Notes under the pieces: model-generated
Told to the model about the DNA's origin: nothing
Databases searched by the model: none
What the model saw: the letters and a program-made list of their open reading frames with translations, nothing else
Shown here: piece by piece, positions 1-64,000 of the stretch
How the letters are laid out: each line of letters begins with the position of its first letter
How positions within the stretch are numbered: the first letter of the stretch is position 1
Assembly: GCF_037975245.1 (NCBI RefSeq)
Contig: NC_092572.1
Span: 6,277,501 to 6,341,500 of the forward strand
Length of the DNA stretch: 64,000 nucleotides
Direction of reading: 5' to 3'
DNA from: Apostichopus japonicus
Taxonomy: Eukaryota > Echinodermata > Holothuroidea > Aspidochirotida > Stichopodidae
Program-made: the position numbers and the translations under genes

Positions 1-942
1 TTATCATATGAAAAGACAGATTTGTGCTCCATTCAATAATTTGACAATACCTTTCTTACAATATTCAGAAAGCAAAGTCAGGAAGTGGAAAGGCGTACAA
101 TTCCATGTTGACTGTATGTGCAGTGGTCACGTCATGCACAGTGTATTAGGTGTATTAGGGGAGACCCACTGTTATGTACAAGAATGCATTAGGAATTTAG
201 CATAGAACTTTTCATACTTAAAAATGTATTTTTCTACCGTAGATGAATGTTCTGGAATGACATTTTCAGATCTATTGTTGCATAAAATAAGAATAACAAT
301 TCACCACAGTTGATGGTTAAAATACCCTGACCTTTTTGTTTATCAATGTTTTACTGGTGGAGTTTCGGAAATTACAAATCGATAGTCTTACACTGATAAT
401 TCGAACGACGGTGAGAAAGCGATTCATTAATTTGATCTTATCATGGAGTACTCCAGATACAGCAGTACAGCAAATCTTCAATTTAAATATCATACGCGAA
501 GAAATAAATTGTAGAGTAGGAAACATTAACAGTATATGTACTGTGCAGGGAACATGATTCTTGACACAATATCATTAATACTTTGGCAAAGTCATCCTTG
601 TTCTACAGAGAGGACATCTGTTAATTCCATTTGCCTATCATTTCCACAGCTCCTATGTTCCATTTGATAAAATATCACAAAAAGGTGTTAATTGAATCTG
701 GCTAAAATCGGCTATGCTATTATAACACGATTTTGCTATTCAAAGTGTACAGCAGACACAGTATGCATACTCTACTGCACTTGTTAATTGACATTATACA
801 ATCTGCTTTTGTATGGTTTTTAGTAGTGCTTGAAAGTGCACATATTTTTGATAAATTCGGCCATTTGAAAAGAAATTTATGCAGTCCTGATGACGTTGTG
901 TGTGTTGGTGCGTATGGGTGTGACGCTTTGTTTATAAACATG
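1..942. other. non-coding flank, nothing recognised
   Basis: AT-rich sequence with only short reading frames that lack protein-like composition. I see no exon, RNA gene or clear repeat here. Confidence 0.5.
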
Positions 943-1850
943 ATAACTCAAGGAAGGTAACGTTGATGAAGCTCATACTTGGCATGTAGAAGTCCCATAT
1001 TAAGTAGAAGACCCATAGCATTTTTGGTGGAGGTCAAAGGTCCTATGAGGTCACCGGAGATCAAACGTAAAACCTTGTTAACATGATATCTCAAGATGGG
1101 AACTTTGACGAATCTCATACTTGGCACGTAGATGTCCTATTTTGAGAAGAAGAACCATACTGCTTTTGGTGGAAGTGAAATGTCATTAAAGGTAACCAGA
1201 GGTCAAACTGAAAATCATGTAAACAAGGTATCTCAAGATGGTAAACTGCACCGAATCTTATTTGTGGCATGTATATTACCTATATTGAGTGGACCTACCC
1301 TATTGCTTTTTACTTTATTGCCATTGGAGGTCGCCAGAAGTCAAACTGAAAACATTGTAACACCATATCTTAAGATGAGAATCTGCAACGAATTTCATAT
1401 TGGTATGTGAATGCTACTTATTGAGTAGAAGAATCACTATGTCTTTGGTGGAGTTCAAAGGTCATTTGAGGTCACCAGAGGTCAAACTTAAAAAGGCGAC
1501 GAGTCGAACTACCGAGCTCAGATACAACTGGTGTATCGTGAACAACTTGCCGCTTAATGTTACGATGACACAAGCATATCTGTATACTTTAGATCTAACA
1601 CGCCCATGGTCCCTAACTCAATTAATGACACTATTGTTGAACAAGTATCTTCATGCAAGTTTCTTGAGATAAAGTGCCTTGCCCAATGACACAACGTAGT
1701 GATCTGGCCTTAACCACTAGACGACACGGCCTCAGGTGGAGGTCAAAGTTCATTTAGGTCACTAGAGATCAAATTCTAAAACATGATATATCAAGGTAAG
1801 AATCATGCATACTTATCGTACATGGTGTGTGGATGCATCACATTGAGTCA
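943..1850. repeat. degenerate ~140-bp tandem repeat array
   Basis: The phrase 'atctcaagatgggaa' or a close variant recurs near 943, 1088, 1228, 1368 and, after an interruption, near 1786. Each copy is followed by a 'ttggcatgtag'-like block and then by 'gaggtcaaaggtca..gaggtcaccagaggtcaaac'-type blocks. The spacing of about 140 bp gives four adjacent diverged units. A fifth unit is separated from them by the SINE-like insertion at about 1495-1735. Short reading frames through the array are fortuitous. Confidence 0.75.
1495..1735 (-). mobile_element. tRNA-derived SINE insertion
   Basis: On the minus strand the segment opens at about 1735 with 'ggccgtgtcgtctagtgg' and 'tagtggttaagg', which resembles the 5' end and A box of a tRNA gene. 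It continues with 'cattgggcaaggcacttta', a block common in deuterostome SINEs. A 'gttcga' B-box-like motif lies near the far end (about 1508). It splits the ~140-bp tandem array in two. No target-site duplication or A-rich tail was clear, so the ends are approximate. The order of A box, core and B box is unusual for a simple tRNA head, so the element may be rearranged. Confidence 0.5.
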
Positions 1851-1968
1851 AAGACACGTTGTTTTCTGGCGGAGTGTGTATTGTCATGTACTGTAAACTG
1901 TAGACTGGCCTGTGCTTATCATGACTTAGTGTAATTGTGTTTTATTTTGTATTTTTCTTGCATCGTAG

Positions 1969-3205
1969 ACAGCCACCTGTTTTTGCGAAATTTAGTGATA
2001 CTGGCAATTTCCATCCGGCAGAAAGTACTCCTTGGATTGTAATTGGTGACACCACATCTAATGTGTCATCAAATGCCGTGGCTGTAGGCCCACAAGTACA
2101 CCGTCCATCCTTCCAGGTTCAGAAGACAGATAGTGTCACCTCAATTAAAACCACACTCTTGCCAAATTTAATGAGGGAGACTCAGCCAACACCAGTCCCC
2201 AAATGTTCACCGATTCAGAGAATTGTATTTTTAAAAACGCACAAGACAGCTAGCACTACCATGGCCTCTGTATTTGAGAGGTATGGATACTATCGCAACC
2301 TTACGTTTGCAGTCGGCAAACGCCATGTGCTGTCCTTCGAGTACAAATTTTCGCGTGGGAACGTCATGAAGTTTCCCAAGATGAAAGGTAAGCCATTCGA
2401 TATGCTCACAAACCACGCACGTTACAGTAGAGAAGAAATGAACGCAGTCGTTCCAAATGCAACCTACATTACGATATTACGAAAACCCGAGGACCAAGTA
2501 GACTCCGCGTTTGGATATTTTGAAATGTATCGAGGAATGAAGATAGGAAGTGAACCAAACCCTCTGGAGACTTTCATGGACGACCCGATGAAGTACTACA
2601 AAGGTCACAAGTACCACATGTGGCAGCTCAGCCGCAACGGGATGTTGTTTGATCTCGGGCTGGACCACAAGTACGATGAGGACGACCAGAAAATCAACGA
2701 AAAGATCAAAGAACTAGCTGGCGAATTCGATCTAGTGTTGATATCGGAATACCTCGACGAATCCCTACTATTAATGAAGAAATTGTTGTGTTGGGAATAC
2801 ACGGACATTGTGTACTTATCGAGTGGTATACGGAGCAAAAGCCACAGGTACGACAAAGATAGAGATTTGAGAAATAAAATACGAATGTGGAGCCACGGAG
2901 ACGTACTGCTGTACGATCACTTCAACAAGACTTTGTGGAAGAAGATAAGAGATTACGGCCCTTCTTTTCAGACGGATCTCAAATATTTTCGCGATCTCAA
3001 CAAGTCCGTTTACGACGAATGTGTCAATCCCAGCAAGTGGAACAAACACGACATACGTGAAGATAAACTCATTTTAAAGAACGATTCAGAATGGTGCAGA
3101 AGTGTGATACGAGCAGACATGGGTTACACAAAGATGATAAGAAAATCAATGGTTGACAGATTTGGCCCAAATGGTATTCTTGGATTTATTAATTGGTTGT
3201 TTTAA
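1969..3205 (+). CDS. galactose-3-O-sulfotransferase (GAL3ST family), terminal exon
   Basis: This is the last coding exon of a Golgi type II sulfotransferase that moves sulfate from PAPS to the 3-hydroxyl of galactose on glycolipids or glycans, as known for galactosylceramide sulfotransferase and relatives. The 5'-phosphosulfate loop is visible as FLKTHKTASTTM near 2230-2263. The 3'-phosphate motif is ITILRKPEDQVDSAF near 2470-2515. Potential N-glycosylation sites include NLT, NAT and NKT. The reading frame has no ATG near its start; its first in-frame codon is GTG inside a pyrimidine-rich tract. A strong acceptor (ttgcatcgtag) ends at 1968, so the exon begins at 1969 in the middle of a codon. 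The cytoplasmic tail and membrane anchor must come from an upstream exon outside this window or unrecognised. The exon supplies about 412 residues and ends at TAA. The exact acceptor sugar cannot be told. Confidence 0.85.
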
Positions 3206-6200
3206 TTCTCAAATAGGAAATATTTTTATAAATGAAGTTTGTTAATTTACATTTAAAAAAAAAATTCCACCACACACTCTAGTTCTGTATATGATATTTC
3301 TACAACTTTTTTTTTTTAAAGGAAATATTTTAATCTTTTAAAACATCCGATAAGCATCCTGTATGTTTCCTTCCTTGTGATATTATTCTTCGTGCCTTTT
3401 GAAATTTCATCAAATGTAACTTTTTTATTTTGAAGTCAAAGTGTGCTGACTTCAAGTTCTCTCACCTTTATGTCTTCACTGCTGTCATCTTCATAAGCCA
3501 TTATTCGTTTCTCAAAGATTTTTACGTCTTCTTCTCAAAACTTGTTCTCTTAAAACGTAACACACTGTCACATTAGAATTGATTGGCCAGTTTTTTTTGC
3601 TATTGATGATAGTAATTTGGGTCATCTTTTGCATGAGTGAACAAGCCTCTGTGTACTAAACGTTTATTCCAGGAAACTATTCAGATCTAGTACAATGATG
3701 GTGGCAAGTTAGTAGGAATGTGCCAGCATTATATAGACAGGTATATGGGTAGATTGAGAATGCTATAGAATTGCTCAGTGTCCAGATAATCGTACTATAT
3801 GTGCTAATAGATGCGAAATATTTTCTTTACGATCTGCGCTAATAGATGCAAACTTTTCTGTACAATGGATGAGCCAATTCAGGTAGAATAGTTTGGAGCA
3901 AACACCTCACCCTTAGCTGAAACATCATGCTGTAAGGAGGCATACGATTTAATTTTCAGTTTCAACACATGGCATGGGATTTAATTCTGATGAGGGTAGC
4001 TGTTTCATGGCAGTATTGGATGTTAACATAAACGTATCACTGCAGCTGTACTACGTGGCTTGCAAAGAGAACTTTGACATTAAAACTGTTTTTTAAAGTA
4101 AACCTTATTTGGTTTAAGATGTTCTATAAGTAAAAGCAGTAGTAAAGGGATGTTAATTAATCCAGAAATTTAAAGACCAAAATTTAGGAAAAGTTCATGC
4201 AGTTTTATTTTGGGAATTATTAAAAAGGTTTAATTTTTCTATGAACACATATATATATTTTAATATTCTAAGTTGAATTTATCAGCCGCAATATATTTGG
4301 TCCACATGTCATTAATTTTATGCTATTATTTTGGAAATGTGGCAATAGGCAAATCATCTCAAAATTGGTTGTAGTGAAAGCATATAATATGACATTGTGA
4401 ATTGGGTTTCAAAATATTATAAATGTTTATTGGGTTTCCTTTCTTGTTTAATACAGTGCCACTTGTATATCAGTTTGGATCCCACTCGTGACTTTTATCG
4501 GACTCGGCGTAATCAATCCACACTGACTGTGTAACATGTATATGACTACAATAACCTAAACAAATACTGAGAAGCGTTGTACACTGGAACGTAATTGAAC
4601 TTAGAACTGTTAATATTGTGTTCACAAAAAATCATTGTTAATATTAGGTAAAGCAAAATTATCGATGTATGACGGTCTACCTAGCTTTTCTAAGGTAAAC
4701 AAAACGCTTGGGTATTAAGATAGGTGTTACAGTTTGTAAAACACAATCTATGTAGATCGTGAAAATTGGTATTAAACTTTGCGTTTTACCTCAACTCCAT
4801 GATATAACTTGGTTAATATTGGACAAAGTTATTGATAATTGATTATTATATTCAATTATTTATTAAAGAAAGATGAAACAATGTGCAACTTTGATTAATT
4901 AAATGCATTATTAAGCTTGTACTTTGATGTCGTGTTGAATTTCTTGTACCGTGTCTTTGGTCGAATAGCCTCTATTCGAACACGCATATTTGCACCTTGC
5001 TCTTGTAGGAGACACACACATGACAACCTAATACAGTCATGAGTTAACACGAGGCATTGGCTGTAAAACAATATACAAAAGTGGCATAATCTATGCACCA
5101 TATTTTATTCTTCGTCTATAAATTTGCCTCTACCAACATATCAGACAGAGTGGTGACATTTACTAACCTGAAAACGTGAGAGTAATGTCAGAGTTGTTAA
5201 ATTCGGATATCCCGTTACAGTCATACACTTTGTTTAGCAACTGGGCACTCTACATGCCGTAGTATGATATCTAATCTAATTACATTTTAGGTTGCGGTGT
5301 TCGGATTCGAAGTGGTAACCAGCTGTAGTTCTGAGGTCACTATTTCAAGTCCCATGAAAAAGGGCCTTATGAAAATCTGATTTCGTCGTAATAACTCTTT
5401 GTATCGAGCCAAAATATTCATACCTATGATAATACTTTTTAACATTTCATGATTTTATTATTGCAATATTGCCTTTTTATTTTAAAGATGAACTCAAAAG
5501 TTGACAGGAACTTGCAAAGCTTGGTCGATATCTACGCTATCCAGTAACAGTTTTTTCTTTCTTTTCTATAATGTAAGCATATTATTATTTTTATTTTCGC
5601 TCTTGTCCAAATGTAAGGAAAAGAGACAGATCATATATATATATTCTGTCATGACCTATATTTGAGGTCACATAAAGTAAATGAGAGATGCATTCTACCC
5701 TTTTGAGAATATTCTGCAGATATATTATTGTCCACACGTCCATATTTCTGTTTTCTATTTTTTTTGGGGGGGGGGCAAACTATACAAACTATTATTTCCC
5801 CCCAAAAAAGCTGAATATGTAATTAGTAGAGAATTCAAGTTGATTAAGCAACAAGTATAACTTACTCATCTTCCAAATCGAACCCACAATGCTGAATCTA
5901 AAAACATGATAAGTACTTGAAATGTAAATGCTCTGTAAATATATATTATTATATTTCTTTTATGTGGTCCTTTTATCATATTTATACATACAAAGTTCTA
6001 TTATGTTAAGTACCATTTTAAGATAATATTTTGACATCTCAGGTAGTCCAGTGACAGTTAACCATGTAACTGAAGTTTTGTCTATAAACTTCTCATTTTT
6101 TTTATCAGTCCTGCCATTTGAATGTATGTGCCTCATCACTATAAAAAAACAATAGACTAATCAGAAGCCTTTAATCAATTAGTGATCACTGTTACCATGA

Positions 6201-6950
6201 AGTCATCAATGAAGCCTCAATATTGTTTTGCATTCTGGTTTAAATATTCCACAAACACAGCTCTGCATTTCAAATATTGAAGAACACAACTCAGCGGTAA
6301 TTATAGCCTATTGACTTTCCAAATTTATTTCAATCTCGTGTCATTGTTCATTTTAATTTAAAAAAAAAACATCTGCTTTATGTCTTAATTTTTCAAAAGA
6401 AATGTTAACAACTTTCTAACATTGTAAAAAACTATGTATGCCAAGGATGAGCATAAAAAATGGAACAGGAGATGGGAGGAAAGGAAATGACACCGTTATC
6501 CCGCGTATGTCGTATAGTTTTCGAACAAACAGATGAATAAACTGCTCAGTAGAAAATTGCCAAGGCCAAAAATAGAAGCTTAACTGAGCCTCTGCAGCGT
6601 TGCTGCTCTTGTTTTAATAATAATAATAATAATATTTTAATAATAAATAATAATAATAAAATCAAATCATAATTAACAATTAATAATAATAGTTTGGAAA
6701 GGATGGGATGTGTTCCCCGACGGGCGTTGACTCCAATGGTAGCGGAGGGGGTCTTATGGTCCCTACATCTCAAAAAGATATAATTTATGACGTAAAATGG
6801 TGCATCCTGGGACATATTTAGGCTATAAGGTAGGTCTACCACCAAGGATTGTGGTAATAAATACTTTTATGGGATTAAAAAAGGAAGGGTTTCTTACCAT
6901 CCCAACCCTGGATCCTAGCCTGGAGGTACAGGTATACCATTTAATTCCAG
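3206..6950. other. 3' flank and non-coding DNA
   Basis: This AT-rich stretch follows the sulfotransferase stop. It holds short homopolymers, a T/G then C/A foldback near 5759-5810 and a (TAA)n microsatellite at 6616-6660. No coding exon was recognised. Confidence 0.5.
6616..6660. repeat. (TAA)n microsatellite
   Basis: Runs of taataataat with small interruptions; it continues imperfectly to about 6690. Confidence 0.85.
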
Positions 6951-7060
6951 GAAGAAAAAACTGTGTCATGATCAGTTGAGCAGAGTGGTAGGAATTTTTC
7001 GTCTTCCACAGTGTATCCAATGACGCTTAGGTTGGTCTCCAATGCAGGTGTTGGTTTGAT
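6951..7060 (-). CDS. possible terminal exon, downstream of the SAMD3-like fossil
   Basis: On the minus strand a good acceptor (gtatttacag) precedes 36 codons of mixed, protein-like composition (including VIGYTVEDEKFLPLC), ending at TAA. It lies downstream of the decayed SAMD3-like gene at 9.1-14.7 kb and could be its last exon. I cannot show similarity for this piece alone, and it may equally be a chance open frame. Confidence 0.25.
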
Positions 7061-8350
7061 CTGTAAATACAATGAATAGTTTATGAATAAATTGTTTTCA
7101 AAAAGGATGATAAAGCACGGATATGTAGGAAGATGAATGTATTGCTATTGGGAGCTTTTGATTTTGTTTGATCTTAAATGTTTACATAATCCTTAATACT
7201 GTCTGTTAACCTTGGTGAAGGTTGATTTTAGCACATAGCAATAACATACCGTTTTAGTGGGAAACAGTTGGTAATAAAACCTTGTATCAGTCAGCAGCAC
7301 TCCTCCATAGGGCAACTTTGATGTCTTCTGTGTAGTAATATGTTATTACATATGACGATTGTGGTTTGACCGTCACCCGTTTTGGTTTTTCATCCTTGAT
7401 GTACAATAATTAATTAATTATTTTGACTTTTTTTATATGATATCTTACAACCATTAGACATTGGGTATAAATTTCAATTGATCAAACCAAACAATTTTAG
7501 TCTCCCTAAATTAAATGTTTGAGCAATGATGCGGTAATTCTTTGACTCAAACAGCTATTGAAATTGATATGATCATGAATACCAGTAACTACCTATTAAG
7601 GTAAGAAAAAAGGATATAATCGTCTTATTTACAGTACGGGCTTAACAAATACAGATATATAGGCTGTTTATTTTATGTTATAAAATATTTACCCCACATA
7701 CGCAAGCAGTTTTTCTCAATTTTCTAACTATATCCCAATATTAGTTTCACAATTAACACTACAGACTTTTTAAAGGATTAATGCAGTCAGTAGTTGCGAT
7801 TCCTCTAATTACACTGCCTTTTTCATGTATAGTCTGTATAGAAATAGGCTATTTAGCTCAAGAATTTCAAAGATGTTCCTTGATAGATATGAAAGAAAGA
7901 ATGAATAACTAAAACAAAATACGAATGTGGTGATGAACAGCTTCATTTCATATATGATAACATGTTGTAGACAACATGTAACTTGTGCCCTTTATTGATC
8001 CTTTTCATCATAACTAACTGTAAGAGTCAAACAATCTAAAGTGAGATAAAAACTTATTTAGAATTTACTGACAATTTGGAAAGGTTACCAATATATGCAT
8101 GCCTACACTTACAACTTGTATCCAAGTTTTCGTCTGTGAATGAGTACATCCCTCAATGAATCAATTAGGCTGACACAAATAAAACATTACATATGCATTT
8201 CCAAGGAAGAGCAAATGCACAAAGAAAGTAACATGGACATTAAACATAGTAGTCATTATTACATATTGTGTCTGAGTATACATTATAACCATTACCTGTG
8301 TTCACTTAGGCTTTTTTTGATATCCAAACTATTGGCAGAGTTCATTACAG
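7061..8350. other. non-coding, nothing recognised
   Basis: AT-rich sequence with no protein-like frame or clear repeat. Confidence 0.4.
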
Positions 8351-8355
8351 TCGAA

Positions 8356-8720
8356 TGCCTATGAATATTTCTTCCTTTCATCTCCTTTTTCTAAAACATA
8401 GCAATCCAAACTAAGATAGAATAACTTAACTTATGACACAGTGACTATGCTTTTGTTTGAGTAAGTCTTTCTTTCTATGCCATGAATTTGTGTTCCTTAT
8501 GAATTAAACGTAAAACATATCATTACAAACTAACACAGAATAAGTAAACATATTACAATATGCCTTTGAATGTGTCTTTCCTTCTATGGCAGTAACTTGT
8601 GTTTCTTATGAATAAAATATAAAACATATAAGTCAAATCTAACACAGGATAAGTTCACTTAGTATAATATGCCTGTGAATGTTTCTTCCTTTCCATGACG
8701 TTAACTTTGATTTCTGATGA
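8356..8720. repeat. degenerate ~110-bp tandem repeat
   Basis: The block 'tgcctttgaatgtgtctttcc' or a variant recurs near 8356, 8449, 8561 and 8670. It is accompanied by 'cttatgaat..aaaacatat..aactaacacagaataag' in the same order each time. The period is 109-112 bp between the better copies. Confidence 0.65.
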
Positions 8721-9107
8721 ATCAATGTGTTGATTGCAACTGTTACTTTACTGTCCAAACTAAGCATTGGATTTTATGCCATTAGCTTGTTTTCATGGTT
8801 TGGACCTTTGGGCTCGGTTCTTTTCCCATCGAGGTTGAACGATAATTTTTTGAGATGGAGACAGTAATGAAGTGCAAAGTAGAAATCGACTTCTTATGGA
8901 AAGCTACTTATGTTGTTAAGCACAATTTGTTGGCATCTATATCGATGGAAATTTGAGAAGGGTCTTCTACATAAAACAAGAATCCTCTGACTCTTATTCA
9001 TCTCAATTTGAATTTCTGACATGTCCCTAGCAATCGAAAGTACAACTGGTTAGTGATTCTGGTGCATGTATACATACAAATATACACACGTTCACACAAA
9101 ACTACTG

Positions 9108-9182
9108 CTAGAATTGCTGCTCTTTGTAGTAGTACGGCAAACAGCGAAGGATAACAGCTCGTTCTGCATTAGCATCAGGTTC
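9108..9182 (-). CDS. possible exon of a SAMD3-like C-terminus
   Basis: A strong minus-strand acceptor (tttttttcctctgcag) is followed by 24 codons reading EPDANAERAVILRCLPYYYK and then a stop. The pattern of a charged run followed by 'A..LR.LPYY.KE' recalls the segment in SAMD3-like proteins that reads roughly 'alr.LP.yLkE' (family knowledge from memory). It lies downstream, on the same strand, of unmistakable pieces of that family at 11.8-14.7 kb. The assignment is inferred from order and strand. Confidence 0.35.
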   Translation of the reverse strand, partial: EPDANAERAVILRCLPYYYKEQQF

Positions 9183-9766
9183 CTGCAGAGGAAAAAAATC
9201 ATTCATTGAATTAACATTTCAATAGTCAGTAGAGCCATCTATGTATAGGCAATGTTTAGAATACATGTTTGTACTACATTTTATCAGACTTACCAGGAAT
9301 ATTCACAAGGATAATAATCACCATCTTAATAAAGAACTGATATCCCTGTGTCGACAAATTAACTTTAATCTCCGACATCGTGTAAAATGGTATCTTATAT
9401 GATTTGATTTAATATATCTTTTATTGATATATCCATTTTATTTTCAGTTGACTAACATTTTGAAAATTGGTGATTGTGTCACTAGCGTTCAATTGCCTTT
9501 TCTTTTTATGGCATTTATCTGTCATGTTATTTTCTTCTATTAAAAATTGTATTTTTTACTTATACTGGAATGAAGGAAACAGACACTGAATTATAATTAG
9601 ATCTTACAGCAAGGACATGCTTCTTATGAATATATGTGTGCAACTAAAAAGAGGTTCTACCACCCCTCACCGTTCCCCTCCCGCCCGAGACCCACAGATG
9701 TTCAAACACTTACTAATTGGATGCCAGCATATACAAAGTGAAATGATTTAAATTGCCATCAATTTA

Positions 9767-9934
9767 TTATGCACAACCAACATGAAGGTTCTGCAGCTCT
9801 GCTCGAATTTTGTGTGCATTGAAATCTTGGCCCTCTTTAGTAAATTCTGACATTCTATCCTGATGTTGATCAAGGAAAGAAAAGAATGTGATCTCCAGGT
9901 TATCACTAACACGTCTTGGAAATTCAGCAGAAAG
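9767..9934 (-). CDS. possible exon, SAMD3-like fossil or separate gene
   Basis: A minus-strand acceptor (tttttcttttgtatag) precedes about 55 codons of plausible protein, including ITFFSFLDQHQDRMSEF and FNAHKIRAELQNLHVG, ending at TAA. The frame is the one following the acceptor, not the longer overlapping frame. It sits between the SAMD3-like core (11.8-14.7 kb) and the exon at 9.1 kb on the same strand, so it may belong to the same gene. I found no clear donor joining it to the next exon. Confidence 0.35.
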   Translation of the reverse strand, partial: LSAEFPRRVSDNLEITFFSFLDQHQDRMSEFTKEGQDFNAHKIRAELQNLHVGCA

Positions 9935-11850
9935 CTATACAAAAGAAAAATCTTATATTAACCGAGTATAATTTCAGTATTGTTACCATGATTTTAAGAG
10001 CTGCGTTGGCGGGACGCAACGTCTTAAAATTGTTGCATCCGCTCCGGAAAAACAATGCGTCCCACAGTCCTCCATGGAACTTGCACTTAATAATACCTCT
10101 ACAGGAGCGCACAGTACTTAGTAATAATAACACCTGACAAACCATTGGTTGTGTGCAACGGATGCCTATAATGATAGGTCTATAATGTGCAAACAAATCA
10201 AATAATGAAAGCTGTAACTATAGTGTACAATATCAAACTTAATGTTAATGTCCTAAGCGGAAATTTAACATATATGCTGGCCTATGCATCATGCTGTGCA
10301 CACTTCTGTCGGGGGTAAACAACTCCTTTACATAACGTCTATGAAAATACCCTGTGAATGTCGGAAACCAATTTAAAGGAAAACGAGTGCCTAGAGAGAA
10401 AATGCAAGAAGAGAAATACCGCATTTTTAACTGATTTAATCGAGGTCCTACATTTGTTTTATTTTTGTTAAAGTTGAACAACCTTTCCTTTTTCCCCAAC
10501 ACTAAAAGCAAGTCGGCACAGGCCTAGTCAGTTCCGACCCTTTTCTCATTACATTATATGAATAACATTTTACGCAATGTCGCATAAAAACTCAAGCGCC
10601 AATGGCTACTTTTGTCGGGATTATGAAGTATATACAAAACATATTAACTGAATCACGTGGTCAAAGGACCGCAAAAATATATGCACGTTTGCGATGAAGA
10701 AATTCACATTTTACTTTAGCAACTCATCATGCGGAGAGAATAAATATATTGTGAGATTAAAAATCCCTTTCGGTATCAGAGATGTTAGCTTCCCACACAA
10801 TTCATAAATTGTCTCAACTTATAGAATTTTGTGATCAAAAGAATGATTCAAATAAACGTGATATGTTTAAAAACAAATTCAACTACGACTTATTACCACG
10901 AGTGCTCCTTTGTCATATGCGTGTGAACAACACCTTAAGTTATGATATTTGAGTTCACATATGTGATAGCCTTTGTGTTCATTGAGCACTATAGATGAAA
11001 GATGTTTGCACACAGGGACGCCTGCAATCAAATGCATCATTGACTGCTTTCAGCATGGACATCTTTGAAACGGGAGTGTCGTTAACCTTGTACTTTGCGG
11101 TAAATTGTTATAATTTATTTGTTATCAAACAAACTCAAACATCTACACAAAGGATTGGAAGAGTTTTCTTTAGGAGAAGTTGCGGTTTTTTGAAAAGAAA
11201 TAAAGATATTCATTCCAAAAAGTGTTTGTTAAAGTTCCGAAAACATGCTATTGGAAACCTGCTCAAATCCCGAATCCTGCGTCATTGTATACTGGTCCTT
11301 TTACTTACACATTTATTTTACACATATAAAGTAATCGACTCCATTTTTGTGCACTCAAACATGAGACCAATACCAATTTAGTATATCATTTCGCTTGGAA
11401 GTTTCCTTATATTTGAAGTTTACTCTTTTAGTGTCCAGAATGACCACCAACGTAAGGAGTCAACGCAGTCTTACACATTAAGCCACAAATAGTATGAATA
11501 TTTTCTTGTTTAAAGCCAATGCTCTGATAGGTTGCTGCTATATGTCATATGGTAGATTCTGTGGCATAAACCGTAGTGGCTTTGCAATTTATTTAGATAC
11601 CGTGTGTATATGGTAATTCCTAACAATAACTACATTTCAAGTAGATTCTTCCACTGTTCAAAGCTGTTTCAAAATTATGGTTACAAAGATAAAATTGTGA
11701 TCATAAGATGTCATTTTGTGGAAGCTTCCAAGCATCAGCAGTTTTCGACAATATAGGATTCATGTTTTTTTTTGAAGTCCATTGAACATTACCAACAATG
11801 TAATTTAATTATATTGTGAGCATTCAGTTTTCAGGAATCACCAATAATCA

Positions 11851-14695
11851 TCATTGCAACTGGAATATATCCAACATAGATAAGACATAGCTAAAATTTA
11901 TTATAGAAAGATGAACCTTACACTGACCGAAGTAATAGGTAATATCACTGACTTCACTTTCAAGGAAAAGAACGGGCCATCGTTCAAATACATCTTTGAC
12001 TGGTGGTGTGTTCATTACTAACTCCCTTCTTCTGTAAGCAAATGTTAGACACATTTTTTGGCATTTCAGTAATAAGACGGGTTCAGCAGATTTCCATAGT
12101 TGTTTTGTGTTCACCCGGGAGGTAGGTAAGCTCGACCCTCTGCGGTCTCTAAGTTTAAGTCCTTGATGTCTCACTGCCAGTGGTCAATCTTTGTCTTGAT
12201 TTACCTTCATTTCCAAACAACCCAGCTTTCTCGTTTGCACGCATGTTACCCATTATGAACTTTAGACTGTTTACCAGATCCTAATAACCAGATGCAGATC
12301 CCTTTTCCGTCAGACATTGATTCTTTGCCAGAGTTGCTTCTGCAACATCCGTATAGTCCAAGATTGTTGGATAAGCTTTAAATTGCCAAGTGTAATTACA
12401 TATTGCATCCAAAAATGAGCTAAGATTAATAGTTTGCATTACTTAACTCAGACACTAACTGTAACTCTGGTCCTAGCTTTGGGTACTGAAATAACTCTGG
12501 CCATGACCTTTGTCTTCGTTTCATTTGCAAAGACTGCATATCATCATAGGAGCTGACACTTATTGTATCCTGTGAGCTTTCTTCTAATGAGACATCATAA
12601 GGTAAGCAACCGCAGCTTGCACTGCTTTAATCAAGAGGAGAAAGTGCTTAAATGAATACTGCTTCATAGCTTCTGAGAGTAAAGCAATAGGTATACTTGT
12701 CAAATTCTCCACAACAACAGGTAATCCAAGATATGTGGGGAAGCCAAATGATATGTTTCTAGTTATATGTTTGAAGTTATATGATATGTGATATGTTTGA
12801 AGTTATTAACGCTTCGAATGATTATCTTGAAAAAATTGTGTTTCGCTTTGAACTTTACTGTGGAGACTTGAACTAAAGGTCCAAATAACCTTATTTGTTC
12901 TGAATAATGTTCAACGAAATGGTGCTTTGGTTTCAGTCTTGCCTCAGGAAATGCCATCTGGAGTATCTGTTGTGTTCCTTTATTTTAGCCTGAAGGGAAT
13001 CAATTATTCCTTCAGTGAAAACAGGGCTGTGGGCCATTTCAACAATATCTTTGAGTAACAATATCACAGCAAGTACTGGGTTCTGCTCTGGTACATAGCC
13101 TTCCACAAATAATGGGAGGAACCGAAGCAAGGTCCAGTTTCAGACTGATTTCGATTTCCGCCAATACTACCTTTCTGCTTTCGTCCAATTATCTATGGTC
13201 TTTTTATTCTATCGTAGTGCTTGTATTGGAAATTCTGTATCTGAGAGTTGAAATATTCCAAGGTCATCTGTATTCGAGAAATGAAGTAGCTAAAACAAAG
13301 TGCTATTTCAAAGGGTACAGTGCCCTCTAAGGGGAACATCAAAAGGAAGACTTTCATTATGTGGAAGTGCTTTAAATACTCATGTAACATACAGCCATTT
13401 TTAACAACATAATCTCTAGACAATGTTAAGTCTTCTCTTACTCGAAGGGTGTGGCATGGGTAATTTTCCTTGTCTTTCATTTGGCAATTTTCTGCTGCAA
13501 AATCTGATTTGTAGAACAGAGCTGGTGGCAATACACATTCGACAAGGTCTTAGTACATTTAGTGAAGTTTCAGCGACATTTGCAAGGGCTTTAAGCTCTT
13601 ATCCAGTACCTACAACATATTTCGTGTTGTTTTTTGATGTACCAAGGGGTTGCAAACTTCTCATTCATCAAAGTATAAACAAATGGAAACAATGTTTGCA
13701 TCCAAGTTAAAGAAATGCTATTTTCGATAAATGCTTCCATCTTTAGAGAAATAATATTTGTTGCTCCTCTCATGTGCCGAAAAGACTTTGTCCAACTCAT
13801 CACTTCTCTTTAACATCTTGCAAATCATGTAAGGCACGAATATGTACACCGTGCTACAAATTTAACTATTGTACCTTTCCAATTCACATTTCTGAGCCTT
13901 TACAACAGCAACAGAATTCTTAATAATATTTTTGTCTTGATTTTATGTGAAGCAAGAATTCCAATACTCCTTTGACTGGATACTTGTTTACTCTTCACAA
14001 TACTCCTGAAGAAAGGCATTTGTAGGTTGTTCAAACAAGGTGAAAGAATAATTCAATATTGAATTAGTCAATGGCCTTGACAAAGAGTGTATCCCTACAA
14101 ACTTAGTAACTATTTGTTGTATAGTTTCGATAGGGACGTGTACAACTTATTTTAATTTGAGCATAAGCAGTGCAATTTTGTTACTATTGAATCTTGTTCA
14201 AGCTGACTAGATTCACTATCACTGCATCTTACCTCTGGAATACCTTTTTTTCCCAGCTATGGAACTAATTGAACAATATCTTTCACAAGTAACTTCTCCC
14301 CTTGCAGTATCTGCATTGATGCCATGAATGTCTTCATTCCTGTGTTTTTTACTTTTCTGAGACGAAAATGTTGCCAAGACTTTAGTCTCAAAAATGACTT
14401 CGTAAGGACATTCTTAAGATGGTTACATGACTGCTCAAGTTGAAAAAACTTGATCACAAACTGAACATTTCAATGAGGGCTGATATTTGTATTCCTCTGT
14501 ATGATACTTAGCAAGTTGTGATTTCAAAGCAACTGCTGACAGAAACAATGCAACTTGCATGTGTAAAAGCAAGGGAAATACCTACCACTACCTTGATTAG
14601 AATGCCTTAATTGGTGGTTTTTGAACAAAACAACTCTTCTGGTACACGAAAACGAACAGAGTTTACATTGCCAACTCATCCTCTAGACATGGTTC
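11851..14695 (-). pseudogene. decayed C2H2-finger/SAMD3-like multi-copy gene
   Basis: Pieces of one ancestral protein lie in order on the minus strand but in different frames with stops. At 14690-14480 are finger-like CKLCSFSC, FKHHQLRH and LAKYHTEEYKYQPSLKCS. At about 13690-13640 is LYFDE, stop, EVCNPL. At 13531-13193 is FPLEGTVPFEIALC..MTLEYFNSQI. At 13130-12933 is FLPLFVEGYVPE..VFTEGIID. At 12957-12763 is KPKHHFVEHYSEQIRLFGP. At about 12460 is WPELFQYPKLGPELQLVSE. At about 12360-12290 is AYPTILDYTDVAEATLAK. At 12174-11851 is FAYRRRELVMNTPPVKDVFE. These match, from memory, a repeated family of uncharacterised animal proteins in which a 'plhdllEGvvP.elal', 'KhHflehYp..i..fGPl' core is joined to the C-terminal part of SAMD3-like proteins. 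At least four frame changes and several stops show it is dead. It may be a mobile-element protein. Confidence 0.75.
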
Positions 14696-14699
14696 ACGA

Positions 14700-17600
14700 A
14701 CACTGATTCCTGCAATTTGCTTTATATCGATTTATTGTCTTATACATTTAAAAGACCTTGGTTACAAATTCTGCACTATATTGAAAAAAAAAATCACATT
14801 TGTTTAATTTTTTTATCATAGACCTTTACATGGAAAACATTGCCTCACAGTTCTCAAACTTATTGTAAAGGTAATCACCGCAATGTCGGTTGACTATACA
14901 TTTACTAATTCAAAAACTGCAACCACGTTTTTTCTTGAAATGAACATCTAAATATGCTTTAATCCAAATGTTAAATCTTGGACTTGCCAGTCAAGTTATT
15001 TAAATCATATAGTCCCCATTAATGCACCATGCAGTACAGGCGACCCATGACCCCCTGAGGCCTAGCCTACCAATAGTAATATACCATGATGTATAGGAAT
15101 TTGTTGAACAATTGAAGGTCCTTAGATGCGATCTGGTGCAATGTTTTGCCAGTTTCATCATTATTATATGATAACATATTATCAGCAGATTTTGTTTCCT
15201 GTTGAATTCTTTTGCTTGTTGTTTTACATATTATATCAGAAAGGCATACATAGTGCTCTTTTACAATTTTCCAGTAGGATGATTCCTGTTTATTGTCCAG
15301 TGTCTTCACTTTAATACATTTGACGAACTTAACTGATGGACAATATCCATAATATATAAAGCTTTCATATTTTGTAAAATAGCCAGATGTGCAGTGGCTT
15401 AAAAAGAAATATCATTATCGCAGTGTAATAGCAGTGTGATAAATATTTATAGTAAGCGTGTATCACGTACGATTGCTAGCTTAGCTCCATAACATGTTGT
15501 TTGTGCAACAACTTATGACGAATCATAGAAAGGATGAGAATGCACGTTGTCGTCGTCGTTGTGCATACGGTTCGTGACACTCCATCCAGTGTGGTTAGGT
15601 AGGTGGTGCGGTGTATGTATTTTATTACTCATTGGCCAACTGTAGGTTTGTAATAAGCTATAGGCAAAATTTAGCTAATTGCGTCTACCAAACTAAGTAG
15701 CTGAATCATTAGGCCTGATTGTAATCGAGTTAACGGAGCTGACGAGTATTCAAGATCAAAAGAGCACTGTCAAAATACCATAAAAAAACAGTTTTAACAT
15801 TTTTTTCGACACTGTGGCGGGGTGGGGGGACTGGGCGGAACAGTTGCTCCCACTGCTCCCCTGGCTACTTCCCTGGATTATCTCTGCTGGCCTTAAGTAA
15901 ACCAGTTGTAATTGTTGGCAGATTATGGCTTTTAGGGCTCCCATGGATAGGCATGTGGTATCAGGCGTATCCTGGGATTGTGATGCAACACATGTGCTAT
16001 TTTCTAGGGATACTCATATGATCACATTCATCTCTGTAAATGAGTGCAATTGCTTGGGGATGGTAGGAATGCACTGTAGTATTTGTGTATCATGTCTTAA
16101 GCTAAGTTGTAAGGTAAATTTCATAATTTGTAGACATGTGGTATTACCACGTATTGTTCAAGTATCTATATAAAATGCATTACCTGGGAGGGACAAGACA
16201 GTTTACTCTGGTTGCTGTTGTAAGACCACACTAAACCTAACTGTAAGAAATTTTCTTTTCAATATATCTGTGTTAAAAATATAATCACCTCTCTGGATTT
16301 ATTTTGTGTTCATCGTCATTACCTAGCCTATAAGAATACTACATCTTAAGCCAAGAACCCTGAATCGGCGCTTCTCACAGAGGAAAGTGTTACAATATTA
16401 TATCAATTGCAATAGGTATCGGCCCTACCTACATAAAAATTAACTTCTCTTTCTCTATGCTTGCATATTGATGACATTTACAAAGCGAATATTAAAAACT
16501 CCATGAACCACACTCAGAAAATTTCGTTCCCGATTCCACTTGTATGTATTAATCATATCGATGAATAAAGTAACCTAAAATGCCTTGTAGCATGAAATAA
16601 TGTGGACATAAAATTGACGTTATGTGATCATTATTTCGACGCCTAAGACGCATTACTGACCATACTCGTGGTCAGTAAGTATGCATTTAATTGGAAGGAT
16701 AACATCGCTACATGTGTAATAGGAAAATGATATTCTACCCATAAACATAATCATGTCATGATCGAAGCCTACACAGAGAATATGAGTATTACCCCAGTAC
16801 AAACCACGTACCAGACAGTGCAACATTTTACCTATGTATTTGGAGAAGTCAATCAGCATAGCCTTCTGAGTGAATTGTGATATTTACATACTAATTTGTG
16901 ACTTGTACACTACCTACTTTGAATTTAGTCATATTCTTGTACAAAAGGTCTGTGTGCATGGTTCTTCTATTGTAATTTTCAAGGTCAGCTTTAGTATTGT
17001 TCTTCCATTGTGTTAAGCTGCCCGGTTGATAAACATAATGAATAAATAACTTTAATAAGATCTGAACCTGAAAAAAAGTTAGTTCAGGTTTTGACCAAAT
17101 TTTAGTTGGCTTGAAAGATTTCTCATGAACTATTAAAGTTGAAATTGATGTGTAAGAAACGTAATAAGTACTTTATGTTTCTAAGATGGGCCCAACATGT
17201 TACTGTCAGTCCTACAAATGTACACAGTGTGTGCCTTGGTAATAACACCTTACTGTTGTTGGATTACACAACATTACAAGGAACAGATCAAAAGACTCAA
17301 TGGGTTGACAGTCCATAGGTGCTGCATTACTGAGTATCACGTTTTTAAAGTGGGGAATCAAATTCTGTTGCCCAATGATTGCAGATATAGTTTTGCAAAT
17401 ATTTCAATGAAATCCCCGCAAAACCATTGCCTCGTTGTAACTTGTTCTCTTTTTAATTGTCTCTCTTTCTTCTTGGTATAATACAGATGTTTCAAGAGTT
17501 TTCATGAGATTAGAAATACAGAAAAGAAATGTCATTTGCTCCATTAAAGGCGTTGTCTTACAGGTCAAAAGCTGACACCTTTTGAGGTCATGTTACAACC

Positions 17601-20600
17601 AGTCTTGTGGTGACACTTTTCCCTTTGATATAAGATGGGTAGGTGTGTATGCATCAGGTGAAGCAATACGATGTTGCCCAGTGTGATGATACGCATGGTT
17701 CTCTGAAGATTTTGGTAAAACATGAGGTACTGTGGTATCATTCTAATGATGTCACAGACCAAATTTCAGCTAGGTAATGGTGCTAAATCTGATGTTTTAA
17801 TTTATATTCTGTATTCTATTGGTAACGTACGGTTTAACACATCAGATAAGACGCGGTGTTTGGTAAAGTTTAAACGTCCAAGGTATGTAGAAAAACGATT
17901 CAGTATACATTGGGGTATTCGCAAGGTTGCCAATCTTACTTTTAACTAAGTAAATATTCTTAGCACTCAAACAGAGAAAGGAATGCACAATATCATTTAA
18001 ACAAAAGCCAAAAACAGGCCTAGACACTTAATCAAATCAGTCACTTATAGATCAAGAGAAGTGTGTATGATTATATACTTACACAAAACGATTTAACACC
18101 TGTTATCGAAAATTTGAGCATAAAACATGTTCCAATGTCAGGTTTTTGGCAGTTCTTACCGGCAAATTTTTTTTTAATATGTAAAACAGATGCAGAGGAT
18201 GTCAGTACATTATATGAATGAATCAGTGGGGTACAGTGGGTTAAATATGGGGCAAGTGGAACCACCCTCCCTAAACCTTTTTCAAAACCACACATAAAAT
18301 CAAAAGCAGTTACCATCCTACCTTGTATGTATTCCTATTTTAAAGCCTAAATATGCCTAAAAATTTAACGTTCCTTCACTTCAGGGTAGACTTCATAGAT
18401 CGCAGGACCACTCCCTTCCCTTTTCCTGGATATGCCCAAAAAAGCTGATAACCTTTGGTCCTCGCATATATTTGATAACAATGTCATCATCGTTCTTACA
18501 TTGCCACTTAATTTTTGCTTCTCCCCATTATCAGCTAATTATTATAGCCCTCATACTAGACTATAGCAACATCTCTAAGTTCAAAGTAGTAAATTGATTA
18601 GGCCTGCTCATATAAAACATACACGCTTGTTTATAGCATTTATAGGCCTAATTCGTTTGCCCTTTAATGAACACATGCTTTTAGAAAATCATTACTCGAG
18701 ATAGGAATACACTAGAGAGCTTCCCATAGCTTTATTTTGCACACAAGACAGCCTGCATCAATAAACAACCTTTTCCGAGGGGTCACAGGGACTTTTTTTT
18801 TTTTTTTTTGTCTTCAAAGATTTGTTTACATTCAAAACACCGGTCGTTTTGACCTTTTTTTCAAAAAAATCGTGAGAACAGTGAAAAATGTCAGTCAACT
18901 GACCCTATCTTATACAACTATCTAATACATACAAGGAATCAAATCAGGAGCCTCAGAGGCATATGTAGAGAGATGGCTCTATATTTGGGGAAAATATGTC
19001 AAAAAATGACGTTTTTCGGTCTATGTTAAGGCCAAAAAACGGTCAACTTTCTGAAAATATTTCTCCCGAATGCCTCACCCTACAGAAAAGATTTTTAGCT
19101 CTCCAGAAGCGCCACACTGAAATTCAACTCTACATAGAAACAGCAATAGCGCCTCCACTTTGTGAGTAATCCCTAGCAATTCAACTCGAGCATTTCTACG
19201 GTATAGAATTTCGGTCAACCACAGTTGATATGCTTGCGTCGTTAGGGTCAATGCAATCACTCATGTAAATGAAACGGTAACTATTTAGCACATATTATCA
19301 TGGCTAAATACTTCTAAGAGGCGTTAGACCTTCTTTTTATGGGCAATTTGACCATCAAGCCTTTGGAGAAGAAGATTCTGACCATGAAATTCTGAAATTC
19401 TGATACGGTAAGCCGCATACTGTATGCACACTGTTTGCACACTGTATGTACTATGTATTGTGTATGTAGCGCAATTGGTATATATAGACTTACCGTTACG
19501 CGTGGCTACCAATGTATTACAGAATACATTTGTTTGTTTGGAGGGGGGAAAATCAGTCATATTCCTCACATTCAAGCATCAAATTATATTTTACTTATGA
19601 AATAACATGTCTTGAACTCATCAAACTATCAAAAGTCCAGCAGATTTCATCAAAATAATTTCAAATGGGCAAAAAAAGTACATTGTTTGTATCATAACCT
19701 CATTTGCATATTTACATATCTAATTAGCTCAATTATAAAAAAAAATTATAAAAATTAAAACTTCATTTCAATACCTATCTGTCAATACTTGGGTCCCTAT
19801 TGACAAAATGAACAGATTTTAAGTAATTACAATGTGTAAATATTTTCCCCCAGGGGGACAATTATATGATCACAATGGGCATATAAAGGGTTAAGATCTC
19901 ACCTGAAATCTAGGGAATAGGCGTTTCGTTGTGATAGTTCTATTGCAAACGATCAACATAGCCTTGCAATGTGTAAAACGTGAATGACTTAGTTTGAAGA
20001 GCATATCAATGTACCAGCGTTCATTTTTAACATAAAGACATACCGGTAATTTGTTCACAAAAAGTACAATGGCTGTGTAGTACCAATGCTTCAGTTTTCT
20101 GTGCCAAATGGGACACAGAATGAAAACGTCAAAACAGCCGCGATGTTCTGTTCTGTTCTGTTCTCGTTCCAATTTGGATACCCTGGATGCATATTTTTGG
20201 TCCGTCGTATTTCAATATTTTTAATATTTTTTTTTATTTCAGTATTTGCTCCGCTCAGAGCTACGCTTTGTTCCGTGATTTTCGTGGAATCAATTGTCCT
20301 CATATTTTCACAAAACATAGCTTAACATTGGGTTACCACGTTGATATGTCAGAATTTAATCTCGACCTATATCCAAACTTCATTTAGGTGACAGACCTAT
20401 CCGAACAAATTAGATCCAAAATTCTATTCGGATATCCAAAAGTTTGTCCTGAGGTAGACTACCTCTACAATGAGTCGGGGGTTCTCATGGTTCATTTAAT
20501 GATATCCGAATATGAATTTCTGAATGTTGGAATCATTCTGAAGTATCCAATATATATACAATATGTCTAAAATTATGATGTTTTGATTAGAGATATCTAC

Positions 20601-21060
20601 AATTCATTGAGCAATATCGAAAATTATTTTTTTTATTCTGCAGAATTTCATTTCGAAATTAAAATTAGAGAATTCAATACTTCAATTCGTTATAGCCACG
20701 TTAACTCCGCTGGGAAGTATTCAAAATCTAATATTAGAGATATCCCAATTTGACTATCATAAACTATTAAGTGATTTTCATCAAGGTCAGAAATGCCTAT
20801 AATTCATTTACATATAAATAAGGATAATTCAAAACCGAAAGGATATGTAGAATTGTGTCTACACTTTGAAACTTAATAGTTTTAAGATGGTTTTCTGTCA
20901 AACATCTAAGTTCATTATTTTTCAATGTCATTAAGAAGTGCGCTGTAGTTGCAAAACAAACAAATGTTCGAAGTGCTGGTACGAATTGCACATAATAACC
21001 TTTTGTCGCAAAGTTTTGTGGTAACTTGTTGGTTTCCCCTCATATCAAAGTCACATGTTC
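14700..21060. other. non-coding, no gene recognised
   Basis: Six kilobases of AT-rich sequence with short homopolymers and an 18-20 bp poly-T near 18790. A block near 19690-19900 has 'catttgcatatttacat' and a 'ccctattgac' motif, loosely like the insertion in the retrotransposon at 31.7-31.85 kb. A short perfect hairpin lies at 16649-16674. None of the reading frames has recognisable protein similarity. Confidence 0.45.
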
Positions 21061-21064
21061 CACT

Positions 21065-21250
21065 GTCCCTCGAAGTATGTGCCCCTCTCCTTCTCCTCTC
21101 TCCACGCCGTCCCAAAATTGAACTCCCTTTCTCCTCGCTGGGTTGCAAGTACCTCATATTGTCCCTCGAGGTATGTGCCCTCCCCCTCTCTCCACCCCAT
21201 CCGGAAAATGAACTCCCGTTCGCCTCTTTAGGTTGCAAGTACCTCATATT
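21065..21250. repeat. two-copy ~96-bp tandem duplication
   Basis: The segment starting 'gtccctcgaagtatgtgccc' at 21065 and ending with 'ttgcaagtacctcatatt' is repeated from 21161 as 'gtccctcgaggtatgtgccc', again ending 'ttgcaagtacctcatatt' at 21250. The copies share pyrimidine-rich middles and differ at roughly a fifth of positions. Open frames across it on both strands follow from the duplication. Confidence 0.8.
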
Positions 21251-22477
21251 TCCGTTAACGGTCGTGTATTTAGGGCTGCTAGGTAGTCTGAGCAATTCAA
21301 ACCAACCGCAGCTTTAATTCCTAATGTGATTTTAATGTAATTGTGTATAGATTTTGTATATGGGGTAACTATGATATATATATGGATCAAGGTTTGCTTC
21401 ACTACCCATTTAGGCGCTCTGTTAAAACAGTCTTCAAGCGCATGTGAAAATTTGACATTGCTTAGTGTATGAGTTTGTACTAATAACATAGCTCTATGTC
21501 AGGTTAAAGGAGTATTACGGTACATATTCAACCAGACAAATCTGTAAAATAGCGTTGAGTATTTACAATTGTTCACATTTAGTTTCTAACTGATTTGTTT
21601 GCAAGATAAAATGTATGTCACAAGTTGCCGACGTGTACCTTCTACGTTAGTGTGATATCTCTGTCACGTGTCAGCAGAAAATGACTTTTTCAATGGATGT
21701 ACACATAATAGCCCAAGCTATTAGCTGTCACGTGGTTATGATATGCGAGTTGAAATGTGCCAATGCTTCAGCGCGCTAGGAAAGAGAAGACGTTTAAAAT
21801 GTAAAAATTAGTTATGGAACGAAACATGGTCATTTTTATGATCTTATGGTTTACAGTCAGAGTGTAAGTGGGTCGGTTGAGGTGAGGATATGGTAGGGGA
21901 GGGTGGTTCCGGCGATATTAAAATTTAAGATACTGCGTTCCAAATTTGTGTTGCTTTTTATAAATCATCATTAGTTCTTATAGGCTATGCTGCTACATGA
22001 AACACAAACCTTAAAACTTTAAACCTACAATGTGCCACTGTACACATATTCCATAATGACATTTCACCAGAGTGTCTCTTTTATTTCTTTAAAAAAAGAC
22101 TTTTTTTTTATCTCGTATGCATTTCAATGGAGGTCTTTCTTAGCTCAAATTTGCCGGCTGTAAAACGTGTATAGTAGTTTTCCAATTGTTGGCAATCGAA
22201 ATTTATTACAACGAACATGTATTGTCGCCCACAGATTTGCTCATTTACAACTTGTATAGGCCAACAACTCTCATTTCAGCACTATTGTTATTGTTTGACT
22301 CAATTCGACCACTGTTTCATCCAATGGAATCCTTATCCGCTTTCCCAGATTCATACCTTCGACTTATCCTCTATCTATGTCAAGGTAAAATGAACGCAGG
22401 CAAAAATAACGAAGCAAATAAGTAAGTAACTAAAAGAAAAAAAGTTATATCGTGTCTGTCGCTCAAAACGCCATGAC

Positions 22478-23080
22478 CTTTAAAGCAGCATTTTGTGTTT
22501 GGTCGCCGTTTTCTGCTTTTTTGACATATCCATCGATTTTTTTACATATATCAATTACAAAACAGCAAACTAAGATATTAGCTAAGTTTTTTTCCTGTAA
22601 AACAACGTTAATTGGCGAGTAATTAAGGATATTTACAGATAATAAGAAGAGTGTCCTCGACAAATTCCACAGTTAAAATTAATCGCATACAGTTCCGCCA
22701 AACCCACTAGTTTGAATTCAACCAATCAGAGATGCAGGTTTAGTTATGAGCCGTTGCTAAAAATAGATTCAAGACTTTGCGTTGGCTCAACCGGAGCTAT
22801 AAACAGTTTATAGCTCCATGGTACAACCAGGGAGATGTAATGGAACTCCATGGTAACAACTGCCGTATAGACTGTACACAAATCAAGCTTGGTGTTGGAT
22901 TACGTATTGGTAAATATCTTGGAGAAAAACAAAGTTGAAAGTTGCAAATTTTTCGACTTTTATGCAACCATATGAAGTAAGATTTAAATGGATAAGCTAG
23001 TTATGTATGTCTTTATGGCATAGTGGAGTCAGTGAGGTTGAGAAAAATCATAGAAAAGGACGCAAAATGCTGCTTTAAAG
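22478..23080. mobile_element. MITE-like element with short terminal inverted repeats
   Basis: The left end 'ctttaaagcagcattttg' (22478-22495) is matched exactly in inverse by 'caaaatgctgctttaaag' (23063-23080). The 603-bp interior has no coding frame. It contains a near-perfect palindrome around 22792-22816 (ggagctataaac/gtttatagctcc). The flanks give no clear target-site duplication, so the superfamily is left open. Confidence 0.6.
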
Positions 23081-23576
23081 TACTTGAACATTCACATATA
23101 TAACAAATTGCTTGCTTATTATAGGCTGTTTGTAACATACGACAACAGAAGTAGTTCCGTGTTGCAACGTGTACGTACTAAACATACTGTGCAGTATATC
23201 AGAGACTTCCAAATGGTTATGAGCGTATTTCAAAGCACACTGAGCTTGTCTGTAGTTGGTTGGATTTAACACAGAAGGACACAATAAAGGCATTAAGTCA
23301 AACGAGCACGATAATAACATCAAAGAAGGAAAAGGAACGTCATTTGGTGGAAGGTAAGGTAACGCCAATTGAATAAATGATCATCATGTTTATAACTGAC
23401 ACTATAATATAGCTGTACGAGTACATACATTTTGTATATAGTGTGTATAAAGGCCAATTTTAATACTACCTACTTCAGAGAGCGAGGGCAAACACAAACT
23501 ATAAGGGGAGGGTGGCCTGAGCAATATGTGTGTGTTTATGCAGCGTAACATTATGAGCTGGGTTCCTGGTCCCATT

Positions 23577-24107
23577 GTCCCTGACAGAGTATATACTTAC
23601 TCGTGTGATGCCGTACGAGAGCATTCACGAAAGAAGAATCAAAACAGATGGATAGTTCTGCTCCAATTTATTAGGGTGTATGAGCCAGTAAAATATAGAA
23701 GAGGATAAAGAGAGGACGATGGTACAACCCACCGGACGGATGCGTAAAGCTCTGACACTTTACAGCTTCTCACATCCCGAATGCGATAGATAAAACTTTA
23801 AAATAGATATATGTAGAAATGGTTGATTGCTTGATAACGTGATATTGCTATAGTGGTTTGACGGCGTGTGTGTAGAAGCAACGCTCACGATAGCTAAAAC
23901 GAAAGGGATGCTGTACACCAAAACAATACAAGCCACTGTTCTAGTGAGTGACAGTACAGATAAACAATACAGTCCACTGTGCTACGCGCGTAGATACAGG
24001 CAAATTGTCGGGTCACAGGTCAACCTAGTTGCTACGGGGAGAGTTCATGAATATGGATTTCGCCACCTTCCCTCACAGTCCCTAACAGAGTATATACTTA
24101 CTCGTGT
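23577..24107. repeat. pair of 30-bp direct repeats
   Basis: The sequence beginning 'gtccctgacagagtatatac' at 23577-23606 recurs at 24078-24107 with one g-to-a difference. The copies are 501 bp apart, and the sequence between them shows nothing recognisable. Confidence 0.7.
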
Positions 24108-24439
24108 ACTATGGAACGCTAAAATACCAGCCTAAAACGATCTTCTGAAGTTCTTGATTATGACTTCTTTTTCTAAGAGTGCACGTTGCAAATACATATT
24201 TGTTGCTTGCTAATAGAAATGATTGATATTTTAAAACAATATAATTGTAACTTGCATTTTAACTACCGATGGAGCGTATTATTCCGGGGCCGAGGACGGT
24301 TGATGTGAGGTGGGAGGGGGGGGGGGGGTAGCGCCTCTTTCGGAAGTTAGTCTATATGCAGCTTTCAGGCGGAGGTTAGCTGGCATGGTCTATTGTTTCT
24401 CTTTGTTTATTTCATTTATCACTTCACGTATAAACACAT

Positions 24440-24440
<1 letters not shown>

Positions 24441-24482
<42 letters not shown>
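24441..24482. repeat. (TA)n microsatellite
   Basis: An uninterrupted run of ta dinucleotides. Confidence 0.95.
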
Positions 24483-24487
<5 letters not shown>

Positions 24488-24625
24488 CATGAAGTGAAAG
24501 GGCGTGCACAGAAACCTGAGAGTATTAATATCAATGGGGTTACTTAAACTTAATGTGAAATTATATAAATGGGTGTAACTTACTTATCTAGGAACTCCTA
24601 CTTCTTATAACGATTCCACTGAACT

Positions 24626-25197
24626 CAGGGGCGTAGCGAGCGGGGGGGGGGGGTGTGGGGGGGGGGGTGTCAAACCCCCCCCCAATAATTTGGTCGCTGT
24701 CGGCAAATTTTGGGTCTGTCGGCAAAAGGAGAAAAGGTGAAGAGAGCGGAAGGGGAAGAAAGAAGGAAAGCTGAATAGAAAAAGGAGAACGGGAGCTTCT
24801 TCCGTGCCAAATTTGACTTAAAATATGCACCAGATTGCATCTAAGGACGTTCAAACTAATTTTTCCAAAGGGGAGGGGTAGACCCCCTACCCTTAGACCC
24901 CTCCCCATTTCAGTCACCACTTCCAGATCCGTCAGCAAATCAAATTTGACTTAAAATATACATCAGATTGCATCTAAGGACGTTTCAAAACTAAAAATTA
25001 GACCCCTCCCCCATTTCAGTCACCACTTCCAGATCCGTCGGCAAATCAAATTTGACTTAAACTATACACCAGATTGCATCTAAGACCCCTCCCCTTGCAC
25101 CTTAGACCCCTCCCCCATTTCAGTCACCACTTCCAGATCCGTCGGCAAATCAAATTCTCCACACCCCCCCAACAAAAAAACCTTCGCTACGCCCCTG
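24626..25197. mobile_element. hAT-type non-autonomous element with 8-bp TSD
   Basis: The element starts 'caggggcgtagcga' and ends with the inverse 'ttcgctacgcccctg'. Both sides are flanked by the 8-bp duplication 'actgaact' (24618-24625 and 25198-25205). The other LTR copy has the undisturbed site with a single 'actgaact' at 35357-35364, which proves insertion. CAGGG-type ends plus an 8-bp duplication are typical of hAT elements. The 572-bp interior has G and C runs and about three diverged copies of a ~105-bp unit containing 'cagtcaccacttccagatcc'. No transposase is encoded. Confidence 0.9.
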
Positions 25198-25923
25198 ACT
25201 GAACTTAATGGAAAAATAATACATATCAGTTCCAACGAAAATAATAACAAAACCGCGGCGCGGGTCGACCGAATACAATTTGAGAACGAAATTGTCTCCT
25301 TGGGGAACTTCTAAGGCGGTTCACTTCACTAAGTTGGGGACGTCTCTGGATTGGGTGGTTGTCTGGACAGATCGCGATTCGAGGAAATAACCTCTTGGGG
25401 CGTCCCAGCTTGGGGCGTCTCTATGAGAAACTGTTCATCACTCTGGTTGGGTCATCGCAGGGGTTCACTTCCGGATCCAAACATTGAATTAAAATGGGAA
25501 TTTATAGTTCAGTTCCATCACAACAGAAAATTATAGGGTTGCCAGATATTAGCACAGGGTGAAATATAGTTCTGCCTCCATTGGTACAGCTCAGGGTGAT
25601 AAACTTCTATTAAATATGTAATTTCCTTGTAAAACAGTTCCAGGTTTTTACTAAAATAGAATATCCATTTGTAGAACAAGCTCCAGGTATTCCCTAAACT
25701 TATACAAAAACTTCATGGGTAAATAGCTTCAATTAAGTGTCCATTTAACTTGTAATTAATTTAATACTGGTCCTCTACTCTATTACCGGTGAAGTTAGTC
25801 TAAGAAAATAATTATGATCTCGTGCCCAACCATTTCAAACTTAATCCTTCCCCTCTTCTCCTCTAACTACTATGAACTTAACTCGGCGTCAGTGTCTTAT
25901 CTTAATTTCCCCCTACCATGCTC

Positions 25924-26045
25924 CATCCCATAATAATTAGAATACATCCCATAATAATAAGAATACATCCCATAATAATAAGAATACATCCCATAATAAT
26001 AAGAATACATCCTATAATAATAAGAATACATCCCATAATAATAGT
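25924..26045. repeat. 21-bp minisatellite in the LTR, six units
   Basis: Repeats of 'catcccataataataagaat' plus one base. Being 21 bp long and stop-free, it makes artificial heptapeptide repeats on both strands (HPIIIRI on the plus strand). Confidence 0.9.
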
Positions 26046-26655
26046 ACAAGGCAGCTCACACATGACCACCTTAAAACAATTAAACACAAAGCTTGGTTCA
26101 TTGAATATTCATGATTTAGCCTTTGTCTCAACTTCCCCCCTCCTACTCTAGACCAGCTTGCCCTCCACTTCCTGGTATCCGAGGTCCAGTGACCAACCAG
26201 CTGTCAATTAACACTTAATACATAATTTACCAGACACATTACTTAATTTATGGTGTCCTTTGGTACATTTAAATAATCATCTATCACCGAAACATTCCTA
26301 TCTAACCAAACAAAAGTTATAAAATTGTCTATTTAACCCACAGTTCTGAAAAGGGATAGACTCTTGGAGCCACTCATATATTCCTAGAAAATAGGACCAC
26401 GCAAAACAATTACTTAGCTTTAGAAAAATACAGGTCACACAGGGCCACCCGACCACTAACTGTTGCCTGTAGTAGTTAGCAATAAAAGTGAAAATTAAGG
26501 GAACTCATTAATCTACCAAGTAAAGATTATTCATTGTCAAATGAATTAAAACAAACAAACAAAAGAAAATAATCAAATGAATGAAAACAAAAGTAAAAAA
26601 AATAAAAGAAAATAATAACTATACAAAACATTAACCAGGTTATGCTCTGGTTACA

Positions 26656-27221
26656 CAATGACAAATGACGTAAAAAATTCGAGATGAAACAAAAATATTA
26701 GAGATATAACGTTGGGATTTCGAGATAAAACATTTTCCACTACCAAATATTCCAATAAATCAACCTTTTTAAGCTCCGTCGGCGTTTCCCCTACTTTTAG
26801 AACCTACTCCATTTCCATAAGGTTACTATCTAATTACTTCAATGTGTTTGTTTATGTGTTTTTTGAAACAACAATACTGTGGCAATATTGGGTAACAGAA
26901 CAAGCTAAATATAGGAAGGTAGACATTTTCTGACAGGTTTCCGAGTTACCAGATCGTGGCAGTTCAGATAAAAAGCATTTTACATATAAAAGATATACAA
27001 GGGTAAAGACATTGTAATTTTATTCAAAGTGACCAAAAGTTAAAACTAAATAAGTCATAATTTTAAATTGCAAAAGAAAAAAAAAGAAAGAAAAAAGGTA
27101 TGTACACATTTTCAGATGTTACATGATACAAAATTTAGTTATCTTTGCTATCGTGTCATCATTCCACATGTATTATGTCAGTCGCTGTCGAAATGTTTTC
27201 GGCAACTGGGAAAATACTTCT
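26656..27221. repeat. LTR-flank segment, left copy (paired with 36822-37397)
   Basis: Starting right after the LTR end with 'caatgacaaatgacg' and ending at 'ggcaactggg..aatacttctat', this ~566-bp segment is nearly identical to the DNA beyond the right LTR. Its presence after both LTR copies means that LTR plus flank were duplicated together. Confidence 0.8.
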
Positions 27222-27365
27222 ATCTACCAAGTAAAGGTTATTCATTTTCAAATGAATAGAAACAAACAAACAAAAGAAAATGATCAAATGAATAAAAACA
27301 AAAGTAGGAAAATAAAAGAAAATGATATCTATACAAAACATGAACCAGGTTATGCTCTGGTTACA
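27222..27365 (-). mobile_element. 144-bp LTR tail adjoining the element's polypurine tract
   Basis: From 'atctaccaag' to 'gctctggttaca' this repeats the last 144 bp of the LTR (compare 26511-26655). It is followed immediately by 'ctttccccctgcct', which on the minus strand is a purine-rich tract directly upstream of the LTR's TGTAACC start. This is therefore the true junction of the internal region with its 3' LTR, but only 144 bp of that LTR remain before the sequence jumps into the duplicated flank. Confidence 0.75.
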
Positions 27366-27913
27366 CTTTCCCCCTGCCTCTGGAAATGGCTCCTGACATT
27401 TCACCTTAAAACAAGTCACCACCACCTGTGACTTTTTTTCAAAGCACTTAGTGACATAAAACACTTTTTTTTAGTTGGTAATAAATCAATTCATGACACT
27501 CATAGACAATCTTGAGAGCAAACTGTGCAAAATGCAATCAATATGACAAAATGTTAATACTCCTTGCAATTAATAGGACCGTTTCCCACCATAACATTCA
27601 CTGTTTCAACCACGGAGAACAGGTTTCCTTCGTTAAATTTCACAGAAAAGGTATAAACAATTAGTTTCCTTAGTTCACATCATGTACAATAGATATAAGT
27701 GGATAAATCAACCACAAATAGTTTGTCAGAAAAAAAATAGTAATTGTTTCTATTGGTTTCAACACACAAAACAAAATATGACCTTGTAATCATATGAAAA
27801 TAAATGTAATGAGTTATAAGTTATTTACTCAACACGTCTTTGCCGATCTGTTTCCAGTGTAGCATATTGTAACAGACAAATACTAACAGATCATATCGTT
27901 TCATCTGCAACAG

Positions 27914-28171
27914 TTAAACATTGGCTACCAAAGAGCAAATGGCCTTAGAAAACTCTTTTGGGAGGTCCCTACATGACAATAAAAAAATAGTTTTCTCTTC
28001 CCAGGAGGGGCTAGTAACCTTACATTGGTTTGCTATGTGAGCATGTGACACACCTTTGCGTCGTGCTGCCAATCTTGCCGATCGTCTAGTCGGTTGCACT
28101 GCGTGCCGTACTCGTGATCCCAGCACAGGGCCTGTTGGGGTGGACTTAGTCTTTGTCTTTGGGGATCGGGG
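27914..28171 (-). pseudogene. retrotransposon pol C-terminal tail (after DNA-transposon insertion)
   Basis: The minus-strand frame contains the basic stretch PTRRSARLAARRKG, of the kind seen at the C-terminus of many gypsy Pol proteins, and ends with a stop at 27914. It is the continuation of the frame at 29340 and above, separated from it by the 1150-bp element at 28181-29330. Confidence 0.65.
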
Positions 28172-28180
28172 TGCCGGTAT

Positions 28181-29330
28181 GCGAGATTTTTTCCCAGCGC
28201 GGTAAAGGCCATCATTTGCATACCTCGCTTCTTATTGGCTGGGGTCCGTATACATAAGATTCTTTACAATATCAACTAGCAGCCGATGCACTGAATCGCT
28301 CATCATATATCACATTTCACAAGGTCACTTCGCTACACTCACAATCAACCAAAAAAAAAAAAAACAGTCTAGCAGCAGAATGTACAATGGTGCGCGTTTG
28401 AGTAGAGTTAATATATTTGTCGGTGTCTTGTACCCCGGTGTAGAGGATCTGTGGTTATGTATCGCACAACTCTGTTGCTGTAAATTTAAAGAAGTTAAAT
28501 CAAACCGGAACAGTTTGAAGATGATACAAAACAGCACCATATAATATAAAGACAATTTCTGTGTTCAATAACTATAATCCACAGTGGCAGTGGTACAACC
28601 AACATGCATGACTAAAATTCAAGGCGTAGATTTCGTAGTATATTATCTGAAAACCGTGCCAAAGGCAAAGGGTTATAATAAACCGTTGCAAAGGGTCATG
28701 AATTTGAAATTCAAATCAATGTCTTTGCTCAGAATTAAAGTCTATCAGATTAAAGATTAAAAGCAAGTTATTAGTCAACCAGAAACGGTCAAGCTGTCCT
28801 ATGTTTTTAAACAGTTTTGAAGCAATCAAACGCCTGGTACTTATCTGAGTACATTGCCATCGCAGTACTCTGTACAGCAAGTTCCAGCATCACCTCGAAG
28901 CTTCACCCTCGTCAAAACTAACTAATTCGATTTATTGGCTTTTCAGTTTTGGATCATCAACTAGTAAGTAATTATTACCTTCAAAGAAGGACAGTCATCT
29001 ACAACGAGACGTGTACACTCACAGTCCATGGTCGCAGTATTGTTTTTCGAACTTATGGATGTAAATGTACACAAACAAGTCCACGCAAAAGCAAAGCAAA
29101 AACATTTTAACAAATATTTTAACAACGTTGTCTCAAGACAGTCACCAGTTCATACAGCACGTGTATGCGAATCACGATCCACTGCTTGCACGTGTATGTC
29201 GATGTACATACACACACGCATAGCGTAAGCAAGAACTTCCCAATTCAGTATCAACAGTGCAAGACTGCAGCCAATGAAAAGCGAGGTATGCAAATGATGG
29301 CCTTTACCGCGCTGGGAAAAAAAATCTCGC
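28181..29330. mobile_element. long-TIR DNA transposon with 9-bp TSD
   Basis: The terminal inverted repeats run about 61 bp: 28181-28241 against 29269-29330, both opening 'gcgagatttttt' and including 'cccagcgcggtaaaggcc'. They differ by two T residues and a few substitutions. The flanks carry the 9-bp duplication 'tgccggtat' at 28172-28180 and 29331-29339. The interior of about 1 kb has no transposase-like frame, so the copy is non-autonomous. Long repeats with a 9-bp duplication fit a Mutator-like family best; a Merlin-type element is an alternative. It interrupts the 3' part of the retrotransposon pol frame. Confidence 0.85.
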
Positions 29331-29339
29331 TGCCGGTAT

Positions 29340-29884
29340 AGGCGGTGTCTCGGTCGGTGGGGTAACAGCTTCTGGCTCCACTGGGATTCTTCTGTCTTCC
29401 AAACTAACGTTGTGCTCCGCCTCTTCCAATGTAGCATGCGGAGTAGTCACTTCTTGTTCCTTTAATATTCTGGGAACCTCCTCAGGGGTTTAACAAGCTC
29501 TTGACCTTCTAGCTGGTACAGGCCTTGTTACCAATGCATACCAGGATGACTGATCATCTGTATCACTATCCTCTGTAACGCCAACTAAGGGTTTATCGTG
29601 GTAACATTGTCTTGGTCTGGTTTCTTTGGGGTTCTGGGGGTCACATGTATTCATGGATTCTGGAATAGGTAGCAATATTTTTCTGTGTAGTATTCGCCTC
29701 TTCTCCCAAGCTCTTGATCTACCACATACACAGGTATATCGAGGTTAACTCTCCTTAAAATTTTGTAAACCTCTTGACCCCCACGATCAGCTAGCTTTTG
29801 TTTACCTCTGGGGTGCACATTCCTCACTAGTACTTTGTCTTCTGGTTCAAGCTCATTTCCTTTAGCCTTGGAGTCATATACGTG
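29340..29884 (-). pseudogene. integrase C-terminal region of gypsy pol
   Basis: Following the integrase core, the minus strand reads EPEDKVLVRNVHPRGKQKL and then VNLDIPVYVVDQELG near 29860-29700. This resembles the GPY/F-like module that ends many gypsy integrases. A proline- and glutamate-rich stretch up to the transposon insertion follows, with frame interruptions around 29680 and 29880. Confidence 0.7.
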
Positions 29885-30870
29885 TTAGTTGTGTTGTGCT
29901 CTCTCTTTGGAGTGTTTTGTAGCTAGTTGGTGAGCAAATTCTAGTTTTTCTCGTAGTTGCTCCGCATACTTATGGTGAGTTCTTGTGGATATAACTGGTT
30001 TAGGGAGTTGCATTGCTACATCAGATGGGAGGATCGGGTTTCTACCAAACATGAGGAAATAAGGTGAGTACCCAGTACTTGAGTGTTTAGTAGCGCTGTA
30101 TGCATGACATAGTGGAGCTACAAACTCTTTCCAATTTGCTTTCTTCTCTTCAGACAGGGTACCTAACATGTCAAGAAGGGTTCGATTAAATCTCTTACAG
30201 ATTGGGTTGCCTTGGGGTGATAGGGTGTTGTCCTGGACTTTCTTATTCTTGCAATCTTGCAAAGATGTTGGATCACTTCACTCTCAAAATTATGGCCTTG
30301 GTCAGAATGTAACCGGGTTGGGAAACCATAATGTACAAAAAAATTATCATATAGGACACGTGCTGTAGTACGAGCCGTCTGGTCTCTCGTGGGGAACGCC
30401 TGGGCATACTTCGTAAAATGGTCTGTGACTACCAGAATGTTCTCGTACCCTCCGTTTGATTGCTCAAGGGATAGATAGTCCATACATACCAGCTCCATTG
30501 GGGAAGATGTGTGGATGTTGACCAGCTTCGCCACATCTCCTGCTTTCTCATGTGTCTTGCGACGGATATATCTACCACACGATTTGATATAGTCGCTCAC
30601 AACACCTGCCATCTTTGGCCAGAAATATCTTTCCCGAAGTAGCTCTAATGTCCTTTCTTGACCCATATGTCCTACTTCATCGTGCAGTCCAGCCACAGCC
30701 GTACCTCTATACAGTGGAGGTAGGACAAGCTGATACACATTCTCTCCCTGGGGATCGTTATAGCATCGGTACAGTACTCCATCTTTTAAAAGAAATTTAT
30801 CCCAATGTCGGAGTAATTGTTTAACACTGGGCGTTTCTGCTACGTACAGTCTTCGATTTGGGGGAAGACC
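29885..30870 (-). pseudogene. gypsy integrase (broken)
   Basis: The HHCC finger region reads HDEVGHMGQERTLELL and then SCGRYIRRK, where the last zinc cysteine position is a tyrosine. The catalytic core retains D in VCMDYLSLEQ, D in LHSDQGHNF and E in FESEVIQHL. Near 30230 the frame shifts after TTPYHPK, and the sequence continues in another frame with CKRFNRTLLDMLGTL and GYSPYFLMFGRNPILP. The frameshift and the lost zinc ligand indicate inactivity. Confidence 0.85.
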
Positions 30871-30883
30871 TCTCTCTAGGTAC

Positions 30884-31504
30884 CTAATTTACTCGATAGA
30901 TATCTGGATCTCGCTTCTGTCGATTCTGCCATAAATGGGGGTCGCCGCTCATCAGAGACTGGGGTTGATTTAAGTCAGTATCAGTACTACCATTACATTC
31001 CATATCTAATACTCTTGTTTGGGAGCACAGGGTCTCTACCATGGAGAGTGGGTTCTCTCCAACAGTGTACTTTGATAGCAAATGAACTTCACATATTGCT
31101 CGTACTGTGTCTCCAGTTAGGGTGTGGGGGTCGTCGGGGTGGGGTCTGCGGGACAATCCATCTGCATCTCCATTCCTCTTACCTGGCTGATATTGAAGGT
31201 CATAGTTGTAGGTGGATAGAACTGCCAACCAACGATGTCCTGTAGCATCAAGTTTAGCTGTTGTATTTACATAGGTGAGCGGGTTATTATCTGTCAGGAC
31301 AGTAAATGTACGACCGTAAAGGTACTCCTTAAACTTCTCCGTCACTGCCCACTTCAGAGATAGAAATTCCAATTTATGTGCAGGGTAGTGCATTTCACCC
31401 TTTCTCAGACCTCTGCTCGCATATGCTACTACCCTCTCTTTCCCATCTTGTGTCTGGTATAATGCTGCCCCCAGCCCCAGTCCACTGGCATCAATGTGTA
31501 ACAT
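30884..31504 (-). pseudogene. gypsy RNase H domain
   Basis: The minus-strand frame gives HIDASGLGLGAALYQ, a KLEFLSLKWAVTEKF helix, VLTDNNPLTYV and ADGLSRRPHPDD, the standard order of the Ty3/gypsy RNase H. The upstream connection to reverse transcriptase (FLGFTGYYRRFIKDYF at about 31570-31515) continues into it. It is the best preserved part of the element. Confidence 0.85.
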
Positions 31505-32500
31505 GAAGGGCTTAGAGAAATAGTCCTTGATAAATCTACGGTAATAACCTGTAAATCCTAAAAATGAGCGTACGTCGTGTACACTACGGGGTACGGGCCA
31601 TGTCTGGAGTGCTTCAGTTATACAGATTTCAGAAAAGTTGGTATCATCTGAAAGAACAACCCCAGAAAAACCTTTATCATATATTTTGAAGTCAATTTTG
31701 AAGTCATTAGTGATTTAATTGGGTATTTTGTTGTTTTCCATTTAAAACATGTGTGCGTCCTAATTTGCATATCATAATTTGCATATAATTTGCATTTTTT
31801 TTAAATTTATCAATTCCAAATTTTGTTCCCTATTGATCTAAATAAACCTTAAGGCCGTAATCTTCAAGTCTCTGGAAAACTGCTTTCAATCTCTCGAGGT
31901 GTTCTTCAAAGGTATGAGAAAAGATAATATCGCCAAGGTACACCAGACATTGTTGAAGGTTAAGGTCACCCCGTACACATCTCCATGAGCCGTTGAAAGA
32001 TTGCAGGGGCATTAGTTAGACCAAACGGCATGCGGTTACACTCATAAAAACCAAAGGGCGTCGTGAAGGCTGTTTTGTACTTCTCTTTCTCTTCAACCTC
32101 TATCTGCCAGTATCCACTTTTAAGATCTAGGGAGGAAAACCACTTAGCAACTGCCAGGGCATCCAGACTCTCTTCAGTACGAGGTAGAGCGTACCCATCT
32201 TTAATTGTCTTGGCATTCAATTTACGATAATCTATACAAATCGAAGGGTTCCGTCCTTCTTTCTCACTAAAACTACAGGGGATTTAAATGGGCTACAGGA
32301 GGGTCGAATAATATCACCATCATCCATGTCCTTCAACAATTTTCAAAACTCCTGATAATCAGCTGGGGGTATTTGCCGGTGTCTCTCCTTAAAGAGGGTT
32401 GGGTCACTTAGGAGGATAGTATGTTTCACTGCTGTCGCACAGCCTAGATCGTTTTCATGCTTAGAGATGACCGCTTCATGTTTCCGCAATAGTGTCTCTA
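31505..32500 (-). pseudogene. gypsy reverse transcriptase (interrupted, catalytic Asp lost)
   Basis: Minus-strand pieces in order are KHTILLSDPTLFKERHRQ, then FKSPVVLVRKKDGTLRF, FSSLDLKSGYWQIEV, FGFYECNRMPFGLTNAP and CLVYLGDIIFSHTFEEHLER. Family members have YLDD at the active site. Here it is YLGD (about 31930-31945), with one residue also missing after it. Stops interrupt the N-terminal part. A non-homologous segment at about 31675-31850 replaces the region normally following YGLKV. Confidence 0.85.
31675..31850. repeat. foreign AT-rich insertion inside the reverse transcriptase
   Basis: The pol frame stops making sense after YGLKV (about 31850) and resumes near 31675. The intervening 175 bp contain three copies of 'atttgcat' near 31760-31797 and a 'ccctattgatc' motif resembling the block at 19690-19820. 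'aaggttt' occurs at both edges and could be a short target duplication. About 25-35 pol codons appear to be missing at the junction. Confidence 0.5.
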
Positions 32501-32823
32501 TCTCTTTAAGTTGTGGTGGCCCGGTGGGGTCAGCAGGGATTGGTCAATGTCAAATTCGTCGAACGTTATCTCCTCACTTGGACTCTGTACGTTGGTGCTC
32601 ATACTCTGCGCCTTTTTTCTCTTCCAGTTTTAGACACTGGAGCCTGCACTCCATCTACTCTGTGGATTTGACACACTTGCTCATTTCCCTTCAGGTAAAA
32701 CATCCTTCGTGGAAATATTGGTAATTTTTAAAGGGAAAGTCTTGACTCTTTGGGATATATCGATAACACCTGGACTAACAATCAGTCCCGAAGGCAGCCG
32801 GTCGTCTGGATCATATTAGGGAA

Positions 32824-33400
32824 TTACAAAAACTCTCTCTCTCCTTTAGAGATCGTCTTCCTTGCCCTCCCTTTTACCAGAATTGATCTACCAGGTTGGA
32901 TCTTGACACTGCTATGGTGGTCGAGGTATACCCTCCAGCCACTCTCTTGTGTATGGACCTTGGACTGTAACTCTCTATAGGCTGTCTGCCACGCTGAGGG
33001 AACTACGTTATGTTGTAAAAATTGTACCCCAAGGCATTTTCTACATTTTTCCATACAGCGGGATATGATATTAGTACCAAGAAGTAGGGGCACACCTTGG
33101 TTGTAGGGAGTGTCAAGGACAATAAGGGCACAGGTTTCATACTTCTCATCTCTAAGGGTCACATGGTCAGGGAAGGTTATTGTTACTCTCACGTAGCGTA
33201 GATATGCCACACTATGCCCCCCCCCCCTTTTAGGTCTCCTAAGGGCATGTAGGAGAGATATCTCTTGTAGAATGAATTAGCTATCATGGTCACTTGGGAT
33301 CCGGTGTCAATGAGGCTCTTGCAGTAGACCCCATTAATTATAGCCGCACTCTCTGATACATCTCCCACAATCTCGTCTACATGGGGGTACTCCTGGGGGC
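32824..33400 (-). pseudogene. gypsy aspartic protease region
   Basis: The minus strand carries LIDTGSQVTMIANSFY, with the retropepsin DTG catalytic motif encoded at about 33300-33308. After a frame change at a C run (33218-33230) it continues with VPLLLGTNIISRCMEK, the usual second conserved block. A stretch up to 32824 probably links to reverse transcriptase. Confidence 0.8.
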
Positions 33401-33418
33401 AAGGTCGGTTTGGGCCAC

Positions 33419-34868
33419 TTAATGCTCCCCGGGTAGAAGTGACCGTGGGGAGTTTAAATTAACCTGGGTTGGGGTTCTGCAAAACGTTGCTATGTGGACG
33501 GACCGATTGCACCTAAAGCATCTGGTCTGGGGGCTCTGACGAGCCAGGTGTCCTACAACCCCACATTTAAAACATTTTGGGGGCACCCTGTTCATCAAGG
33601 GGGGTATATAATTTGACATACGGGGGTTTGGGGTTGATTCCTCGCTCTCCTGTCTGCCTGCTCTTTGGAGCTCCTCAAGTGTCTTGGTAAGCTCCCTAAC
33701 CTTTGCCTCCAAGTCAGGGACCACTGGGGACGGGGTTGCCGAATGCATTAGCACTCTGCCAGTCTGGGTATTTCTTTTGAGGTGTCTCCGGTCAGCACAC
33801 TCTTGTTCGACCAAACGTGTCAGCCGAAGGAGATCTCCAAAGTTTCTCGCCTCTTGGTAGTTGTGCCGAACGGCCCCCCTTATGTCATCGTCCACGAGCC
33901 CCTTCCAAAATACTACCCTAAGGGTCCGGTCCACCTCTTCTGCAGAGATCCCTCCTCTGTCTCTGGCCTTCATGACAAGGCTTTCTAATCTACACCCAAA
34001 TGCTGCAGTTGTTTCCCCTTTCTGCTGGTGTGTATTATAGGCCTGTTCTAGCAAGTCAGCCCCTGATTCCACAGTTCAATAAATCCCCTCCAGCTTTTCA
34101 ACTATTTCCTCAATACTTGAGTTTGGGCCTAAATGTCTTACTACCCTGGCCGCTTGGCCCCTCAGGGAATTCCTTACTGCATTTCTATAACCTCCTTAGA
34201 GTGCACTTCTTGTTGCAGGAGACAAGAGATCTCGTACTCCCTCATCTCACGCTTAATTTATTGTTGGTCTCCCCAGCAAAGACCCAAATTCTTGAGGGTT
34301 GGATGATGGTGGTCCCCAAGGGTTGGCGAGCTGGGGGAACTGAACCCGCTGAGGATAAGCTCAGGTTATCATCTTTTTGCACTGTGTAACCTGCTAGCTT
34401 TAAGGATTGATCATGTCTTGTCGAGACATCTCGCTTGAGGGGCTTTGTATCGAAAGGCTGAGGGAAATTCCCTTGAAAACCTCATCCTTCAGATCTGTCA
34501 CTGCCTTTTCTGCTATCTCTGCAGACACATACTCACACAAACCAACGCTAGGGTTACCATTAAACCTGAACGAATTTACTTCCCCTACTCTACCCATATA
34601 ATTCTTCAAGTCTTCCAAGTCAATGTCCCGGGGGATACCCTTAACAGTTACAACCTTACCTTCCATGGTTTCTATGGTAACACGGGAGAAGACTGGAGTA
34701 ATAAATTTAGTGTACACTCAGAAGGTCAAATGTGTAAAGGCATGTGAAGGAATAATGGTTGTAAACTTTTTAGGGTTCTACTGTGCAGTAAGCTATTCTA
34801 GAAACTTCTCTGCAGAGACTGAGATGTATACTACACGCTCAGTTGTAACATTGGTGGAATTACTCATA
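33419..34868 (-). pseudogene. gypsy gag with RRM-like N-terminus and CCHC knuckles
   Basis: A possible start ATG lies at 34868 followed by two stops. The next block has VVTVKGIPRDIDLEDLKNYM, which looks like the first strand and helix of an RNA-recognition (RRM-type) fold. A capsid-like helical region follows (GQAARVVRHLGPNSSIEEI), with a stop before VESGADLLEQAYNTHQQ. Two zinc knuckles end the frame. In CFKCGVVGHLARQS the fourth cysteine is replaced by serine, while CFRCNRSVHIATFC keeps CX2CX4HX4C. Gag would bind the element's RNA. The stops and frameshifts make it non-functional. Confidence 0.8.
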
Positions 34869-35064
34869 TAATATAACTTGTGAAAACTGGAACATAAGAT
34901 ATGGATGCAAACTCTGCTCTCACCTTAAAGGCAATTAAGTTGAAAATGTTTGACATTTAAAATAACATTGAAATTAAGTATGACTGGGTGAACATGTCGC
35001 CTTCTCAATGACCTAATCTCAGAGAAATAAATTGTAATCAGGTCCCATAAACGGGCTCCAATTA

Positions 35065-36821
35065 TGTAGCCGGCCAAAAACGCATTGACCAGGCCTAAAT
35101 ATTTTTTTTTTTAGGTTTGGGAAGATTACAAGTGACACCTCCAAATTAGGTAGGCCGGTTTACTCTGAGATCGTGGGGACAACTTAAAAAGGCAGAATGC
35201 TCACACACAAAAAAAAAAAAATAAAGGTAAAGTGGTGTGTTAACAATGCACATGGACGTTGTATTAATATCATTAGGGTTACTTTAACTTAATGTGAAAT
35301 TATATAAATGGGTGTAACTTACATATCTCGGAACTCTTACTTCTTATAACGACTCCACTGAACTTAATGGAAAAATAATACATATCAGTCCCAACGAAAA
35401 TAATAACAAAATCGCGGCGCGGGTCGACCGAATACAATTTGAGAACGAAATTGTCTCCTTGGGGAACTTCTAAGGCGGTTTTTGGGGACGTCTCTGGATT
35501 GGGTGGTTCTCTGGACAGCTCGCGATTCGGGGAAATAACCTCTTTTAGCGTCCCAGCTTGGGCGTCTCTAAGAGAAACTGCTCATCACTCGGGTTGGGTC
35601 ATCGCAGGGGTTCACTTCCGGATCCAAACATTGAATTAAAATGGGAATTGATAGTTTAGTTCCATCACAACAGAAAATTATAGGGTTGCCAGATATTAGC
35701 ACAGGATGAAAAACAGTTCTGCCTCCAGTGGTACAGCTCCGGGTTATAAACTTTTATTAAATATGAAATTTCCTTGTAAAACAGTTCCAGGTTTTTACTA
35801 AAATAGAATATCCATTTGTAGAACAAGCTCCAGGTATTCACTAAACTTCTATAAAAATTCCATGGGTAAATAGCTTCAATTAAGTGTCCATTTAACTTCT
35901 AATTAATTGAATACTGGTCCTCTACTCTATTACTGGTGAAGTTAGTCTAAGAAAATAATTATGATCTCGTGCCCAACCATTTCAAACTTAATCCTTCCCC
36001 TCTTCTCCTCTGACTATTACAAACTTAATCCTTCCACTCTTCTCCTCTAACTACTGTAAACTTAACTCGGCGTCAGTGTCTTATCTTAATTTCCCCCTAC
36101 CATGCTACCCTATTCACTCCATCCCATAATAATTAGAATACATCCCATAATAATAAGAATACATCCCTTAATAATAAGAATACATCCCATAATAATAAGA
36201 ATACATCCCATAATAATAGTACAAGGCAGCTCACACATGACCACCTTAAAACAATTAAACACAAAGCTTGGTTCATTGAATATTCATGATTTAGCCTTTG
36301 TCTCAACTCCCCCCCCCCTACTCTAGACCAGCTTGCCCTCCACTTCCTGGTATCCGAGGTCCAGTGACCAACCAGCTGTCAATTAACACTTAATACATAA
36401 TTTACCAGACACATTACTTAATTTATGGTGTTCCTTGGTACATTTAAAATAATCATCTATCACCAAAACATTCCTATCTAACCAAACAAAAGTTATAAAA
36501 TTGTCTATTTAACCTACAGTTCTGAAAAGGGATAGACTCTTGGAGCCACTCATATATTCCTAGAAAATAGGACCACGCAAAACAATTACTTAGCTTAATA
36601 AAAATACAGGTCACACAGGGCCACCCGTTGCCTGTAGAAGTTAGCAATTAAAGTGAAAATTAAGGGAACTCATTAATCTACCAAGTAAAGTTTATTCATT
36701 GTCAAATGAATTAAAACAAACAAAAGAAAATGATCAAATGAATAAAAACAAAAGTAAAAAAAAGAAAAGAAAAGAAAATAATAACTATACAAAACATTAA
36801 CCAGGTTATGCTCTGGTTACA
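35065..36821 (-). mobile_element. 5' LTR of the Ty3/gypsy element (right copy)
   Basis: The LTR is 1757 bp with TG..CA ends (tgtagccggcc at 35065, gctctggttaca at 36821). On the minus strand it begins TGTAACCAGAGC and ends GGCCGGCTACA, directly before the internal region. From 35261 onward it is collinear with the left copy at 24522-26655. It holds five units of the 21-bp minisatellite at 36120-36220. Confidence 0.8.
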
Positions 36822-37397
36822 CAATGACAAATGACGTAAAAAAGGAGATGAAACAAAAATATTAGAGATATAACGTTGGGATTTCGAGATAAAACATTTT
36901 CCACTACCAAATATTCCAATAAATCAACCTTTTTAAGCTCCGTGGGCGTTTCCCCTACTTTTAGAACCTACTCCATTTCCATAAGGTTACTATCTAATTA
37001 CTTCAATGTGTTTGTTTATGTGTTTTTTGAAACAACAATACTGTGGCAATATTGGGTAACAGAACAAGCTAAATATATGAAGGTAGACATTTTCTGACAG
37101 GTTTCCGAGTTACCAGTTATCCGTGGCAGTTCAGATAAAAAGCATTTTACATATAAAAGATATACAAGGGTAAAGACATTGTAATTTTATTCAAAGTGAC
37201 CAAATGTTAAAACAAATAAGTCATAATTTCAATTGCAAAAGAAAAAAAAAGAAAGAAAAAGGTATGTACACATTTTCAGATGTTACATGATACACAATTT
37301 AGTTATCTTTGCTATCGTGTCATCATTCCACATGTATTAGTATAATGTCAGTCGCTGTCAATCTAAATGTTTTCGGCAACTGGGAGAATACTTCTAT
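36822..37397. repeat. LTR-flank segment, right copy (paired with 26656-27221)
   Basis: This segment runs from 'caatgacaaatgacg' to 'aatacttctat', nearly identical to the left copy. A few indels separate them, such as an extra 'tagtat' near 37338. Confidence 0.8.
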
Positions 37398-37427
37398 ATG
37401 TTTTTCAAAACGAACCTATTACTTTTG

Positions 37428-37881
37428 TAAGTTTCAGTAGCTGGGCCTCGGGGGTATGAGGTTGATATATTTCCCATAATGCTCACATAGTAGAAGCCCT
37501 GTGTGCACATTTTCATACACCGTAACGAGAAAAATAATATGTAATGTTAATACTTTCAAGAAGAGGAAAAAGATATATCGACAGAGACAAAGACGAACAC
37601 TTGTATGTGACATGATCATATATTGTACTAAATAAGAACTAAATTTTTGTGATAAGTTTCAGTAGCTGGGCCTCGGGGGTATGAGGTTGATATATTTCCC
37701 ATAATGCTCACATAGTAGAAGCCCTGTGTGCACATTTTCATACACCGTAACGAGAAAAATAATATGTAATGTTAATACTTTCAAGAAGAGGAAAAAAATA
37801 TATCGACAGAGACAAAGACGAACACTTGTATGTGACATGATCATATATTGTACTAAATAAGAACTAAATTTTTGTGATAAG
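37428..37881. repeat. near-perfect 225-bp tandem duplication
   Basis: 37428-37652 and 37653-37877 are identical except for one g/a difference (aaaaagatata against aaaaaaatata); the first bases 'taag' recur at the end. Identical 61-residue minus-strand frames in the two copies are a consequence. It starts 30 bp beyond the duplicated LTR flank. Confidence 0.95.
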
Positions 37882-38214
37882 AGTTAGGACATCTGCAGCA
37901 ATGGTCTTGTAGCTAAACGTTTGCGTTCCTTCTCTTTTGGGTTTGTCTGCGCCACAACATACATTTCAAATGGTTACCAAGACGTTCGGTGTCACCTTAC
38001 GTACATATGATTCGCCATATATCGGTTTGCATCAGGAACGGTAATACATGTGGTATGCTACCTAAACTAGTTCTTTTGACCACACACCTGATTTGTCCAA
38101 ACATAGTCCTAGACTGTTACCAAAACATTCCTAAAAATGTTATCTTTAATGCAAAACTAATACAGAACGATGGGCTATGGTTGCAATTGTTCTTATATCG
38201 TAAACGGTTTAACA

Positions 38215-38337
<123 letters not shown>

Positions 38338-38904
38338 TGATTGTTACTTGACATTTAGCATGTCTTTCGATCATGCCATAAGTCAACCATCACAAAGGTG
38401 TTGTAACATTTAATGTTTAGAATTATTAGATAATAGGACATTTAAGGAAGTGTAAGTCAGCGGAAGGAAGTAAAAACAAATTGATAATAGATTTCTATTT
38501 TTGCATTTTATACCACTCATTCCTGTGTATGCAATGTTTCTTTTTATCCATACAGAGTTAAAAAGAGTGTAGTTGTGTTGTGACATATCTCCGTAATCAT
38601 TCGCATATCTAAACTTGCTACAAACTTTTTCATCATCACAAAAGCCAAACACAACATCTGCCTTTCCTATTTTTTTTCAGATATATTTGGCAAAAAGCTC
38701 ATCAGACTTCATAGGATAATGACTCTCATGTGATGGTTTCAAGGATGCTAATTATGCTTTATTAGGACACAATACAGTGGTTGCAAATTGAAAGATCGTA
38801 GTAAATATATCAATGGCTATTTGCTTCCTAAAATCTAGCCACATTTCTTAGTGGCCTTTATGAGGCCAATTGGTTCGTGTCCATGAAACGGATAGTATGT
38901 GTTA

Positions 38905-39861
38905 ATGGCAGAAATGTTACCAGAAAAACCTTTCCGTGCGATTTTTCATACCGATTACATGGACATATTGCAACCACATGACGTTTACTTACACAAACAA
39001 GCTCATAAAGTTGTCATTGTTGTTCTAAGAGCAGACGGTATATCAACTATTACTCCTCCTGCTATTGATGCCCGGTCAGCATACCAAGAAGTCGGATTCC
39101 ATCCATTTGCAATAACCTGCTTAAAAGAAACTCTCTTTGTTACCGATAGGAAAAAGGTAACTGTATTCGACAAAGACCTCAATAAGCTACCTGAAAGAGA
39201 GTTTTCACATGAGCTTCTAAAATCGCCTACTGGTATCGACGCATATGAAGAATATCTGTTTGTCGTCAATGGAAAAGATAAAGATTCTAATACATCCATT
39301 TTCATCTTTCAATCTGATGGAAGATTGCACAGAATAGTTGCTGAAGGAACATTTCTTGATCCATGGTCTCTTAAAATAAATTCAGAAGGCACCATTTTTG
39401 TATCTGATACGGGGAAGAAACAGCTATTATATTCGACAAAAGGATCATATACGTTTATTCATAGTACTGGCATACTTCAAGAGAATGGGCAAACTATGCA
39501 ATGCCGAGGAATGAGTATTGATGAATATGATAATATATTTGTAGCGCTTAGAGTTGAGGGAGTCCGCAGACAATTCGAATGCATAAAAATGTATACCAAA
39601 GACCTACGAGTTAGTTACAATATTTGTAAAGATCTACCTTTGTCTGGACCTACTGCTGGTTATTTTTCCAGTCTTAAAGAAATATATAGCGTCAAAGAGG
39701 ACTTCCAGAAAAAAGTTTTGGGATTGCCAGCCAAGAAATTTGATTTCATTCGAGGTGTTCATTGCAGTGTATTTTATGGAAAGAAAGTGCTTTTTGTTGC
39801 TGATGCAGGTAATGAATGTATCAGAATGCTTACATTGAAGAAACGGATAAATGATGAATAA
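38905..39861 (+). CDS. NHL-type beta-propeller protein, intronless
   Basis: The protein has 318 residues from the first ATG (38905, followed by G). The in-frame TAG at 38893 rules out an upstream extension without splicing. Repeated blocks look like propeller blades: HPFAITCLKETLFVTDRKK, SPTGIDAYEEYLFVVNG, DPWSLKINSEGTIFVSDTG, CRGMSIDEYDNIFVAL and VHCSVFYGKKVLFVADAGN. The 'I....GtIfVsDtg' pattern matches NHL/SMP-30-like propellers such as those at the C-terminus of TRIM-NHL proteins; here it stands alone without RING or B-box. No signal peptide or membrane segment is seen. Such propellers usually bind protein or RNA partners, and a specific function cannot be assigned. The next gene, SecA-like on the same strand, starts 4.1 kb downstream. 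Confidence 0.7.
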   Translation: MAEMLPEKPFRAIFHTDYMDILQPHDVYLHKQAHKVVIVVLRADGISTITPPAIDARSAYQEVGFHPFAITCLKETLFVTDRKKVTVFDKDLNKLPEREFSHELLKSPTGIDAYEEYLFVVNGKDKDSNTSIFIFQSDGRLHRIVAEGTFLDPWSLKINSEGTIFVSDTGKKQLLYSTKGSYTFIHSTGILQENGQTMQCRGMSIDEYDNIFVALRVEGVRRQFECIKMYTKDLRVSYNICKDLPLSGPTAGYFSSLKEIYSVKEDFQKKVLGLPAKKFDFIRGVHCSVFYGKKVLFVADAGNECIRMLTLKKRINDE

Positions 39862-41159
39862 CAATCTGCATCGTCTGTAAACTAATCATCTTGGTCGTGA
39901 AAAGGTACGTTATTAATATATTCATAGGCACTATCTAACATTACAACTACCGCTTTAGTAACAGAGCTGTACATCACGGCGCTTTGAAAGTTTGGCGGGT
40001 TTTATGCAGCGTTGCCATGTTTTGGTTTGATCTTTAAACAGTCAAATTTAATTATATATTAATTTGGGCTGTAAGTTCCTTACACACAGGCTGCAAATTT
40101 GTTTGCTTATTCTTCACCGTGGTGATTCCATAGGTGTCGTCTGAAAGACTATTTTACGCCTTACGTGTCATAACAAATGGAATCGACATAAGTCGAATTA
40201 AAGTAACATCTGTTGTAAACTTACTGGGGGACATTACCACATGTCAATATTTTCTCTAGCTTGAAAGAAACGTTAAAAAGTGAAAGAATTTGACATAATA
40301 TAATGAATTAATTCAGCAAATGACATTTTTTGGGGCGCTCATTACACATTCGTAGGCATACTTATAGTAAATGTCTATTTATCATCCCACTTAGCGATAA
40401 GTGAGGCGAACACATCAATTACATTAAACGCACCATGCGTTCGTTTGTTATAGGCAATTGCTTAATTTTGAGATTTGCTTATAAGCATTAGGATAGTAAT
40501 TTCTTACACCTTTTGCTATACTCGTTTTGAATATGTAGAATTTTGAATGATTCCATTCTTAACTTGCTTCGTCTTAGCTATTAACATTGCCGAATAGGTA
40601 CTCTAAATACTTCCATTATTCCCCTCCATTTTTTTTAACTCCAAGTTAAGTTCATGCCTAATTTATAGTTTGTTATAAACTTTAAGGTACTTGCACATGC
40701 TGCCTATCTTCTGTTCTGAAATGTAAAATACAATTAGTGATGTGGGGTAGAATTTAGGAAGAGGTGCAAGTTTATGTTGGAAAGGTATGACCTAGAATCG
40801 ATATCGACACGAAATACGGATTTACTACGTGACATAACCCTCATTGCGTCAATGAACCACAATGAGTTAAAAGGGTTTTAATGGTTTGTATATGTATGTA
40901 TGTAACGGTATGTGAGTTTGTGAGTGCAATTAACATTCCATTGTTTTATTCAATTCATTGTAAACACTTTAAAAAGAAAATCGTGCATGAAGTCCAAATT
41001 CGTTATGTAGATCTTATTAGTGCAATATCCCTATTGAAGTTGTTGAAAGTGAAGGGGCATGTTTGGTATTTAAATTTGAGTGAGAACAACAAACATATTA
41101 TTCCTGTTCGGGTCTAGATCTTTCAAGGCCAACATCAGCTAAACTCTGAAAAATACTTG

Positions 41160-41197
41160 AAAAACATAAACTCGTAATATTACGAGTTTATGTTTTT
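41160..41197. repeat. perfect 38-bp palindrome
   Basis: The arms 'aaaaacataaactcgtaat' and its exact reverse complement meet with no spacer at 41178/41179. Confidence 0.95.
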
Positions 41198-41202
41198 AAA
41201 GA

Positions 41203-41234
41203 AAATCATATCTCTAATATTAGAGATATGATTT
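41203..41234. repeat. perfect 32-bp palindrome
   Basis: The arms 'aaatcatatctctaat' and its exact reverse complement meet at 41218/41219, five bases after the end of the preceding palindrome. Confidence 0.95.
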
Positions 41235-44014
41235 ATCCGGAGAATTGATACGTAGGTCTGGACTGGTGCAAGAAGCTTTCAGAGGCCTTGAAACCAACGC
41301 TCAGCAGTTCGGAATCCTCGAATCATTGGTACTTGAGAATGTTCTCATAGAAACTGTTAAATAGAATGACAGCTCATCCAAAAGCGTCAACCTACATTGA
41401 TTTTTTTTTTACCTAGAGTCCTATCGTTAGGCATGAAGTGCCCAATAATTTTCCAGATTGTGAGAAATAAAACTAACAAATAAATACACATAATTGTGAG
41501 CCACTTCAAAGGTTATATGTGCGTGGAATGTAAAACAAAACGGGAATCTTTATCAAGTTTCTATTAATAAACATCTGATATATTAAAATAACATGGATAT
41601 ACGAAACAGTTTGTTGATACTCGATGTATACTAATGGGATGTAACAAAACGTAACAGTGCTTATCTAAGAAGGAAGCATACTGCTTGTTTCACGACGTTT
41701 TCAAGGGTCCAAGAAACTGATATGCGGCATTTAACTGAAGAGATATACAACTCGCAGGGTGTAATTGCGTCTGTCCGTTGGCATTACACTGGCAGTGACA
41801 CAGATATGACTAGCCTAGCTACAAGTTACCTAGTACTGAAATACTACAAGTTAACCTTGTATTAAAGCTGCAGTAGTAACTAGCGTTAGGCTTTATCCAA
41901 TTGCTAGGATAGGAATGTAGAAATCAACTCAAGTAATTGTGATAACAAACTTTGTTGGGGCTGAAATGACAATCTGCTCTTGCTTTTGCCTATATAGGCC
42001 TACCTGTAATTAAGAAGCCTAATATGCAATACGACAGAGGTCTTTTGTAGACATATATCTTCCAAGCAAATGAAGATGCGATTCAATGGTTGTGGTAAAG
42101 GTGCATCCTTTTTGAGGTTAGGAAGTGGTAAATTGTATTTTATGACATTTTAATGTATGCACATGTGAGACACCATGCATCGCCGAAAGCTTCTGAGAGT
42201 TGCAATATGGTGTAAATTTACAGAAAGAAAACATTATTATATTACAGTAAAAAAGAATTTTAAGTAGACAGCAGTCTACTGTGACTACTTAAAATGTTGC
42301 AATACATTGTTTAGGCTTACATCTACGATGGTGTGTTGTTCCATTGTAACTTTTAATATTCTTCAATAAAAGCATGTAAATTTAGAAACAGCATGTCAAT
42401 CATATTCCAGCGGCATATTTTTTTAGAAAAGACTATTACCATTTTTTTGGCGAAGTTATATTTTTATGGAGTTTATCTATTTCGTCTTCTATATTGACTT
42501 CTATTTTGTCAGTATGCATATAATGTACCAGTTTTCATTTGGACAATCCGATACATCGGTTGAAAATAGTGAGAAAGTATACGGAAATATATTTTGGGTT
42601 AGGGTTTGATCCAAAATCGTTTAGCGTGTTGGCCTATTTCCCAAGAAACTGCATCATGCACCAATTTATACACAGAAATAATGGCATCTTGGTTGTTTAT
42701 TACAATTATTTGCTTTTAATTGGGATTCGGGACTTCGTTTGGAGCAAGTATGAATTTTATATGACAAAGCGTGGAATTAATCTATTGTAGTCACTGCTGC
42801 TACAGTCATTTCTGTCAGGTAAATCCAATTATTGCACCCATTGAAAACTTGTTGTCAGGGTCTCCAAGAGTTATGTACTTTGTTAGATTGTTCGTTTACA
42901 CAATTTAAGTATCCTTTCCAGATCTGGGGTACGGGTTGTCAATTTAATTGGTACCTTGACATTGTTACCTGTTAACCAATTGGAAGTTAATTTACGTGAC
43001 TCTTCTTGACTACATATTAACCAGGGAGCTGCTACACCCGATCCATTTAAAACAGTTTTCCTCCCAAAGTGTAGCACTAACGTATTTTCTGAAATTGCTT
43101 TCTTCCATTCTCATTTCATTTTATTTGTTGTTTAGTGTAAGATGGTTGTTAAGGCGAAGAAACAAAATAATTGGATAAACCAAAAGTAGAAGAAACCAAA
43201 CTTATACAAATTTCTGAAAAAGATTATAAGTTGAACTGTCAACTAAAGTTTAATTACACAGACAAGTAATGTGCCAAGAAACGAGTAAAACCCCATACAA
43301 GGACTAATCCTCAACTACTTAATCGTTAAATGACGTAAAGAAATAGAATAGAGCACGGTATAAAATGTAAAGATATTATCATACTAAAACAGTGGTTGTA
43401 CGTTTAACTCTTTACGCTGATTTAATCAATGTGTGTGCAATGATCGATCTCTAAAGAATACACATTTTCCCTGTATATCTCAATTTTAAAGACATCTGAG
43501 GTTTGTAGAACGAAGGTATGGAAGTGGCTCCATTTCTTACACGTGACCGATGGATAACATTCAACCTTTCGTAAAATAGGTTAGTTAATAATTTTAATAA
43601 CACTGCAGAATGAGTCCTACCTTCTAGAAAACATCACATATTACACCTACATTGCTAAAACGGTCAACCTGAGATTGAACAAACTCACTATTAAATGTTT
43701 TACTGACCAACTAGTCTTAGAAGGAAAGTGAGCTATTCTGGTTGGAAAGAAAATGCGTTTAAGCCTAAGTACAATATAATGAGTGAACACTGGTATGCAG
43801 AAACGAATAACCACATGTCATGGCTATATTTTATTTCGATCTAAATTTGCAGCCGAAGTACAACACTTCAAGGAATAATTAGCACACAAGAATAAGATTG
43901 AACACTAGTGTTCAAAATACAGATAAAAATATGTCTGCGCTTGTTTATATGTTAATTCAATGCAAAGTTACAATGAGTTTTCTCTTTTCTGTCGTTACAG
44001 CTGACAAAATAGAG

Positions 44015-47000
44015 ATGGGCAATCAACAATCTACTAACCGTGCATGTGAAAAGTGTAATATTTTGTTACCGCACACCGATTCTCAAAGAAACCAGTATAT
44101 CGAGGAGACTGAATACGTTGTCTATAATTTTTTGTCTGCGGGAAAGTATTTTCGATCTGTCAATAGCACAAACTCTTATGTTTGCTCTCCGTGTTTTTTC
44201 AATGCGTTGCGTGACCTTTACGAACGTAGAAATGAAACACGTTTCGACCTTAGATTCGAAGATGAATTGACCAGCGCGCAGGTGGAGAAAATACAAGAAC
44301 ATGTAATACATGACGTCTTCGTTGACGAATTCCGGTCTCAGCATGCATTCAACCTGACAGTAGATGATGAAGATATTTGTGATGGCAGAAGTAATTCCAT
44401 CGACAGATTATGTTTGATAGAACTCACCAAACAAGTTTGGCAAGAAGAATCACCAGTAAGCGAAAGTAGCCTTAAAAAGCTAAGGAGCAATGATATAACC
44501 ACTTCAAAAAAACTCACTGATAAACTTGTGCCGTCTTTGTTGTATTCGTATTTATACTCTCGTTATACGTTCAAGTTCTTTCTTACACTTGAATCGCACA
44601 ACGTTATGAGAGCATCGGAAGACTATTTACGTTCATTGCAGAAACCCTCATGCTCACTAGATAAACTCAAGAATGAATTGTTCGGAAAGTCTAACAATGA
44701 TTTAACTTGGCTTCGATTGTTTCTAGTTGACTTGTATGTCCACATGAGCAAGGTCAGTCCCAGTGATCGTACTATGATATCGCACTATCTCGCATGTCTC
44801 CTGAATCAATGTTTCAACGACGTAACAGCCAATAGCAATGACCGGGTTATGTTCACCGTTTGTATTATTCAAACTGTTATTTATATTACCCTGAATGGTA
44901 AAAGCGTGTACGAAGATGAAATTATCTTATGTTTCTTAAGAACTATGTTGAAAGAAGCAACATCACATTGTATCTTATGGTCTGCAGAATGTAAACACAT
45001 TTTCATAAGAGAAAAACTTCGTTTTTTAAGCCTTCATAACTTCAGTAGGCATTGTTATCTTATATACAGTTCTACGTTTTGGAATATTGATAAAATTGAA
45101 GAATTGTTGGATATTATCCTGCAGAAGACACAGTTAAAGGAAACCATTGATATTTTTAATTTGATAAAAGCTCACGGATTAACGCCAAGTGATAAAACAC
45201 TATCGAAACTGAAGTCATGTCAAGACATCAATCACGTTCTCAAACATATGACCAACACTGAGTCTGAAACAACTCTGAATGCAATATTTGATGAGCTAAG
45301 AGAGAAAGGATATTCAACTGAACTTTTAAGCACAGTAAGGTTCATCTGTTTGGAAGTCAGAAACGTTTTCGACAAAGTATGCGAGGGTAGTTTCTCTACA
45401 ATACTTCTAGAAGAAGAGGTGAAAAAGCATACCAGGTTTCTATCACGCCACACACGCCTTAGATCGCTCGTAAATATTATGGCTTCTGTATCATATGGTG
45501 TCAATCACTTCCTAAGATATCGTCCGCGAGATGTACAGCTAATTAGCTGCATCATTATGATTCTCACTGGGGAAACCCAAGGTCGGCTGTTAGAAATAGG
45601 CACCGGCGAAGGTAAGTCATGTGTTATTGCAATGTTGGCGATTTCTTTAACCCTATTTCGCCCAGGAAAATCAATTGACATAGTTACCAGTTCCAGTGTT
45701 CTTGCTAAACGCGACTTTAGACAGTGGCAAAAGCTTTATCAGTTTTTTGATGTATCTTTTGGGACAAATACAAGCTTTCGATCAAGCGATAATTCATCAT
45801 GTTATCAAAATACTGTCGTTCTCGGGACAGTAGGCTCATTTTCATCAGATTTCTTACGCCATGAGCTTCAGCAAACCGATAGCAAGGGAATGAGCAAATT
45901 TCAGATTGTAATAGTGGACGAGGTCGACTCGATGTTACTTGATAGAGGAATCCATTTTACCTACTTGTCGCAAGATATTACAGGTATGAGACACCTTGAA
46001 CCGCTGATTTCAATGATATGGTATCGTGTTTCTGAATTAACAAGAACGGAAACAATAGAAGGCAATATATTTTGGCAAATGGGTCAACTCGCATTTTATC
46101 AGTTCTGTCTGAATTTACTTGAAAGAATCTCCCAGTCCGTGAACCAAATTTCTGCATTGTTCAACCGCGCTGAAGAGAGAGGAATTCTTCCAAAGGAATT
46201 TCGATCAGAAATTTTGCTTCAATTGGAAACTGTTCCTGGACAAATTCCTAAATGCATTACCGACATAAGCGACGAAAAGGTAAAAAAGTTTTTAGAACTC
46301 TGTGAAAGACGATCCAATATACGTTTTGTCTTCTATAAAACAACAAAAAAAGGAATATGCGAAAGGATTTCGTGTAAAAAAGAAAACCCTAAATCAGGTA
46401 AAACGGAAGTAAAAGTCATGTTGCTCGGGAAGGGAATGGTGTGTGAGCTCAATGATTACACTGAAACAGAGCCCATAGATGTAATACGTGAAACAGTTTT
46501 ATCACAAATTGATTTCGAGGATGACGGTAAAGATATAGACAAGTTACCAATTCCTTCGTACTACAAAGATTTAGTAATGAGTCAAATCACTGTTTGGATT
46601 TGTAATGCATTTGAAGCTAAAACAATGCAACTCGAACGAGATTATTTAATAAAGCAGGAACTCATTTATCCAGTGGATTACAAGTTCACAGGGATAATAG
46701 AAAGCAACAAGAAATGGGGAGATGGTCTGCAACAATTTCTGGAGATGAAGCATTCTTTAGCTCTCAGTCCAATGGCTGTTATTACTAATTTCATGTCATA
46801 TATAACTTTCTTCAAGAAGTATGAACAAATATATGGTGTTACTGCAACTTTGGGTTTCGAAGAAGAGAGAGAATTTCTTCGGCAAAAATACAAAGTTTCT
46901 CTCTATTCAATACCTCCGTGGATGAGAAGCAAGTTGTTTGAAAACTTAGGGAAGGTAACTTATTCAAAGGTTGATTGGTTTACCGAGATTTGTTCAGCGT

Positions 47001-49396
47001 TGAATAGGGAACTTCAATCAAGAGCGGTCCTGGTAATGTGCGAAGATATCAAAACTGCAGACGAACTTCGAAAGGAAATAGAAGAGAACTGTAAACCACG
47101 AAAAATTATTATGTATACTCGAAACTCAACTGACGAAGAAATGATGGTTAATGAAAAATTATGTCAAGGTCATGTTGTACTAGCTACAAATCTTGCTGGG
47201 AGAGGAACTGATATTAAGGTATCAGATGAAGTCAATGCCAATAGTGGACTACATTTAATTTTAACGTTCTTACCTATGAACTCAAGAGTTGAGCGGCAAG
47301 CTAGAGGTCGAACAGCAAGGGGAGGAAACCCTGGATCTACAGAGCTTATTATACTTAGCCAAGATTTGCACAAAGGATTATCTAATGTGCATGCCATTCA
47401 TGCCGTGAAACTAAATCGAGAAAAATTAGAAAAGAAAGGGATGAAAATTTTTGAAACTAACACCAAGAATGTCCTTAAGAAAGACAGTCTTTTTGAGCAA
47501 TATTGTATCTTTTTACAAGAGCTGAGACGTAACTATAAGCAAGAGAATAGGAGCATTCTGAAAGAGATTTTACACTTACTTCATGAAAAATGGGGTATTT
47601 GGCTGAAAATAAATTCGACAAGCGATGCATTTTACAATTTACAAGAACAACTACGAAAAGAGGTAACCATGATATTTAAAGATGAGCAGAAAAAATGTAA
47701 CGCGTACAGTATGATTAAGATTGGAAATGTTTTTATGCTAGATAATAAATACAGTGAGGCGATTAAATATTATGACAGCGTGATAACAGATTCAAACAGA
47801 TGGTCGGTAGTCGCTTACTACAACAAGGCTTTTTGTGTTTTGAAATGTGAAAGTAAGGAACCTCTAAAAATTAAGGAACCTCTAAAAATTGCCATCGAAT
47901 GTCTTGAAAATGCCTCAAATAAACTTCAAACCTACTTTCACGAGGTCACCGTTACCTTGACCTGCTGCAGAAATAGTACTGTTGAAAAAAATAAAGGTGC
48001 TATATCTAATCCGCTCGTCGATCAAGCGCAGAATCGAATTCAAATTCTCAATTTCTTTCAAGAATCAATAGAAAAACTTGTTCTAGAGCTTACGGCAATT
48101 GATGGAAGTAAACCATTCACACCTAGCACTGTGAAGTGCAAACATATCTGGTCTTTACTCGGGGACTTTCGGCAAGGAACTAGAGCTACTTGCATATTCA
48201 TTGAGAAGGAATTAAACTGTTTGCAAGATATGGGTATTTTGCAATTATATGCTCTTAATAATAGACCTTGGTATAGATCTGATCGGTTTCTTCTTTGTGT
48301 TGTAGGAGTAAGTCAAATAGCGATCGGTTGTCTACTTTTACAACTTTCTTGCGGGACACTGGTGACAATCGGTCCGGAATTAATAGGTGAGGGTATAAAG
48401 GACATATTAAATGCGGGTTTTTTTGATCCAGTGAGAGAATATTCGTGGGAGAAATGGGGTATGGAAAAGGGTATGAGCCTTGCGTTGATATGTCTCACGC
48501 CCATGGCTACTCACTATGGTGGAAAAGTAAAAGCACTCATTTTCCCTGGTAGTAAAAAAGTAAGTGGTCTCAAAACTGCTGCAGAAAATGTTGGAGAGAG
48601 TGTCGTAAAAAACAAAGATCAGTTACTAACTGCTGGCAAAGTTATCGCTAAAAAGTTTATTTCACAGCTTGCTTGTAAAGTAGGCAAACCATATATCGAT
48701 TCAAACGTGTCAAAAACTTTGACTATCGTAATCAATCAATTAAAATTTCAAATTTGTTCACAAATTAAGAAATTTCTTCAAACAGAGACGTTATTTCGAT
48801 CAACTGTACAAAGATATATATCTAAAACACAGACCGCGCTGACTGATAGTGATATTCGGATCGAAATCGAAATTATGTATACAAAAAGCATGGAAAGAGC
48901 AATGGACGAATGTGCTAAACATGTAGAATGGCAGCGATTGGTAATGGGTAAAGTTGTGATGATTGTCAACTGGGTACCAAATGTGGGAGGGACCAGTTCT
49001 GCAGGATTAATATTGGAACTTTTGGCACAATATAAGCAAATCTTAACATCGGCTGCATCCACTATTGTGGAAGCACATCATCTATACGACGGATTGAATA
49101 AAGTGTTCGAAGAATTTGAAAGAAACATTAGTCTTCCTCTCGCAGAAACTTCCATCCAAGAAAGTAATTGGATTAATCGATGCGAGAGAAAAGCTCGTAA
49201 GATTCTTGATAGATGTGCTCCTAAATTGACCGAAATTATTTGTGAGGGTGTAGTCAGTATCATAAAAGCACCTCTATCTGAGATGATTTTTAACCATACT
49301 AACTCTGCAGTAAATTCCGTCTTAGAGGAGAATATGGGAGACGATTCTGACACCGGTGACACAATCAGCGTTGAACAAGATTCGGAAGCTACGTAA
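44015..49396 (+). CDS. animal SecA-like DEAD motor protein, large single coding exon
   Basis: The open frame starts upstream at a TTG, but a strong acceptor ends at 44000 and the first ATG after it (44015) gives MGNQQSTNRA, a consensus N-myristoylation start; I take this start, 1793 residues. In that numbering, CxxC pairs (CEKC, CSPC) lie within the first 65 residues. DVQL is near 506, Walker A GTGEGKS at 529 and Walker B VIVDEVDSMLLD near 632-643. WGDGLQQFLEMKH is near 901, GVTATLGF near 941, ATNLAGRGTDI near 1056-1066 and RQARGRTARGG near 1093. These match bacterial and plastid SecA motor motifs in order, including the preprotein cross-linking region (TGEGKT, VDEVDS, W.DGL.Q.iE.K, GMTGT, TNMAGRGTDI, QLRGRSGRQG). 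A TPR-like pair follows near 1234-1290, then a hydrophobic glycine-rich module near 1426-1500 and a helical, acidic C-terminus. The roughly 480-residue N-terminal region is unrecognised. It should be an ATPase; its substrate is unknown. Confidence 0.9.
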   Translation: MGNQQSTNRACEKCNILLPHTDSQRNQYIEETEYVVYNFLSAGKYFRSVNSTNSYVCSPCFFNALRDLYERRNETRFDLRFEDELTSAQVEKIQEHVIHDVFVDEFRSQHAFNLTVDDEDICDGRSNSIDRLCLIELTKQVWQEESPVSESSLKKLRSNDITTSKKLTDKLVPSLLYSYLYSRYTFKFFLTLESHNVMRASEDYLRSLQKPSCSLDKLKNELFGKSNNDLTWLRLFLVDLYVHMSKVSPSDRTMISHYLACLLNQCFNDVTANSNDRVMFTVCIIQTVIYITLNGKSVYEDEIILCFLRTMLKEATSHCILWSAECKHIFIREKLRFLSLHNFSRHCYLIYSSTFWNIDKIEELLDIILQKTQLKETIDIFNLIKAHGLTPSDKTLSKLKSCQDINHVLKHMTNTESETTLNAIFDELREKGYSTELLSTVRFICLEVRNVFDKVCEGSFSTILLEEEVKKHTRFLSRHTRLRSLVNIMASVSYGVNHFLRYRPRDVQLISCIIMILTGETQGRLLEIGTGEGKSCVIAMLAISLTLFRPGKSIDIVTSSSVLAKRDFRQWQKLYQFFDVSFGTNTSFRSSDNSSCYQNTVVLGTVGSFSSDFLRHELQQTDSKGMSKFQIVIVDEVDSMLLDRGIHFTYLSQDITGMRHLEPLISMIWYRVSELTRTETIEGNIFWQMGQLAFYQFCLNLLERISQSVNQISALFNRAEERGILPKEFRSEILLQLETVPGQIPKCITDISDEKVKKFLELCERRSNIRFVFYKTTKKGICERISCKKENPKSGKTEVKVMLLGKGMVCELNDYTETEPIDVIRETVLSQIDFEDDGKDIDKLPIPSYYKDLVMSQITVWICNAFEAKTMQLERDYLIKQELIYPVDYKFTGIIESNKKWGDGLQQFLEMKHSLALSPMAVITNFMSYITFFKKYEQIYGVTATLGFEEEREFLRQKYKVSLYSIPPWMRSKLFENLGKVTYSKVDWFTEICSALNRELQSRAVLVMCEDIKTADELRKEIEENCKPRKIIMYTRNSTDEEMMVNEKLCQGHVVLATNLAGRGTDIKVSDEVNANSGLHLILTFLPMNSRVERQARGRTARGGNPGSTELIILSQDLHKGLSNVHAIHAVKLNREKLEKKGMKIFETNTKNVLKKDSLFEQYCIFLQELRRNYKQENRSILKEILHLLHEKWGIWLKINSTSDAFYNLQEQLRKEVTMIFKDEQKKCNAYSMIKIGNVFMLDNKYSEAIKYYDSVITDSNRWSVVAYYNKAFCVLKCESKEPLKIKEPLKIAIECLENASNKLQTYFHEVTVTLTCCRNSTVEKNKGAISNPLVDQAQNRIQILNFFQESIEKLVLELTAIDGSKPFTPSTVKCKHIWSLLGDFRQGTRATCIFIEKELNCLQDMGILQLYALNNRPWYRSDRFLLCVVGVSQIAIGCLLLQLSCGTLVTIGPELIGEGIKDILNAGFFDPVREYSWEKWGMEKGMSLALICLTPMATHYGGKVKALIFPGSKKVSGLKTAAENVGESVVKNKDQLLTAGKVIAKKFISQLACKVGKPYIDSNVSKTLTIVINQLKFQICSQIKKFLQTETLFRSTVQRYISKTQTALTDSDIRIEIEIMYTKSMERAMDECAKHVEWQRLVMGKVVMIVNWVPNVGGTSSAGLILELLAQYKQILTSAASTIVEAHHLYDGLNKVFEEFERNISLPLAETSIQESNWINRCERKARKILDRCAPKLTEIICEGVVSIIKAPLSEMIFNHTNSAVNSVLEENMGDDSDTGDTISVEQDSEAT
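47855..47890 (+). repeat. in-frame 18-bp tandem duplication in the SecA-like gene
   Basis: 'aaggaacctctaaaaatt' occurs twice in a row without differences, giving KEPLKIKEPLKI just after the TPR-like stretch. Confidence 0.95.
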
Positions 49397-49404
49397 TAAG
49401 GAGA

Positions 49405-49406
<2 letters not shown>

Positions 49407-49478
<72 letters not shown>
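49407..49478. repeat. (TA)n microsatellite
   Basis: A long ta run starting 11 bp after the SecA-like stop codon, followed by a T run. It lies in the presumed 3' untranslated region. Possible AATAAA signals occur near 49936 and 50036. Confidence 0.95.
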
Positions 49479-49486
<8 letters not shown>

Positions 49487-50059
49487 TTTCAAGTCATTTA
49501 AGAAATTTTTACTAACAAGATTACTACATTACCGTTGTTTGCAAAGTCAAATTTTACTTGATGAAAAAGCTATTTCAGATGATAATGATAAACACATCAT
49601 AAAAAAGCCTTTATCCTAAGATACATGAATCCCTACAATCATACATCAACTTTTTTTGTTTATAAATTCTTGAATCAAATTGATAATTCTTTCTCACTTG
49701 TATTCTAAGACCTACTTAATAATTAACGATTTTTTCAAATTTTCGAAACATACCTACCTTAATTAATATGTATTAAACAAGTATTTAACTGTAAACTTAA
49801 CCACCTAATTAAAACATATCACATTTGACCTTTTATAACATGACGCTATATGAATATTATTTTTTGGTTTTGTTTTTTTGCCACCTTTTTTCAAACTTTG
49901 AATTCAATGTACAATTTTGTTTTTCCATTTTCGTCAATAAACAATAGCTATTTCTTAAATAGCGACCATAATTGTGAAAACTTAAGTGATCGATTAACCA
50001 AGTATATTAGAGTAATACCAATTTCGAAATATATAATAAACATTCCCACGCAGCAGATA

Positions 50060-50740
50060 ATCAAGGTATAACTGAATCAGGACAAATACATAGTGACTCC
50101 GAAAATCTAAACATCAAAAAGAGAAGAACAACTAGAAAATGTTGCGTAAAGGTTATTGTAAGAAATGGGAGAGCGAGTTTTGCACTTCTGAAGATATTTC
50201 CCCACCTGCAGTAAGAATTTAAACTTATTGAAGAATGCATTTGTATTTGGAATACCACTGTTCAATTTTTTCCCTGATAAATATAATACTTCATATGAAA
50301 GATAAGGAAATTCATAGGGTGTTTTACTTGAGGACGATAACTAAAACATATATCTTGCTTAGAGAAAACATATTGTCTATTTCATATTTTCTGCTCAACA
50401 TTTAAAATAAAGTTGGAGGTAATATTACACTCCCAAAATAAATGAATAACGTTTCATCTCTTTCACCACAGAACGTACACCGTGGATTATCCTCCTCATT
50501 CAATAAAAAATGTAAATAATTAGTACGTAAAATACGATGTATAAAGCGAAACTGAAAATATTGAATCTTAGTATCTTTAAGTGACTGGAAAGGAATCTGA
50601 AAGATATCTCTCCACTGAAGCTCACCTATATTGAAGTGCAAATGAATATTATTGTTGGTAACCGCACAATTAACATCTTTGAAAGAAATGGAAAATGTTG
50701 ATGGTTTCTTCTCCTAGTGGCATAATTGCTATGTGTTACC
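50060..50740 (-). pseudogene. 3' remnant of a LINE reverse transcriptase gene
   Basis: The minus strand at 50641-50402 reads LQWRDIFQIPFQSLKDTKIQ, QYFQFRFIHRILRTNYLHFL and PRCTFCGERDETLF. This is the C-terminal 'W..iF..pf..tkdtklq.fqyRilHRil.Tn' plus zinc-ribbon-like segment typical of LINE Pol proteins. Further on, in another frame, NTNAFFNKFKFLLQ (about 50245-50205) resembles the very end of such proteins. Frame changes and stops show it is a dead 5'-truncated copy. Confidence 0.75.
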
Positions 50741-50999
50741 ATTCTAGTATAATTTCTTTATAACAATGTATATTACTGTAACGTTGGCCCACGTTGAGTC
50801 CTAATGGATATGTTAATTTGCTAATGATAGAAAATGGACATGTGAACTCTCTTACTAGGGAAAAGGCTAGAAAGTACAGAAACAAAAGATGATCCAGTTA
50901 ATCTTACTTTTATATGAACGCAACTTAGGAAAATGTAAGAATCTACAATGCAATAAAGTGAATCGTAGTGTACTGTTCATTTTAAGTCGGCTGATCATC

Positions 51000-51395
51000 C
51001 GTGCGCTGAGCTTCAGTCCGCAGAATCTCAGAAGGCTGACACTCAGTCGGCAGAACTTCGGTAGGCTGACACTCAGTCGGCAGAATCTCAGTCGGCTGTC
51101 CCTCAGTACGCTGAGACTCAGTTGGCTGAATCTCAGTCGGCTTACCCCCAGTGCTCTGTGCCTCAGTCGGCAGAATCTCAGTCGGCTGTCCCTCAGTTCG
51201 CTGAACCTCAGTGATCTGACCCCCAGTCAGCTGTCCCTCAGTACGCTGAACCTCAGTTGGCTGACCCCCCCCCCCAGTGTGTTGAACGTCACTTGGCTTA
51301 CCCTCAGTGCGCCGAACCTCAGTCGGCTGACCCTCAGTGAGCTGAACGTCGGTAGGCTGTCCTTCAGTCTGCTCAACTTCAACAGCTGACCCCAG
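51000..51395. repeat. 15-bp minisatellite, about 26 units
   Basis: The consensus is close to 'ctgaccctcagtcgg'. Unit spacing is 15 bp almost throughout, with a C run near 51267-51277. Because 15 is a multiple of three and the unit lacks stops, both strands stay open for about 140-165 codons (TEGQP/TEVQR-type pentads on the minus strand). I see no start context, splice signal or other evidence of coding. Confidence 0.9.
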
Positions 51396-51997
51396 CGTTC
51401 TGATATTCAATTGTGTTACTGGCCGAAGGAAGTCCTAGATTGCCGTATCACTCTTGTCTGTTATTACTTCATGTAAACTCGTACACATACAAAGGATGGT
51501 GGTACTGAACTGGATACTAAGTATTGGTAGTTCCTTCGAACTCCGCTCGGTTGTTAATAAGTGGAAGCTGCGTACTGTCGGATCCGTCTGCTCTTTAGAA
51601 ATAGCCACCAGCCTCGATGCCTAGAAAACTGGTTGAAAGGATTACCTCCCTCCTCACGGTAGTATCTTGTTTTCTTACTCCTACGGGGATTCTACTACTA
51701 GCCGGATACGGTCCGGGGCCTTAGTTAGTAACGACCGTTACTAGTACCACAGGTACGGCCAATAAAGAAACAATCAGATTAGCCGCTACCGACCAAGGAA
51801 ACAGAAGCGATCCCTCCCGATATGTCCTCTAACTGGCAGTATATGGGATTATATTCTTTTACTTGCCAAGGTACTTAACTTTTACCAAAAATTCCCTTTT
51901 ATCTCTGACTGCTTAGGACTAAGCGACTGGTAATTGTACGTCTATTCCCTTGACGGTTGATTGTATACTCTCCCAAGCAACGTGTTTCCACGGCCAG

Positions 51998-52246
51998 TTT
52001 CCTTGGACTTATACCAAGTTCTAGCAACTCAAATTGACATATATCCTATTTTAAATCGACATATCATCGATTTAGCTCATTAGCATATCCCAAATCCCGA
52101 TTTCGGTGATGATTGACATGTGGAGATACATCACGTGTAGTCACCGAAATCGGGATTTGGAATATGTTAATGAGTTCAATAGGGTATATGTCAATTTAAA
52201 TAGGGTCAATTTGAGATGCTAGAAACTGGTATAAGTCCAAGGAAAT
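51998..52246. repeat. ~250-bp foldback (inverted repeat) element
   Basis: The left arm begins 'gtttccttggacttatacc' and reaches 'ccaaatcccgatttcggtga' (to 52109). The right arm is the inverse, 'tcaccgaaatcgggatttgg' (from 52141), ending 'ggtataagtccaaggaaat'. The arms are about 110 bp with small mismatches and the loop is about 31 bp. Confidence 0.8.
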
Positions 52247-52720
52247 TGACTTCTACCGATTTAATTCGACATATCACCGATTTAAACTGGTAGATGTCGA
52301 TTTAAATTGACATATACCGATTTATTTTACATATCATCGATTTAAATTGGTATATGTTGATTTAAATCGGTATATGTCGATTTAAACTGGTATAAGTCGA
52401 ATTAAGTTGGTATATGTCGATTTAAATTGACATATACCGATTTAATTCGACATATCATCGATTTAAACTGGTATGTGTCGATTTAAATTGACATATACTG
52501 TTTTATTTTTCTTATCATCGATTTAAATTGGTATATGTCGATTTAAATATATGATATGTCGAATTAAACTGGTATATGCCGACTGAAATCGATGATATGT
52601 AGAATTAAACTGGTATATATGCCGATTTAAATCGTTAGAAGTCAATTTAAGCTGCTGGAAACTGGTATAAGTCGAAGGAAATTGGTATATGTCGATATAA
52701 ATCGGTATGTGTCGATTCCC
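52247..52720. repeat. array of short alternating-orientation repeats
   Basis: Units such as 'gatttaaactggtatatgtc' and their inverses 'gacatataccgatttaa' recur every 18-40 bp. Near 52650-52690 the motif 'ctggaaactggtataagtcg' and 'aaggaaattgg' returns, matching the edge of the foldback element, so the array and the foldback share an origin. Confidence 0.75.
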
Positions 52721-53143
52721 CACGATTTGAGACTAATGGCCTGCCATACAGGGTATCCTGCGGGAAAACCTTCACGAAATTTCCACAGGTCGCACATTCT
52801 TGTTATTGGAAAGCACCACCAAAAAAATTAAATATAAAGAAAGCAGTATTCGTTACATTACATTGTTCTGGATGTGGCGCCAGATACAACGGTTTTCATA
52901 ACTTTGCATCGCAGGGCTGCATGAAATCTAACACTAGTGCCTAGGGATAACATGAATGTAATGGGCGTTCGCAAGGGGCCGGAGGGAGATGCGTCTATGA
53001 AGAGCGTTGAATATTGGACGGAACATTGATTAATAGTATTTTGCATATATAACAACATATGTGTAATATCGATATAGGGAATGAGAAATAAAGTACATAT
53101 GTATTCTTTAGTTAAAACCATTACAGATGTATTGATGTATGTA

Positions 53144-53199
53144 CTGAGTCAACATTGTCAACTAGTACTGTCTGATCAAGTCTGCCATCGACACTTCCG
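53144..53199 (-). pseudogene. truncated YWTD exon of an LDLR-family cassette
   Basis: After an acceptor (ttcaacag) the minus strand reads GSVDGRLDQTVLVDNVDS, nearly the same as the start of the exon at 62065. Similarity stops at about 53144 and the frame soon reaches a stop. The remaining roughly 50 codons of the paralogous exon, including LYWT, are gone. The adjoining intron up to 53540 still resembles the intron at 62070-62400. Confidence 0.75.
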
Positions 53200-53554
53200 C
53201 TGTTGAAGGTAAACATAAACAAAACACGGTCATTTAATTTCGCATGTGTTCATTGGAATATGAATGTGTTATTTCACATAACATTGTACGCACATCATAT
53301 ACGCTTAGAATAGCTAGATCAATATATTTGTTGCTATGGAGTTCACTAACTCGTTAACGTCTAGTTGTGACTTAAGTACTGAGTACAACAGATTCGTTAA
53401 AGACTCACCATTCACATTATATTCTTGTTAAAGGTTTAGATCAATCTGAAATCCTCAGCCCTTTAGCTAAACAAAATGATTATATGGGTAATCTGTCTTA
53501 CTCAGGTCAACGTTATTTGGAAACAGATTGCTCACAGGTTTCCTTCGTACTTAC

Positions 53555-54014
53555 ATCATTATCGTACCGTCGGTGATGTCGGACCAAAACAACATACCGT
53601 AATATACAGCAATGTCATAAGCTGCTGGATTAGTTAGATTACTGTAAATGACAATGCTTTCGTTTGAGGGGATGTTGAACTTCTTGATGCTATGACCGTG
53701 GACATATAAGAAGAGTGGAGGACTTCCGAGTGCCTTACATTTGGTGTGATTCGATAATTCGAATCCTTCAGAGCAGCTGCATAAGAAACCTCCGATCACG
53801 TTTACACACTCCTGACTGCACTTGTGTAGTGTCCATTCTTTGCACTCATCAATATCTACACAGGTACCATTCGTGGACGGTTGGTAACCGGGTTTACAAC
53901 CAACTCATCCATCGCCATCCACGAACTGGGCAATGCCATCATTCACCTGATCAGAAGGTATACAGGTGCCATCCATGCAAGCAAACTCTTTATTTGCACA
54001 TTCTACGCTCTGTA
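53555..54014 (-). pseudogene. LDLR-family exon: LDLa + EGF + propeller start, with stop codon
   Basis: The exon lies between an acceptor (atatacag) and a consensus donor (gtaagtac). It encodes an LDLa-like segment (CMDGTCIPSDQVNDGIAQ), a calcium-binding EGF (DIDECKEWTLHKCSQECVN) and the first propeller strands (LFWSDITDGTIM). After removing two split-codon bases at each end it is 456 bp, so the frame is preserved. An in-frame TGA replaces residues after VDGDG, and one LDLa cysteine is phenylalanine. Its paralogue at 62.4-62.9 kb lacks this stop. Confidence 0.8.
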
Positions 54015-54821
54015 CTGTATATTGTCAGAAAACAAACAATTTAATCGAATAAATAATGTAAGCTGAGGAACATGTTGGCATTAAGGTCTCTGCTGCATGT
54101 TATATGACTCGTCAGCACATGTAGCTATTGCACATTTCAAATAATTTAAACTATAAGGACCAATCATTCTACCGTAACGATATTGAGGTTAACAGACCGT
54201 AAAATTATACTAGTATACTTGGTGATTGATTAAGTCCAATAAAAAGTCCTACCGCAAATTTCTGTTCTCTCATCTTTCCCCGTTTTGATAATCATTAGAT
54301 CAATCTCATAGGAATGCGGGAATAGGAATAGGAATTCCGCGGCAGTGCACCCACTGAGCTAATCTTCAATAAATGGTATACAATATATAACCTAATGTTT
54401 CATTGTTCTCGTTTCCGATTGTTCTTGAAATTCATAGGTATCGCATTATCTAGTACAAAATTACAATAAGTGAAGGAATTCCAACTGCTATTCGATAATC
54501 CAAAAGGAACACTTCCACCCTCTCCTTAACATGAGTGATAGAAAATGGTGTTATAAACTTGTTCTGAAAGGTATTCAGTCAGCAACTGTACATGATACAC
54601 TCCAACTAGTGTTTACAATGTTCTGTGGCATACAACAGTTAAATTTGTAGAACTATTGCTTTTCTTTATATTGTGAATGACTGTGTCGTTTCATTACACT
54701 GAAGAAGACTAAATGGATAACGAAGGTGCCAAAAAAATAAAAAAATAAACTGTGAACATTTTTTCATCTTAATCTACTATAATATTCAAAAAGTATTTTT
54801 ACTAAACAAATTCAACCTTAC

Positions 54822-54959
54822 TGCAATTCCTTTCCTTTCTCCTTTCCTTTCCTTTTTCTGCAGGTTCAGCGCCTCCACAATCATTTTGACCATCACACTT
54901 CCTTTTCACTGGAATGCACTTTCCGTTACCATAATCAATTTTATCACTAGAACACTGGC
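54822..54959 (-). CDS. LDLR-family exon: single LDLa repeat
   Basis: A 138-bp symmetrical exon with acceptor 'tttttcttttgcag' and donor 'gtaagg'; both phases match the neighbouring exons. It encodes one LDL-receptor class A repeat, including GKCIPVKRKCDGQNDC. The usual acidic calcium-binding tail (DGSDE-like) is replaced by AEPAEKGKERRKERNC, encoded by a purine-rich ggaaa-type repeat, so calcium binding by this module is doubtful. On the gene's strand it lies just upstream of the stop-containing exon at 53.6-54.0 kb. Confidence 0.75.
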
Positions 54960-55089
54960 CTGCAAAAGAAAAACAAGCTCTTTTATCAGACCGAACGAAT
55001 TGAGGACACAACATGGAGCTTTTAAGTATGTTTACTTTCATTTTACAATCCCTCAGAAACGGCAGAATCTATTTTAAGTAGTGCAATCT

Positions 55090-58000
55090 CAATGAAAAAT
55101 TAATCATCTGTCTTCTCTTTACATAGATCATGGCCTTTGCAACATATTTAGAGAACCATGTAAAAATCGATGTTCTGTCTATTCAATCATCTTTAAAAAA
55201 ATACATAATAAAAACTTACAACGCAGCTTGCTGCGAGGCTGACTTACTGTATACAACAGAAACTTTACAACTGAGCAACATTAAAATGACAAGAACATCT
55301 AAATAATCTCGTAACATCATATGTTTCATCCTGAAAGCTGGATTTGTAGCTTTGGACTGAAAGGCGACAAATTTGCACTAAAATGATCCAAATATGTTCT
55401 CTTGCAGAGTTTGAAAAGTGGTCCACGGAATTTAAACTTACAATGAAACCAAACGCTAGCAAGATTATGACGAGAAATGTATGAGTACACAGACCCGCTT
55501 GTGTGTGTTGCTGCTGTTTCCAACTACAGAATAATTACAATTAGGGTTACACTTAGAGGAAATACTTGACCCAACAGTATCGGAAACTATCACTTTGAAT
55601 CCCAAAACACTCTCATTGGTAAAACTAACCTGCTTAAATTGAAGAGAGAACCCTTAACTTGACCTGCCAGGTAGCAATGGTGAATGATATCATCTGATAT
55701 CGGTATATATATACCTTCAAATTATAAGACCTAAGATATAAACTTTTTATCCAAACTGGCATGTCCAACGAAAGCTTGGAAATGTCGGAAAACTCTGTTT
55801 TCACGTTTGCGGGTTTTAATTTTAAAAATAAACAGGCAAACATATTTAATGTCGCCTTAAAAAGGTAACAGTGGCGTAGCTTCTTAAAGTAGGGTAGAAA
55901 ACTTACGTTAAGGGGCGTTCACTGAATGGATTTGCCTTTTGATGATACAATGACCGCGACCAACGCGAAAATTTCTCGCATAATATTTTACGCATAATTT
56001 CGAAATTTGCCTTATCAAATGTAGACACTATTTATCATTGCTGCACTGACTTGTATCCCCTCGAGCTACATAGGCATATATTGATTAAGTATATAGTTTT
56101 TTATGTGCTTTCTTTGAGGGATTCGATAAAACATTGATTGTGGTTAAGTAAATAATGCCATATGTGGAAGCGTAATATTATAATTGTGCGCCAACGTAGT
56201 CTTAATAAAAAAGAACATCGAGTTACTCCATCCAGGACCGGGAAATGAATGATGTTATCCACAGCCATTAAGAACAAGTAAAGTAACAGGTTCACCCGAT
56301 ACACTGTTGTATACATTTCTTGATAACGAGCACGGATGCAATACACAAGCTTAGCTCGAACAAGATGATCTGTACAACATGGCAATGTCGATTGTATAAG
56401 CATATAACGAAAAATTCACATTGGTTGGTTAAAATTGATTGTAGCCATGTCAAGGTCAGTTGTGTAAGCAAATAACGGAAATCCGCAATTGTTGGTTCAA
56501 AAGTGGTTATAGTAGTTATGATCTCTTTAATTCTAAATGATATTCCAGTCCGTTATTACTTTGCACGAACTACAAGGTCAATTGCCGCTAACAAATAATG
56601 CAATGAAAATGAAAGTGGCGTGATCTACGAAGTCCTTTCACCGAAGTATTACACATTAGCACATACACAGATATTTTACACTGCAATGAGGTCGACAGCA
56701 TTTCCTGTCCACCGAATCATAAAGATAATGCAATATCGTGATCTTAAAGCATTACAATATTGATCGCATCAAAATGAAGAACGCCAGTTGCTTGTGTTAC
56801 TTGTACATCTCTATATAGAAATAATAACAAATGCTTGTATATGAATAGAACAACTTGCTGTAATAGTATACAAAATGTTATACCCTACTGTCATTATAAT
56901 GACTAATAAATATTAGCGTTTTGACATTTATTCGTTACTATCACAGGGAAAGGTGAAAGGACTATACTTCTACCTGTGATCCTCAGTGGTGGCAAATTGG
57001 ATCAGTCGGAGTATTTTTGCCTTCAGCTGGGGAACAATTAGACCACTACGTCGCGTGTACACCCTCCCATTTATTTCAACCTCACAAATGGTATTGATTA
57101 GCATAAAATTGCGGCTAGAACAACTTGTATAAGCTTCATTTCTAATCTAAATATGCCGCACTTACATACCACTTGATGAAGAGAGGCCCCAAACCACCCT
57201 CCCTCCCCCGTGCATGGAAGTCGGCTTCACTGATCTCACGGCAGTCTTTGATCCTTCCATAAAGTTCAAACCTATACCAAAATCAGTCAGATGAATTGTT
57301 ACCTTTACATTTCTTACAGATATGGGCAAGTTTGACCAAGTATGGTTTCCTACATGGCTGTTAGGTTTGCTGCCGTTTTGTCATTTTAACAAGATCTTAA
57401 ATAGTACAAATGCAATTTTGAGTTTACTAATATTTTAACTATATAATGTCATATGCCAATTCACAACTACCCATGACCAGGTGCAAACCCACTGTTTGAA
57501 ACTCGTTTTTAATAAGCCTACGGTAACACATACATAGTATGCACGCGGGAAACATAAAACATAAGGATGGCCGTAGAACCGAAAAGATAAAAAGCTCATT
57601 TCGCCAACCACTATACTAACCCTTGTGTTCGATTCAGATTCGTTAAGAAGATACTTTAATCAGAGGGTTCATATTCACTATATTCGTTAGTATTTGATCA
57701 TCATTGTTATAGCAATATGGCCGCCACTGTTTCTTTCCTTTCATCTTATTAAAGAGTACGTGGATTACGGATGATGACGATCCAAATTGTATTCCTATAT
57801 TATTGTTTCAGATCCGAGAATGTACTGTAACTAGGCAACGGAACGGTTGCCGTCGTATTATTTAATAACAGTATTGGTACATGTGAAGCAGTATTGTCAC
57901 ACGTGTTGTCACTGAGCGGTGATACGGTAAATTCCGTTTAATTGAGTTGTTTTGCTAGAGTCACGTTGCTGTAGTCGCTCGCTACTTTGTACTCGAAGCT

Positions 58001-59470
58001 GTGCCCCTTTTGGCCAGACCGGTGGTTTCCCATGGAGGTTCTTCTACCATTCATTGTTTGTCAAGGCGGGCTAGTGTCAGTTGCTTAGTACCATACAGAT
58101 AATAGACATCTATTGGATTAAATTGGTAGGAAAATACGAGTGTTTCATTGGCTTGGGGTTTAACCTTTGGTGATATTGGAAACAGTGTTTTGAGTGAGGG
58201 AGGTGAGTTAAAGTATAATAGGGCGTCCCGGTTACACTAACGTATTTCAAGAGCGCCTCTCACGTTTTTCAATCTGCTTGACTGACTATACGATCGGTGG
58301 TGGCTTTCTGTAATACAGGGTACTTTACGTTTTCCGCTATTATGAGTTTTCCCAGATGTTTGCGAGTTGTCATAACCTGAATGGGACGCTAGTGCGGCTC
58401 CACTGAGTCATATCAGGGCCCCACGGGCGCTAGTAGGTGTGCTCGCCGCCAAGGTCACGGATGCGCAGTCAGTGTTTGTAAATATTGTACAAAGCGGTAA
58501 ATAAAATAATGTAAACACAGACAACCTGTTCTGGTATTCAGCGCTACAGCGTCTATCCATACCCCTACCCAGTACCCGTTTCCGACCCAATGGAATATGC
58601 CCCTTCCCTCCTTCATCCTTCTCCGATACCGAAGTTGAATTCACCAGAGGCATCAACAACACTCCCGAGGACGAAGGCAGCGTTACAGTTATGTCTGAGT
58701 AGATGACTGATACTATGGGCATCACAGAAGCCTTATTTTCTCGATTTAATGAAAGGTTTCTCTCACGAAGTACTGTTTTTTCACGAAGTATTTATTTTTT
58801 TGCCTTGCATCATTGTTTTTCCAAAGGTAAAACTTTACAATGGTACAAAAATACTAACACAAAAAAACAAAACAGAAATACAGATTTGTATCCAAAGTTT
58901 GCAGACTGTATATAGAATTCCTGGTGACATATTGTGAGTACGTTATATTTTCTAGTGAAGCAGAGATACAAAACATCGAAAGTCAGTTTTGGTTTAATGT
59001 TTCTCGTATTTAAGAATAGTGTTAATAATTCCTTGTCATTGAAGATGATATATGTAACTGGTGACATATTGTGAGAACATTATATTTATAGACAAGCAGG
59101 GATACAAAATATGTAAACAAATGCTGCTTCTCTAGCGATAGCCACGTCGAATGTAAGTTTTGGTTCACTATTTCACATATTTTCAGAATAGTGTAAACTG
59201 CAAAATGGAAAAGAACATTAATTTGATCGTTGGCTCAACGCTCTATGTGATTTTTCATATATTTTTTCCAGTACGTTTCCCAGCAGTTCGTTAATCTTGT
59301 GTAAAGAGTGCATTGCAAATATGTCCGATATGATTGTCTGGGCTAATGATTATTACTCCGAAAATTGGCTTATAATATCCTTCAATCTGTGTTTTGTTTC
59401 ATTTATATGTCAGTGTAATTAAAATTCCGTAACAGAACACCGCCACACGAGATAAATTAGTGTTGGTGCA
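55090..59470. other. presumed intron or intergenic DNA in the LDLR-family locus
   Basis: No further exon was recognised with confidence. It contains one pair of diverged ~137-bp direct repeats at 58921-59190. The minus-strand frame at 58408-58725 shows no domain I recognise. Confidence 0.45.
58921..59190. repeat. two-copy diverged ~137-bp tandem repeat
   Basis: 'tggtgacatattgtgagtac' at 58921 and 'tggtgacatattgtgagaac' at 59058 each begin a copy. Both continue with 'agcagagatacaaaa'-like and 'agttttggtt..agaatagtgt' blocks in the same order. Confidence 0.75.
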
Positions 59471-59471
59471 T

Positions 59472-59647
59472 TTAATCTAAAAGAAAATATTCCCAAATAT
59501 TTGATATTACAGTTTCTATCAGAGACTCCACAGTCGATGACTCGGAATTGAAGCATGTGTCACCTTCCGAACATAGACAAGAACAGGTGTGTCCTGTAGC
59601 AGCAACACCAATGTGATCACATTTAGAGTTTTCACAATAGTTTTGAC
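59472..59647 (-). CDS. LDLR-family exon: EGF-like, possibly terminal
   Basis: The acceptor 'cttctacag' is followed by GQNYCENSKCDHIGVAATG and HTCSCLCSEGDTC, a six-cysteine EGF-like pattern. The split-codon phase fits the donor of the propeller exon at 59975. The frame runs on to TAA at 59472. If that is used, the protein ends here without a membrane anchor; alternatively an unrecognised donor (for example gtaata near 59510) joins further exons. Confidence 0.65.
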
Positions 59648-59974
59648 CTGTAGAAGAAATGGTGATACGTTTGATTACAGTTGATATAAAAATCTAGTTT
59701 TTAATAAGTCTCTCTTTTCATTCGAATATATTTCTTTCTGATTTCCTTCAACATTGTGTATCAACGACCTTCATGAAAACTAAAAGGCGTCTCTCAATTT
59801 ATAGTAAGAGGAATTGATACAAAATGGATAATTATGAACGAACTTCCAGATTTCAGCATTGTTATACCAGTCAGCGCTGTGGAAGATCTCGGGTTCTACA
59901 AAGTAACCATGTGGAGATTGATCAGGATAATGAGTCCGTTGATTAAAATGTGCATAGTTTAGAACTGTAATTAC

Positions 59975-60390
59975 CTAAGGGTTGTGTACTATTCTGCCAA
60001 ACAGCAATACCAAAAAGGAATGGTGACTGCAGGTATTTCTCAAAGTAGTGTTGGTATTCGCCAGTGAATTTATTGACACTTCGCAATGCAGTTTGTAGCC
60101 AGTCACTCCAGAAAACTTCATCTTGGAAGACAACGACGTCATATGGATGTCGAAGAACATCGCTGTGCATCACAACAATGTTGATATTCTCCCCATCAAA
60201 GTCACAAGAAGCCAGCACATCATCTTTAGCGTCAACCCAAAATAGTCTATCAATGTTGTAGTCGATGGCTAGCCCATTTGGCCAAGTAATGCTAGTCTTA
60301 TTCCTATCTATGATGACTTTCCTTGAACTTCCATCCATAACAGCACGCTCAATTTTGGGGTCAGAACCCCAGTCACTCCAGTACATAAAA
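59975..60390 (-). CDS. LDLR-family exon: YWTD propeller blades
   Basis: This is a 416-bp exon (acceptor 'cttcaatctacag', donor 'gtaatt'). It encodes YWTD-type blades of a six-bladed LDLR propeller: FMYWSDWGSDPKIERAVMDG, ITWPNGLAIDYNIDRLFWVD, LRHPYDVVVFQDEVFWSDW and a SVNKFTGEY segment. This is the extracellular module that in LDLR and LRP proteins controls ligand release. The phase joins exactly to the exon at 61850-62065 upstream. The whole exon is intact and very similar to 63534-63949. Confidence 0.85.
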
Positions 60391-61849
60391 CTGTAGATTG
60401 AAGTTATAGTAAAAGATGCATTTCGATGTATTTCAAAAATATCGAACTATCAATATATATGAAATATATGACTATGTTATTTTACGGTTCAGCTGCAAAT
60501 CAGCCACCAAAAGCTGAATTTGCTGAATTTTGTTTACATTTTCTGAATTTGCCACCAAAAGCTGAAACTACGACAATGCATTGATACTTCGGTAATGTCT
60601 TTTACAGTAAAGGGTGACACTTCTTGTTTCTCGACGAACTGAATTGAATAGTTCCTGAGACAGAAGAAAATTAATAAATCATCTGCCTTTCAAGTTTAAG
60701 AAAATCTTGGTCAAGACAATGAAGCTTAAAACAAAGAGGAAAGTTTTTGAAAAAGTGGCATGCCCTCGTTGCCGTGATTTAGTTTTCTGCATTTATTAAT
60801 TGTTTACTCCATGAGAACTTTATGTCTACGTTTGGTAAGTGCGTTAAACTTTCGTAACAAAGTTTAAAACGTATGCGGACAATTGTAGTAAACAGTGCAT
60901 CATGTATAAGTACAAGCCCTCTCCACCCCCTCCCAACCCCTGCTGGCATGTAACAAAACCACAAACTGCCCCTTTGATATCATAAGAAATGTTACTTTTT
61001 GGAAAGAAAACACTGCTCTCTATTTTGGTAATCTTGAAATGCCCTTTCAATTGTAGTTGAAGAAATTCTTGGTGTTAGTTAAGAACTTGAAAAGCCATGT
61101 TACTGAAATGGGACCTTACGTTGAAAAATTCAGCATCCACATACTGGGATTTGTCATAAAAAAATGTACATAATGTTCAATTAGATCGGTAACTCTGTGA
61201 TTAGGGTTGTAATGGGGGTGGGGGGATATTTACGATAGTGATGAACACCTTCTTTTTAGTACTTTTCAGAGTACCCTGGGCTATGGAGTTAAGAGCGAAT
61301 AATATGATAGTATAAGAAAAGACTCTCAGATCGAGTCTTAACTTTCACACTGGGCACGTCCGAACAAACCAAATGATGATTCTACGTATTTAGACCAGTA
61401 GCGTGCACAAGACGTGAGGATAAGGGACCGTAGTTAGTATGTGTAATGGACGTCAAACCCTCCATTATGATATCCTTCATTCAACTCCTGACCTTTAATA
61501 AATGTTCATTCACCTACCTACGTCAATCAGGGGAAATATATTACTCCATCTTTTTTGGAATATTTTCCACGTCACTGATATAAACCTGCCTACTTAGGTT
61601 TTAACAGTTCACTACAAAAACATTCTAACATTGAGCTGCTCGTTTTTGCTAACACTCTACACTATATATTTGTCTCATGGAAGTCCTTCCATCTCGGTGA
61701 AACAATGCCATCCAGATAGTTTTCCAGGCACATAACCCTAATATGTTATAGACACATAGACATATATGTGGCAGCGCGAATTTGTACACTATCCTGTCAC
61801 ACAGCATGCCACATGCCAACACAATGATGGTGGAAGCGAAAATACAAAC
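60391..61849. other. intron of the LDLR-family gene
   Basis: No exon-like sequence was found; it lies between exons whose phases match directly. Confidence 0.6.
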
Positions 61850-62065
61850 CCATTTCGTGGATCCACCACCAAAGCGCGTGGTTTATCCAGATCCTCTGAG
61901 CACAGAGTCGTTTGTTGTTTTGTGTCTATTTAGATAACACTGATACTTTTGTTATTTGCGTTAGTCCAATACAGGTTCCTGTGGATCCAATCGTATGCAA
62001 TGCCTTCCACTAAGTCAACATTGTCAAGTAGTACTGTCTGATCAAGGCTGCCATCGACACTTCCG
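61850..62065 (-). pseudogene. LDLR-family exon: YWTD blades with in-frame stop
   Basis: The 216-bp exon has an acceptor 'ttcaacag' and a donor GG|GTTTGT. It encodes VEGIAYDWIHRNLYWTNANN, then a TAA after SISVI, then EDLDKPRALVVDPRNG. Sequence on both sides of the stop fits the propeller consensus, and the joining codon to the next exon restores NGFMYWSDWG. The stop is therefore a point lesion (or a sequencing error) in an otherwise normal exon. Confidence 0.8.
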
Positions 62066-62416
62066 CTGTTGAAGTTAAACAAACAAAACACTGTGAGCTA
62101 TTTTGGCAGGTTTTCATACGAAGACGAATGTGTTATTTCAAATAGCTTTACTAACTTCACACGTACATCCTACGCTTGGAACGGTTAGATCAATACCTCT
62201 GTTGTTATAGAGTTCCCTAACACATCTCAGTGAAGTTGTACCATGAGTTCTGAGTAAATAAGTTTGCAAAAGACCCATCATTAACTGTTAAGATCAAACC
62301 AAATACCTCAGCCCCTTAGCTTACTGTACTATAAAAAATGATTATATGGGTAATCTGACTAATCCAGGTCAAAGTTAGATCGAAACAGGTCTTTGATAGG
62401 TTTCATTGGTACTTAC

Positions 62417-62884
62417 ATCATTATTGTGTCGTCGGTAATGTCGGACCAAAACAACATACCATCCTTTACAGCAATGTCTAAAGCTGCTGGTTTAGATAGA
62501 TCAGTGTAAATGGGAATGCTTTCGTTTGAGGTGATATTGAACTTCTTGATGCTATGATCGTGGACATATAAGAAGAGTGGAGGACTTCCGAGTGCCTTAC
62601 ATTTGGTGTGATTTGATAATTCGAATCCATCAAAGCAGCTGCATAAGAAACTTCCGATCACGTTAACACACTCCTGACTACACTTGTGTAGTGTCCATTC
62701 TTTGCACTCATCAATATCTACACAGGTACCATTCGTGGTCTGTTGGTAACCGGGTTCACAAACAACAGTATTCATTTCATCATCGCCATCAACACATTGG
62801 GCAATGCCATCATTCACCTGACTAGAGGTATACATGCGCCATCCATGCAGGTAAACTCTGTATCAGCACATTGTACGCTCTGTT
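62417..62884 (-). pseudogene. LDLR-family exon: LDLa + EGF + propeller start, with frameshift
   Basis: Paralogue of 53555-54014 with the same splice sites (acceptor 'caattttacag', donor 'gtaagtacc'). It encodes CADTEFTCMDGACIP, then after a 1-bp deletion SQVNDGIAQCVDGDDEMN, a calcium-binding EGF (DIDECKEWTLHKCSQECVN) and LFWSDITDDTIM. Its length of 468 bp minus four split-codon bases is one base short of a multiple of three. The deletion lies at about 62826-62830 when compared with the other copy. Confidence 0.8.
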
Positions 62885-63533
62885 CTGTAAAATTGACAGA
62901 TAAAAAACGAATCGAACGAATAACGAAAGCTGAGGAACATGGAAATATTTTCATAAAAACCGATGTATTGAACACCCAAGCTCAGACACTTGGAGATCCC
63001 TGAACGAATGAATCTTTGATTCACAGTGCACTAATAAAAAACGGTCAATTGCTTGCTATTTTCCACAGTGATCTCAAATGACCTTGAAAAATTGCTAAAC
63101 TATTGGGTAATATCTGACTCGGGATTGGAAAGATATAACTTAAGAATGAGAAAAGAATTGTAAGTTAATCGTTAGCTCAACGCTATGAATGAAATTATTT
63201 TTGTTCTTTAAATTTATCTCTGCAGTTCTTATATATGCAGTTGGTCTGAATTGAATTATAGATAATTTATTTCACAACAAATTTTAGCTATTAGGATGTC
63301 TACATTTCCATTCTCATATATTTGAATTCTTTCAACTTTGTGTATCAACGACCTTCATGAAAATAAAAAAAGCGTCTCTCAAACAGGAAATGATGAACGA
63401 ACTTCCAGATTTTAGTACGTTATACTAGCCAGCACTCTGGAAGATCTCGGGTTCTACCGAGTAACCATGTGGAGATTGAGCAAGATAATGAGTCCGTATC
63501 GATGAAATGTGCATAGTTCAAAACTGTAATTAC
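62885..63533. other. intron of the LDLR-family gene
   Basis: The part at 63320-63530 is clearly similar to the intron at 59740-59970 (shared 'gtgtatcaacgaccttcatg' and 'taaccatgtggagattga'), confirming duplication of exon plus intron. The EGF-like exon seen after the other copy was not found here, but the phases allow direct joining to the exon at 62884. Confidence 0.6.
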
Positions 63534-63949
63534 CTAATGGTTGTGTACTATTCTGCCAGACAGCAATACCATAAGGGGAAAAATACAGTAGATTTTTGTC
63601 AAAGTAGTTTTGGTATTCGCCAGTGAATTTATTCACACTTCGTAATGCAGGTTCTTGCCAGTCACTCCAGAAAACTTCATCTTGGAATACAACGACGTCA
63701 TATGGATGTCGAAGAACATCGCTGTGCATCACGACAATGTTGATATTCTCCCCATCAAAGTCACAGGAAGCAAGCACATCGTGTTTAGCGTCAACCCAAA
63801 ATAGTATATCATTGTAGTAGTCGATGGCTAGACCATTTGGCCAAGTAATGTTTGTCTTATTCCTATCTATGATGACTTTTCTTGAACTTCCATCCATGCC
63901 AGCACGCTCAATTTTGGGATTAGAACCCCAATCACTCCAGAACATAAAA
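63534..63949 (-). CDS. LDLR-family exon: YWTD propeller blades (second copy)
   Basis: This exon is the same length (416 bp) and has the same splice sites as 59975-60390. It reads FMFWSDWGSNPKIERAGMDG, ITWPNGLAIDYYNDILFWVD, SDVLRHPYDVVVFQDEVFWS and SVNKFTGEYQNYF. It is intact. N-glycosylation sites (NIT, NST) are shared. Exons further upstream in the gene lie beyond the window. Confidence 0.85.
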
Positions 63950-64000
63950 CTGTAGATTGAAGTTTCGATACGAAGATCTATTATGATGTATTTCACAAAT

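What the first reader, a model, noticed from the sequence alone, without database searches (positions are those of the whole stretch)
44015..49396. A complete SecA-type motor inside a 1.8-kilo-residue animal protein
All the main SecA motor motifs occur in order (Walker A GTGEGKS, VDEVDS, W.DGL.Q.lE.KH, ATNLAGRGTDI, RGRTARGG) in a host sequence that is clearly animal DNA. SecA is known as the preprotein translocation ATPase of bacteria and plastids, and animals have no SecA-dependent secretion pathway. Here the motor is embedded between a roughly 480-residue unknown N-terminus and a ~700-residue tail. I recall annotated but uncharacterised SecA-like proteins in marine invertebrates, so the family may not be new, but its biology appears undescribed.
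Basis: partly seen in the sequence, partly recalled or inferred. Interest (0 to 1): 0.88.

Follow-up and report, generated by a model that had tools for sequence, protein, structure and literature searches.

The report
Animal SecA-like motor shared with symbionts
A single animal gene encodes an intact motor related to the bacterial protein-export ATPase SecA, but it lacks recognisable versions of the parts that feed proteins through a membrane channel and appears to belong to an already reported, uncharacterised family shared by invertebrates and the bacteria that live inside eukaryotic cells.

Summary
Window 44015-49396 is one intact 1793-codon frame, the only match found in a 671.6-Mb, 35-contig genome, beside genes of animal type. 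All SecA ATPase motifs are present in order. It is not a bacterial contaminant, and not a conventional SecA: homology to canonical SecA covers only the two motor domains and the second half of the preprotein-binding domain (aa 481-1130). No SecA scaffold/wing domain was detected.

Its nearest relatives in the prokaryote collections searched are long (1.0-5.2 kaa) SecA-like proteins of intracellular bacteria (Rickettsiales, Amoebophilaceae, Legionella). They share its motor signature (20 of 24 diagnostic columns against 2) and its TPR plus hydrophobic tail. Ten of 12 such genomes examined also carry ordinary SecA.

The kind is in print: "eukaryotic-like secA" genes of insects, Daphnia, protists, Wolbachia and Amoebophilus (2013, PMC3639933; also PMC5062602). 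So this is a new member of a known, uncharacterised kind.

Best reading: a membrane-anchored SecA-type motor re-used for work other than SecYEG export, perhaps in host-symbiont conflict. The motor is shown by sequence; anchoring, substrate and role are inferred. Structure prediction never ran because the queue stayed full.

The parts
44015..49396 (+). Whole coding frame, 1793 aa, no intron inside the coding sequence
43981..44000 (+). Splice-acceptor-like pyrimidine tract ending in ACAG, 14 bases before the ATG; suggests an intron in the 5' leader (inferred, no RNA evidence)
   Evidence: sequence read
44015..44032 (+). MGNQQS: N-myristoylation consensus at the N-terminus (prediction; the PROSITE-type pattern is recalled and was tested in a script)
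44045..44194 (+). Two C-x-x-C pairs (aa 11-14 and 57-60), possible zinc site (inferred)
44015..45334 (+). N-terminal 440 aa without known domain; no other copy found in the host genome (one further hit at E 0.06); no significant match among the 110 bacterial frames in hand (best E 2.4)
45455..45931 (+). First ATPase domain from the start of profile homology (aa 481) to Walker B; Walker A GTGEGKS at 45599-45619, VDEVDS at 45914-45931
45950..46579 (+). About 210 aa (646-855) between Walker B and the resumption of clear homology; lies where SecA has the first half of the preprotein-binding domain, not alignable to it
46667..46753 (+). YPVDYKFTGIIESNKKWGDGLQQFLEMKH, end of the preprotein-binding region and return to the ATPase domain
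46835..46855 (+). Motif III region GVTATLG (TAT where the SecA-like and canonical rows shown mostly have TGT)
47009..47404 (+). Second ATPase domain to the end of homology to canonical SecA (aa 999-1130), with ATNLAGRGTDI (47183-47215) and FLPMNSRVERQARGRTARGG (47267-47326)
47702..47842 (+). TPR-type helical repeat (aa 1230-1276), clear in the family profile, below cut-off in this sequence alone
48281..48487 (+). Hydrophobic stretch (aa 1423-1454) and the following ELIGEGIKDILNA...YSWEKWGMEKGMSLAL module, shared with symbiont proteins
49936..49941 (+). AATAAA, possible polyadenylation signal (inferred)

Best explanation
The locus is a host gene for a SecA-like ATPase of the 'eukaryotic-like secA' kind, a family distinct from export SecA that circulates between eukaryotes and their intracellular bacteria. 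It keeps SecA's two-lobed ATPase, so it most likely still couples ATP hydrolysis to pulling on, or unfolding, a polypeptide. It lacks recognisable SecA scaffold/wing domains and half of the preprotein clamp, so it should not drive a SecYEG channel. In their place it has a unique N-terminal arm, TPR repeats for docking partners and a hydrophobic tail module; with the N-myristoylation consensus this suggests a motor held on an animal intracellular membrane. The most likely setting is interaction with intracellular bacteria or the proteins they inject. Shown by sequence: intact host gene, ATPase motifs, SecA-like rather than canonical motor, missing SecA domains, shared tail. Inferred: ATPase activity, membrane anchoring, polypeptide substrate, conflict role. 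My separate confidences: identity and family 0.95; not a SecYEG translocase 0.85; polypeptide motor on a membrane 0.4; conflict role 0.25.
For: Profile match to canonical SecA over aa 481-1130 (hhalign 100%, E 4e-55); among solved structures the motor profile prefers SecA (275 bits) over any RNA helicase (best 38 bits). Plasmid tblastn, 129 records with a match, 20 listed: best are Ca. Megaera (378 summed bits), Ca. Bandiella (286) and Legionella geestiana (284); the other 17 listed are SecA/SecA2-type at 143-168. Identity 28-34% to 16 symbiont SecA-like rows against 19-24% to 10 canonical rows; of 24 columns that separate the two groups the window agrees with SecA-like at 20, canonical at 2, neither at 2. 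Trees: canonical SecA forms a group at 100/100 that excludes the window. Tail: 15 of 110 bacterial frames match the window's tail at E < 1e-4 and 3 more at about 1e-3, from about 13 genes, all SecA-like; the tail profile finds TPR structures. Distribution: 17 of 174 genomes in the order around a Rickettsia-titled genome against 1 of 397 in a phylum-wide sample; 9 of 241 in the order around an Amoebophilaceae-titled genome, these nine 0.8-2.7 Mb in size. Effector-like company, of 9 symbiont proteins scanned with Pfam: ankyrin repeats in 2, weak RickCE-type deubiquitinase matches in 3; RickCE itself is a biochemically shown effector deubiquitinase (PMC4961225, passages).
Against: No expression, structure or biochemistry: structure prediction was busy in every attempt. 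No other animal sequence could be searched, so membership of the published insect/Daphnia clade is inferred from the literature, not tested. The tree alone does not exclude that the window leaves the stem between canonical and SecA-like (p-AU 0.39). Motif III reads TAT instead of TGT, which could alter coupling. The N-myristoylation signal is a short motif, and the upstream in-frame ATGs would destroy it if the 5' leader is not spliced. The RickCE-type matches are below Pfam's cut-off. The window gives no direct support for a conflict role: PADLOC gave 0 matches at E <= 0.01 and only one copy was found, not an expansion as immune families often show.
Confidence: 0.5

Rival explanations
1. RNA-helicase-type role: the SecA-like motor, a relative of superfamily-2 helicases, works on RNA or RNA-protein complexes (for example antiviral) rather than on polypeptides.
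For: Pfam DEAD (5e-7) and Helicase_C (4e-5) also match; PMC3482391 calls the Amoebophilus domains 'SecA-like helicase-related' (passage).
Against: The motor profile matches SecA at 275 bits and the best RNA helicase at 38; the SecA-specific end of the preprotein-binding domain is kept; no RNA-binding domain listed by Pfam.
Confidence: 0.12
2. Recent acquisition from an intracellular symbiont that sits in the animal genome without a function.
For: Nearest relatives in the collections searched, which hold no animal genomes besides the host, are symbiont genes; coding sequence without introns.
Against: 1793 codons intact with the catalytic motifs kept; at most 34% identity to the symbiont proteins compared, hence not recent from any of these; host-like base composition (GC3 0.34; GC of two flanks 0.34 and 0.29); splice-acceptor-like and AATAAA signals.
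Confidence: 0.12
3. Gene flow ran from eukaryotes to bacteria: the family arose in eukaryotes and symbionts captured it, so the animal gene is native and old.
For: Argued by Duplouy et al. 2013 from gene length and a tree (PMC3639933, section 9); PMC4256840 lists a Legionella fallonii SecA DEAD-like protein among transfers from eukaryotes (passage).
Against: The bacterial side is wider than the two captures drawn in the 2013 tree: 14 of 19 pattern loci match both motor halves, and deep, poorly resolved branches run through Rickettsiales and Bacteroidota. My single animal sequence cannot settle it: symbiont rows form one group without it in 0% of 200 bootstrap trees of the 26-row set (with a long-branch warning) and 35% in the 34-row set; holding it with canonical SecA, which includes the case of being sister to all SecA-like rows, is not rejected (p-AU 0.39).
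Confidence: 0.35
4. A genuine SecA protein translocase working in the animal (for example in an organelle).
For: All ATPase motifs and the second half of the preprotein-binding domain.
Against: No scaffold/wing domain listed by Pfam (limit E 10, though HMMER's filters drop most matches above 0.1); alignment to canonical SecA stops at its residue 600 of 885; NCBIfam SecA scores far below cut-off; closer to SecA-like than to canonical SecA. A search for a bacterial-type SecY in the host could not be run.
Confidence: 0.03
5. Bacterial contamination of the assembly.
For: SecA is otherwise a bacterial and plastid protein.
Against: Window 6.28 Mb into a contig of a 671.6-Mb, 35-contig genome, no N, animal-type gene domains on both sides.
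Confidence: 0.01

Closest known systems
'Eukaryotic-like secA' proteins: Wolbachia wBol1_1091/1092 and wHa homologues, with insect, Daphnia and protist relatives (PMC3639933; SecA of the phage WO eukaryotic association module, PMC5062602)
   Same: SecA-domain gene in an invertebrate, long protein, little evidence of introns, and in the papers' text closer to eukaryotic/symbiont relatives than to canonical SecA.
   Different: I did not have those sequences, so no direct alignment; the host here is another, unidentified animal. A shared TPR and hydrophobic tail was not reported in the sections I read.
Long SecA-like proteins of intracellular bacteria (Ca. Megaera, Ca. Bandiella, Orientia chuto, Amoebophilaceae, Legionella geestiana plasmid)
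   Same: Motor signature and, in many, TPR plus hydrophobic tail module; no SecA scaffold/wing listed in those scanned.
   Different: 1.0-5.2 kaa (some cut by contig ends) with other parts (ankyrin, HEAT, weak RickCE-like); carried beside a canonical SecA in 10 of 12 genomes. The window's N-terminus (aa 1-440) and last about 190 aa have no relative among them.
Canonical SecA / SecA2 preprotein translocase ATPase
   Same: Two ATPase domains and the end of the preprotein-binding domain.
   Different: No scaffold/wing domains detected, first half of the preprotein-binding domain not recognisable, 19-24% identity to 10 rows.
Amoebophilus effectors with SecA-like helicase-related domains (PMC3482391); secondary SecA_DEAD proteins incl. 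Treponema SecA-TPR-NACHT (PMC4452313)
   Same: SecA-type motor in a protein with other domains, in a non-standard setting.
   Different: Known to me only from passages; bacterial.

Membership tests
Canonical SecA translocase | Walker A/B and SF2-type motifs of NBD1 and NBD2 in order | tested here: met
Canonical SecA translocase | Complete preprotein cross-linking domain | tested here: not met
   SecA_PP_bind only positions 56-110 of 110, below cut-off; first half not alignable
Canonical SecA translocase | Helical scaffold and wing domains (Pfam SecA_SW; name recalled) | tested here: not met
   not listed at a limit of E 10, with HMMER's filters on; tail profile against canonical SecA gives 0.1% probability. 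A structural test was not possible
Canonical SecA translocase | Scores above curated NCBIfam SecA cut-offs | tested here: not met
   163.8 bits against 814 for PRK12904, 205.9 against 862 for PRK09200
Canonical SecA translocase | SecYEG partner in the same cell | not tested
   search for TIGR00967 in the host did not complete
SecA-like family of intracellular bacteria | Diagnostic motor residues against canonical SecA | tested here: met
   20 of 24 columns against 2 of 24
SecA-like family of intracellular bacteria | Falls outside canonical SecA in a tree | tested here: met
   canonical group at 100/100 without the window, 9 and 12 canonical rows
SecA-like family of intracellular bacteria | Nested among SecA-like rows in a tree | tested here: inconclusive
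   position open; SecA-like rows one group without it in 0% and 35% of 200 bootstrap trees; p-AU 0.39
SecA-like family of intracellular bacteria | TPR plus hydrophobic tail module after the motor | tested here: met
Published 'eukaryotic-like secA' clade (insects, Daphnia, protists, Wolbachia wBol1) | Clusters with those eukaryotic sequences | not testable with these tools
   no eukaryotic collection; only prose of PMC3639933
DEAD-box RNA helicase | Best profile match is an RNA helicase | tested here: not met
   SecA 275 bits, best helicase 38 bits

The most novel reading that the evidence does not exclude
A SecA-type ATP-driven polypeptide motor, freed from SecYEG and held on animal membranes by N-myristoylation and a hydrophobic tail, extracts or unfolds proteins at the membrane and serves the animal in conflict with intracellular bacteria that carry the same module in their own giant effector-like proteins, so both sides use one shared engine.
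Probability: 0.12. Interest if true: 0.85.

Novelty: new member of a known kind. Interest (0 to 1): 0.47.

Why it matters
Animals are not expected to use SecA, yet a SecA-type motor without recognisable export parts sits in an animal chromosome and, in the same arrangement, in giant proteins of bacteria that live inside eukaryotic cells. Establishing what one of these motors does would show whether protein-export ATPases have been re-used in host-symbiont conflict. The shared motor-TPR-hydrophobic architecture and the 24 diagnostic columns give a way to recognise the family and to test again the direction of gene flow, which the 2013 report inferred from a tree with two bacterial captures.

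Tried and rejected
Contaminant: rejected. Conventional translocase: rejected. Paralogues in the host: none found with the whole protein, PF07517, the N-terminus (one chance-level hit, E 0.06) or the tail; the tool scores only the best candidates and searches exon by exon, so this is not proof of absence. Viral source: a protein scan and two DNA patterns found nothing; a profile scan found three IMG/VR loci (L075-L077) with long SecA-like genes, origin of those contigs not settled. Phage records: 25 with a match, 20 listed, 23-31% identity, mostly unannotated, which I take for ordinary bacterial SecA; a stricter motor search left one. Defence-system library: 0 matches for the window.

A tree test meant to ask whether the window could belong with canonical SecA does not answer that: it also holds if the window is sister to all SecA-like rows. 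In one search the intended cut of the canonical C-terminus failed (motif string not found), so the tail was compared with nearly the whole canonical protein (846 of 885 aa); no similarity appeared. Rows left out of trees: a Dehalococcoidia SecA (L014) after the first tree for its long branch; L011, a near copy of the Bandiella row; L037, cut short; L008 and L017, partial; L063, L066-L068, L071, L076 and L077 when the third tree was made. Frame-interrupted loci L018, L024 and L051 were left out of the alignments and not mended or joined. The 245- and 290-bit limits used for counting were chosen after seeing the score lists.

Host species was not identified. Structure prediction and fold search could not be run. 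Papers looked at without use: PMC11521996, PMC11077975, PMC10847448, PMC1800911 (passages only; no SecA-like gene of this kind in the passages shown).
Full report
What is there. Window 44015-49396 on the plus strand is one uninterrupted frame of 1793 codons. The longest stop-free run in 200 first-order shuffles of the same stretch was 180 codons. The expected SecA ATPase motifs occur in order. Pfam gives SecA_DEAD at 2e-33 and P-loop_SecA at 3.5e-12. The window is part of contig C12 of a 671.6-Mb assembly of 35 contigs and holds no N. Frames in it match galactose-3-O-sulfotransferase, an NHL repeat, LDL-receptor and EGF domains and a Ty3/gypsy-type element, so I take it for animal chromosomal DNA. 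Only this copy was found: the whole protein, the SecA_DEAD family and the tail each matched only this place, the N-terminus this place and one hit at E 0.06. A pyrimidine tract ending in ACAG precedes the ATG by 14 bases and AATAAA follows at 49936; both are only suggestive.

What it is not. Canonical SecA and this protein align over aa 481-1130 (hhalign probability 100%, E 4e-55), which is canonical residues 64-600 of 885. For the rest of SecA, the scaffold and wing domains, no counterpart was found: Pfam lists none (limit E 10, with HMMER's filters on), and the tail profile against canonical SecA gives 0.1% probability (where by a slip the tail was compared with 846 of 885 residues). The first half of the preprotein-binding domain is replaced by about 210 residues that do not align. 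NCBIfam SecA models are matched far below cut-off. Hence the two ATPase lobes are complete and the export parts are not recognisable.

Nearest relatives in hand. tblastn on 72,556 plasmid records found 129 with a match; of the 20 listed, the three best are SecA-like genes of Ca. Megaera polyxenophila and Ca. Bandiella woodruffii (both from a Euplotes culture) and Legionella geestiana, at 284-378 summed bits, against 143-168 for the other 17. The annotated proteins are 5225, 2966 and 2947 aa by their coordinates. A DNA pattern for RVExQxxGRTARxG in the collection of 84,980 prokaryote species genomes gave 19 loci; tblastn with the window protein matched 17 of 19, and 14 of 19 in both halves of the motor. 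Those 14, from 12 genomes, are by record title Rickettsiales or members of it (including Orientia chuto), Amoebophilaceae and other Bacteroidota, and one alphaproteobacterial MAG. The other five: one Legionellaceae and one gammaproteobacterial MAG with partial matches, a Dehalococcoidia frame of ordinary SecA size, and two loci (Desulfovibrio, Streptomyces) with none. The same pattern found nothing in viral contigs.

Second gene beside SecA. In the 12 genomes behind the loci used, 10 of 12 also hold a canonical-strength SecA match (359-434 bits), and all 12 hold at least one weaker SecA-like match of 62-150 bits, mostly in very long frames. Of the other two, both MAGs by title, one shows only an 80-bit piece in a 96-aa frame and the other no canonical-strength match.

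Membership. Over the motor the window is 28-34% identical to 16 SecA-like rows and 19-24% to 10 canonical rows; at 24 columns that separate the groups it agrees with SecA-like in 20 and canonical in 2. In trees canonical SecA forms a group at 100/100 without the window (26 rows; 34 rows), and the nearest rows by path are SecA-like. Its place relative to the SecA-like rows is unresolved: they form one group without it in 0% of 200 bootstrap trees in the first set, which carried a long-branch warning, and in 35% in the second; holding it with canonical SecA, which includes the case of being sister to all SecA-like rows, is not rejected (p-AU 0.39). So the direction of transfer cannot be read from my data.

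Shared tail. After the motor, 15 of 110 bacterial frames in hand match the window's tail (aa 1166-1793) at E < 1e-4 and three more at about 1e-3. Some frames are overlapping copies of one gene fetched twice; they stand for about 13 genes, all SecA-like, one of them interrupted. The tail profile finds TPR structures, and a hydrophobic stretch at aa 1423-1454 followed by a conserved EG-x-x-D-I pattern is common to both sides. The N-terminal 440 aa have no significant relative (best E 2.4).

Distribution. With the motor profile, the limits for counting were set after seeing the scores. In the order around a Rickettsia-titled genome, 17 of 174 genomes have a match of at least 245 bits; four more with 198-226 bits and frames of 433-907 aa were not counted as they look like ordinary SecA or are uncertain. 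In a phylum-wide sample, 2 of 398 qualify, one being the centre genome itself and the other with a stop inside; five others at 239-242 bits in 909-923-aa frames are taken as ordinary SecA. Without the centre in the second sample this is 17/174 against 1/397, Fisher p 1.3e-8; leaving it out of both, 16/173 against 1/397, p 3.9e-8. The order sample also contains two more genomes first found by the pattern (G002, G004). In the order around an Amoebophilaceae-titled genome, 9 of 241 have a match of at least 290 bits, five of them first found by the pattern; these nine genomes are 0.8-2.7 Mb; the listed ordinary SecA score 254-266 there, and at least three genomes of 0.7-1.2 Mb (G615, G732, G774) show ordinary SecA only at this limit. 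Only the best few candidates per genome are scored, so these are lower bounds.

Company. Of nine symbiont proteins scanned with Pfam, two carry ankyrin repeats, one HEAT repeats above cut-off, and three (Megaera, L076, L077) a weak RickCE-type catalytic domain, E 1e-4 to 2e-3, all below Pfam's cut-off. RickCE of Rickettsia bellii is a shown ubiquitin/NEDD8 protease (PMC4961225, passages). This fits effector-like proteins, but is not proof.

What is in print. Duplouy et al. 2013 (PMC3639933; passages, whole section 9) found two long secA-domain genes in Wolbachia wBol1-b with full-length or near-full-length matches to mosquito, ant and Daphnia proteins and weaker ones to protists, a eukaryotic clade separate from bacterial SecA, Amoebophilus genes inside it, few true introns, and argued for transfer from eukaryotes. 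Bordenstein and Bordenstein 2016 (PMC5062602; passages, section 6) list SecA among phage WO domains closer to invertebrates than to bacteria; PMC9203015 (passages) mentions the eukaryotic-like secA of WOHa2. PMC4256840 (passages) lists a Legionella fallonii SecA DEAD-like protein as acquired from eukaryotes; PMC3482391 (passage) names SecA-like domains in Amoebophilus effectors; PMC5037449 (passages) has a Daphnia similoides transcript with a SecA DEAD-like domain in its table of genes that differ most between sexual and parthenogenetic females. PMC8195603 (passage) has SecA-like domains in actinobacterial toxins, predicted there to help secretion; PMC4452313 (passages) describes secondary SecA_DEAD proteins, one with TPR and NACHT. 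I found no paper that assays an animal SecA-like protein in the full-text searches; the library holds open-licence papers only.

Mechanism. Shown by sequence: intact host gene, both ATPase lobes, SecA-like rather than canonical motor, no recognisable export parts, shared TPR and hydrophobic tail. Inferred: ATP hydrolysis, since Walker A and B and motifs V and VI are kept but motif III reads TAT; action on polypeptides, from SecA ancestry; membrane anchoring, from the MGNQQS start and the hydrophobic module; a role in encounters with intracellular bacteria, from who else carries the family. Confidence falls in that order.

Limits. No animal database, no transcript data, no structure (every request met a full queue), no test for a bacterial-type SecY partner, host species unknown.

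Noticed in passing
L003 (Ca. Megaera plasmid CP113870.1), L076 and L077 (IMG/VR contigs): Long SecA-like proteins also carry a weak RickCE-type (CE-clan deubiquitinase) catalytic domain, all below Pfam's cut-off, at different positions relative to the motor.
   Followed up: partly
L075 and L076: Two viral-collection contigs encode SecA-like frames of 3554 and 3556 aa; L075 has a neighbour matching phrog_25556 (E 2e-23). Whether these are phages of symbionts or misfiled plasmids is open.
   Followed up: partly
window 25900-37100: Ty3/gypsy-type element on the minus strand (about 29-35 kb) flanked by two copies of a similar block (an 81-aa frame beginning alike at 26688-26930 and 36852-37094; a 21-bp tandem repeat at 25924 and 36120), probably its long terminal repeats.
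   Followed up: no
window 53500-64000: Minus-strand LDL-receptor/EGF exons occur in at least two similar copies (for example 59946-60446 and 63457-63999), a probable duplication of an LRP-like gene.
   Followed up: no
window 37428-37881: Two 225-bp tandem copies, 99% alike, hence probably recent.
   Followed up: no
L018/L051 and L024: Some Amoebophilaceae SecA-like genes are interrupted by frame changes, suggesting decay of some copies or assembly errors.
   Followed up: no
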